This document shows, in pieces, positions 1 through 64,000 of a DNA stretch of 64,000 nt. The DNA is from Tubiluchus corallicola (taxonomy: Eukaryota > Priapulida > Priapulimorpha > Priapulimorphida > Tubiluchidae). The position numbers and the translations under genes were made by a program. The stretch spans positions 31,481-95,480 of the forward strand of contig JAQGDQ010000789.1 in the NCBI GenBank assembly GCA_030141605.1, in the 5' to 3' direction. The stretch's first letter is position 1, and every line of letters starts with the position of its first letter. The notes under the pieces are model-generated. The model was given only the letters and a program-made list of their open reading frames with translations, was not told the origin of the DNA and did not search any database.

Positions 1-30
1 AAATGAAGAAAATAGGAGGCAACACTGCGA

Positions 31-740
31 TCATGAAGTGTGGCACAAAATTTCCTGTTGCCATTGTGGCAACCTGGGACCTATATATTTTTCTGGATTG
101 CATTTCCAGTGTATATTGAGACGAATCTTAAACTGGGCAGGACTAGAGGCTTGAACTACAGTGTCAGGCAGCATGTTCCATTCATTAATTACTTGCCTTG
201 CAAATGTTAACCTCCTTCTACTCCACCTTCGGGGAACTGTTCTCTTCTTAATTTTGTAGGAGTGACCTCTGGTAAAATGATGTCTGTCGATGGAAAAATA
301 TTTTGCTGTTGATGGTTTCTGTACCTCTAAGGATACAAAATGTTTGAATTGTCTTGTCTTTTGCATCTATTTTTCAGAGTTGTAAGGTACAGAATCTTAA
401 ATCTTGCAGCATATCATAAATGAGAAACAGCAGGTACGAGTCTAGTAGTGCGACGTTGTACACTTTCAATATTCCTTTTCATGTCTTGACGAGTTGGGCT
501 CCATATTACATCACCATAATCCAATATTATAGGGCGAACCATTGACTAGTATACCTTGGCCAGCATAGATCCATCAAAATAAGAGAAACTACGCTTGATT
601 AAGGCCAGTCTTCCAAGTGCTTTATTGACAACGTTGTTTATGTGTCTGAAATTTAAGCATACTGTCGATGGTGATACCCAGATCTTTTTCATCATTTTTA
701 TAAAAAAACGACAGAAAGAGTTGGATTTTTGAACTGCCAT
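31..740 (-). mobile_element. Degraded 3' part of a non-LTR (LINE) retrotransposon, reverse transcriptase C-terminus
   Basis: Read on the minus strand, the stretch gives the end of a LINE reverse transcriptase. From about 740 downwards it has a DLGITIDSMLKF block, then HINNVVNKALGRLALIKRSF, then VRPIILDYGDVIWSP and VQRRTTRLVP, and finally the family's terminal block with RRRLTFARQVINEWNMLP and an FKIRLN ending near 31-100. The blocks are in the order expected for CR1/L2-type elements. They are split over three frames: a 2-base loss near position 650 and a stop near 410 break the frame. This is therefore a dead, 5'-truncated copy. The family assignment is from motif memory, not from a search. 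Confidence 0.75.
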
Positions 741-1542
741 TTTGCGTTCAAACTAAACTAAACGACTCGCTTACACGCATAAAAACGTGATAACCCCATC
801 ATCATCATCCTTGCTAATTAAATATGTTTGTTAAAGCTGCTCAGCACAAAAATATATTAATTTTATTACACAAACATAAAAATTAAAACAGTGCTCAGTA
901 TCAATACATTTAAACGTTTCAAACAATTAATGCGTATTTACATTTAGGCTTAATCTAAACAGATTACACTCATTGTTAACTAAAAACAATAACTGCGTTG
1001 TAACTGAAAAGTGCTAATTTGATATACGAAAGGATGGATCATTGGACTGATATGGTATGAAGTGGTGCTGTAAGCTTCACAAATTGAAACGCAGACGCAC
1101 TCTTCATTCGCGGCAAACACTTTCATTCAATCCTTGTTTATTAGATAAGGGTCACTAATACTCCAACTAACATTAAATGACGATATTGCCCAGCGTACAT
1201 TGGCTCATGGCAGTCCAGAGTTCATACCTTGTAACTACGACAACCGGTTTCAGCATTTCCTGTGTTAGATCGCTCATGTTAGAGTGATTTTAATTTTAGA
1301 TAAATTTTAATTTTGGTTAATTACAGCCTGAATTTAACCTGCAGTCTCCAAACCATGACAATTAAAATGATGCATAGAAACTAGACGTGCTGCAGGCAAG
1401 CCTCGTTCAGGACTCCAATGTTATCCATCCAGTAGTAGACTCAAAGAGCTAAAATAAAAATTACATCGTAAGAAATTACATAAAATATTCAAGATAAATT
1501 ACTTAAAATATTAAAATTATTTAATAAGATTAAACACTAAAA

Positions 1543-1990
1543 CTAAATAAAGTATATACAAAGCCAGTGGATTAAAATGCGTGCCCTTGGATAGTAAAAT
1601 GATGGAAGACAGCCTGTTTGAAAGAGGATTAAAATTACATCTGCAGGTAATTCTTTCCACAAGCGTGAAAGTCTGTTATAAAATAAAGCACACTGACAGG
1701 TAATTCTATTTCTTTTTAAAAGCATTTGACTATGCATGTGGCATAATCTTGAAATTGTCCATTGGCTATCTAATTGATGACGGAAGAAACCGTGCATTGC
1801 CTTATATCGAAATACAAAAGAGGATAGGTCCCTTTTGCATTTGAGACACACAATTTTGAGAGCTTGCAGGCGATTATTGTAGTCAGGCATGGGTTTACAG
1901 TCTAGGAGGTACATATAGTGCATTGCCATTCATTGCACAGATTCTAGTTTACGAATTAATGCCATAGACAGTGTGCGTTGATTGATTTCA
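1543..1990 (-). mobile_element. Second LINE reverse-transcriptase 3' fragment
   Basis: The minus strand encodes a stretch containing NNRLQALKIV, KRDLSSFVFRYKAMHG and FYNRLSRLWKELPADV. This is the usual end of LINE reverse transcriptases (a short 'L..R..L.F.YK..HG' block followed by 'FNR...LWN.LP'). An in-frame stop near 1930 separates it from a preceding ESVQ-like block, so it is a relic. It belongs to a different subfamily from the copy at 31-740, since the terminal blocks differ. Confidence 0.65.
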
Positions 1991-1995
1991 AAATG

Positions 1996-2346
1996 AACTG
2001 AACCTGAAGAAACAACACTTATGTGCAGAGCTTTGCTACTTTCTCATGTAAATACATATATGTAATGTTATTGTAGAACTTATGAACTGATGATATGAGG
2101 TATTATGTTAATTTCAATAAATTTCTTTCATATTTATTTCACTAATGCTGGTTCACACATCATTTGTATGAACTGAACTTCAAGAGACAACACTTGTATG
2201 CAGCGCCTTATTACTTACTCATGTAAATACATGTATGTAATGTTATTGTAGAACTTGTGAACTGATGATAATTTTATGAGATGTTATGTTAACTTCAATC
2301 AATTTCCTTCATATTTATTTCACCAACGGTGGTTCACACATCATTT
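1996..2346. repeat. Two-copy tandem duplication, about 175 bp per unit
   Basis: The block beginning AACTGAACCTGAAGAAACAA near 1996 recurs near 2170 with scattered substitutions and a small indel. Both copies carry ATGTAATGTTATTGTAGAAC and end in GGTTCACACATCATTTGT. The copies are diverged enough to be old. No coding potential is seen. Confidence 0.75.
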
Positions 2347-3571
2347 GTGTATACTGCTATACACCCTTCACATGCCAACATAACTAAACAAAAAATGAAC
2401 CAAAATATCTTTTAAATTTATTCCTTACAGTATGCACTTTGGCACACTAAAGCCAGTAGCCAGTGTCCAGTGCAGGGTCTCGTTAATTTCATTGATTGTT
2501 GTTCTAAAATAGAAATCCTAGGCTGATCGAAAGTCCCATATGTAATGATATGGGGCATGGAACTGTCACAGAATACATCTTACCTATCAATATATCCATA
2601 TGATAATTAACATCGCTTAATGAAAAAGTATAAGAGCTAAGGAAGCATTATTGCGAAAAAAAATTGTGGAAGAGCAATTCTCTTGACAAACACGTATCCG
2701 TTTGCTAAAATAATATAGTTGATAGGAAGACTTTAGCATTGCATACCCATGGTCACTATATTATAATTCCTTATAAGGGAACAATTACCACTCACTCGAC
2801 TCTATTTGGCTCGATCACTTCTAGTAATATAAGCAGTAAGGTAACAACTTAAGCACCTGCATATTGTTGTTGTGGTGATGGACTTAATCTAGTTCAAATC
2901 CAGGATGTATTTAAGCAGAAAGTTTAGTTCTAACCCAGAACGTATTTAAACTTTAATTTAGTTTTTCACATTGCCTAACCATAGCTGTTTTTCAAAGGTT
3001 TGTTTCAAATTTAAAATTGTGGGTAACTTATACAATCATTAATAAAATCTGGTTATTAATATTATAAATAATTATTTTCTATTTAAAGGTATTAGTTTCA
3101 AGTAATTTCCTTACAGGTTGGCACTGCTTGCAAAACTGAAATGTAAATTATTTTTTAAGAATAATAGTGGAAATCAATAATATCCCAGCATCAGTTAACA
3201 TACGTATGCAACAAAAAGTTGCACAACCCTCAATTAAATTGCTTATAACAATACATAATAGACTACACATACAAGCCTGATAGAAACAAAACTTTTAAGT
3301 CCTGAGATCACTGCTCTGTTAGAGTGCTTGATTGAATGTTCCATTTGCTTGTTTATAATTCCTTTCTCTCTTCTTATTTGTCTCTCAATTTTTACATTAC
3401 TATTAATAACAATATTTCGGGTATAGTATTCGTCTTATACGTACTAACACGGATCAGCAGAGAAAGTCTGATTATGTTGCTGGGCAAATGACGAGGTCGT
3501 AGTGGAATCCCTTTGTAGTACGAGGTTTGTGGTATTCGGAGACCGCTCAACAGTTTTTCTCAAACCTAGGA
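2347..3571. other. Upstream flank of the HDAC gene, no gene recognised
   Basis: AT-rich sequence without a recognisable coding exon or repeat. It must contain the HDAC promoter and 5' UTR. I see no convincing TATA box. The last 30 bases before the start codon form a pyrimidine-rich run ending in CCTAG two bases before the ATG, which looks like a splice acceptor. Confidence 0.4.
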
Positions 3572-6500
3572 ATGGCGACGATGGGTCCGATTGGCGCTCA
3601 CAGTAAAAAGCATGTTTGTTATTACTATGACGGTACGTATTTAACGCAATTATCTAGAAAATTTGCACAGATTATTGCAGAATCTAATAACATTAATTGA
3701 TGTTCTTATCACTATGTGGTTTCTGTGTAAATGGTATAAACAGTACTGCTGTTTCTAGTTTTTCGGTTTTGTTTGTTATGAGCTACCGTACTTGTGATTA
3801 CAAAGAAAACGCTGTAATACATTTCTTGGAGTTGCCAAAGTTTTCCTTTTCTGGGGGTGGGTTGTATAATTTTAAGAAAATCAAGTTTTACGAAATTACC
3901 CGATTTTTAATAAGCAACACTACGTTTCGTAGAATTTGAAAACGGCTTGAATATATTTTTTTACCCAAGTTATTGGCATCTTGCATAAGCCTTGCATCTA
4001 GTGCAGTTGTAATTGTGCTGGACTACTAGGCCTCTACTCTAGTCTTGATTGTATTGTTAGGCTGTTTCCATTTGTTTATTGTAAAAATTTTATTAAGTTC
4101 TGTTAAACTGTTTGTCTAAGTTTATTGCAATACAACTGTATAGAAGTTTGTATCTTGTTATTTTGTTAAATCTGTATGTCTCTAACTCTTGTGTCATTAT
4201 TTCATGCAGTGACTTTCACTTTGCCTTGCTCTATCAATTTTGAATGTAAACTCATTAACCCTTAGATGATGCACCTACACAAGTTTCTATAACTTATTGT
4301 ACTTAACATTTTTCAGGTGATGTTGGCAATTATTACTATGGACAAGGGCATCCGATGAAACCCCATCGGATGCGCATGACACACAATCTCATTCTGAATT
4401 ATGGCCTTTACAGGAAGATGGAAATTTATGTAAGTTTAAAACTGGATCACATGAAATAATTATATTTTCAACCAGTAATTATCACGCAATATAGATATAT
4501 TTTGCAGCAGTTAGCAATGTATTAATAGTAACTTAGAACAAAATTATAAAAATGTAGAGAATATATAATTGTGTAAAAATAATTATGTCACTTCTCTTGC
4601 ATTAGAAAGTGGAAAGGAATGTAGAACATTTGCATTTTCGGTTTTCTATGCTTGATTTTAATAACAACTGGCTGTGCTCATCCTAAAAGTCTAATGACAG
4701 AATAAAAAATTTGTTATGCTGAAATGGTTAGTGATAGGTTTCAGCTAGAATACATAAATATATGAAAATTAGTGGCATAAGCTTAATGTTTTTAAATAAG
4801 CTTCCTTCCATACTTGGTTTATTACTTATCTCCTTACTTCCTTACTCCTTACTCCTTACTCCTATTATTACTTCCAATTATTTATCTTAGGCCTAGTTTC
4901 AGTTTGCCAGTAATACTGGATGTTTCTCCAGTACTTAGCAGTGTACCTTCCTGTTTGATTAATTAACGTTGTTTTGTTCATTTGCTAAATTATTATGTGG
5001 AGTTTACACAAATAAAGTCAATGCTGTAATCTATATATTTCCAAGTTGAAGCATTATAATAACTGTAGTTTTAACACAAAAGTATTTTATACATATTTTG
5101 CTGTTAAAATTACATGCAGTTTTTACAGTATAAGCAGTTGTGGGTGTTTTTGTAGCGACCGCACAAAGCGACACAAGAGGAAATGACAAAGTATCACAGC
5201 GATGACTACATACGTTTTCTGCGCAGCATTAGACCAGACAACATGTCAGAATACAATAAACAGATGCAGAGATGTAAGAATCGTTCCTGTATTTAGCAAA
5301 CAAGTAACAAAGATGATGTTTGCTAGTTGAAAATTATAAATAAACACTTCACTAGGCACCAAGATTATAGTATTTTTGCTATGTGTCATTAGATTTATAA
5401 ATGTTTAAATGAACAGTGATGTAAATTGAAATTCTGAAATGTTGCTTACTGCTACCGGCTGTTATTTATTTGGATTATTTAGATTAAAATTCTTTTTTCA
5501 GTTAACGTTGGTGAAGATTGCCCAGTCTTCGATGGCATGTATGAGTTTTGCCAGCTTTCAACAGGTGGCTCTGTTGCTGGTGCAGTAAAATTGAACAAAA
5601 ATGCAACTGACATTGCCGTAAATTGGGCCGGCGGATTGCATCATGCTAAAAAATCGGAAGCATCTGGTTTTTGCTATGTAAATGATATTGTACTTGCTAT
5701 TTTGGAACTTCTGAAGTAAGTTTAAATAGCAGAATTCACTGGTGATTATTCTTGCTTATGTATGAGAGTGCCCACACAATGTATTTCGTATGTGATATGT
5801 TCAATTTATTCTGTATATTCTGCACAGTTAATGTGTGATATTCTGTTTAACTACAATTATATCCTGCAAATTTTTATTGTAGTTCTATTATTTATGCTTC
5901 CCATGCTATTTATCACAAGTCATTGTCTAGTACCTTCTTTGCACTGTCATTGTGCAATTAAGCGATTATTATATATACGAGTAATTGGAAAAAAACAGCA
6001 TTTTTTCAACTAATTAAAAATTGAACCCGTTTTTTAGAATAATTTTTAGATGCTCCTTTAGCTGAGATCACTTGATTGGATTCTTTGTAGTACTGCATTA
6101 GTTGCATATAGTTGAACTGCTGTAATGATTGTGTCTAATCTATCAGAAACATAGAATTATATATTTTTATAAGCCCTCCGATTAATTTTTTGAATGCTAG
6201 GTATCATCAGCGGGTATTGTACGTTGATATTGATATTCATCATGGTGATGGGGTAGAAGAGGCTTTCTACACGACAGATCGTGTAATGACTGTATCATTC
6301 CATAAATATGGGGAGTATTTCCCTGGCACAGGAGATCTAAGGGTGAGCATCTATGAGAAATTTAAAACTTATTTTTTGTGGTATTTGGGAAACGTAGGAA
6401 AGATTTTGTTTAAAACAAGCTTCATACAAAAAATTTGTAATAAACTAACACTTATTTAAAATAAAAACAATAAACGTAGTAATCCGTTGTAAGAGATTAC

Positions 6501-9500
6501 AAGACACCATTTTGTGATAATGAGACATTAGTCTCTCCCTTCACAGAAATTACTAAATTTGCACTAAAGTGCAAAGGTGTATGAAATATTTAAATTAGAT
6601 TTTTTTATATTTTTGTATTTGTGTTCAGCTATATCTTGTAATTTTCTACAAATTAAGAAGAGCGAGCATATTAAAGCAACAAATGGTAAACCAGGTTTTT
6701 ACCACTTGCTCATACTATTATGTGTTACAGTTCATACGAAGAGTTTGCTACAATTTTTGTCAATTAGTTTATTCATTTTTTGCAGGATATTGGAGCTGGC
6801 AAGGGCAAATATTATGCTGTAAATTTTCCTTTACGAGATGGTATAGATGACGAGTCATATGAAACTATTTTCCAACCTGTAAGTTTTCCACTTAAATTAA
6901 AACTTATTTTTAGCGTGATCTTCTGAGATAAGACACTGAACTTGGATCTTTATCTCAGCCACATTCAGATGCCCTACATGGGCGATAGCTAGGGACAGTG
7001 TGACAGCTGACTGGAGTCAAACAGAACAGTTTTGCTACAGTCAACCATCCATTTACTAACCATGCCCAGAATTGTTTAACTTTGCGAGCAAGTACACACC
7101 ATGGGCATTCAACTGTTTTTCTTGACGTTAATTTATGTAGATGTCTTGGCATAATAAAAGTGTTAGATGTGTAGATTAAATAAATTTTACTGACAAAGTT
7201 TAAAAACGTGGAGCCAAGGTCATATACTAAGACCAGATTATTAGTTATGAATTTACGCTATAAATAATGTGTATGTTATTGCTCATTTGTAGCTTCTATT
7301 CAGATATTCACATGCACAAAATTTAAATCGCTCAGTTTGATTGTCGATTGTTTTACTACAAATTTTTTTTCCTACATTTGACAATGTCAAACTTGTTAAA
7401 TTTTATTCCTGTCCTGCGGAATATTTTCTTCGAATCTTCATATGTTATCTATTAAGTCAAATTCTGGTTAACGTTCAACAGAATAACGGTCAAAAATTGA
7501 TTACAGCTCGACGTACAAGGAAGATCTTGCGTGTAACATTAAGGTTTCATTAACGTCTTTTGTAGGTTATTTCTAAAGTAATGGAGACATATCAGCCCAG
7601 TGCTATTGTGCTGCAGTGTGGTGCAGATTCGCTGTCTGGTGATCGTCTGGGCTGCTTCAATCTCACCCTTAAAGGTAACTGAACTTTTTTTGTTTAATTC
7701 AATTAAATTGGGTTAACAGTCAACAAGCATGAATACATTACAATTATCATACAATACATATTTACAAAATATTAATGACAGCGGCATTTATAACTGCATG
7801 TATTCACATTAAGAGAAAATCCTTTTGTTTCTGTTTTAAGTTCAGCATTCCCAAATACAACAGTATATGACATCATGAATACTTTGAATGTAATGTTTAA
7901 TGCACTGGAACTTGTTGGTAGTTGTCTATACACTACTGTCGGATAGTTTATTAAGAAAAATTTATTGATTCTCTGATAATGAAAATTTTTTCATGCAATA
8001 AAATATTGAAAGCTTTTTTATGTTTCAAATTTGATTGGCACCAAGTTGTTTTTTTACCAGGTCATGCCAAATGTGTGGACTTTATGAGAAAATACAGCTT
8101 TCCATTGCTGGTACTAGGTGGCGGTGGTTACACAATAAGAAACGTTGCAAGATGTTGGACATATGAAACAGCTGTTGCGCTTGGCGTGGATATTGCCAAT
8201 GGTAACAAATTGCACTTGTGTTGATTATGCTTAAGTGTATAATTAACAGATCTTTTTTGCTAGAATTTTTGAACTGATACTGTATAATGACTTTTTCACA
8301 GATCTGCCATACAATGATTACTTTGAATACTTCGGCCCTGACTTTAAGCTACACATCAGCCCATCTAACATGGCTAATCAGAACACGACAGAGTATTTAG
8401 AGAAGATAAGGACTCGCTTATTCGAGAACTTGCGCATGCTGCCCCACGTACCCGGTGTTCAGATGCAACCTATCCCGGATGATGCGCCGATAAAAGACGA
8501 TGAAGAAGAAATGGAAGAGAAGCATAACCCGGATGAACGCATTTCAAGTAAGTTTTTTCAAGTTCAAGTTCAAGTTTATTTTTCCCTCGACAGTACATTT
8601 TACATATTGAATAAGATCATTGAACATCATAATAATTACACATTGAACAAGACATTTTAGTCTCTTGGTCTACAAATTATTATTTTGACTCTTGTTCACA
8701 ACGTGCCACTAAGTCGTAAATCACTCTGAAAGCATTTTTTGTACCGAAAGATGGTATTGTTGTAAAGTGCGAATGCCATGATTCTATGTAGAAAAAGGAT
8801 TGCTGTCATATGAATAAAGCAATGTCAAAAGTAGTGTGATTTCGACTTTGGTTTTGTTGTTACGTGTCTAAAACGCTAATGGGCATTTGCGTTTCACAAA
8901 AATTAATTTGATGTATTAATAGATATGTGTGATTTGAATAAAAAAAATTGTCATATCTGCATATTATTGTACTATTTCACCGTGTACATTACTTTAATAG
9001 TATGCATTATTTTATAATTAAATGATGTTTGCTATATGCGCCATTACAGTTACGCTGTGCGCATGCTAACAATGATGTTTTGTGTATAAACAAAATCACA
9101 ATACTGTTAGACGTACATTGTTGAATAGCATCGAAATGCTTTTGTTTAGACATGAAATGGAACAGAAATGAAACCGAAACAGGGTTAATTGATGATTGAT
9201 TAATAAATTACAATTTACTATCTTGAACAGTGAAGTATTTTATTATTATTAGTGTCATTTTGTTAATTCATTCATCGAATTGTTTCAGTTCGTGCCAGTG
9301 ACAAGCGCATCACGTGTGATGAAGAATTCTCCGATAGCGAAGACGAAGGAGAGGGTGGAAGGAGAAACGTCATCTCTCACAAGGGGAAGAAGCGACGGAG
9401 GGATAGCTCCGAAAAAGAAAAAGGTGGTTACTTCTGATGCTGCATTTGATTGCTTGCATGGACTATTTCTATTTGCAGTAGAATTTTTTATAAGCTGTAA

Positions 9501-10793
9501 ATTGAAAGGTGTTCTCAAGACTCCACTTTTCACTTGCAACAAAGCATTGCATCTAAAAACTAGTGTTTAATAATTAAATTAAAATTAAGCAACACGGACT
9601 ACAACGAGCGCTTAGACAGGTTACCTTAGTCCAAGGCTACAGCTGCATCACCTGACCAAAATACACTGGTATAAAATGTGAATGTAGGTTGCCAATATGA
9701 TATATAATAACATCTGGTAGTAGACTTTTCTAAAGTTGGTGTCAGGAACGCAGCTTAATTTACTCCCTAAATTTTTGGCGATAATTTTGTCACCGTGCGC
9801 TTGTGACTCATGAATGTCAAATGCAAAATTACACCTTGGGTACCACTAATAAGTGCATCGAAAAGGTTATTTCAAAGTTGAAATTTATCTCGGTGAATTT
9901 CAGACGTAGAACAAAAGTTGAAAGAAATGAAGCCAGAAGCCATGGAAGTTAGCGAGTCTACTCCCAAGGTACCGTCTCCCACTGATGAAAAACAGGGTGA
10001 GAGATATGTAGCAGTTAAATATTCTACAGTTCAATAATGCATTGCATAATTCGTGTGCAATATTTGACAATTGGCAGTTTAATAATAGAACCAGGGTTAT
10101 AGGTTCTAAGTCGAGTTCTTTGTAAGTGCTTAACCATCTCTGATTTCAACTTAAAACAATGCAACTAGTTCTGGTGGATTTTATATTAGAAACCTTGAGT
10201 AAGGCTGATTGTATAAGGAGGGAGTATTTAATAAACTGATTATGACTTCTCTGGACAGTGCATTTTTAAGACACTGTAGCATTATAGCAGAAAAACCGAA
10301 ATTGAAACGAAAACTTTTTTCTTCAAGTAATGAGCAGCCACAGTCAATTTATTAAATAATCCTTCCCTAGACGTAAATGCTAACTTACTCAGCTCTACTC
10401 AAGTATAAAATCCACTGGAACTGGTTGAACCAGTCTAATAAGATGCCTTAAAACCTGGAGTTAGGGCTAATATGCTTTTAGGATCAATACCTAAAAGAAT
10501 AACAGCACTGCAATTCAACAACGGTCGAAAAAATTACAAGTTTTTGTTCTGTATTTATGGGAATGGCGAATTTAATGCAAATGCACACAAGCATGTTTTA
10601 CAAACGTATATTAAGTCTGCATGCAGTGATGCTTGTTACATTTTAAAAGAGTTGCTTATTTGGAAAGTCAGATTTGTGAATGTTTGTGCTTTGTTTTTCA
10701 GCAGAGCCAGTTAATCTAGAATCGACCCCCTCCGGAGAGAAAGATGCTCCTCCTGCATCTGCTGCTCAACCTCAAGACACGCCTGTATCATAG
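3572..10793 (+). CDS. HDAC1: Class I histone deacetylase, HDAC1/2 type (12 coding exons, 518 aa)
   Basis: Zinc-dependent lysine deacetylase, the catalytic subunit expected in nuclear Sin3, NuRD and CoREST-type repressor complexes. Coding exons: 3572-3632, 4317-4429, 5156-5273, 5502-5715, 6201-6342, 6786-6878, 7566-7674, 8061-8201, 8302-8547, 9289-9423, 9904-9996, 10702-10793; all introns are GT-AG and the phases join without a break. Visible active-site parts are [14 protein letters not shown] (paired catalytic histidines), [14 protein letters not shown] and [12 protein letters not shown] (zinc ligands), and [14 protein letters not shown] (catalytic tyrosine). HPMKPHR, GDR and TIR supply the basic residues that bind inositol phosphate in this family. 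Exon 10 encodes [18 protein letters not shown], matching the acidic casein-kinase-2 tail and IACEE motif of vertebrate HDAC1, followed by a basic KGKKRRR cluster. This tail separates it from HDAC3 and HDAC8. Length is slightly above vertebrate HDAC1/2 (about 480-490 aa) because of a longer, poorly conserved Pro/Ala/Glu-rich end. HDAC1 versus HDAC2 cannot be told apart, as in most invertebrates with one gene. The last acceptor is a tandem NAGNAG. Confidence 0.95.
8555..8720 (+). repeat. Probable retrotransposon 3' tail in HDAC intron 9
   Basis: Just downstream of the exon-9 donor is a short CAAGTT tandem run (three units) followed by TTTATTTTTCCC and a non-repetitive stretch. Short hexamer tails of this kind mark the ends of some non-LTR elements. 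The family is not recognised, and simple sequence is an alternative. Confidence 0.3.
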
Positions 10794-13282
10794 AATATAA
10801 TTTATTTTCAATTTTAAAACTGCACTATTATTTTTACATAATTGTTTTATTTTACTCACTCACACACGTTATTTATGTACTTTTGGCTAGCCCCCGTTTA
10901 CACTATCAAGGTAGTGATGTCTTACTGCAAGCACTGAAGAACATTACTACTTAAACTTTTCTTTGAAATTGCTGCACAGTATAACATCATTATAGCGAAT
11001 TTGCTTGGGACGCAGAAAAAGTACTCTATAACCGAGGTACTCTATAAGCATACCCTGCTTATCATGTGCATATGATTACTAGATGGACTGGCAGGTATTA
11101 CTAATAAGTGTATAAATAATGTACAATGTGTGGCTTCATAGAGGATCTAAAGTATTTTTAGAAGAAGCTGTCAACTGGCAACTACTTTGCTATATACTCA
11201 TATTCAATTAAAAGTATTTTATTTGACTTCAACAAATTAAAGATTATCGAATGTTTCATATTAAATTGAGTGTACAACTGTACATGTAATATGTGGTACA
11301 CGCTCATTTGTAAATTTAATGACATGTTCAGTAAGGTCAATCAGATTTAAAAAATTTGTCAATTTTGTTTACACAAATTTCTGTTTGTCCTTGTATAAAA
11401 AGTTTTTCCAGTAGGATTCATCACTTTATGCAACATCTCAGCAATGTGTTTTGTGTGTACATACAGGCAACACACTGGGTGCGAAGCCGCTGTGTGATAC
11501 ATTGCTTTTATACAGCAGTAGACAAGATCGCCCTTCGACTCATTAACAACTGTGCATGCCCAACAAATTTTTTGTAGTGCCACGAATGACGGGTTAAATT
11601 TGGCTGAAAATGAATTTGTAAATGGCTGACAAAGGTAAAGTACTCAGTAAAAACTTATAAATACATAGTAAATCAAATGGGCTGGACAAAAACTCAGCAA
11701 TATGCAATTACCGAATACGCTACATGCAAAGTGATAATACTAGTTAATGTAAATTAATGATGAAAGTTCGTTCTTTTTCGTGAGTTTGCATTACCGATGT
11801 GTATGCAATGAACCATGTGCGCTATAATGGTGTTATACTGTAGCTTAACTCTAAGCTATTTTTCCCCTGATTGATCATTGTCTCGTATGATTATAGGTAA
11901 CCCAAAGGCATATAATAATACTTGTTAGCAGTGTGTGTAGTACCTGTTTTTGAGACTCCTACTGCTCATACTTGAAATCCATTTATATGGATTTTAAAAA
12001 GAACTTTGAAAGGAACTGTAATAGCAAATATGGCTTCAGCCATAATTATAGCACCTGGCATAAACAAGAGTTTATTGAATAGCGGATTATAAACTTAACA
12101 TCCAGTTAAAGTTGAAAACTACATCCACATTCATAGAAGTAAAAAATTTGTTCGGCATCAAAGAAGAAAGCTAAAAAATAAGCAAGAATAGAATGTTCGC
12201 ATTTTTCTTTCATTTGTCTAGCTATTCAATTTTCAAATGCATTTATACACTGTCGTTTCGATTTTAAAAATGTAGTAACGTAATGCACATGGATATTTAA
12301 TGAAAACTGCATTTTTTCTGCTCTCACTGAAATATTTATGTACGGTTGTAAGTGTACAGTGTTTATGTACAGAATTTTTCATGAAACAGTGAAATTTTGC
12401 ATTCATGACCTGTCTGTCTATGAACTCTTTGGGAATCATTAGTGCTTCACATAACAATTGTTTGATGTTTTGTGAACATGCTTTGATGAAACTCAACGAA
12501 ATACTAACATTTTTTTATAAAGATTTCTAGTTTTTGCCAAGCTGTTAAAGTTAATGAACTGAGTACATTATCTAATTGGTTATGTTAAATTAAAGGCCCC
12601 TTTTCCTAAAAGCATTTACTTTCTTTGGAGTGTAAGTAAAATGTAATATATCATTAATTAATATAATTCTGCTTTTGACACGCTGTTAATAGTGATGCTT
12701 TCACACAAACATTTGTCAGGTTTGTCGCTCAAGCATTGTTTGTTGTTCTCCTTTTGCTTTTTGTAATGCCATTTCTAATCTGTACTTATAGAGTTAAAAA
12801 TAACATTTTAAATTACTTTACTCAAGTTCGTTAGTTCACAGTTAGTTCACCATCTGACACCAGTACTTTTGTAGAAATGGCTTTGCTATATAACTGTGTC
12901 ACATCAACTGAGTCTGATATTTGTTTGATGCTGCAGTCTCTAAATCGAACATTTTTCAATACAAAGTTATTCTCTGGAGTTCTGTTTTAGTAAAAGTTTT
13001 TGTAAAAGTGGTAGCTTGTATCATTTGTCCCACGCACATAAGTAGATTAGTCCTAAAAATAAATCACATTAAATAAATTTTGCCTGTTCGCCGCTTTTTG
13101 TGTATTATTATTTAACGTAGAATTACTTGGAATTCAAATTGCAATACATACTACATAAATTTTTTATATAGTTAAGGATATTTGTAACAATTGCGGCTAA
13201 CAAAAAAGTGTAACTGTTGTTCAATAAAGGCCTAATTATCTAGCCAATTATTTAGTCTCTGGGTTTGGTCCCTGTGTTCTTG
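10794..13282. other. Convergent intergenic space between HDAC and transporter A
   Basis: This holds the 3' UTRs of both flanking genes, which run toward each other. A + strand ATTAAA at 11207-11212 and an AATAAA at 13223-13228 are candidate polyadenylation signals for HDAC; the second would overlap the end of transporter A. Near 10990-11050 there is a short repeated CTCTATAA motif like those at the ends of decayed pogo-type elements. Open frames here have no recognisable homology. Confidence 0.4.
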
Positions 13283-16200
13283 TTAAATAGAGATCCAGTG
13301 CCGTAGCTGAAAAAAATATAATCATGTTAAATAACATAAAGTAACACATCAAATAGTTTTGTGCAAAGTTGGATTATTCAGTAAACTCAATAGACATTGA
13401 TTTTCTGCATTTATTCTGTTATTTAACAAAATCTATGCTGCGAAGGCTTATTGGAACAGAATATAAACAGAAACAGAATATAATGACTACAGCAATTGCT
13501 TTTGTTTTATTCAGTTGGTACTAATCCATTGAGATGTTGCAAAGTTGCCGCTAGATGGCACCACCTACCTGAAATCTCTTCACAACACGAGTTTGCTGCA
13601 TGGCTTCATGTTCGTGTTCGGGAGTAATGCAGATAGCAAATCGCTGGTCAGGTGATCCGTGGGTTAGGAGGAACTGTTAAAACAGATAAAAAATTCCGTC
13701 GAGAAAAGTGGAAATTAATATCATAATGATACCGACAGCTGCAACCAGGCAATTTGTACTACAATAGTATGTAAGGTTCCCACAAAAATCTCCAATTAAA
13801 CAATAATTATCCCGTCAGTTACTCGTCTTCCAGCCATCTTTGGTTAGCAGACGTTGTTGCATAAGCTTTTCGGCGTAACTTGAAATGCATTAAGCTATAA
13901 ACTTGTAACTTTCACAGCCAAAACCTAAAGTATTGTGAAATTTCAACTTTGTAAGACGCTTGTTTCTAACTTCATTTAATATTAGCTCATACATTCAATC
14001 ATATAAATATTATTTAATAGTAGTCTAACTTTCGGCACATTGTTTCTGTACCCAACCCAACACGCAGTACCCAACCGCCACACAATACGTAATAAGAATT
14101 ACACCTGCAAACAGCAATACAGATGACTGTATATAGTGCCATCTATTTTATACGGATTCCACAGCACAATTCGAAAATTTGACTAGTTTTTAATAATGTT
14201 ATGGTATGAAATTTCGAATTCGAAAACTCCGAAAGGAGTCTAATAAAACGTAGCAGTTTTTCAAACTCAGGCTCATTTAAAACAAATTATATCTCGTCTG
14301 TTACTCGTCTTCCCGGAAATTTTTACAAAAGATACACTGAAATATACTCAGAAGAAATGTGTCAAGGTCAGCGCACACAAGAGGTAAAAATTTACAAACA
14401 AAAAACAAGAAACACTAAAAAAGTTGTTTTTGATAGTTCTGCAAACGTTTCGTGTTTTCCTCTGCTGGACATGCATACACAGCCACCCGCAATGCGAAGC
14501 AAAAACGCTCGCGAAAAAAAAACTATATCAGATCAAGTGATTCGTTTTTGGGAAACAGCCTAAGGTGGCATTTACCTGACATCCGGAATGCGTATGCGGA
14601 TGCGGAATAGATAAAATCGGTTTATATTGTTTTCAATGCACTCGTTTATTCAGACCTGATTATGCGTTATTTTTTCTGCAGGTATTTCCTGTTAATTTGT
14701 TACATGCAGCTGTTCCACAAGTGGATAACGAATAACGCATTCCGGATGTCTGGTAAACGCCCACACTTGACACTTGTTTTTTTTCTCTAGCGCTCATCAG
14801 ATGTTTTTATGTTGTGTTTCATGTTTTTCCTAACCGTGTGCGTTGACCGAGATTATTACCCCGCAATATTAACATAATCCATTGTAGCATTCTGTATGTT
14901 TTGTTTGTCATACCTTGAATGCAGCGTAAATTGGTATTATGATCACGGCAGAGAGGCAGACGAGCCATGCCACTGCATTCGCCCAAACTGGATAATAGTA
15001 GTGCTCGTAAGTCAGAGGAAAGTAACGGATAAAGCTCAGAATTGCCAAGAACTGAAATAAATCAATAATTGAAGGAGTCATATCAGAGTTAGTTATGCAT
15101 CGACTGATCAAAATGTAATATTCCGGATAAAGATAATAAACTATCCTACGTGTGGAATTAGAAAATGACTCACAATTATAAATCTTCTAAACCAAACTTA
15201 GCCGACGAAAGAAACTGGAGGCAAGGTCTTAAACTGATTTATCTCAATCGAGCTCAATCCCAACCTTTTCATATATCATTTCTTACTGTAAAGTTTGGTT
15301 TCCTGACAAACCTTTTTGATCTATTCACTCATTCGTTGGCTTATAATCTTGACATCAAAATGATAAAAAATTACTTTTACAATTTCAACAGTCCGTTTTG
15401 CACCAATTTGAAGATATGCAACATTTTTACAGCAGCACTTTGAAGGAGCGAAAGCTTGATCTCCAGGGAAGTAATTTATGCATCATTTTACCCCAAAATC
15501 TGATAATTAAGAAAAGGCACCATACCTGGATTTATCCTGTGCGTAGCTTATGTACACAAACTATTATTTACAGACATACAAACATGAAAAATTGGATCAG
15601 GTACTATAATTTGCAGTGTGCAATTGCAAGCTATAAATGACTACTAATAATTACTGTACTAAAAGTTGTACAATTTTATTTAAAATGGTAGCCTTCAAAG
15701 AGGCCAGAAGCTTCTCTAACCTAAAATTTTGAGCAATGCATTTAAAGGATGGCAGGATGATTTTTCATATACTACCCCATCTACAAGTACAGTAAAAAGT
15801 ATACATTTTAACACCAATAATACTACAAAAGCGTTTCTAATAATTAAATAATAGATTAAAATGGCGAGCCCAACTAGTGATGACATCACAAACTAACATA
15901 ATTTTAACTATCAAAAACATTCCTGAGCATGTTGCGCGTGTTGCAAAAGCGAAAATTTAAGTACAGTGCTACTGTAACAGATTCAGTGTGTTGTACTAAA
16001 ACTCGGCAAGATTTAAGATAAAAATTAAATTTTCAATTTTACCGCTATACTCACGTATGAGCTGTCGAACGTGTGCAGTTCGTCACAAACGAACACATCA
16101 GAACTGAGAGGTACTAACCACTACTGCCCGTCTAACTATGGAATGGCGAAATGCATGTAACAGAGAAGAACTATTGGCGCGAACGCGAAATTGGGTTTGT

Positions 16201-17321
16201 AAGGTAATAAATCTTTCACGTAAGGCATTCTTTAGAAAACAGTGTTTCCTTTCAATATTTTAAAGAATAGATTGTTTTGACCTACAGTTTAACATTGGGT
16301 CCAGCTTTGCTTTAATAAATAATTACTGTCTGCCACTAATGCCATCAGTAACACCAGTCAGTTTCTTGTAACATTGTTTTAATCAATTCTTTTTTCTTAA
16401 GTGCGTTCAAGTTGCAATTAGGCCACATTTCAAAGTTCTCCTTGCACGTTCGATAAGCGTTATTAGGCCTACTCTCTTCATAAGCACTTATAGGCATACT
16501 CTACATTTTATAAATAAATACTATTTGCATAGTGGATAAACACAGACAAACACAGCCTAACTCTATTCGTTTTTCCACTTACAAAAATAATGATAGGAGT
16601 CAACAACTTCCAGCATATCCTCCAGTATATCCCGGGTCTGAAGTTCATCATTGATTGAACGTCACAGCATAACTGTTCAATTCCTGCACAGAATATTACG
16701 CCTTATTAAACTTGAAACAGGAATCATTCTCTCACATTGACCCCTCAGTATTGTTCGTTTGTGAAAACTATTTTGTGTCTGGTCATAATTAACTCGACAC
16801 AAAAAAGTTGGCTTCTAATTTATGAAATTTTCAATTTATGTTTAATATGAATCAATTATCGGTCCTAAATTTCTATTAAATGAAGCTCCAAAGCTATTTA
16901 TAAACTTCTAAATCACAGTATACATTGTACGGAGACTACATAGGCCACATACACCCTCAGTTAGTCCGGCAACTCTCATAGCATTTAAATGTTTAAAGTT
17001 ACTTTTTGATTTCATTATAATTATTATAAGGAGGGTGCAATTTATGAAAGTTTACATTTTTATCTTTATTGGCTTTTACATGCACATAGTTTTTGCTTCC
17101 TTTTGATAATAATAAAAGTGAGACGTTTTTATGCTGCCAAAACTGCATAATAGGTGAAGGCGAGTTGTCTTTTGTTTTCGAACAATCACAATCCACGAGT
17201 GTATACTAAATTACTGATCCTTATATTTTGTTATATATGCATGTGTAAATTATATGTGTTTTTGTATTATGTATTCCATAAACTTGTAATTCGTAAAAAA
17301 ATCTTAATTACTAACTTACTA

Positions 17322-17409
<88 letters not shown>

Positions 17410-20400
17410 TCTTACTTACTTTCTAACTTACTAACTTACTTACTTACTCACTCACTCACTCACTCACTCGCTCACTTACTTGCTTATTTACTTACTCTCT
17501 CACTTACTTTTTACTTACTGGCTTACTTTTACTTATTTACTTACTTACTTGGTCATCTGTGTTATTCTCGGCTTGGGTCATCTAGACCGCTCTTTTATCG
17601 CTATATTTTCAGCTGTTGGACAACGAAGAAACAAAAATAAATGAAATTCACATACTTCATCATGTCCTTCTACTTCTAACAGAATTGCAAGAATCTTACG
17701 TTTTGGTTACAGTCGTTGACTTAAGCCTCACTATAGTTGCAATTAACTTGTGTACAGTTTATTTCTTTTTAGTACAAACCGGTCAAATTCACTATAAAAA
17801 TAAATCTCTCAAAAAGCGCACAACTGAACGCATTTCTTAAATTTTTAATTTGTAATTTTGGACTGAACACTATATACTGCTTTGCACCAAGTATAAAATC
17901 ACACTAGGCACGGATAATAGCTGAATGATTACCATGCGACCTCGGCTGTGAAATTAAGGAATGGCAGATCTGTTGATGAGTGACCACAGAGAAAGTTATT
18001 TTGGTAGTTTTATCTACCATCATACCCTTGGTTATTATATCAGTTAAGAAAGATCGTATACACATATTTTATGTACAACCTTTACAAATTCAATATCTAA
18101 CCTGATGATATTTGAGGATTATGTTTAATAATGAGACAGGTTCTGATCCCGCCATAATAAATAATCATATAATGTTAAAAAGGCAACTTTATTACAAATG
18201 CTAGGTGTCGACCTGCTAACAGTCAAGTTACTAGTTATAAAAGTCTTTTACCAGGACATAAATACAGAACACAGAATCTTTATGACGGTGCGAATTAGTT
18301 AAAATGTGAAAAGGGAAAGGATGACGAACTATATATTGGTTTCCGGCTAAATTCATGCTCCCGAGTTTTCTCTGGGAGTCATAAAACAAGATATCATCAT
18401 CAATAAAACAGCAGTGTCAATGAAACATCTGCTGTATTTTGATGGAAGCATTGAAGCTTTGGAACCCTGAAACATAGAAAGCTTGGTGCAGAATATTTTT
18501 TGACGCCTTTCTAGTCTCTAGCGAGTACTAGGTACTAGTTTTTCAACACATCATATAAAATTACAATAAATAAACGCAAAATTCCCAGGATTGTTAATGG
18601 GAAAGAGCGCCTGCAGTTGACTTACCGTAAAGCCAAGATGTCGCCACTAACTCGAAGAATACAGCAATAAACAAGGAGGCTCCGGCGGCATAAGAGTCCA
18701 TTAATGTTATTACAAAAACGCCACCCTATAAAATACTGCGCTATATAATTTGGAATAATGAAGGCTGTTTTATATCGCACATTAAATGTGCTGTTTCGAT
18801 TAAGTGCCTTCTCCTGTATCAGTATCTTGTTCATTATACTCTTATATGTAAACAAGCACAGGTCGAGTTCAGGACAGGAAAATCGCAAAATTCGGTCCCA
18901 AATTTTGCAGAACTTGTTTATTTGCGATAAATGGTCAGAAATAAACAGTAATTTTTTTCTGATCTTACAGAACGTAGACAATGCGTAGGCCTACGTCCAG
19001 CCTCCCATAATGTCAAAAATTAATTTTTAAGAACGCATCTTCCGTTATTCGACTCCGAAGATAATCGCTTCTTAAAATTGCCAGCTTAAATAAAATCTTT
19101 CAGCAAATGTCAAAAGTCTTCAAACAATTCCTTTTTCTACAAAATTTAAAAAAATGTCACTCAAAAAGTTTTGTCCACCAGAGATAATGCAGAAGACAAC
19201 GAATAACAGTTCAAGAAAACAAAATAAGATAGTGCACTTCTGAGACTTGCCATGGTCATAAGCATAAAGACGACAAAGTGTCTCTCAAAAATGTTTATTT
19301 TTCACAGGAGCTTTTGTCCTTCACGGATTTTTTCAGCTGAAATCTACTTGTATGGCCTAGATCTTGAAATATTTTGAAAGACATCTAAGATCTTGAAAGG
19401 GATCTAAGATCTTGAACGAGATCCAGGATCTTGAAAGAGATCTAAAATCCTGAAAGATCTTGAAAGACTTGCATGACTAGTCTTTTAATATCTAGACTAT
19501 ACAAGCAGATTTATGCTGACGAAGTCCGCGAAGGACGAATTAAAGCTCATGTGAAAACAAAAATTTTCGAATCTAAACGGGCACTTCTTTGCGATTCAGA
19601 GAAATAGATTAAACAGCTGGACAATTATAGGCATAATGTACATATGTATGTAGTGTCATACATAAGTGTCAATTTAGAGTGCGCCATAATTCATATATAT
19701 TTAGATTTTTCTATACTTACGTAGGTAGTACACGACAATCCTACAAGAAAAGTCACATAAATCATAATAAAGCTGAACACTTGTCGACTGTATTTCCATC
19801 GTTTTAGTAGCCAGTAAAGTTCATCCTGCAGACCTGTCAAAAGAGCCTCCATGCCACCAATCTATTTAAAAGAGAAAGTTTTGTCAATTGTAGAGCCGGG
19901 AGTCAAGGAATGTGCTTTACGACCGAAGTTTAGCAATACTGAGTCTGGTGAGTAAGTGGATGGCGGAAAACCAGAAAAATTGCTCTGCATATAACTCCTT
20001 GTTATTACCTCGTAGAAAGAAGATGTACGGACATTCTTGTGACTCGGAAATTACTATCGATAAAAAGCTAGGTTTGGCTCTTCACATATAAAAATCCACA
20101 TTAACTAGGTCCCATATTACTAAGAAAATTTCATGCAAAAAAACTGTCAACCGATTTAATTCTGGGATTTTTCGTTAAAAAGCCAGAATATGTCATGATT
20201 ATAGGAAAAACATTTCGTCATCCTCTGCCAATTGACATGAAGCTATTGTAGCCCTTATTTTAAGTGGCCATGTTAGGGTGAAAGCTATAAAAATCGTTGC
20301 AGTAGAACGAGAACCGCTCCCATTATTATGACTAACCTTCTAAGGCAAGCTGGCAAACGTAAGTTAACTATGATCAGATGTGAACACTTCCTCCTTCAAC

Positions 20401-20565
20401 AAGAGAGATAGCCGGAGGTAGTATGGAAAATCACTGAGAAGCTTTTTACTATCGATCGGCCATCCGTGGTCTATAAGTCAGAGCCAGCGTTTTTGTAATT
20501 TGGACAGCAAGGATCCAATAGTACTAATAGCAGAACACAATGTCTAGATGGAAGCAGCGTTAAGC

Positions 20566-20638
<73 letters not shown>

Positions 20639-23600
20639 CTAGTACTAGTACTAGTACTAGTACTAGTAGTACTAGTACTAGTACTAGTAGTACTAGTACT
20701 AGTAGTACTAGTAGTACTAGTACTACTACTACTACTACATAAGAGCTGACAACTTAAAAAGACAAGCAAAAGAGCAATAATAAACAAAAAGGAAAGCGCT
20801 CAAGTTAACTCTGAAAAGCTATATTATTACCTTATTAAAAGCTATACTGCTTCAGCCAATCTCCGACAAACATGAAGCCATGTACCATCATCTGGAAATT
20901 GAAGCAAATGTCACAAGTAACAAATCACAATTTTAAAAGACTAGATGGTAGCAGCAAACATGTGCATGAAGGACGAGAATCATATAGACGCTTGTTACTA
21001 CCATATAGTCTTTTAGTTCTGTGTCTGATGCTAGTTTGTCACTTGATGTATTTGATCAAATTTTCAAATGCCGGTATACAGCTTCATATTTGTTTGAATG
21101 TGGCTAAAGCAGTATAGCCAAAACTTTGCACAGTTTTCAATAAAGATTTGAAAACTTCACCTAGTTTTGGCACTTTGTCTTTTGGTTTATTGCCAAGTTA
21201 AGATTCCCAAAAAGGTACTCCAAGATAACTTTAGTATGTGTAAGAACAGTTACTAAGTTTTGTTTGCTATAAAATGTTTATTGAACGAAAATTATAAACT
21301 TCGCTATCATTTAAAAACCGAATAAATTTAATTTTAAAGCACCAAACTTACTGAACTCCCTAGTCCAAGCGTGAGCAACATTACAAAGAAAATAAGGGCC
21401 CAAAATGTTGATCCTGGCAAAGTAGCAAGTGCATCTGGCAGTACCGTAAATCCAAGTCCAGAACCTTAACAAAAACGGATCCTGGTTTTGAGTTTGAAAA
21501 AACAATGACTAAGTTAACTGTACTAACATTGTTTAAATAATCCTACTTAAAGCTTGTGAAACATACCAGCACTGACTACATTGGAGATGCGAACATTTTT
21601 TGTCCAGGCCAAGTATCCCATGTATGAAAAAACTACAAATCCACACAAAAAGCTCGTCAAACTGTTGACAATTGACGTGATAAGCATGTCTCTGAAATCA
21701 GCAAGAAAATAAACATGTAAACAATGCAATGTATTGCAGTAAGCACTAAAATCGGGATTTTCACTATCAATAGTTTGTAATTGCTCTCAAAAGGCAATTT
21801 GTCTACGGAACGGTTACTAACTGGCAAAGGAGATGAAAGAGATGCTTGGTACAGAAATGCACACATCAGGGTATTAAGTCCACACTAGGATCAAAACCGT
21901 TTCGGTGGTCACTCAAAAAACTGTAAAAAAACTAGTCAATATATTCTTTAGTATCGCCCTTGTTATTATAGTCTGTCATTAGTTAACGTTACTGCCAGAC
22001 CGAGTGTCATCATTATTGTTAGCATCGTAGACGCCACAGGCGTTTTGGTATCTTCGAATCGGCAAAGTCTCAGACAGGTCTTACGTGGTTAAAAACTTAC
22101 ATTGATCAAAATAGAATAAAAAAGCTATTCAACGAATAGTTTTCGTCATACGTTATGCCAGTGTTAATTGACCTGCTACTGTTAAACGACCTACATTCGC
22201 GTGTAAACTTATTATAACTGGGATTGGTGTCCACATCAGCAACAACATGTAATGAAATGTCATAACACCGACAAGCTTTGACAACGATAAAATTAAGCCT
22301 ATAGCAAGGCAAAACGCATAGTGTTGATCCCCTTAGGCATTGTGGATAACGGCAAATGGCCATGTATCAAACCACAGAATTATAATTTCTTCATTTTAAT
22401 GAAAAATTTCTTGAACTTACCTGTAGACATTGTTGTGAAATCTATTGAAGGACGCGTAGGCCGTGTATACACCAAATCCTGGTCCTATGGAGTAGAATAC
22501 TTGTGTTGCTGCATCAAACCATGTCTATAACAATAATTATTGTATTGTCGCACGTTAATTAGTTACAGGAGTTCTATTTCTATAGGCATTTATTTCCATT
22601 ATTCACCCTTTTAATACCCTTTACCGTGGGTATATAATAGTGTTAACAGTAAGTATCTTTCTTCTATTACATAGCCCTGAGTAACTTCACAGAAGAAAAA
22701 GCTGTTAATGACGAAATTGGGAAAAATTCACAAATATCAGTCTTTGAAAAGAGCGCAGCTTCAGATGGAGTAGAAGGAAAAGAAGAAAAAAGAACACAAT
22801 AGCACAAATTCTCTAATAGGTGGTTTTCGGTTTCTAACAGATAAACTGAGGGTTTGTAATGCAAAACTTAAGCACACATTTTGCTAATTAAGCACACAGG
22901 TAAAATCTGTAGGTGGCATTAAGCAGTAAGCAAAATCAAAACAATACGATAGTGAGTAAATGTGAAGACCGTTAAAAATATACGAATAAAGTAATATGGT
23001 GGTCAAACATTATCCAGGTACACCCATTATTTAAATTATCGTAATTACATAGAAGTTTTCCAGTTAAAAGTGATTCATTAAGAGAATAATAATTCTTTTG
23101 TACTACATTAACATTAATAAATTAACATTAACATTAACAGATTTGCGAAAAGGTTGCTTAACTACAGCTGGCTCGACAATGTGTCACTTAATGGTAGTGT
23201 TTGTTTGAGGTGTCAAAATTATTTTAAAATTACTAAAATCAAAAGTATGATACACCTTTCTTACACAAGGTTTATGCTTTTTCGATGATATATACATGCT
23301 GTAAATGATAAATTCCCAAAAGTTCGTGTTTAGTTATTTTTTGCACATTTTCTTTTTAATTTGAAGACATACAGCAATGCATTGTATTAGTACTGCGTCT
23401 TTTCAACTTCTTTGTTATTCTGCAATCAATATTCTAGACAGAACTACTGTTCCGCTTTTGCTTACCTCAAGCCGTAAGAGCTGCGTTGCATTTGGTGTGA
23501 GATAGTACAGGATACCATCTTTTGCTCCAGGCAATATAGCGCCTCGAATAAGCAGTATAATCAGCATAACGTACGGCGTCACTGCTGTTAGATACATAAC

Positions 23601-26600
23601 CTAACAAAATAAGATTTTGCGATTTTTTATTCAAATATCCTGTAGTTATAAAGGGAAAAGAAAGAAAAAATTACGACGTTCTAAACTGCTACTGCAGTTT
23701 GTTATTAGATGAAAGACAACCACAAGTAATTACTAACACAAATTTTTAGGCGTGTGTTTTACATATGGCACAGAAAAAACATAGCAAAGCAAGAAACACG
23801 AAGAAAATGCATGGAAACACTAAATCCCTGGCCTCAGTTAGACAACACAACAAAAACTGATAGAAATAATTTATTATTAAGGTTCTGTGGTTAATTTTAA
23901 ACCTTGTAAATGCAAACACTACAATGTTCGGAGATGTGTCAGAAAGAAAAAGAGACAGAAAGACAAAAAATATTAAAAGACAAAACAGAAAAATAAAGAA
24001 AGAAACAACAGTTATTGTTAAGAAAAAGAAATGTCTAGAAAAGCAACAACGAAGAAATGTTGTTGTACATAAGTAACCATCTTGTTATGACGTAGTTGAC
24101 AAGGCCTACCTTCCCAGATGTCTTAACACTTTTCAGCAATGCCAGAAATAGAAAGGTAAACACTAGCAAAGCACACAATGTCACGTCCCATTTCAAACCT
24201 CCCAAATCGTTTATTCCAGAGCTTTTGGGTATACCCAACACTTTGTGGCTGTAGCAAAAAAAGAATGGTTGAAGTTTGTGACGCCGGGTTTTACTTGTTG
24301 GTTTTCTGTTCTTTATTTAAACCAGATTTTCTTCAACAATTCCCAAACTACTACTCCTAGCCGAGCGGTGAGGTAGTACACAGATGTTAGTAGTTTAGAA
24401 ACTGAATAAGTTTCTCATAGGTACCTCTACGGGGCGTACCTTGAGATAAAAGATGTGGGTTCGAATCACGAGCGGGATCTTAAGTGTCGGCCTTAAGTTG
24501 CTGTTATTGTGTTTAGCTAACAAAGTGTGAACTATTCATAATATTTTCACTATTCAAATACTTTTTAAACGTTCACAAAGAAACGCACTCCAAGATACAT
24601 ATTTTGTGTATAAAGAACAATCAAAATTTAATGAACAAATTTGTGATGATATGATCAAAAAGATAATTTTCAAAAGCAATCAGATAAATACGAGGCAAAA
24701 CCCAACTAAAGATAAACAAATTAGATTCTAATACACTAGGTACTCACTAATTACCCTTTCCCTGGGAGGTGCACCGAAAAACCTGTCCACGCTGAGATGG
24801 TTCACTGTTCATTAATATCTTGGCATGCCACATAATCATTGGTGACGTCACTGGAAACGAAGTCTGCACTGTCCCGTCTATGAGGTAGGTGAGGTGACAT
24901 CGAGAATGGTTTAACTTCCTCAGAGGCTGGCGTCAGGTAAATTTATGCGGTGATATTCAGTCCAACCTTCCACATGAACAGTAGTAACTCCATAACGGCT
25001 TTTAAGCAAATTGTCCCAAGTATCCATTTTGCTGTAAATTTCGATAGTGCACAAAATGTATCACAACGTATCTAGACTGCTCGAAAACGTTACTGTCCTT
25101 TAACTGTAATCACAGCTATATAAAATGCTAAATGCCAAACTGCAACACATTACATAGTCCGCAGGTAACACGTACAGAGCAAACGTCTTTACTTCATAGC
25201 TATAGAGGTGCCGACTGAAACCGTCGAAATAAACTAGGACGACAACCTGGTTTCCAACTTATGCATTTGTTGAAGGACAGGTGTGTGGCTTTCCCATCCC
25301 GCAGTACTTACAGTACCTATTCGTAATACTAGCTACACATTCATGTATAGTAAACTGTTCATAACAAAGTTTTAGTAATCATATGAACCCGTGAAAGCAA
25401 TACTAAATTAGAAAGTCTGAAAAGTCCACTGAGACTCGAGACCAAGACCTACTGCTAGCCGTTGTACTAAAAGGTACCCTGATGTCTTAGACTCGGAAAT
25501 TTACATTATAATTTACACTAGAGATCTGTGAGCGACACATTTCATACTGCATCAAGACATAATGCAAATTCAATCGCTATGTTGGTAACAACAATAAAGT
25601 CAACACCCTGTCCTTGTAACTTTATATGCATCCACAAAATTTATCCAGACAGTTTAGTTTCGAATAGAAATTGTGATGCTGATAATGATGATGATGATGA
25701 TGACAGGTCATGCAAATTACCGCGGTGCGACCTTTTGCCGTGAGGATAAGCAATGACTTTGACATGAAGTGAACTAAAAGGAACTGGAGTGAATTGAAGT
25801 ATCATTAACTAATTAGATTACGACCGTGATTGCCAGAGTGTTTAAACTATTGTGGTTTATTTTTAACAGTCATTACCCATTGCGGGTAATGAGTTGCAGA
25901 AAGAAAGGAGACGCCGCAAATGGTTTATAAAGACTCTGGTAATCACGGGCATAATCTAACTGATTAAAGATATCGTTAGTTGCCAGCTAATGTGAGAAAA
26001 ATGAACTGATTTGTGTTTACAAGGATTAATTCTAGCAGAAAAATTTAAGAGCGCTTAAATTACTCAAGACTAGGGGGACAGGCGATAGGGAATAGATGAT
26101 ACATGTGTCGAAGGCTAGCGATGGTACCTTTCAATATAATCGTGACTTTGTCAGGGCTGACCCTACCACTAGATTAACTAGCCAGTCGCCTAGGGCGCCA
26201 AATTCTGAAGTAATTATTTAGTATTTAAGTTTAGTATAAGTAACAGCATAGTGTTCGTGAAATTCCTTAAGTAGCCAGCGCTAATTAAATGAAATGAACT
26301 ATTTGTGTATTTTCCTGTCAAAATGCATAATTCATCGATTCTAGCAAATGTCTTTCCGCGGCAAAACACGTTTTATTTTTGCTTTATCTGGTTTCCTTAG
26401 ATTATGTCATTTCTTACAAACGTTACAGACGCGTTATCCTTATTTATCCAGTTTCTACATAGTAGCACAAGCTGCAGATAGGTAATTAACTATAGCTAAT
26501 TAGTACACTATAATACATGCATACATACATATAATACGGTGTCAAATCGGTGTTGGCCGCGCCTCACCGATTTGAAGAATAGAGGAAAACCGGCTAGAAA

Positions 26601-29600
26601 TCGAATCCTGATTCCTTCTGGTGTCTCTGGGTTTGGCTTCGCAATGACATTATATGCGCGGACTATATGCTGTGTGTCAGCCTCGACTTGTCACAGATGC
26701 GAACTCAATTTAGTATTTAATTTTCAATTAACTAATTGACTATTAGTCATTATTTTGATTTGTATTTTTAAACATAATTTTTCATTGGCACTAAATATTG
26801 CCGTGGTGACACCTGATAACAAAATTTGCAGTTATCGCTTAATATTTTGCTACCGCTATATGTTTTGTATGGAATTAGGTCACTTAGCTTCCTCAGTTTA
26901 ATGCAGTGGTTTTTCACACTAGATAGCAGGAATAGAGCTTAAACAACGATCATAGACAAATGGGTGTTAAAAACAACGTTTTCCTCAAATGCCATGATAG
27001 ATTTGTTGATAGAAATGAACAGATTAACTGTGACTGTTCTTGACTAATGTACATTATGTTTACCATTTTTGTGTATATGTGGATCGACTATGGGACTACG
27101 AGTATGACAAAAATACAGATTGTAAAGTTAAACTATGTTTTCATCAATTGATTAACAACAGCTTTCAGTCATTTTTCATTTATTCTCAAACTCGGCCAAG
27201 CACGGTCAAGTGCAAAATGGCTTAGTTTCAGCAGGATAATAAGAAAAGCAAGACAATAAACAAGTCTTGTTCAAATATAAAAGCAGTTCATACTCGAAAA
27301 ATTCTTTTCCTGGCGATGTTTGCTGTGCCGAAAAATTCGTAGGCAAATTTCCATTCGCGCAGTAGACAGTATTCCACGGGTGTCCACAAGTGGCCCAAGG
27401 CAAATTAGCAGTGAAAGATGAGAAGAAATAGTAAAATGCCCAGCTGACGATGATGTTGTAGTAGAACGCTACATAGAATGATATCAAACATGAGGCAAAC
27501 CCAGCGCCTGTAAAAGATTTGGTTTGATTGACTGACTGATTTTTTTTATAGATTTAGTCGATCTGTACTAAATATACTTTTAATTAAAATGGAAATGTAT
27601 AGTACAAACTAAAAGTTTACGGATTTTAGATTTTACATAAATATAAAATAAACTGTATATAATAGGAGAAAGGGAAAAGTCCTTCCAGGTTAAAGTCTCT
27701 TAGTAGAAGAGTTTCAGTAAATTCAGCTAAGTTTAACACCTTGTCTCACTAGTTATTTCATAATCAGAGTCACAATTTTGAACAGGCTTGAAAATGCCGA
27801 CATTATGCATTTTGCGCATTAAATTTATGGCGGCTTGTAAAATTTGATCGGATTTCTGCAAAAAATCTCATTTGAACTGGCAACAATATGTTCAGGCAGA
27901 GCATGTCTTGACAAATCTGTTTCTAAAACGTAATTTGCTAACATCCAATTTGAATAATTTACTAAATAATTTATTAAATTTTACCAAAATAAAAAGTGCC
28001 ATTAAGCAAATACATTGTGCTATATCTTCGTAAAAATGTGAGTTTTTCTAACTACTAAGCGATATTGTTTTTATTATTTAGTTATGCACACCTAAACTAT
28101 ATATATATATGTATATGTATAGTTTGTGGGACATTTTCTTTGCTCAGTGAAACCTATAAATTAATCATACCTTTAAATAAGGGGCATAAGGTATTCCAGA
28201 TCCCAAGGCAACCTCTTCTGTGAAACTGTCCAATAATCAACTCAAGATACATCAATGGCATGCCAATCAGAAACAACATCAACAGATAAGGAATTAAAAA
28301 TACAGCTGAAAAGCAAAAGAATAAATTGATGAAAATAAATGCATGTTGCTAAATCGCGCAGGCAACAGCATGCACACATAAATTTTTTCTAATGGGCAGT
28401 AGCATGCACACCTAAACTTTTCCTAGTAGGCAGCAGCATGCACACCTAGACTTTTCCTAATGGGCAGTAGCATACACATCTAAATTTTTCCTAATGGGCA
28501 GCAGCATACACACCTAAACTTTTCATAATAGGGGCAGCATACACACCTAAACTTTTCTTAATAGGGGCAGCATACACACCTAAACTTTTCCTAATGGGGA
28601 GGAGCATACACACCTAAACTTTTCCTGATAGAGAGCAACTAGCATTCTTCGACAAGGTTTTGAGGAGTATATAAGGTAAGCGTTTTATCAGCATTGTTGA
28701 CTTCCTCAGCAACTCAGCGAAATAAAATTTCTACAATAGAAAGAGAAGATAAATTGAATCTAAAACATTATCGTCTCTTGCTGTTGTTGAAATTTTATTT
28801 TAATAGGACTTTCTGAGGAAGTCAACAGCGTTGATGAAACGTTCATGATCATCAATAAAGTTCGTTAACAGCACAATAATCCCAGTCTTCATTAATGAAG
28901 AATAATAAAATAATCCTAAAATAAACCATAGTAACATTAACCATTTTAGATGAGGCACGTACCTCCTCCGTGTATGTAGCACAGAAACGGAAATCTCCAG
29001 AAGTTTCCCAAACCAACAGCGTAGCCAATAAGAGACAAAAGCGATTCCAACTGCGTGTCCCATTCTAATCTTTCGCCCGTTTTTTCTCGCTCAAGCTCTG
29101 CCCTTTTTCTCTCTTTTTCTGGGACGAAATAGAACGCCTGTCCAAGGGCAACGGAATAAGTTGCTGGTGGCTGCACGGAACCAAAAATATTCAAAAATTA
29201 ATTATTTCGAGTGTTTTCAACGTTCTTTATCTGTAACTTAGCAGTATATTACACGTGTACAAAGCACTTTATTTTGAACTGGCCGGTAATCGGTTAATTG
29301 AAGTCAAATGTTATTTAAAGGAAAGGACAAGAAACTTAGCATGTTGGGTTTATTTTACCGTTATCACTAAAACCTAGAAAAATTTAACAAAGAAATTTGC
29401 AAAAACCTGTACGTAAAGCATAAATTTTACACCAGTACAAAGATCTTCAGGTCCAGTGGCAGCCGCCATTCACTTGAAAATTGTGACGTAACAGGTCGAA
29501 TATCGTCACTTTTCGTGAACGCATCGTTGCTTTCCGTAAGAGCACGCTGCATAAACTAATTCATACTTCTACAGCCTTCCTAATATTTGCTTCCAGAAAT

Positions 29601-31438
29601 ATCACAAAACTAACTATCTAATTTTTAGGAAAAGATATTATACTTTTAACGGAAATTAACAGGGCGTTGGTTTTCTTCAGTCGATCAACGACGTCATTGG
29701 TGACTGTTCAAAATGAAAGCGCTCAAATGTGAATGATCGTGACTTTACTAAAGCGATTTTACTAATTACACGAGGCGTTTATTACATTTTCGTCCTTCTA
29801 ACAGTTTTCGCGAACACCGAAATAATCGTAACATGGCTTGGCCTTTCCTTTAACTCAAGCCTGCCTTCAATACAATGACTTATTTATTTGAAACTGTTTA
29901 TCGTAACTGCGACGTTATCAGCGAATTCATTATAAGAAATTTTAGATTGTTATAATTGGAACTACTGCCACTTTAGTGTCTAACTAACATGAAGCGTTCT
30001 AGGTCCGTCAAGATGAGAAAAGTCTCTCAGAAGTGGACAAGGGAGAAAAGTGAGTATTGAGAAACGTGGACAGTGCGAAATGTGGACATTAGGAAAAAGT
30101 GGGCAGTGAGAAAAGCAGACAAGACTAAGAGAGAAGTGAGAATAGTAGACAGTAAGAAAAATGAACAGCGAGACAGCGGACAGTGAGAAAAGTAGAAAAT
30201 GAGTAAGTGACCGGTGGACAAAGTAGTGGACAAAGAGTAGTGGACAAAGAGAGAAGTGGACAGTGAGCAAACTGAGCACTGAGAAATGTCAACAATGAGA
30301 GAAGTGGATATTACAATTAATGATTATTATTATTAGCGATGTTACAAACCGCAGTTAATTAAATTTTGATACCAAACTTGAAAAACAGGAAACGAGAAAA
30401 AGTTAGTATGCACACTGGATTTTAACCACGGACCTTCAGCTCACATTGCAGACCCCTTAAACCACTAGGCCATCATATCTCTCAGCGGTCAGGACAGTCC
30501 AAAGTTAATCCTTTTTTCTGGCCGACCATATTCAGCATTTTGAAAGTTAGATCGCTCACGCTACAGTAATTGTAACTAACTGGACATATTTTTTATTTTG
30601 ATCAATTTTGATTCTGAATTTTCGATGGATGATTAATTATTATAATCTTAATAAGAAGATTTTTATTAATGATGTTACAAACCTACAATTAATAAAATTT
30701 TAATACTGTACCACTTAATACTGTATTAAGACGGGAAATGTGGAAAAAATTCCAGGCAAAAAGCCAGGCTAGTTTTCAGCCAGGTGATTTAAACAGTGAA
30801 CTTTTACTTGGGCTGCGGATTGTAACGTCAAAGTAGGCATTGAAAAAAAGTAAACAGTGAGAAAAGTAGGTATTGAATGATGTAAATAGTGAGAAAAGTG
30901 TGAATATTGAAAAAAGTAGGTAAAAGTGAATAGTGAAAAAAGTATGCATTGAAAAAAGTGAATAGTAAGAAAAGTGGGTATTGAAAAAAGTGAATAGTGA
31001 GAAAAGTGGATATTGAAAAAGTGAATAGTGAGAAAAGTGGATATTGAAAAAGTGAATAGTGAGGAAAGTGGGCATTGAAAAAAGTGAATAGTGAGAAAAG
31101 TGGGTATTGAAAAAAGTGAATAGTGAGAAAAGTGGATATTGAAAAAGTGAATAGTGAGGAAAGTGGGCATTGAAAAAAGTGAATAGTGAGGAAAGTGGGT
31201 TTTGAAAAAAGTGAATAGTGGAAAAATGGATTGGTAATGTGGTACAGACTGGTGATTAAATTAGGTAACAATTTTTGGTGCATCTTAACTCTGAATTTTG
31301 TCCTCTATCCCAGTGGTAATTTTTTTTAAAAACGCCCAGTTATAAATAAAATAACAGAATTTTTTAAACCTGATTTTCGTTTTGTGACCTGACGTCCATC
31401 TTTTCTTGCAACTCAAGTGGCGGATTCTCTTTCTCCAT
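13283..31438 (-). CDS. SLC6 family transporter A: tandem paralogue of monoamine transporter B lacking the TM1 and TM8 aspartates (15 exons, 616 aa)
   Basis: Twelve-TM sodium/chloride symporter of the plasma membrane. Exons in transcript order: 31370-31438, 28963-29170, 28171-28305, 27294-27507, 24110-24248, 23466-23600, 22421-22524, 21567-21691, 21352-21464, 19721-19861, 18626-18725, 16583-16683, 14914-15051, 13569-13673, 13283-13306. All junctions are GT-AG with the phases of transporter B. The start is the ATG opening [13 protein letters not shown], matching [11 protein letters not shown] in B. Kept: WRFP and the asparagine of TM1, LIPY, FYYN in TM3, the extracellular-loop cysteine pair [11 protein letters not shown] with an NFS sequon, [11 protein letters not shown] in TM6, NSLTS in TM7, and the TM10 gate aspartate in [10 protein letters not shown]. 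Changed: TM1 reads YAVGLGN where monoamine carriers have AVDL; TM8 reads LGLGSS where B has LGLDSA; and NGGGAF is HGGAVF. The tail QLRHWISI resembles that of vertebrate NET/DAT. No stop or frameshift is seen, so it is probably expressed. Substrate unknown: amino acid carrier, altered amine carrier or non-transporting paralogue are all possible. Confidence 0.9.
14563..14764. mobile_element. MITE-like element with about 30-bp inverted ends, in transporter A intron 13
   Basis: The left end GGTGGCATTTACCTGACATC continues into CGGAATGCGT. The right end reads, in reverse complement, GTGGGCGTTTACCAGACATC followed by the same CGGAATGCGT. The interior (AAAATCGGTTTAT, then CGTTATTTTTTCTGC) recurs in a second copy at about 34285-34445. 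About 200 bp, no coding capacity, so a non-autonomous DNA element is the best fit. Confidence 0.7.
17311..17552. repeat. CTTA tetranucleotide microsatellite (transporter A intron 11)
   Basis: Nearly pure CTTA units from about 17311 to 17430, continuing as degenerate CTCA/CTTA units to about 17552. Open frames reading LLTYLLTY across it are artefacts. Confidence 0.95.
19205..19580. mobile_element. Fold-back element copy 1, with internal 20-bp tandem repeats (transporter A intron 10)
   Basis: An arm with GAGCTTTTGTCCTTCACGGA and CAGCTGAAATCTACTTGTAT is followed by about six degenerate units of the type ATCTTGAAAGGGATCTAAG, and then by an inverted arm ending in GAAGTCCGCGAAGGACGAA. A second copy with the same arms is at 47820-48095. 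No protein is encoded. Confidence 0.65.
20566..20740. repeat. AGT trinucleotide microsatellite grading into AGTACT units (transporter A intron 9)
   Basis: About 24 uninterrupted AGT units are followed by a variant block of TAGTAC units and a short TAC run. The polyserine and polythreonine frames across it are not genes. Confidence 0.95.
23935..24050. repeat. Degenerate GAAA/GACA-rich tract in transporter A intron 5
   Basis: Purine-rich run of GAAA, GACA and AAAGACA motifs. The same intron of transporter B (43771-44219) holds a purer GAAA/GACA microsatellite, so the two tracts may descend from one present before the duplication. Confidence 0.6.
24358..24480 (+). mobile_element. tRNA-like (SINE head) sequence in transporter A intron 4
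   Basis: TAGCCGAGCGGT at 24358-24369 fits a pol III A box, and GGGTTCGAATCACG near 24457-24470 fits a B box. The spacing is about 90 bp, wider than a simple tRNA but possible with a long variable arm. The acceptor stem does not pair convincingly, so a tRNA-derived SINE or tRNA pseudogene is more likely than a functional tRNA. Confidence 0.5.
25806..25978. mobile_element. Short inverted-repeat element with central palindrome (transporter A intron 4)
   Basis: TTAGATTACGACCGTGATTG with following CCAGAGT on the left matches, in reverse complement, TTAGATTATGCCCGTGATTA with CCAGAGT on the right. Imperfect arms are about 45 bp. The centre contains the palindrome CATTACCCATTGCGGGTAATG. About 170 bp and non-coding: MITE-like. 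Confidence 0.65.
28362..28631. repeat. Minisatellite, about eight 33-34-bp units (transporter A intron 2)
   Basis: Units of the form GGCAGCAGCATACACACCTA followed by AACTTTTCCTAATG repeat about eight times with point changes; later units lose one base. There are no spacers between units, so this is a simple tandem repeat and not a CRISPR array. Confidence 0.9.
30010..30300. repeat. Degenerate GTGGACAGTGAGAAAA-type tandem repeat (transporter A intron 1)
   Basis: Irregular short units with GTGGACA, GTGAGAAAA and GAGAAGTGGACA recur through the block. The motif is close to that of the cleaner minisatellite at 30836-31232, so both may come from one expanding sequence. Confidence 0.7.
30325..30480 (-). 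mobile_element. tRNA-derived SINE, minus strand (transporter A intron 1)
   Basis: Read on the minus strand: GATGGCCTAGTGGTTTAAG (A-box-like) near 30475, then a B-box-like GTGGTTAAAATCC, then TTTCCTGTTTTTCAAGTTTG and the tail ATTTAATTAACTGCGG with TGTAACATC and AATAAT repeats. The same tail occurs near 30660-30740, 44730-44790, 47755-47815, 48225-48295 and 59040-59100, which defines a dispersed family. Confidence 0.7.
30836..31232. repeat. Minisatellite, about 32-bp unit, roughly 12 copies (transporter A intron 1)
   Basis: Unit GAAAAAAGTGAATAGTGAGA followed by AAAGTGGGTATT, with 31/32-bp length variants. It lies about 140 bp downstream (in transcript sense) of the first coding exon. Long minus-strand frames rich in Phe, His and Ser (TIHFF, HYSLF) are reading this repeat and are not proteins. 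Confidence 0.92.
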
Positions 31439-34400
31439 CTTGTCCTCTCTTCAAGTCCTTCACGAAACAAACGGCGAGATACGAAGTTGTTGACGCTTAA
31501 ATCAGCTTACAAACAGCACACGTCAGTGTTACATTATTAAAAGTAACTTTGATTTAAATATTTATAAAAAAATCTCATTCAAAACCGCAAAATTTGGTTT
31601 ATCGTAGTGTCAGCTGTGCTGCACAGAACACTCTCACAAATATTAACATACTCGTTTGCGCCATGAACCCTAGAAGTTGTAGCTGCTGCAATGTGGTTTT
31701 ATGTTCCCTGCCGGCTTATCAAGTTATTTAGGGGTTCCTCCCGCTTCTCTTGTTACAAAAAGTCTTAGACCAGCATCTTTCTAGGTCGGATGCTTATAAC
31801 TGGAACCGCTGCATGGCTTACTGGGTATAGTGTTTTCCTGAAATTGTAAATTCTGGCTTGTTATCTTACAACTCATAGTATTTGAGGTCAGAAGCGAGAA
31901 ACAAAATTGAATATAATTTTCCTGATCTAGTTATGATCTGAATAAGCACTTCATTTAAAATACAACTTTGTTTCTTACACAAATTACTTTTCCAAAAATC
32001 TGAATTTTTATATTTTCCGAATAATGAAAAGCTAGAATTAGATAAACAAATGAACTAAAGTGTCATATTTTTTCCTAAATGTTCTACTGCCCTACACACT
32101 GCACGTTCGATCGCACAGCCTTGCATTCCAGATATTTTCATAAAAACTGTGACGAATCCTTCGCAGTGCCACAGTTTTGGGCGACTACAATTGAATGATT
32201 ATTACAGACGATTTGAGATAGCAGTTGCTCCTACTTCAGTTGCACGTGTGTCAGCGTCTCATAATCCACTAGATAAGTATTGTGCACGTCTGTAAAATGT
32301 GTGTTTTGAAGGACAATTTGCTGCGCGTTGGCATCTGGCTATAGTAATATATGAAGTGATCCAATATCTTTAATCCAAAGTGTTTGATACAATAACACTA
32401 GAAAAAGATTGACAGATTGACTAAACCAGAGCTATATTTGCAGCCTAGTTTTACGCATGGTGCTGCAAGACACCGTCAAAATAAATTGATCCCGTGTGAA
32501 CTAGCTTCTGTTTACATTAGTGTTCTTCACATAAGAGAAATTGTTGCAACTGACAAGCTACAGAAAACAGAACCTGTGCTAAAATAAAAAACTTGTCAAA
32601 TAACAACTGGACTTAATTCGTTTTCCAGTTTTACCAAGATGGCAAGGCATTGTATATCTCCCTAGGTTGCTGAATTCAAATACGATAAAATGTTAGTTTT
32701 ACACCAGCTGCTGCTTACTCACGTGTTGGCTGATTTCAAATTGCTGTAGGAGCCACTACAACTATTGTTGCTGTTACCGCCACTGCTGATTTTAGTGGCG
32801 CTGTCGTCATTGTTGCTCTTGACAGTTCAGAGCAACCAGTGTAACTTATTTAGGCAGCTTGAATGACAGCACTCAGTTTAAGTGATTTTAATACAGAATG
32901 CAAAAATGAGCAATTCACTTTTAATTTATATCTACCTAAGTCAGCACCAATTAGCTGATTTTGGGCATCAAAAGTTACCGACATTTGAATATCAAGTTAG
33001 TCAATTTGATTGTTACTCGAATGGAATAGATTAAATTTTAGCTATGTTACGCCTGTCGTTAACAGTAAAAGTAGTTTACAAACTGCTAATACAGTACTCT
33101 AGCGTTCTCCACAATAGCGCAAAACGTGAAGTGAAAAGTGAAAATAATGTTTATTTTCATTAACCTGCATAAAAGCATTATAACCTAGAATCATTGACGT
33201 GTAGTAATAAACCCGTAAAATGTCAAAATTAGAAATCACAAACTTGAAAGCTAGTTATTTTGGCAATTTAACTTTATTTACTTATTTGAATTTCCGTTGT
33301 GGGTGTTTTTCCAATATGTTTTACTTAAACACTAAAATCGGTAAAGCACGTCTAAGTATTAAAAATTGCGTAAAGCATAAAATTTAGCATTACATGACAA
33401 TATGAGATCATTCGAAAAGCTGAAATAAAAGTCGGGATTTCAAAGGCGTTGAATTAAATACGTTGGACATTCAAAGCTGCAAAATTGAAATACGTTTGCA
33501 ATAAAATTTGATTTATGAATTCAAAAAAAATTCTAAGTACAATATAACACAGCTTATATAAAAGCAAACATAATTATGTACAACGGAATTTAATATAGTT
33601 ATAAATGCTTCCCTATGTCAAACTTGCATTAAACAATAACAAAATCTTAAATCAACAATTAAAACAATAAGCGCAATAAAACTATAAGTAAACAACACAT
33701 TACATGACATGCTATAATGAGTTTTTTATCGAAATTATTTTGAAAACATAGCTATATAACAGCTTAGTAACGCAATTATTGGCACGTGTTGGTTTGATAT
33801 AAGTACAGTCACAAAATTATATAGACAATTTGAAAGTCTAATGAATTTAGGAGAAAATCATTGGTAACACTGGAAAAGGAAGTTAAAATGTTTTTTCTGT
33901 GATCCGAAAAGCGTGAATATTCTTATGTGTTCGTGAACGCTTTACGCATTACTAAAGCCCATTGCGTTCTCTCTGCTATTTTTGGTCGGTGTTCGTAAAA
34001 AATTGAAGTAATAATTTTTGGAAGCCATGCCTCTGTCGAAATTTCAGCGTGACAGTATTCGCAGAGGTAACATTGTATTATTACACGTAAAAATTCAACA
34101 GAGTGCAGGTTTTGGGTGCATAAGATTTTGCAGGGAAAGCACAATACGGCATGTATAATCACTCAGTGAGTGAACAGCAACTAAATGCACATCAAACACG
34201 ATAGTACGCCTCTTCCAAATCTCGAAAACTCAAATGAAAGAAACGTTGCTGTGTATATGTCATAAAGTGACCAAAATTCACCAGGAAACAGACAAAATCG
34301 GTTTATCATGTTTCAATGCACCCGTTTATCAGGCCTGCGTTATGCGTTATTTTTTCTGCGGCTATTTCCTATTGGTTTTTTATTCCGCACCTATTCCGCA

Positions 34401-34881
34401 GGGGGATAACGCATAAAGCATACACATTCCGGGCGATAGGTAAAAGCTGCTTTAACAGTATACTATAACAAGCGTAAAACTGCGTTTTCAGATTTTAATG
34501 CTACTGTAAAGAAACCTTTAAAAAATCATCGTACGATTTGTCATACCAACTTGTGCAAATTACATAATGCAGATGAGAGGTTTCAGAATTTGTCTTTATA
34601 TGCATAACAATCATCATTGTTACCATTAAACGATGGTAATAAAAATACATGTTCTCTATGTTAAATTTTGTTGTACACACACGATATAAATTTTAATAAC
34701 ATTTCAGTAAAAACCATAGGGTACATTATTAATGTTTACACAGTCTTACATAATACAGAATTTACAGACGTCTTGTACTGAAAATTGCACGATTAAAAAT
34801 CATATTATTCTATTATATGTATGATATGTATAGAAATTTACAAGCCTCATATAATTATGACGTTTTTGGTCTCCTTCGTCT
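31439..34881. other. Intergenic space between transporters A and B
   Basis: About 3.4 kb holding the 5' region of A and the 3' UTR of B. AT-rich, with short open frames that show no recognisable homology. A decayed MITE copy is at 34285-34445. I see nothing else that can be supported. Confidence 0.4.
34285..34445. mobile_element. Second, decayed copy of the MITE found at 14563-14764
   Basis: Shares AAAATCGGTTTAT, CAATGCACCCGTTTAT, GCGTTATTTTTTCTGC and the right end (GGATAACGCATAAAGC, ACATTCCGGGCGATAGGTAA) with the first copy. The left inverted end is no longer recognisable. Confidence 0.65.
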
Positions 34882-37800
34882 TCATATTGAAATGTAATGT
34901 CTCGCCTGAAAACACAAACATAAACATATTAAAAAACTGAATATAGGGTGAAAAGTAAAAAATACATTTATATATTTAAATAACTACTAACTTTTAATGT
35001 TTGGTTTGGCCTAATAGTTTAAATATGGTTAACCAGAAAGCATTTATTGTAACCAATTGTTATTTTAAAAAGTTAGGCCTAGTTGTTTCATTGTTGTTTG
35101 ATAAGTAACAAATGAATTACTATATTGACTTTAATTTATCATCTTATTTCTCTGTGTTTTTACTGTAGCCTCGTCTTGAGCCTTTGTAGAAATAATTTTT
35201 AAGCTACCAAGTAAAAAATAAATTCTTACACTTGTCACTCATTACTCCTTCTTAATGAATGACCACAGATGGCAGCACATAAATTGAATCACTCTAATAG
35301 CTTACTCGAAATATTTAATGAATGTATATTTAATGAACATACACAATGTATTATATAATTTTGAAAACATCGTTCATTATGCCATTCACCGGGACATAGT
35401 GCAAGTACTAAAATGCAGCCACTGCATTTATAGGGATAAATTTTTCACACTTATCGATTCCATGTCGTAAGAACAGATGGCGCCACTTACCTGAAATCTT
35501 TTCACCACACGTGTTTGTTGCATGACTTCATGTTCATTTTCAGGTGTAAGACAAAGAGCCAACCGCTGCTCAGGCGTCCCTTTTGTTGTTAAATACTGAA
35601 AAAAAGTTGAAATAGACATAGTATTAGCAAGTGCAAGCCTCTCTTGTGAACTGCGGAACAGTGACTTTTTCAATATAGCGTGAAATACAAAGGTCTCTTT
35701 TATTGTGAGATATGGGAAATCACTGGCCCGCAGTTTAAAAGGGAGGCTTGCACTTGTTAATCAACTGGTCAATTAACGTTATAATTTTTTATTTATTTCT
35801 CGCAAAATTCAGTTTATATGCTGAGTACACAATAAAGTGAATCATGCTTCACACAAGTGTGAAAAGCTTGATGTATAGATCTTTTTTACATTGAAATTAA
35901 AACTTCGCATACAGCCATACTTTAGTCTCTACTCAACATCATTATCATGTATAAAATATAAAAATTTTAGTATATCCAGCTTTTTATTACTGTTTTATAC
36001 CTTTTAGACGTTTGTCGCTTAATTGTTTATTGCGACGTTAAAGTATGTCAAGCTACAGTAAGAAGACAAGAATGTGCAGCGACGGTCGACCATTCTGGCA
36101 GGTAAGCCAGTTTACCTACATAGAAGTGAGGCACTTTTCACATGCATTTTGTGCAGAGGTAATGCATTTCCAGCTCACATAAAAATATTTAAAAAAATGA
36201 ACAAAACTGGAAGTTTGTTATTGTTGCAGTCATTAGTTACTCGTTTGTGTAGTAACTCTATAAAGAGGTCTATTTCACCGTGTTGCTGGTCTCATTCATG
36301 TAAAAAGTTTTTAACAATTTTTCATAACGTCATGATAAAGTTCTGTATTGTGAATTTTTATGAAAAAAACGGATTCGTGGCAATGGTAATTTAAAGACTT
36401 TAAAGATTTAAACGAACTGACCGACTGACGGAAGCGCATTATATGAAGCCTAGCAGACGAGCTAGGTCCATGCCTACAAACACGAGTTTGTACATTTTAC
36501 AAGACAGCAAAATACGCATACATGCGTGTATGCAAATAACCCAATGCTTCACATTCCGGACTAGTTTTTTTGCTCAAGCTTTTTAGCTGAAAAAATACTG
36601 CGTAGAAAAGGAACTAAAGTTTCTTTTAAGCTTCTTTACCTCTATTTTAAAATTTCCCATTTTATAAGTTCTGTTTCGCTAAAAAATCTGCAAAGCCAAT
36701 GCGAATAAAGTTCTTTACGTTAACCGAGGTGTATAGTTTTTTTATAAACAACTAATAAACTTAAATTGCTGACCCTACCTTGTACACTGCATGAATTGGT
36801 ATTAAGATAGCCGAGGAAAGACAAATTAGCCATCCAAGTGCATTAGCCCACTTCGGATAAGTATAGTCTTCATATGTAAGTGGCGCATAGCCAATAATAC
36901 TGGCTAATATAATGCACTGAAACAAAATGTACTCAAATTAACGCTTAATTATAGGGCCATTATTAGAAATAAGTCTAAGATTTAATGTGTTGAAAAACTT
37001 CTGCAACCTTCGTGTAACTAATAACAAAAAAAATAAGTAAAGATCCGCATTACTTTGTAAATATTATATAAATATAGTAAAGATCCAGTATAAGATCGCT
37101 CAGATTTCACTCTTGGCTTATACTTCTTGACAAGAGGACACAATGTAGAAATATTCAATACGCAAAAAACACTTATTACTGCTGCCACAAATATGGACTT
37201 TCGTATTTTTGGTACTAAGTCTAAGTCACACTTCTTAAAGTGTGAACATTTCGTACATTCATGTTCCAATGACTCCTTTCTTTTTCGTTCTTTTTTCAGT
37301 GTTGTTCTTTTCTTTCGATGATTTATTACGTCAGCCTTTTACTTTTGCGTTGAATGTTTTCTTTCCAAACACACGAATGTTTGCTTGGTCAACTATGTTC
37401 ATTTGTGTGCTTTTGTCCAATTGTTCATCCTTCTTATATGAGTTTATTCATTTGTTATTTGTTTCTTTGTTCGCTGTTTGTTCACCCATTCGTTACTTCA
37501 TTTATTTGTTTATCTGCCAGCTAGCTAGTTATTTAACATGACAAAAGAAATTTGATGTTCTTCTGCATGTATGTCTGAAAATGTGACTGTAAGTTTTGTA
37601 AAAACATTTTCCTCGCTTTCAGCAGTTAAGTTAATAATTATAACTATAATATAGATTTTCATAAAACTTACAAAAATAAATATGGGACTCAAGAATTTCC
37701 AGCATATCCTCCAGTATATCCCAGGTCTGAAGTACATCATGGTTTGGACATCTCTACATAAATTCTCAATTCCTACACACAAAAACATAAATTGTACACA

Positions 37801-38716
37801 TACCTTTTAATATAATAACAGCGTAAATCGTCTATATTACTTTTTCAAACAATAAAAAAGACGTCAAGCAAATCAGGACTTGAACTCCAGACCTTGCGCT
37901 AAATACATACTTGCTTTAAAAGTTCTCAGATTACAACACTATCAACTCGTGCGGGCGTTTCATTGATGAAAAATGGCGTTATTTTCGCCTAGTTCCAATT
38001 CTTTGAAATTTAGTACACACGCCATAAAAATTAATGAAAAGTATAGAATTGCAAAAGCCACAAGGACGAAAAACAGGTATATTACCGCATGCTGACGTGG
38101 TTTTTATCTGCTTACCATAAAACCAAGATATTGCTACTGTCTCGAAGAACACAGCAATTAGAATGGATGTCCCAGCAGAGAACGAGTCCAATAAATGTAC
38201 TACGTAAGAACCGCCCTAAAAAGGAAAATGCCAAATAATCTTAGTAATGTAATATGAAGATGACGACGATAATGGCGGTAACGATGATGGCAGTGGCAAT
38301 GACAACGATCACGACCATGATGATGTTGATGATGATGACGACGAGAATGGCGATAACGATGATGATGAAAGTGACAAACGACGACGATGACGATGATGGT
38401 TATGATAATGATGATAGTGATTGTGTTGGCAATGATGGTAACAACAATGACGATGATGATGATGATGATGATGATGATGATAATTGTGGCGATGACGATG
38501 ATAATGACGATGTTGATGACGATGGTGATGGTGATGATTAAGATGATGATCATGATGATGATGATGAAGATAACGACAATGATGATGATGATGAAGATCA
38601 CGACACTGATGCTGATGATGGTGATTGTGACGATGACGTAGATTTTGACGATGATGATGATAATGATGATGGTGGTGATGGTGATGATGATGATGATGAT
38701 GATGATAATGATGATG

Positions 38717-38748
<32 letters not shown>

Positions 38749-38778
38749 GATGATGATGACGACGACGATGATGATGAC

Positions 38779-38811
<33 letters not shown>

Positions 38812-41800
38812 AAGATGATGGTGATGATGAAACTAATGACAATGATGATGACGATTGTGGTGATGATGATGGTGATTATGACGATGATGAAGATTGTGAC
38901 GATGATGACGGTATTGACAATGATGATGATACTTTGATAATAACAACAAACACCACAATGATATACCCGGCAATGACAACATCTAAGATAATAATGACGA
39001 GAAAGTAATGACGATGACAGTCATGACTGAGGTGACAATGACGATGACGACGACGATGATGATTGTGTTTATGAAGTCGCTTATCGCGATAATAATCAAT
39101 GATAATATTTATAAGTATAAAAAAACTGGAGTAGTGATTGTTGTATATCCAAAATGGCGCTGCAATTTAATGCAACATAATTTGCAACAAACACTGATGA
39201 CTGATCTCAAAATGGCGATGTTATTTAGGAAAACACTCACATATGTAACGCAAGAGAAGCCCACGATGTAAGCGAAGTAAATTATAATAAAGCTAAACAC
39301 TTGTCGACTGTATTTCCATCGCTTTAACAGCCAATGCAGTTCATCTTGCAAGCCTGTCAGAAGAGATTCCATACCTCCCATCTAGAAAAGAAAGTCGTTC
39401 CCGTTGAACACAAAAAATCTTGCAGCAATAATTGTTGTCGAGTGGTATTTAATGATTGGTCTTTCAAAGCTGGAGCTAAGAGAACAAAAGTGAAGAAAAA
39501 AGAAGGAATGAGACGACAAGAAAAGGAAAGTGGAGAGAAGAGTAGAGTAGAAAGAGAGAAGAGAAAAGAAGGAAGGCAAGGCAAGGGAAGGCAAGGGAAG
39601 AGAAGAAAAGAGAAAAAAGGAAAAAGGAGGGAAGTGGAGGAGAGAGGAGAGGAGAGAAAAACAACATGTAAAAAGAAAGAAAACATTTATTTATCGTCGC
39701 TCGTTTAGCAAACAACATTAGTAATAAGAGCTATTTAGCGACTTACAACAAAACAGGCAAGGACACAACGCACAAACAACAAATAGTGTGTAGATGTGTA
39801 TCCTAGTATTGGCCGCCGCTTGATTCGAGCTGAAAACTGCACTTGCATCCCGCAATATAGACCACTAAAAAGTTATAGATATGACAACTATATAGACAAC
39901 TTGGTTACCCGACACCCAGGACTGAAGAGTGGTGAAGAAGACTCAAAACAATCGTTGTCTTCATGCCTTCATATTTATACAATGTCATCTTTGTAACGGC
40001 ATTTTCTTGTGGCATAATGGCGGAATTTATATAAAGTGAAAAAGTGCTTTTGTCGTGGAGCGCAAAATACCTGGCACAAGATTGAGCTGCATAGTTACTA
40101 TTAAATTATTTCATGATTATGCAGACCCATGCAGGTTGAAGGAATCACATTCATTACCTCAGTGAGACTTGCTTGCAAACTTCTATGAACTTACCGCACT
40201 ATCTAAACCAAGAGTAAGCAACATTATGAAGAATATAAGTGCCCAAAACGTAGATCCAGGCAAGGTAGCAATTGCTTCGGGATACACCACGAAAACCAGT
40301 CCTGGACCTGTGAAAAGAAAAACGATAGAACCATAGAACATGAAATAAAACTAGAGTTTCATACGTTTCTTTATCAAAAGTAACTTTCCCCGTAGAACAA
40401 TCATATCTCCCTTGTTCTATCGTTCAGTCAAGCATTTGTTCTTGTTTCTAAATGGCCTACTAATGGGAGTACGCGATTGTGGGCCCAACGCGGCTTAGCT
40501 CTGTGTTTTCTGTTTGTTGTTCTTTAGTACAATTGGTCGCTTTTCCGATGAACAACAAGATAATTATAACTCGTTTAGATTAAAGGCTTTTTAACTCATT
40601 GGCTCACAACTTAGCGGGTACCCAATCAAAACTTCGGGTGATCTTTCAATAACTGATTTTTCAAACATAACCCCGCTTTTGTCTAACCCACACACGAACA
40701 AATCCCAATTATATTAAGAGTTATTAACTACTTAATGAGCATTAGCATAACAAAATGCTTAGAAACATAAACGCTGGTCTAAGAAATCAACTGACAACAA
40801 AAGCATCATTAGGTCTAAATGCACTGGAAATGGAAATCATGAGGCCTTTATTTCACATAACACATTTACAATAATTTTTAGTACAAAAATACAGTGAAAA
40901 GGCCTACAATGAGCATAATACAAATTATTTAATACTGTTTCTGTACAAGAAAAGGCTCACACTATGTTTGCTTAAGGATCAATGGAAATGTACTGAACCA
41001 TGAACTGGACAAGACTGGAGACAGTGAATGCATAAATGGAGCTCGGATACCGACAAATGATGGTCTGTTCGATTAAGTAGAAGTCTTTTGTACTTTGTTT
41101 GGCATTACAACACCACTTAAGTTTTACCACCAAGAGCATATGTGGTGGTAACCGCTTTTTACCGTATTTTACTGCTACAAAATAATTCATAGGGATGTTG
41201 ATTTAGAGCCCGAAAAAAAATTACAAGAGCACTCACTGACAGGACAAAAAGTAACCACAGTCTCAAGCTGTATGTTCGTAGAACGAACAAAAAAAGTTTT
41301 GGGTTTTTCTTCTACGTGTTTTTCAAGTGTGGAACTCCTTACCCAGTTCAGTAAATGCACCTTTGGTCACTGCAAGCAACTCTAAACTTTTCAAAAATAG
41401 ATTGAAGTTTTTGAATTTTGATAAATGGTTTGTGTGATAATCGTATGTAAGCAGCTTGTCTCTTTACGTCTCCGCCCACATTCATGTTTTCAGTGTTTTA
41501 TAGTCCATTTTTAATCTATTTTTAAAACGAATGTGAAATAAAATAAAAATAAAATAAAGTGTCTAAAAATGTGTACAGATGTCTATGCCTACAGAACATA
41601 TATCATACTATGTTATAAGGAGTAAACGCCTATGGGTTGAGAGTATGTCAACACCGCTAACCACTTACCATCGCTGGCCACCTTGTCAATAGTGACATTC
41701 TGCGAACTTGCCATATAACCTAAGTAAGAGAAAATGACGAAACCAGAGAAGAAACTCGTCAAACTGTTTACACTTGCCGTGATGAGCATATCTCTGCAAT

Positions 41801-43976
41801 AGAATAAACGCTCGAAGTATGTAATAATTCCTCTTTTTATATTTAGAATATATAAGACGTATAAGATGATTTTGTAGCGAAATTGTAGTTTGTTTAAAAA
41901 TTATATTACATGCCTTGTGTCTTCGTTTATTAGCTGTAACTTTAACGTAGCCATCAGATATAATACATAAAATAATAATGTAGGCTAGACTGACTACAGT
42001 GAAAAAACAGGAACCAACAAAACAAAAATTACTTGCAAATATGTTGGCTTTATCATGCCAGTTTTTACCCGCCACTTGATTACTCGTTGTTATCGACGCA
42101 TTAACAGACTTTGGTGTAAAATAAAACATTGAAAATGTTTTAAACAAGTTGGAGGAGTGATCAAGATGTGTATTTGTAGCACCATCTGTGTGTTTTTCAG
42201 TTTTTAAATGGTTTCATCTCCGATACTGCTTCTGGTATTTACATTTCACTGATCGATGTTATGCCTTTAAAGTTTAAAGCGATATCAGAAGTCTCTGTCG
42301 GTTTAGTATCGCATCTTAGAGAATTAACATCGATAACGAGATGAGTTGCGGTCCACTTAAGGTGTGTCCTGTCGTTAGATGTTCAATTTAGACTCTGAAG
42401 ATTAAAATTTTGTTTCATGTTTGGACAATTGCATGCATGAGTTTACGTTTTTAGATATTGCACATAAAAAAACGTTAGACATCTATAACACCAGATCCAA
42501 GGTGCACTGAGCACCAGCACACACAATCTTAGTACCAGAACCAGCACCCCCGGTCTCAGCACCAGCATTCTCAACCTCAGTGCAGAAAACTTCATCACCT
42601 GTACTCACAGTGCTCCCAATGAATTGTAATTCATACTACTCCGATGAAAGGAATTTTTTATACTCTTTATCGCGACTGTGGTGAATACAAGAGCTGAAGT
42701 TCTGTGACCGAGGTTGTGGGTGCTGGTGCTGAGAGCACCTGGGTCGGGTATTGTAATGTGGTCAAACGTCATGTGATGCTGACCATCGTCGCACCATCAT
42801 CAGTGGCAGTACGGTTGTTGTTATCAACAATGTTATTGTTCTTCAATGGGTGTTTTGTATGTTATGAAATAACGTAATGAGCTCACCTGTATACATTGTT
42901 GTGGAATTTATTGTAGGAAGCATAGGCAATGTGTACACCAAACCCTGGCCCAACTGAATAGAAAATTTGTATTGCTGCATCTATCCACACCTGTATCGGA
43001 CAATAATTACTATTCCTTTAACAATAATCAAACACTAATATAGTTCCCATAACTTGAGTCATTACGTAATTAGCCAAAAATCTCAGGAACGAATGGCTAG
43101 CAACTGTTAGTGTGTTCACACTGATTGCGTTCACTGCAGATACATATCACCATTGCATCCGGTTTATGTTCACTCGGGTCAAACTGATTAAACTGAGAAC
43201 AGTGCTTACAACACCCGACTCCCATTTACAGTACTTATACACTGTGTACAAAAACCCAGTCCTTTTTACACTGCATATAAAAACCCTGGCTTGTTTACAC
43301 TTCATATAAAAACCGAGTCCTGTTCACACTGTTTGTAAGAAGCGAGTTATGTTTAAACTATTTACAAGAAGCGAGTCCTGTTCACACTATCTGCAAATAT
43401 GAATTACCTTGAGCACTTTCAAACAATAATTGATTATACCAGATATTAACAAAAAATAACTTACCTTTACTTCAATTTCTTTAAACGAAAGCATGTCAAA
43501 AATACAAGTTAAATGTTTCAAAGATGTAGTTTTGAAAACTAATACTTATTTTATTCTAAAATCTGTTTCACACAGTCTTCTGAAATTAGTAGTCAATGTA
43601 CTGATAATTTGATACAAAAACGACTAAACACTTACTTCAATGTGTAACAGTCGTTCAGCATTTGGTATGAGGTAGTATTTGATACCCTCTTTTGCTCCTT
43701 CCAACATGACTCCTCTAATAAGCAGTATAAGTAACACAATGTAGGGCATTAGTACGGTAACGTAAACAACCTGCAACAATATAAACAAGTAAGATGCGGT
43801 GTAAATGCAAAAAGGGAAAGTAAAAACGAGAAGGGTAAAAAAGACGAGTAACACGAGAAAAGGAGAAAAATCAAGGCAAAAAGGAAAGCAGAAAGCAAAA
43901 AAAAGAAATAAAGAAAGAAAGGAGAAAAAAGAAAGAAACAAACAAACAAAGAATGAATTAATGAATGGATGAATGA

Positions 43977-44048
<72 letters not shown>

Positions 44049-47000
44049 AAGAAAGAAAGAAAGACAGACAGAAACAAACAAACAAAAGAAAAAATAGGTG
44101 GACAAGAGATGGGTTGCAGAAGAAAAGAAAGAAGAAGAAAATAAAGTAATAAAAATAAAAATAAACAGACTAGAGGAAAGAACAGTATAGATAAATGAAG
44201 ACAAACAAAATTATTTCACCTTCCCAGATGTCTTAACTCCTTTCCATAATGCCAGAAATAAAAAGGTAAAAGTAAGTAATGCACACAATGTCATGTCCCA
44301 TTTCATTCCTCCCAAATCTTCTATTCCAGAGCTTTTATATATGCCCAACACCTTGCGGCTGTTTCAGAGAAAAAATGGTAAAATAGTTATAATAATCATT
44401 CATTACTTTAATTTTTAAACTAATATATTTGCAGACACAAAACTCACGAATAATCGTGTAGCAATGCATAACTCATGTACCACCACTTATTATAATCTTA
44501 ATGTCAGGACTATAATCAATGATGGTATAAACTCTTATTTAATTATATTTTGAAATCATTCTTTGAAAACAGTTAGGGCATGTAAAAAAACACAGCCTAG
44601 ATTTGAACCAGGGAACTTCTCATATGTTTCTATTCCCCTGTATTTTGCCACTGGGGTTTACGATGTCCTAGTGGTCTAAAGAGTCTGCTTGTAAGTAAAA
44701 AGTCCCTGGTTCAAGTCCAGGCTGCTCTTCACATTTCCTGCCTTTCAATTTCGGTATCAAAAATTAATTAATTGTGGGTTTTTGCCGCCATATACTAACA
44801 TGGCCAGCTAATCAATAATCAAACCAACTCACTCGAAAAATTCTTCAGTCGGCCGAGTTCCTGTTTCTGAAGAATTGTCCAAGGTTCCATTCCAGCAGTC
44901 GTCAGTATTCCACCAATTTCCGCAAGTGACCCAAGGCAAATTAGCAGTGAAAGATGAGAAGAAATAGTAGAACGCCCAGCTGATGATGATGTTGTAGTAA
45001 AAAGCTACATAGTATGATATCAAACATGAGGCAAACCCCACACCTATAGATAAAGTATAAAATATTCAAATCATCCGCATTGGATGTACTTTATGCATTT
45101 ATATGATAAATAAATGATCTGTATCTGTATTTGTATTTGTATTTAAACGCAAGGTATTGTAATATTGCTTTGATTCATAGTAATTCCTATGAAAGAATAA
45201 AATGATTTATTTTATGTTAGCTTGTCAATGAAATATGTGACTAGCCTCACATTCGTTTAAAAGCCATCAATGCTTTAGGATTTTTACAACAGTTCTCTGT
45301 ACTTTGTCAGCCAACACTAATCTATATTCCTACATTGTCTAGGCTATCTCTCTAATCATCTGAATGTGGAACAACTAAAGAATTTGTTACTAAGCTCACG
45401 ACACCAAAACTGCTCATGAACTATCAAGGATCTCTTTAAATGCATTGCATTCATCCTCGTGAGTGCAGGCTAATTCATCTAACGCAGCTATACCAAATTA
45501 GCAAAGCAGTCACTCGCCCAGTTACTAAGAAGACAACTGTTACTCAGCTTTTGAGACTGAGCTCAGAAACAACTGTTCTGCGCTCTTGCGAAGCAAACTT
45601 GCCTTTAAAAAGTGGGCATAACGTGTTCCAGACTCCGATACAACCTCTCCTGTGGTACTGTCCAATAATCAGCTCTAGGTATAACAGAGGCATGCCGCCC
45701 AGAAGCAACATCAACAGATATGGTATCAAGAATGCACCTGAAAACAACCCATTGCCATCAGATACTCAGTACGCAATTATGTGCGAGACACTTGTTGCAT
45801 TTACGACACAATTTTTCAAATGTAAATTATGTAACTCATTTTGGGTAAATAATTATTGTAATAACTGCATTTGTGGAGTAAATAATCTGAATTGAATTGA
45901 ATTGACATGTCGTGGAAGACGTGGAATTCTTTCGTTAGAAGCGTTCGTGGCGGGAACAAGTTTCTAACGTATCCACACGTCTCATTTGCTTTGAAAGCCG
46001 TCTCTCGCTCCAAATATTTCTGACTAATTTTCTCGGGTCACGTTTTCTCTAGGTTCACACGTTTTCATGTTTTCACACGGACAACACAACACCACACGAT
46101 GATTGCATGCTGTTTCAAAAGTTTTGATGATAAATAACTTTTATAGTTGAAGTGGTGAATCATTCGCATCCATAATTTTAGGTTCGAATTGAAATGAACT
46201 TTCGATGCTTACCCCTAGTTGTCGAAAGCCATCAAACTGTGCTTCTTAACAGATTTAGGAAAACATGAAAAATGAAGAAAAATAAGCAGCACGTAAAACA
46301 GAAAGTAGGAATTAAAGAAATGTGAAAATCTGTGAAGATTATGAAGTTAACAGCATATAAATGAAAGACCTTGTACATACATTATGCATCATTATTTAAA
46401 AAAAACGTGTGGGGCGCCTAAATAGGTGTAAAATGAATTATATAAAGACATGCGAAAGTGGCTAAGTGCGTGCGAAACGACTCTTATGTGTGGAACTTCT
46501 AAATAGATGTGAAGCAGAAGATACGTGTTATCGTCATACCCAAGAAAGTGAAAACTGGTTTCGGCGTAGCATCGAAAGGGGCGAAAGCAACGATATATGA
46601 AAATTTTGGAACTGTGTGGAAAGTGTGGTAAGATGCATGAGTTCCATTCATCTTGCGTGATCCGTGTGAAAAATGTTAAATGAAGATGTGTGAACCTAGA
46701 GAAACTGTTAGATTCGTATATGAAAGTCAAAAATTTGAATTCGCTTCTTTCTGGCAGCTAACGCTCTCCCCTAATGACCACTTATAAAGGGGCAGTATAC
46801 CTCAGGTACTGTTTTTTTTCCAAAATTTTCCAAAAATTAATGTAGAATGTTACCTCCTCCATTTCTGTAACATAAATATGGAAATCTCCAGATATTAGCC
46901 AAGTCCACAGCAAATCCAATGACGGAAAGTAACGAATCAAAGTGGGTGTCCCACTCAGCTCTTGCTGCCGACTTCTCTTTTTCCATTTCTAGTCTCATCA

Positions 47001-47672
47001 TCTCTTTTTCTGAGATGGAATAAAGGGCTTTACCCTCTGGTAAAATCGACACTTGGGCGTCATGGTAAGCAGCGCTAGCATACGTTGGAGGTGGATGTAC
47101 GGGAAACTAAAAGTTGAAAATGAAATGAAATCGTCGCGTTTTAACAAATTAAGATGAGAGAAGTTTAATTACATTGATTTATAAAAAGTATTAAACCAGA
47201 ATAAAGCGATTTGTTTATTAAATTCAAACGTGGGGTAATATAACATTTGGAGATAAAAATTTCTTCTTATTGTAGACGTAAACTCCCTGTTATTCGTCAA
47301 ACAGATAAAAATCTGGCAATGTTCAAAACATTTAGCATGCTTACACTGAAAATAATCATTGAAACGGTTGCCTAAACTGGCAAGTTTGTTTAAAACTTTG
47401 TTTTTTGCACGATTTCACAAAATTTACAGAGGAAATGAAGATAAAAAGCAGAGCAAATGCGAAGAAACTTATTTGACTAAAATTTTAACGACTCAGGCTT
47501 TGTTTACGTTATACACTGCATAGAAACCACTGGCCAAAAAATTCAAGTTATTAGCCGTTTCCAAAACAAATCCGCTTTTATTCTCGAAAAGAAATGATAG
47601 AAGTTTGACCTGATTGTCATTTTGCAGTTTTTCGCCTCCCTTCTCCTGGAGTTCAAGAGACGGATTCTCCAT
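34882..47672 (-). CDS. SLC6A3-like: Sodium/chloride-dependent monoamine (catecholamine-type) transporter B (15 exons, 628 aa)
   Basis: Plasma-membrane reuptake carrier for a biogenic amine, coupled to Na+ and Cl-. Exons: 47610-47672, 46854-47106, 45603-45737, 44833-45043, 44220-44358, 43636-43770, 42887-42990, 41669-41793, 40195-40307, 39241-39381, 38116-38215, 37672-37772, 36779-36916, 35491-35595, 34882-34905. Introns are GT-AG except intron 3, whose donor is GC (AAAG|GCAAGT). Family marks: [19 protein letters not shown] with the amine-binding TM1 aspartate, [18 protein letters not shown], the loop-2 cysteine pair [11 protein letters not shown] with NGT and NSS glycosylation sequons, [16 protein letters not shown] (TM6), [17 protein letters not shown] and LGLDSA (TM8, Na2 site), [11 protein letters not shown], and [13 protein letters not shown]. 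The end [25 protein letters not shown] resembles the C-terminus of vertebrate NET (ITPENEH, RQFQLQHW) more than that of SERT. Length is close to DAT (about 620 aa). A TTATTTCAG acceptor 34 bases before the ATG implies a 5' UTR intron or a spliced leader. Dopamine, noradrenaline or octopamine specificity cannot be decided here. Confidence 0.93.
38256..39070. repeat. Long imperfect GAT/GAC trinucleotide repeat (transporter B intron 10)
   Basis: About 800 bp dominated by GATGAT, GACGAT and AATGAT units that fill most of the 1-kb intron. All long frames across it (polyAsp, polyMet/Thr, polyHis, polyIle) are repeat translations and not genes. Confidence 0.95.
39480..39680. repeat. Purine-rich (AGAAG/GGAAG) low-complexity tract in transporter B intron 9
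   Basis: About 200 bp of nearly all-purine sequence on the + strand. It generates frames on both strands without homology. Confidence 0.85.
41270..41565 (+). mobile_element. LINE 3' end in transporter B intron 8
   Basis: In broken frames the + strand reads [10 protein letters not shown], a VELLTQFSK-like block, then [14 protein letters not shown], which is the usual terminal 'WN.LP...FK.RLD.' region of non-LTR reverse transcriptases. It is followed by a 3' tail ending in AATAAAATAAAAATAAAATA. 5'-truncated relic. Confidence 0.55.
42550..42745. repeat. Imperfect inverted repeat in transporter B intron 7
   Basis: CTCAGCACCAGCATTCTCAA near 42554 pairs with GTTGTGGGTGCTGGTGCTGA near 42712, and the pairing continues inward (AACTTCA against TGAAGTT). 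Arms are about 60 bp around a loop of about 60 bp. Likely a small fold-back element. Confidence 0.55.
43925..44070. repeat. GAAA/GACA microsatellite in transporter B intron 5
   Basis: Runs of GAAA then GACA then GAAA units. Minus-strand frames reading FLSFFLS and LSVCLSVC come from it. It occupies the same intron as the GAAA/GACA-rich tract of transporter A. Confidence 0.92.
44583..44790. mobile_element. Two tRNA-derived SINE parts, head to head, in transporter B intron 4
   Basis: On the + strand, GATGTCCTAGTGGTCTAAAG near 44662 (A-box side), CTGGTTCAAGTCCAGG near 44704 (B box), TTTCCTGCCTTTCAATTTCG and an ATTAATTAATTGTGG tail. To its left, 44583-44615 holds the complement of a B box (GATTTGAACCAGGGAAC), so a second partial copy faces the other way. 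Confidence 0.7.
46043..46705. mobile_element. Non-autonomous DNA element with about 45-bp inverted ends (transporter B intron 2)
   Basis: Left end TTTCTCTAGGTTCACACGTT with downstream TTTTCACACGGA; the right end in reverse complement reads TTTCTCTAGGTTCACACATC with downstream TTTTTCACACGGA. About 660 bp between the outer ends. The interior has degenerate GTGTGAAA and TAAATAGGTGTG motifs and no recognisable transposase, so it is a passenger element. Confidence 0.65.
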
Positions 47673-47819
47673 TTTGAATTGATTTTCTTCTTGCTCCTCG
47701 GTTTGTCTGAAATAAGTTAACAACACAGTAAATTAATTATTCTAAACTTAATGTCAACAGTATTATTAATGATGCTACAAACTCACAGTTAAATTTTAAT
47801 ATCAAAATGAGATATGCTC

Positions 47820-48095
47820 TTCTAAGATTCGCCATGGTCATAAACGATAAAAGAAGTCAAATTTCCTTTAGGTCTCAAAAAATCTTCATCTTTTCCTTCA
47901 GAAGCTTTTGTCGCTCGCGGACTTCATCGACTGAAATCAACTTGATATAGCCTAGGTATTGAGAGATCTTGACAGCGTCTATGCTGTATCAACTTGTCTT
48001 CAGCTGATGAAATCCATGAAGGACGAAAGCTTCTGAAAGAAAAATGAAATTTTTTTGAGACCTAAAGAGCATTTTGACTTTGTTTACCATTTAAT
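47820..48095. mobile_element. Fold-back element copy 2, upstream of transporter B
   Basis: Arm one has AGGTCTCAAAAAATCTTCAT, CAGAAGCTTTTGTCGCTCGC and GACTTCATCGACTGAAATCA. Arm two is its inverse (CAGCTGATGAAATCCATGAA, GGACGAAAGCTTCTG, TTTTTTTGAGACCTAAAG). The loop carries ATTGAGAGATCTTGACAG. The same arms occur at 19205-19580, where the loop is expanded by tandem units. Confidence 0.7.
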
Positions 48096-48295
48096 ACCAA
48101 ATTTGAAGGACAGAAAATGTCAAAAAATGTCGCTCGCCAGGATTTAAACAAGGGACGATCTGCTTACATAGTGGACGCCTTACACAATCAGGCAAACCGC
48201 ATTCACATATGGCATCAAAAATTGTCACTTTTCACACTTCCTGTCACCAAAATTTAATTAATTACGGCTTCGTAACATCATTGATAATACAGCAA
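48095..48295. mobile_element. Rearranged SINE copy
   Basis: A minus-strand tRNA-like head (complement of GGTTTAAATCCTGG and of an A-box-like stretch) adjoins a + strand copy of the family tail, CACTTCCTGTCACCAAAATT, TTAATTAATTACGG and GTAACATCATTGATAAT. It looks like two partial insertions. Confidence 0.5.
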
Positions 48296-48583
48296 GTATG
48301 CAAGTGATTTCGGCATCGATGTCACGCTTATCGGCTTACAAATGTTAAACTCAAAATTAATAACCAACAATCAACATTTTTATCATTTTATGCACGCCAG
48401 TAAAATAAGACGAAAATAAACAGGTTCAAACTGCATAAAAGCTATTACGTATAATAGTACTATAATCAACCACAGCTACTGTCCAACAATTATAATTTTT
48501 TCGGTAAGGTGGAAATTTGGTGTGTGAATTGTAATACCTACGTAATTGCTTTCCACCCTCCGGCAATAAACTAAAGATAAGTG

Positions 48584-48716
48584 CAGTAAGTAAGCGAGTG
48601 AGTGAGTGAGTGAGTGAGTGAGTGAGTGAGTGAATGAGTGAGTGAGTGAGTGAGTGAGTGAGTGAGTGAGTGAGTGAGTGAGTGAGTGAGTGAGTGAGTG
48701 AGTAAGTAAGTAAGTA
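48584..48716. repeat. GTGA tetranucleotide microsatellite
   Basis: About 28 nearly perfect GAGT units, then GTAA units at the right edge. Confidence 0.95.
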
Positions 48717-51144
48717 AATAGTTTATTTAAAGTCGATTTTGAGGTACATAAAACATTTGTTCACATAGGAACTATTATCGCTCACCAAAATTACAACAAT
48801 TATTATAAAAACTAGTGAAAACAAGCATGAGCTTGCAGAGATAAGCACAATGACATGTACCTAAGCCTATTTACAATTTGAAAACGTATAATTAAAAAAC
48901 ACTACGTCTCGTTTAGTGTGTAAAAGTACAAAGCTGAGTGTAAAAATGATCACTTATTTGACGTATGATGATAAAACCAGGTGAAAATTACAGAATTGTA
49001 ATGGTGATTACAGAATAGTGATAAAACCAGGTAAAAATTACTGAATCTCTTATTGGAACAAGTAAAACTACAGAAATACTACAATTATTACAAAATTACA
49101 GGTGAACTACATAATTACTACAAATGAAACTCTAAGAAAGCTACAGAATTACAGAAGTAAAATTATAGAATTACTTACGGGAACAAGTAAAACAGCTTTT
49201 AGTAGATAGACTCAACAGGTAATTTTTTCTGCTATGAGCTGAGTTCAAACACACTATACATTATATTAGGTAATTCCGTTTTTATAAAAACGTCAGCACA
49301 TCAAACATACAGCGTACGTTAAGTGACCGTAGATCAAAAAAATCGAAGAACCACAGTTAAAAATACACGACCTAGTCACTTAATTATTGTTTTGAAGGAT
49401 GCGCCATATTACATGCAAATCTACAAAGTTCAAATTCTTTAATAGACACTTGGGATTTGCCAAACCGCAATACGACAAAACTGAACGAAGATAGCACAAA
49501 TTCCCGACACGCTTGGCATGGCGACAATATACAACTATGATGTTTGGAAAAACTTTTCAATGGCTGCTAACAGTTCATAAATTATTCGCAATTGTGAAAC
49601 GAACTTTTCTGCAACTACAATGCGCAGTAACTGTACTATAAATCAAGGGAACGTTGTGACGGCCTTTCTGGGATTATTGGTCTGTGATAAGGGTGATTGC
49701 TGAGGTGGGTATAATAATATACCTGTACTAAACCAGTTGTGGGCATCTAGGTAATGCGGGAAACTAGAACTTGGATGACAAAACATGTGGATTTAAAAAG
49801 CGTGCTACACCATAGCACTTTCTTGTCTTCTCCTCCTATATAATATATGGCATCGCTTAACTTACAATTTTATTTTGCAAAGTCTCGTCACAGAATGAAA
49901 GTGAGTTTTTTTTACAACAAACAGAAACGAAAACAAAGTAGTAAAAAAGGAAATTGACAAAAATGACAAGTAATGAAAACTGTGAAACTATGTGGATTTG
50001 TAAATCAACAATCAACGACAAACGATATTTTGCTAACATTCTTTCCGAAATTTGCACTGTTCAAATTGGAAAGACGTAGTTTATTACCCCCTGATATGAT
50101 TACATCACCCTAACCGCCACCAGTTTCAAATGACCTCATTTTAACGCACGATTAGGTTCTGCATATAACAAAACTTGCGCAACAACTGCTTGTGGTTTGC
50201 TAATAAAGCACACAAATGAAAAAAGCTACAGATTCCCAGCCCTTCTTAGCAATTTTAGAACAAGGAATTACGAGGTATTGTTTTATGTGTTTAGTTTTGC
50301 TAAACTGATCAGACTGACAGATTCCCAAATGATTTACTGCCAAATATTTTATCGATTTTGGTGGCCCTGTTCGTGGGCATAAAAGTAGGCATACAAGCGA
50401 TCTATTACCTTGTTCCTAAATAGAAAACTAATGTATTGAACATCTTGATCAGGTGCATTGGTACAAACGAATAGGATAAAAATATTCTGTGAAATAATAA
50501 ATAATTTTTTAAATAACAAATAATGCTGCAAATCCCTGTAAGATGTACTCCATTTTTGAAGCTAAAAGACAAAATACCATTTATCTTACTTTAGTGGCTA
50601 AATGTTTGTATGTGATATGTTTTCAGTTACCAATTAGTTCAATTTTTTTGTTAACTAAAAAAGGCAAACGTCGCATAAACGTCAGAAATTATAACATATG
50701 TTGCACGAACGTGTAACAAAGCTACTTTTGCGCAATGTTATTCATTGCAACGCTTGAGAAAGCGCACTTTTTTATTGTTTTGTAGGTTGCAACTGCTTAA
50801 TAAATTATGTAAAAGATTCACCTTCCTTCTGAGTTTAAAGACTTGAATGTGGTTTAATAAATGATAGTGTATAGCAAACTACTTGTAAGATATTCTTTCT
50901 AAGTTTAGTCATTTTAGGATGTTTTTCAATGAACGCAAAAATATCATATTTTAATAACATGAATATAGTTAAACTGAACGGATCGAAAAAGATTTCTACA
51001 GTGTTTCATAGCGGCCAATGAACCTCAATTTTATCTAATAGTATAATTAAGAGATTTAATGTTAACTACGGTTATTTACAGCAAGCAAACCACGTAAATG
51101 TATTTGCATTTAATAAATCATTTACGAGTGGGAAGACAGAGACC

Positions 51145-51345
51145 TCACTGATGCTGCCTAAACATTTTATTACAAACAGTAACCAGATCTAATAAATCAT
51201 TGGCTGCAGGCTTACTAAGTTCTGCGCATGCGTCGTTCACATTAGCATCAATGACGGCATTGTCTGCCGAAAATGAAGTCAAAATCAGCTGAATGCGATC
51301 AAGTGTTGCCCGTTTGTGATAACGACGAGCGTGGAATCGTAGCAC
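51145..51345 (-). CDS. Possible isolated terminal exon, function unknown (66 codons)
   Basis: The minus strand has a splice-acceptor-like TGTAACAG directly before 51345 and then 66 open codons ending in TGA at 51145-51147. The residues are balanced (ARRYHKRATLDRIQLILTSF, later NDLLDLVTVCNKMF), helical-looking, and less AT-rich than the surroundings. I do not recognise the protein and cannot find its upstream exons, so this may be chance. Confidence 0.25.
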   Translation of the reverse strand: MLRFHARRYHKRATLDRIQLILTSFSADNAVIDANVNDACAELSKPAANDLLDLVTVCNKMFRQHQ

Positions 51346-53241
51346 CTGTTACATGTTTACATTGTTTACCGTATCGATTTCGCTAAACAGCAAATATTTT
51401 GCGTGAATGATGCCTTTTATTCCACTTAGAAACTAATGTGATTTAGATTACAGCATGCGAGGTCACGATCTTGAAAATTACAATTATTTTACAGTGAAAT
51501 TTTACACGTGCAGTATTTATTAGGCGCTAGTTGCCCATCTCTTTCTAGACAACTGTATATAGTTATCCTGTACAATATGGTTTGATGTTTCTCACAATTT
51601 GATATAAAATACAGAACTTATATCGTATAAGGGATTTATGCGAGAAAATAAACAACAGCTAAGAATGGATGTTCAGAATAATTTGATTAGTTTGTAAAAA
51701 ACATTATCGATAAGAACAGGACCCTTGCGCACAATGACAAACCGACAGTTTACAGGCGTTATCAAATTTATTGCTTTACAAGTACTAAGTTGCTTTTTAT
51801 AATTATGCAAATTTGTAATTAGAGGCTGGATACAATGCCATATAGCCGAGAATTTTCAAGCAATTTATATATAAATTTAACAGGTTAAATTTCAATCATT
51901 TTAACACTTATCCACTAATTTTTGCCAAGAAAGTAGAAAAAATAAATATTTTATGTTTGATATTGCCAGGATCCATAAAAATAAAAAAGCTTTATGATAG
52001 TATGATGGTATTGTCTTTATGGGCGCTTTAATTTTATTTCATTTATTTAATAATTTATTTTATTTTATTTTTCCACATTTTTAAATTTTAATATACACCT
52101 ATGCTTTTTACAAAAGAAGACAATTCGATGTTTATAGAAACACCGTGATAAAGGATGGGGTGCAAAAACGCAATAAGGAATTTAGATCGCCTTAAAGCAA
52201 GTTATCATTGGAAAATGGGAAGAATCATCCCAAAAACAAATAAATAAACTATTTGCTATTGATTAATTCAGGCTCCACCTTATATATTATATGTATTATT
52301 ATGTATATATATATATACATATTAATACATATGTATATATTATACCACCATATTATATGTATATGTATATAGATATCTATTTTCATACGTGTTCATGTTA
52401 ACTTCATCCCATTGCAAAGAGAAATACATTTTTAACGAATCTTTTGAAAGGGCTCTTTTTTGCGTCCATCCGAATATTTTTACTTAAAGTAAAACTGAAA
52501 CAATCATACAATTTTTCTTTTAATATTAGTCTCCTAATTTTAAGGAAATTGCTAAAAGCTACATAAATGTTTACTGCCAGAAAGTAAGCATATTTCTGTG
52601 CCTATTCCCGTTAAAATATCACTGATCATGATATATTTTCAGAGTTCAGTAAATCCTTATATTCGTTGGCAAGTAAAACTTTACGCCTAGAGACGTGATT
52701 AAAAAAAAACAATTCAGGTTTGTAATTTTACAACGTTTGGTTAGTTAAATGCTAAAAAATTAATCAATCAGGATTTCCTGAGCAGAAATCAATATGAATA
52801 GCCAAAGTTCTCAGAAAAATCATACAGCGTTAAAGCCCACTAGAGTTCAAATCAAAGATACTAGGTCATGACATTTTTAAATACTGTCTACAACACGTTC
52901 TGGGCGTGGGCCAATCACCAGTTGGCCATCAGGAGTTAATCTAAAGCAATTTTGGCCCGGGAAACTTCCTGTAAATCGGCATCGGCTCGACTTGTGGGAT
53001 AGCGGTTCGAAAGGCTGGCAATTCAGGTCGATTAGCTCGAGACCTAGCTACTTAAGTACAATGCCCAAATGTTGCAAACCTGCACAGTGAGCCGATATTT
53101 AAACTTTTAAACAATAAATTATTGGAATTGGCTCTGTTGGTGTTAATATAGCTATCTCGTTATAACAAAATATTGCTTCGTTATATCGAAATACAACCTC
53201 TTTAATATCTCTTTATAACAAGAATACTATTATTTATAACG

Positions 53242-53242
<1 letters not shown>

Positions 53243-53327
<85 letters not shown>
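53243..53327. repeat. AAT trinucleotide microsatellite
   Basis: About 28 uninterrupted AAT units, followed by a T-rich stretch. Confidence 0.95.
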
Positions 53328-56300
53328 TTTTATTTATTTTATTTTATTTCGCAACCAAAACACACTTGACGTGAACTCTCCGCGTTTGTTTGTGTTATAC
53401 GGCAGCAAGCAACCGTTCAAATGAGAAGATGATCTGATTGGCCATCACGAGATGGACCCCTTCTGGTTTATTGACGTTTACCGACCTGTGTATTTTACAC
53501 TGCTCAAAATCCTGCTGACTAATATTCATTGTCAAAAGAGGCAGATTCATCCAAATCTATTTTACCATTTTTGTGACAGGGCTTAGGCCTACGTTTATCG
53601 TTGTCGATTTCCTTTTTCAATTCCAATTTAAAAGGAACCCACATTTTTGCAATTGTGCAAATATTCTAATATTTGATATAATACAGAATAGTCCAGTAAG
53701 TTCAACTTGTACCTAAATACTATACAAAAATGCGACCTAAGCATTTCGCGAACAAAGCCAAAATTTTTAAACGTTCACTTGTCATGTTCATATAAGCGAT
53801 TTCCGAACGCACGTCAACCGTTCAAGCCCAATAACCATCACAAGTTTACGTTAACTATGAACAGACTAATTTCTCTGCATATATGTAAACAGATTTTCAG
53901 TTCATATTGAACGCTACCCTTATCATTAACTATACTGCGACTATTTTTCAAGATATTTGCATCAATATTATCGCAAGAGATTGTTTTTACATTTTAATTT
54001 TGCGAAATTATTACGTCTGTACAACTACACCGTCTTTTGCACTATAGTGACTAAGAAATTTCAAGCTAAGAAATTTGCGCAGAATCGTTACTGGCCAATA
54101 ATGTGCGATAATAATAACACAATAGTGTGAACTAAGCCTTTCATTCGAATAACAATTTTTCTTCTATACTTTCCATATTTCATCATCTGAGCCAGGTGAA
54201 AATGTAAAGCACGATAAAGTAAAAACCTCGATGTTCAGAGCCATCTGTGCCCAGATTTTCGTATTAATGATATAGTATCAAGCTTTAGCGGTTGTGCTCG
54301 TACCTGTATTTCTTCACGTGATTTTTGTACGGCTGTAGAAACCAGTACTTATCCTGTTCATCGGAATCACTGGTGTCCATGTAATTCACATGTTTATTCC
54401 TTCCAGGATAACACTGAACTCAGCTGGGTGAATTCATACTATCACGTATTAGCGTAATACCGGAAATGCGGCCGGATACAGTTGTAAAACGTTAGTTTTT
54501 GAAGTTCTGGGTTTACATTTATTAGCGGCCTCTGTACCCCGCCCTCACTTCGCCAAATTTATAGCCGGGTGGAACGCCCTATAGCCTCTTGGCTGAACTC
54601 AAAAGTATTCATATTCAAAGTTTCGCAACGCTGGCCCTGTCAAGTATTTAGATGGGTTTACCAAACTTGAGTTGTGGTTGGCCAATTTTCACATAAAAAT
54701 ATTTATTTCGCTTTAGATGAATAACTAAAGAATCGAACATGACAAATTAGCTTATTATTATTACTAGGACAGCCTCTGTTAACCTACTAGGATAGTCAAC
54801 TAGGATAGCTTGTGAGTTTTTGATTAAACCAAAATAATCCGAATAATTCAAGAATCAAAACTTAATAAGATTTTCGAGGTTTGTTGACTTAGTTATTGAG
54901 GTTACGCTAACTGGACTAGGATGTCCTTTCCCTGCCGGAAATCAGATAAGAATTTACTGGACTATTACATTTGTGATGAAACAGAAGTCAACGCCAAAGG
55001 AAATGGTGAATATGGAGGTCAACTAAGAGACAGATTTCGCCTACATGCCGTGAATTTCTTTTATAGAATTAAGAACAACTTGAAAATGCTGAAGAAATAC
55101 TTATTCAGAAGATATTTGAAATGTTGGTTTGACGGAGTTCTCCTTTCAGTCTTTGAACATTCTGAGCTGTTTGTTTCACGGTTCAGAGTTCGTTTCAAAA
55201 TCGAGAAAACTTCAAAACTTGGCACATTGCCAGCTCTCACCACTTGCATGCACAAGTTAGAAACTAGTGCATGTATTCATAGATAAAATATATCGACGTA
55301 ACCATTTAGTAAAATTTGTAAGAACATTGGTATTAGAAACAAAGAAATCTAGACTTTGTGTTAATTTTACATAAATATCAGATAGAGACGACAAAAACAG
55401 CAAAAATAATGAAACTGACGCTGCTGGTCGAGAAACGCACACTGCTTCCATTAAAATTAAACAGCAGCTTACACCAGGCGGAGTAAAAAATGTGCCGAAC
55501 TTTTGATCATGATATTATACGAACAAAATAACAGAAACCCTTGAAAATTACCAAACTGACGTTATAGGCGATTATGTGCAAACTTTAGGTCACTTCCACA
55601 GATTTTTCCAAAGATACAGACGTTTTAAAGCAACAAACTAAAAATAAATGTCGAACAAAATTTGTCTATCACTGTTGTTATAACATGCAGTAAGTGTCCT
55701 ATGTGTCTACCACTTTCATTGCAAATTAGACGAAAGTGTTTCTTCCAACAGCTGACACAGTTTCTCACTTCCTTAAAAATTAATGAAACGGTATTTGGTC
55801 CCGGGACGCAACAATTTTGGCCTTTATTTCCTCTGTGTCAAACGGCTCTGTGTGGCCTCCTACACTTTCTCTCTAAGTTTAAGGGAATTCCCAGATGCCG
55901 ACCCAGACGATTAAAAAAAATCACATTTTTACTGGGAGTTTTTTATTAGTGCTTTATCTTTTGTGGTGAAAACCGTGATGTAACTGGCTGATTTGATTTA
56001 TTTATTTTTTTGATCCATGTATTAAATGTTTTATACCTCAACGTAGCGGTTTTTTTAAACTTTTTCAATTGTTGATTAACTGACATTGTCCCAGCATTTT
56101 AATACGCAAAAGCTTTTTAGCCATAATTTAAAAACTACTGAAAATATAAACTTGTATCTTTAACAGCGAGAAATCAATGCATTGCAATATCATGCCGTGA
56201 AACTACAACAATGTAGGCCACTTGTTTTTACTATTATTGTAGTCTATAATTCAGCCCATTTTTCTGCGTCGAACGATTATACCGTGTATTCTCACTAGTG

Positions 56301-58959
56301 TAAAAATGACAGGCAACACACTAGACAGGTCAATTGAAAAAAATCGATTCGATATATGTATATAAATGTCACAAAATGTCACATTTTAAACTTGCAACAC
56401 ACCAATACCACACTTTCCTCAAAATTATGCGGTAGCTTTTGTTTATTGAAACTAATCGGCAGCTAAATTTCACACAAATAATAACAACTACTCATATGCC
56501 AACACCGACACTGCGGTAAAAAAGCAGTTTGCTAAAAATTCTCACTGAAAACTTTTGTGATCGGTGAGTTGCCGCTCAACGTCAGAGATATAGAACCTCA
56601 AATTTGATCCGCCGGGGTAGTTTCGGTTTCGAAAAAGGAACCGGAGTGGGGGATTTACGGGATAATAGAGGCAATTTTTCAGGATTAAGAAGGTATGCAA
56701 AGTCGATACAATGTGGCCCGGTACCAGATGCAAAGCTTGGCCATTTGCTGTATGCTTAGGATCTGTCGTATAGCAAATTCCTTCCATGAACTTGAGAAAG
56801 ATAATAAGTGAACAGAACATTAATGAATGCAAAATTTTCATACATACTGTAAAGGAAATTATCATGAAAAACTATTAGAATACCCAAAAAATAATGTTGT
56901 AAATAATCGTACAGTAATTTTTGTCTATAACTGTACAGTAACATTAAATTTAATGTAAGTTAAAATCAAGCAAAAATAAAGCAAATTGTGCGAATTTCAT
57001 TACCTTTGGCCAGCCGCCTATTTAAAAGTTTAATGAAATAAACATTGTTTTAACGTGTTTTTATCATAAGCGTCCCTGCAAATAGAAGGATTGTATCGTT
57101 GATGTATTGATGCCAATGATGAGAAGACACCAATGATATAAATGATACAATATCAGGTGATTACGGGTAAAACAGGTAAACTTCCATGATTCTTAAAACC
57201 CCGTTTGCGCAATGAAGTTACGCAAGTTTTTTACCCAATAATTGTCCGAACTGAGAAATAGTACGTCCAAGGCTCGCTTCAGTGATTCTGGGGCGCGTTT
57301 ACGATAAGTTAATGTTTTTTTATTGACAATGTGTTACCATGTACATAACAGTGGCCATTTTTCAGTCAGTTTCAGCAAGAAGTGTCATACATAAATACAC
57401 TGCGAAAACATTCCTTGCAAAACAATGAAAACAAACCACACTTTTTGTGAATTAGATGTAAATAATTGTTTGTAAATATTGTTTTTGCTGGAATTATAAC
57501 CAGTAAGAGAGCGTGCAGTAGAGCTGTGTCCCTCTGCTAATGACCCTCTAATTTTTCCTGCTCAGATGTGCTCTAGCCTACTCTGCTTTGCCATCCTCTG
57601 TCTTGCCCTGCTTTGCCTCTTCATGTTCAACGTCACCTCCCAAATTGCCTAGCACTCTTTTCAATATCTCTTCTCTGTTTCGCTCCATTTCATTTTATAT
57701 TCTCTTTATATCGCCATTGCATGAAGTCTAAACCCATCTATATCCGCATTACCTCATTACGTCATTATAATCCACATCATTCTATGTTCTACCTTCTTAT
57801 TCTTTTAAAAATATTTTATATTTTGTAATTTTATGCTGTACTGTAATTCAACCTTTTGATTGTAATGATGATAAATGAGCTTATATTGAAATTCTTGCTT
57901 AAAAAATTTAATATAAAAAAATCATTACACTCTTCTTTTTTTAAACTTGGTTTTGTGCCTTCCTTTAGCAAGCAAATGTGACTATCTGACATTAAAACGT
58001 GATCAGAAATGTGAAGCAAAGATTTTAAAATATTATAATTGTTAATTAATTAACAAATTAGCAAACCTCATGTGTTCTCAGTAGTCAGAATCCACAACTA
58101 ACTCAAGTAGCTAAGTGTTTCTTGAGGAAAACAACAACGCCTGTTTGTTTACGCTCATATTTGTTTATTTTGATCTTGACTCAGACGCATATTACATGAT
58201 TAGCACTTAGTAAGCCGATATTAAATGTCACAAAAAAACTTCATAAAATAACAAGTGCACCTCAGGCTGAATCTGAAAGCTCAGACTGCATCTTGTTAAC
58301 GATTAAGCTGCCCATTAAACTCCCCAGCAGCGTAGCACAGCACCACAACGTACAATGAGAAAAATAAAGTAAGAAGGTACACAAAAGAGTCCTTAGGCGC
58401 TTCCAGAAAATTAAGTTCATATTCAAGACTCCTATTCTGAAACTTAGAAAATCACACGGGTTTCTTAAGCAAGGCAAGACATCCAGCCGATTCATAAGAT
58501 AGCAGCTTTTGGTATCATCTAAATTATGCGCTACTTTAGCAGCACTTGCATATTAATGGAAATGCAACTTACAAACTTCCTCTTGCAACCCTTCTTTTGT
58601 CTGGTCATTGTAATTTCTCATTTTGAAGGACTCAAAGTTCTCAAACTGTTTCGTGAGTCACACATAGTTAATGATACATTTTACATTATCCCTTACAGTC
58701 CAGAACAACGTGCACGCTTACAATAACATCTATGAATTTAAACTGAATATTTATGTTAGGGTTAATAAACACGTTTGTTTTGTGGTCTTATGTTTGATTC
58801 TTATTATGAGATACAAAAAGTAAGGCTAAGGGTAAAGATTTATGTGAACTAGACAAGTTAGTACGTCAGTTAGTCAGACAAAAATCATTGAAGCAGGAAA
58901 TACTGTATTTGGTTAGCCAGTTATAAGAATGAACTTTTGGAGTGTCTTGATCACTAGGA

Positions 58960-59100
58960 AATGCGGTGGCTTAGTGGTCTAAGACCTTTATAATGTAAAC
59001 AGAAGGTCACTTGTTCAAATCCAACCTGTATTTCATATTTCCTGTCTTTCAAGTTTGGTAATAAAATTTAATTAACTGGAGGTTAGTAACATCATTAATA
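58960..59100 (+). mobile_element. tRNA-derived SINE with family tail
   Basis: GGTGGCTTAGTGGTCTAAGA (A-box side) near 58970, CTTGTTCAAATCCAAC (B box) near 59011, TTTCCTGTCTTTCAAGTTTG, ATTTAATTAACTGGAGG and GTAACATCATTAATAATAAT. This is the cleanest of the SINE copies in the window; it runs into the microsatellite at 59098. Confidence 0.75.
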
Positions 59101-59109
59101 ATAATAATG

Positions 59110-59141
<32 letters not shown>

Positions 59142-59307
59142 GATAATGATAATGATATGATATGATAATGATATGATATGATATGATATGATATGATATG
59201 ATATGATATGATAATGATAATGATAATGATAATGATAATGATAATGATAATGATAATGATAATGATAATGATAATGATAATGATAATGATAATGATAATG
59301 ATAATGA
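59098..59307. repeat. AATGAT / ATGAT microsatellite grown from a SINE tail
   Basis: The AAT-type tail of the adjacent SINE passes into about 30 units of GATAAT with an inner block of GATAT pentamers. Confidence 0.93.
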
Positions 59308-59781
59308 CTAAGATTATAATAATTAATTTACAACATCATTTTGCCTGAATTGTATTCTATGTAAACGCTTTTCGTCTCACTTTTCACGAATCTGCGTCGA
59401 GCAGGCCAATAAATTAAAACAGTAAAATGCGCAAAGAGGAGCTTAAGAGTTCCTTTAACCATAATACCTGCCTAATAAGGCAGACAAAAAATGTATCACC
59501 GCGGAACTTCTTAAATCACGCAAGTGTTTGTGCGCGCATTTTCTTGACACAAAATTTATTTTTACCACCAACGAAGTTGCATAACATGGTAATTTTAAAC
59601 TGTCTACCTCACACTTTGAAAACAGCCAAAATGGTTTTAAATTTTGCTTTCGCTAGGGTTAAAAGCAGACTAGAATGTCATTTTTTTAATTCCAGAAATT
59701 TTAGGAAAATGTTCTGAGTCTCGATATTTTCGCCTTTCATGAATCACTTCTTTCTCCATGAGCTTCCAATTTCATGACGTA

Positions 59782-60783
59782 CCGTAAAACGGGGTGAGTT
59801 CGCCACTTTTTAGGGGTATTTTTTACGTTTCCTGCCATAGCAAGAGAATTACCCAACCGATTTTCTTAGTTCAAGCTTTATATTGCCTTTCGTATGAAAC
59901 ACTATCGTGGGGTGAATTCGCCACTAACAATTTAACACTGTGTAATGCCATTCTAGGCAGCTGAAGTTAACTGGTTGTGATTGGCTGGTTGGGGGTGAGT
60001 TCGCCACCCTATGAAAAAATTATGAAAAATGTCTAGTTTTAGCCGAATTATTGAAAATGTTCGATGGTGGGACGTTTTCAATAAGGGGCCCTACGTTGGC
60101 AAGGAAGGCTTGAACGTCTTGTGCACTGATCTTCGCGCGGGCGTCCTTGACGTTGCCAGCCACTCTGAAAACCAGATTGTTCCTTCGTGCGAATGATTTG
60201 ACAAAGTCTATTCCAGGGGTGTTTGCCTTGAATCGTCGTTCCTGGATTCCCTTCACGTCGAGAACACTCTTAATCAGTAGTCGGAGATCGATGGCAGTCA
60301 TTGGGAACCCCCACTCAGCGGCCACTTGGAGTGTTGGCGATTTCGTGCTCCTCGGCGGCGGAGAACACTGGCTGACCTCCGGTCTTCCGCGGATGACTTC
60401 GTGAGAGTTTGTCAGAAAGGGACTTTCTTGGAACTCCGAATTGCCTCGCCGCTGCGCTGACTGTCCTGTTGGTATTCTTGACGGCATGTAGGGCAGCTTC
60501 CAGAGCTTCTGGGGTATAATTTTGGTATCTATGACCCGGTACAGGGGTGCAGGTGCGTGGCATGTTAAGTAGCAAGAAATAGTAGACAAATAATATGTAG
60601 TGCAGAATGGAATACTTCTAGTGCGAATTGAAAGAAGATAACTGTCGCAAACTGTTTATAATGACGGTGATCATGATATCTGTTCATTAAACACTGAACA
60701 ATAGTTACAGCAAACACTACAATGGCCATTACGTAGGGGGTGGCGAACTCACCCTCGGGTGGCGAACTCACCCCGTTTTACGG
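59782..60783. mobile_element. Complete pogo-like DNA transposon, internally deleted
   Basis: Perfect 25-bp terminal inverted repeats, opening CCGTAAAACGGGGTGAGTT at 59782-59806 and inverted at 60759-60783, flanked on both sides by TA (59780-59781 and 60784-60785), the target duplication of the Tc1/mariner/pogo superfamily. The core GGTGGCGAACTCACCC recurs inside the ends: at 59907-59924, 59991-60010 (both inverted) and 60736-60754, giving five sites with the two ends. It is markedly richer in GC than its surroundings. The encoded transposase is a remnant. Confidence 0.9.
60020..60563 (-). pseudogene. Pogo/Tigger-like transposase remnant (DNA-binding half only)
   Basis: The ATG at 60561-60563 opens a psq-type helix-turn-helix domain (YTPEALEAALHAVK, VSAAARQFGVPRKSLSDKL), then GGQPVFSAAEEHEIA. 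A frameshift near 60320-60335 moves the continuation (VAAEWGFPMTAIDLRLLIKS, FVKSFARRNNLVFR, ENVPPSNIFN) into another frame. In this family the last block is followed by YDET and a DDE/D catalytic domain of some 200 residues; here it stops after a few unrelated codons, so the nuclease domain has been deleted. The element could move only with a transposase made elsewhere. Confidence 0.85.
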
Positions 60784-60995
60784 TATCGTCCGATGACCTT
60801 CATTTTTCTGCAGGTTCTTCTATTAAAATTAACTAATTGTTCCTCTTTGGTTTGTTTCTACCTGCAGATCTGGTTTCTCCTAATCTCTCTAAAGCCCTCG
60901 CCATCAGTATTCTGGCAAAGTTTGCCCTAAGTCGTATGCTGGACAGCGGAAGTGTAGCCATTACTTGTGCAATGTTCAGTGTTTAGTTTGTTATT

Positions 60996-61215
60996 GTATA
61001 ACCGGTGTTATTCCTGTGGTCATCATGTATAGGCGTACCGGAGAAAATTTCGCAAGTGCGCTGAAGAAATTTACCCTAAAACTTTTCAAAGTTGCCCTGG
61101 CCTGATTTTGAAACAACTGTAACAACTAACAACGGACCATATAACAACAAAAATATCATATATAAAACAATATACATGTAATAGGAAATTATATAAATAA
61201 AATTTACCAAAAATT
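60996..61215 (+). repeat. Inverted repeat X, left copy
   Basis: GTATAACCGGTGTTATTCCT through to AATTTACCAAAAATT matches, in reverse complement and with few differences, 63462-63683. It may be a LINE 3' UTR: homology to the right copy fades beyond the ATGTACTTG motif. Confidence 0.8.
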
Positions 61216-61909
61216 ATTGGTAAAAAATGCAAGTACATTTTCTAACGTTTTAATAATTCGAAGAGAGTGGAGTTTCTTCTTTGCAAACATGTCTGTATAG
61301 ACTTATAAAACTTTTTTACATTCATTGATGAATACGTGCTAAAATTGTAAAGGAGCCTATGCGGTTTTACTGAACCAAATTTCATAGCAGCAATTATTAT
61401 TAACCGAAAAAAAAACTTAGAAAACAAATAAACAGAATTATTTGTCACGAAAATAACCAACTTTTGTCCTGAGAGGGCAGTCGCTTCTTCAGACTCCCGC
61501 TAGTCCCGCTCACCCATGTCATCGCCTTGTGTGTAAAAGCTGCTTAGTTAGTTTAATTCCGTGTTACGCAATTCTTAATAAAGAGTTGTTGTGCCTAAGC
61601 ACTCATTTCATTAGCTTTGCTGTTCACACGCCCCGATTATAGACCTCGTCGGCTCATCATATCTAATCCTGACTTTCTTTCTCATGAATTGTGTCCCTTG
61701 TACCCTCTAGGTCGCCAAGGGCCTCTAGGTCGCCAAGGGCCTCATTTCGCGACAATATGTATAGGCCTCTGAAATTCCCGAATTTAATATTTGTAAACAG
61801 TTACGTTTTACTTCCCTTGTGTTTTTAAATGTATCATGGCTTTATAAGAAAATTTGTAATTCCTTATGGCAGGCCAAACCTCCAATAATTTGAGAAATGC
61901 ATGTTTTTC

Positions 61910-62234
61910 AGAGCAAACGCTCTTTCCGCTCCAAAAAACTTCAGTTTAATCAGAAACCATGAATTTTGCTATTAAAGCATTGTTTCGCTCAGAAATCCTG
62001 ACATCAGAAGCCAAAAAATAAGGCCAATAATTAAGCAAAAAACTGGTTTATAAACAGTTTTCTGCATAAGAACAGTACAGATGGGGGAGGGGGAGAAGTG
62101 ATGGTTAAAAGAGATCTCAGAAAGGAAGGGTGGCTCCGGAAGATTCCGCTCAGCGAGTTCAAAAAACACCCAGTATTGTACTCAAAAACACAGCTGTGTC
62201 ACACAGGTAAAATGAGTTGGACCTAGTTTGTATA
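61910..62234 (+). repeat. Inverted repeat Y, left copy
   Basis: From AGAGCAAACGCTCTTTCCGC to GACCTAGTTTGTATA, this matches the reverse complement of 63679-64000 along its whole length with scattered changes and small indels. It has no coding potential that I recognise. Confidence 0.85.
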
Positions 62235-63461
62235 TAGGCAGCAAGAAAGAAAGTATTATTGCCTGACAGAATATTTAAATAATAAATATCATATTGACAT
62301 TTACTACGACAGGTAAACGAGCTCCATAATTTGGTTGCACTACAGCTGATGAAATGTTTTCCATTATTGATTTGGTTCCACAATGACTATTGACTAAGCT
62401 GGTAATTATAATATCCTGTATCGTATAATTTAACATTTTCAATGAACAATCGACAATTCATCAAATTAATGTAAAGACGACAGGTGACTTATGCACGTTA
62501 CTGATGTTTCTGTAACCTCGTACCTATAAGTCCTATATAGTAACCAAGTTAAAAAACCTCAAGTGCAACTTGAACGCAGAACCGCTGTAGTTTGGAGTGT
62601 TTCGACTTTAACCTAATGTTACTAAGCCCCATATACCGACGAATTTTTAGACTTCGTAAAAAGGTATCTCAAACCATTAGTAGAAAATCGGCTAGTATTA
62701 ATCTTTCAATTGTTACGCATGCCTTCTTAAGTAAAGTTAATCAAGAATGCCATACTCACCTGTTAATTTTCTATTAGATCGATCAAACTGCACCTTCCCT
62801 GTTTGCGATTAATGCTTTTTATGGGTGAGCTGCGACGCAGTTAAACCATTTTCAATGCACCTTTCCGTAATTATTTTTAATATTTTAGTGTTTAACGGGG
62901 AAACAGAAAGCCCACAACCTACTGCTCTGCACTTCGATGTTAAATTCTGGTTGTTTCCAATATTACTATTTGAAATCCCCTTCGGAACGTCGTCAAAACG
63001 ATTAACTCGTTTTAGTACCCGGAATTTGACTTTAGTTAAAAGTACAACGCACTTGACACTTCAAGTTACAATAAACATCATGCATCGAAGAATATATTTT
63101 AGGCGGAGTGACACTGTTATTTCCTCTTCCTGTTCTAATTTCACATTGAGTAATTCCGCACGATAAAACCACCGATACCACACCAACTCGCAATTCCTCT
63201 ATAGTCTCTCAGAACCACGACGAAATTCCCTCCCCTTAGAGGTTTCTTGTAAGAGGATACGCGATTCATAGAACAGTATTGTAAACGAATCTGCTTGCCT
63301 GGTCTAGCAAGGTGGTACCAAAGTTTCAGAGAGTTTATACGCATATCGTTACATTTTGAACAGCTGAGAAGCTTGAAGCCACATGCGAATTGTTATGGCC
63401 TTAAAGAACTTCTTCCTTCTCTTCCTTTTGTGTACAATGTATTGCATGTACTTGAAGACAT
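62235..63461. other. Spacer between inverted repeats, no gene recognised
   Basis: About 1.2 kb. The 113-codon frame at 62825-63166 and the minus frame at 63141-63344 have no recognised domains and overlap each other on opposite strands. Confidence 0.4.
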
Positions 63462-63683
63462 TAATTTTTGGTAAATTTTATTTTATATAATTTCCTATTA
63501 CATGTATATTGTTTTATATATGATATTTTTGTTGTTATATGGTCCGTTGTTAGTTGTTACAGTTGTTTCAAAAATCAGGCCAGGGCAACTTTGAAAAGTT
63601 TTAAATCAAATTTCTTCAGCGCACTTGCGAAATTTTCTCAGTACGCCTATACATGATGACCACAGGAATAACACCGGTTATAC
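63462..63683 (-). repeat. Inverted repeat X, right copy
   Basis: Reverse complement of 60996-61215. It adjoins the right copy of repeat Y, sharing the 5 bases TATAC (GTATA on the other strand), whereas on the left the two repeats are about 700 bp apart and in the opposite relative order. Confidence 0.8.
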
Positions 63684-64000
63684 AAACTAGGTCCAACTCA
63701 TTTTACCTGTGTGACACAGCTGTGTTTTTGGAAGTACAATACTGGGTGTTTTGAACTCGCTGAGCGAGATCTTCCGGAGCCACCCTTCCTTTCTGAATCT
63801 TTTAACCATCTTCTCCCCCTCCCCCATCTGCATTGTTCTTATGCAGAACACTGTTTACAAACCGGTTTTGTGCTTAATTATTGGCCTTATTTTTGGCTTC
63901 TAATGTCAGGATTTCTGAGCGAAACAATGCTTTAATAGCAAAATTCACGGTTTCTGATTAAACTGAAGTTTTTTGGAGCGGACAGAACGTTTGCTCTCAA
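63679..64000 (-). repeat. Inverted repeat Y, right copy (runs to the window edge)
   Basis: Reverse complement of 61910-62234. The homology reaches the last bases of the window, so the repeat may continue beyond it. Confidence 0.85.

What the first reader, a model, noticed from the sequence alone, without database searches (positions are those of the whole stretch)
21352..29170. Tandem catecholamine-transporter paralogue that has lost both key aspartates (TM1 and TM8)
In transporter A, exon 2 reads [12 protein letters not shown] where its neighbour B reads [12 protein letters not shown]. The aspartate is the residue that binds the amine group in SERT, DAT and NET, and glycine is the residue found there in GABA, glycine and proline carriers. 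Exon 9 of A reads LGLGSS where B reads LGLDSA, so the aspartate of the Na2 site is also gone; from memory, glycine transporter 1 has LGLGT here. Everything else I can check in the ion and substrate sites (TM1 Asn, TM2 Tyr, TM3 Tyr, TM6 Gln/Ser/Phe, TM7 Asn/Ser, TM10 Asp) is intact, and no stop or frameshift appears in 616 codons. This suggests a monoamine carrier that switched substrate and ion coupling after duplication.
Basis: partly seen in the sequence, partly recalled or inferred. Interest (0 to 1): 0.87.

Follow-up and report, generated by a model that had tools for sequence, protein, structure and literature searches.

The report
Monoamine transporter copy lacking both aspartates
An animal genome carries two neighbouring copies of a noradrenaline/octopamine-type transporter gene, and one intact, fast-changing copy has lost the two acidic residues that normally grip the amine and a sodium ion, so it may carry something else.

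Summary
On the minus strand two SLC6 genes lie in tandem: B (47106-35491) and A (29170-13283), with the same exon layout and 70% identity (411/585). A has Gly where B has Asp in TM1 (GGT/GAC) and TM8 (GGG/GAT), two base differences each. A and B pair at SH-aLRT 100 within the protostome NET-like group that holds the Limulus octopamine transporter, apart from the invertebrate DAT group. Of 214 aligned homologues, 213 have the TM1 Asp (the exception matches GAT1) and 214 the TM8 Asp, so both losses fall on A's branch. A has 593 open codons, GT-AG introns, a complete chloride site and a DAT-like C-terminus. It evolved 2-7 times faster than B, but of 21 near-invariant functional-site columns only the two Asp changed. 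TM1 now reads YAVGLGN, as in GABA/glycine carriers; the roomy TM6 Phe remains. Best reading: an amine transporter that moved to another substrate, perhaps a medium or aromatic amino acid. The ion-coupling claim is weaker: GlyT1 shares this TM8 Gly and couples 2 Na+. Function is untested; the organism was not identified.

The parts
28963..29170 (-). A exon 2, TM1 ([12 protein letters not shown]; Gly53 of my numbering = hNET Asp75)
28171..28305 (-). A exon 3 (TM2, chloride-site Tyr)
27294..27507 (-). A exon 4 (TM3, large extracellular loop)
24110..24248 (-). A exon 5 (TM4)
23466..23600 (-). A exon 6 (TM5)
22421..22524 (-). A exon 7 (TM6, Gln/Ser/Phe of pocket and chloride site)
21567..21691 (-). 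A exon 8 (TM7, Asn/Ser)
21352..21464 (-). A exon 9, TM8 (LGLGSS; Gly389 = hNET Asp418, Na2 site)
19721..19861 (-). A exon 10 (TM8-TM9)
18626..18725 (-). A exon 11 (TM10, Asp)
16583..16683 (-). A exon 12 (TM11)
14914..15051 (-). A exon 13 (TM12)
13569..13673 (-). A exon 14 (C-terminal tail)
13283..13306 (-). A exon 15, LRHWISI and stop; Lingula homologue P0123 ends LRHWVSI
35491..47106 (-). Paralogue B, exons 2-14 (47106-46854, 45737-45603, 45043-44833, 44358-44220, 43770-43636, 42990-42887, 41793-41669, 40307-40195, 39381-39241, 38215-38116, 37772-37672, 36916-36779, 35595-35491); Asp at TM1 and TM8

Best explanation
A is a working SLC6 transporter gene that arose by tandem duplication of a protostome NET/octopamine-type amine transporter. 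After the duplication A lost the amine-binding Asp and became a carrier for a zwitterionic substrate. Shown: gene structure, pairing with B, both Asp lost on A's branch, intact reading frame, intact chloride site, purifying constraint on average. Inferred: with Gly in TM1 the amine has no carboxylate partner and Na1 loses one ligand; a carboxylate on the substrate would fill both roles, as in LeuT and GAT1. Because A keeps the TM6 Phe (hNET F323) where glycine carriers have Trp, the cargo would be a medium or aromatic amino acid (Leu/Phe/Tyr/Trp/DOPA type), not glycine. Chloride dependence is expected to remain. Na2 is expected to be weakened but usable, as in GlyT1, which also has Gly there.
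For: A/B 411 of 585 identical, dN 0.19, dS 1.21 (NG86), matching exon layout. Tree: A+B at 100 SH-aLRT, A tip 0.62, B tip 0.088. With eight single outgroups more changes fall on A each time, from 77 against 15 (Lineus) to 48 against 23 (Drosophila DAT). Splitting dS evenly and dN by these ratios gives an omega of about 0.21-0.27 for A and 0.04-0.10 for B (my arithmetic). In simulated neutral drift of B's coding sequence 0 of 2000 runs stayed stop-free at each of 0.2, 0.4 and 0.6 substitutions per site. Of 10 columns that separate 213 monoamine rows from 5 GABA/Gly/Pro-type rows, A has the latter letter at 3, all in TM1 (Y, G, G), B at none. Functional-site columns changed in A: 2 of 21, both Asp; elsewhere 19 of 120; B changed 0 of 21 and 6 of 120. 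Carboxylate beside the TM1 Gly and Na1 in GAT1/LeuT: PMC10352132 (passages). W482F in GlyT2 admits Ala and Leu: PMC8602798 section 5.
Against: No transcript, uptake or expression data. TuriSERT shows that Gly at this site does not exclude an amine. Two of the three TM1 changes are not specific to amino-acid carriers: Tyr occurs in 9 and Gly in 2 of 213 monoamine rows, and human SERT has Tyr95. At the other 7 discriminating columns A did not take the amino-acid-type letter (6 unchanged, 1 a third letter). A also departs at 19 other near-invariant columns, including the NGGGAF motif (HGGAVF), which fits general relaxation. GlyT2, PROT, GAT1 and two Actinostola units keep the TM8 Asp, so the TM8 Gly is not a general feature of amino-acid carriers.
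Confidence: 0.45

Rival explanations
1. A still carries an amine, held in a different pose without the TM1 Asp, as described for bacterial TuriSERT.
For: TuriSERT has Gly22 at the Asp98 position; 5-HT displaces its substrate and its amino-acid precursors do not, and putting Asp back changed little (PMC10707687, passages). A keeps much of the amine pocket: Val148, Tyr152, Phe323, Ser419, Ser420, Gly422-Met424 and Asp473 of hNET.
Against: TuriSERT is 34% identical to hSERT and also differs at Tyr95 (Ser19) and Asn368 (Asp262), where A does not; [quoted passage not shown]
Confidence: 0.2
2. A is not a coupled carrier but a leak conductance, a partner subunit of B, or a binding-only protein; losing Na1 and Na2 ligands uncouples transport.
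For: D421N in the second sodium site of DAT gives a sodium leak and an inward-facing bias (PMC12987629, one passage). A has both Asp changes plus 19 others at near-invariant columns.
Against: GlyT1 works with Gly in TM8. The chloride site, the Arg81/Asp473 pair and the other Na1/Na2 residues are intact.
Confidence: 0.2
3. A is an early-stage pseudogene drifting without function.
For: A evolves 2-7 times faster than B and differs at 37 of 199 columns that are at least 90% conserved, against 15 for B.
Against: 593 open codons, GT-AG introns, C-terminal motif kept, pairwise dN/dS about 0.16; neutral drift would have produced stops. Very recent loss of function cannot be excluded: at 0.05 substitutions per site 2.3% of simulated runs were still stop-free.
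Confidence: 0.06
4. The TM1 segment was copied into A from an amino-acid SLC6 gene by gene conversion.
For: Three switches to the GABA/Gly/Pro letters lie within six residues, and Ala70 of A matches the two Actinostola units; exon 2 has the lowest A/B nucleotide identity of the blocks compared, 0.652.
Against: Neighbouring letters Phe57, Ile66, His67 and Val71 of A match none of the five amino-acid-type rows; exons 13-14 are nearly as divergent (0.667).
Confidence: 0.04
5. Assembly or base-calling artefact.
For: None seen.
Against: Two base differences at each of two codons in separate exons, inside an otherwise coherent gene.
Confidence: 0.02

Closest known systems
Protostome NET-like / octopamine transporters (e.g. 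Limulus P0128, Lineus P0122)
   Same: Nearest relatives by tree and score; pocket largely alike; C-terminal motif kept in A
   Different: Fetched rows have Asp at both sites; A has Gly at both
Glycine transporter GlyT1 (SLC6A9)
   Same: Gly at TM8 (LGLGT); Gly at TM1 (recalled for GlyT1; seen for GlyT2, PROT and GAT1)
   Different: A scores higher to NET (619 bits) than to GlyT1 (483 bits) and has the TM6 Phe, not Trp
TuriSERT (bacterial)
   Same: Gly in place of the amine-binding Asp in a SERT-like protein
   Different: Bacterial, chloride-independent, 34% identical to hSERT; A is a duplicate inside the animal amine clade
Human DAT D421N
   Same: Loss of a TM8 Na2-site Asp in a monoamine transporter
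   Different: A disease variant with Asn; A is a paralogue with Gly and a second loss in TM1

Membership tests
SLC6 / sodium:neurotransmitter symporter family (PF00209) | Pfam SNF model over the 12-TM core | tested here: met
   E 3.3e-190, 633.7 bits (cut-off 27), profile 1-522 of 524
Monoamine clade (SERT/DAT/NET/OAT) by descent | Groups inside the monoamine clade | tested here: met
   Tree of 43 rows, outgroup two cnidarian SLC6 units, one SERT-like row; A+B nested with protostome NET-like rows (quick method, SH-aLRT only)
Monoamine transporter by residue | Asp in TM1 binding the amine | tested here: not met
   Gly, codon GGT; 213 of 214 aligned rows have Asp
Monoamine transporter by residue | Asp in TM8 at Na2 | tested here: not met
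   Gly, codon GGG; 214 of 214 aligned rows have Asp
Glycine transporter (GlyT) | Trp in TM6 restricting the pocket | tested here: not met
   A has Phe (hNET F323); Trp in GlyTs from PMC8602798 section 5
Chloride-dependent SLC6 | Tyr/Gln/Ser/Asn/Ser chloride site | tested here: met
   All five present in A; the site list is recalled from SERT structure
Functional amine or amino-acid transporter | Measured uptake | not testable with these tools
   No expression or uptake data available

The most novel reading that the evidence does not exclude
A natural conversion of an amine transporter into an amino-acid carrier: after a tandem duplication, one copy undid the defining Asp and regained the YAVGLGN TM1 of GABA/glycine carriers plus a GlyT1-like TM8, keeping an aromatic-sized pocket, so that neighbouring genes of common descent now carry an amine (B) and perhaps an aromatic amino acid (A).
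Probability: 0.33. Interest if true: 0.72.

Novelty: new variant of a known kind. Interest (0 to 1): 0.52.

Why it matters
[quoted passage not shown] An intact exception beside a normal sister copy is a natural experiment: swapping two residues between A and B would test directly how SLC6 carriers choose amine or amino acid, and what the TM8 Asp does for sodium coupling.

Tried and rejected
Alternative TM1 exon carrying Asp: only two WRFP-bearing frames in the window. Third SLC6 copy: none found with A and B as probes. Non-monoamine descent of A: rejected by tree and scores. Pseudogene: disfavoured. Naming the organism: B's best hits are nemertean, brachiopod and mollusc at 55-58% (its top-listed row, the Actinostola protein P0121, is a two-unit gene model at 42% and was set aside). 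The linked HDAC1/2 gene gives 90% to ticks and 88% to Lingula (the top-listed bat row, 82%, was set aside), so the phylum is undecided. No hit to A above 50% identity is among the 120 listed (1640 passed, only 120 are shown, so others may exist). The last exon of B was not found; one weak candidate ([11 protein letters not shown] at 35421) was left open, and exon 1 was not settled for either gene. No tRNA genes (bacterial settings) or Rfam families at gathering score in the window. Structure prediction was not tried: its description admits the window's own translations, and I took a spliced product to fall outside that. Literature: nine searches; in the titles and abstract starts listed I saw no animal monoamine-clade SLC6 lacking the TM1 Asp, but most subscription journals are not held. 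Five papers were opened, four by passages only, one by passages and one section.
Full report
Observation. The region is eukaryotic and the genes lie on the minus strand. Exon by exon reconstruction gives gene A from 29170 to 13283 and gene B from 47106 to 35491. In A the 13 introns between exons 2 and 15 are all GT-AG and in phase, and 586 + 7 codons are open. Exon 15 (LRHWISI, stop) restores the C-terminal end also seen in Lingula (LRHWVSI). Exon 1 with the start codon was not settled for either gene, and B's last exon was not found. The finding's interval covers only exons 2-9 of A.

The two losses. Mapped on human NET (letters of 8hfe_A), A has Gly for Asp75 and Gly for Asp418. The other residues listed for Na1 and Na2 and the five chloride-site residues are unchanged (the site lists are recalled from SERT/NET structures). 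Pocket differences shared with B are A145S, G149A and F317Y; differences in A alone are F72Y, A77G, I481L and the TM1 Asp, and at L319 A has Ile and B Val. B alone differs at S420 and A476. The codons differ from B at two bases in each case (GGT/GAC, GGG/GAT).

How unusual. Two protein searches gave 217 homologues; 214 were aligned after dropping three by length. TM1 is Asp in 213 of 214, and the exception, P0098, reads like GAT1 in TM1 and TM8. TM8 is Asp in 214 of 214. These are the best-scoring listed hits only, so they under-sample distant relatives. Among other SLC6 types, sequences show TM8 Asp in GlyT2, PROT, GAT1 and two Actinostola units and Gly in GlyT1.

Descent. In a 43-row tree A and B are sisters at 100 SH-aLRT. 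They lie with arthropod octopamine/NET-like and spiralian NET-like transporters, apart from the invertebrate DAT group (quick method, no bootstrap; where exactly they join within that group is not resolved). Since B and the outgroups have Asp at both sites, both losses are on A's branch. A's tip is 0.62 and B's 0.088, a ratio of 7. Tajima-type counts with eight single outgroups put more change on A each time, by ratios of 2.1 to 5.3: 77 against 15 with Lineus, 74 against 14 with Lingula, 48 against 23 with Drosophila DAT.

Constraint. Pairwise dN/dS is about 0.16 (NG86) or 0.19 (YN00). Apportioning by these ratios gives about 0.21-0.27 for A and 0.04-0.10 for B; this is my arithmetic and assumes dS splits evenly, while block dS ranges from 0.4 to 3.5 and is saturated in several exons. 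Simulated neutral drift of B's coding sequence left no stop-free copy in 2000 runs at 0.2 substitutions per site, and 2.3% at 0.05. A therefore spent most of its history under selection; a very recent loss cannot be excluded.

Pattern of change. A departs at 21 of 140 columns that are at least 98% conserved, B at 6. Counted with the bird protein removed, A changed 2 of 21 functional-site columns and 19 of 120 others, B 0 of 21 and 6 of 120; I chose the functional set from recalled SERT/NET structure knowledge. So general acceleration is real, the pocket is not hit more than the rest, and within the pocket the only near-invariant residues lost are the two Asp. Of ten columns that separate 213 monoamine rows from five GABA/Gly/Pro-type rows, A shows the latter letter at three, all within six residues of TM1; B at none. 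Two of these three letters also occur in some monoamine rows (Tyr in 9, Gly in 2 of 213), so only the Gly for Asp is diagnostic.

Mechanism. In amine transporters the TM1 Asp neutralises the amine, while amino-acid transporters have Gly there (PMC10707687, passages). In GAT1 the substrate carboxylate sits next to this Gly, and the amino-acid carboxyl bridges Na1 and a TM3 Tyr (PMC10352132, passages); A keeps that Tyr. Pocket size is set in TM6 by Trp in glycine carriers and Phe in LeuT, SERT and DAT; exchanging Trp for Phe lets GlyT2 take alanine and leucine (PMC8602798 section 5). A has Gly in TM1 and Phe in TM6, the LeuT-like combination, hence the prediction of a medium or aromatic amino acid. 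For TM8, GlyT1 shows that Gly is compatible with 2 Na+: 1 Cl- coupling, whereas DAT D421N leaks sodium (PMC12987629, one passage). Ion coupling can therefore not be read from the sequence.

Limits. No transcript, no uptake data, no whole-genome search (the tool did not complete), organism unnamed. The counter-example TuriSERT keeps an amine reading open. I put 0.45 on the amino-acid-carrier reading and about 0.9 on the sequence and descent facts.

Noticed in passing
4271-9422 (+): Class I histone deacetylase gene (HDAC1/2 type), nine tblastn matches, convergent with the 3' end of transporter A; best credible protein matches are ticks (90%) and Lingula (88%).
   Followed up: partly
45602 (-), intron after B exon 3: B has a GC-AG intron (AAAG|GCAAGT) where A has a GT donor at the same place.
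   Followed up: no
35490-29480 (-): No match to A's last exon (LRHWISI) was found downstream of B; B may end by reading into the intron, use another exon or have lost the C-terminal motif.
   Followed up: partly
60315-60617 (-): Open frame with a Psq-type helix-turn-helix (PF05225, 29.7 bits), perhaps a transposon remnant.
   Followed up: partly
28361-28626; 30922-31231; 38317-38930; 17303-17550: Tandem arrays: a 34-base unit in A's intron between exons 2 and 3, a 32-base unit between A and B, a long ATG array in a B intron and a CTTA array in an A intron.
   Followed up: no
28963-29170 and 28171-28305 (-): A's NGGGAF motif after TM1 reads HGGAVF; the Asn and the third Gly are invariant in 213 of 213 monoamine rows. 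Both units of the cnidarian protein P0121 read NGGASF, sharing the Ala.
   Followed up: partly
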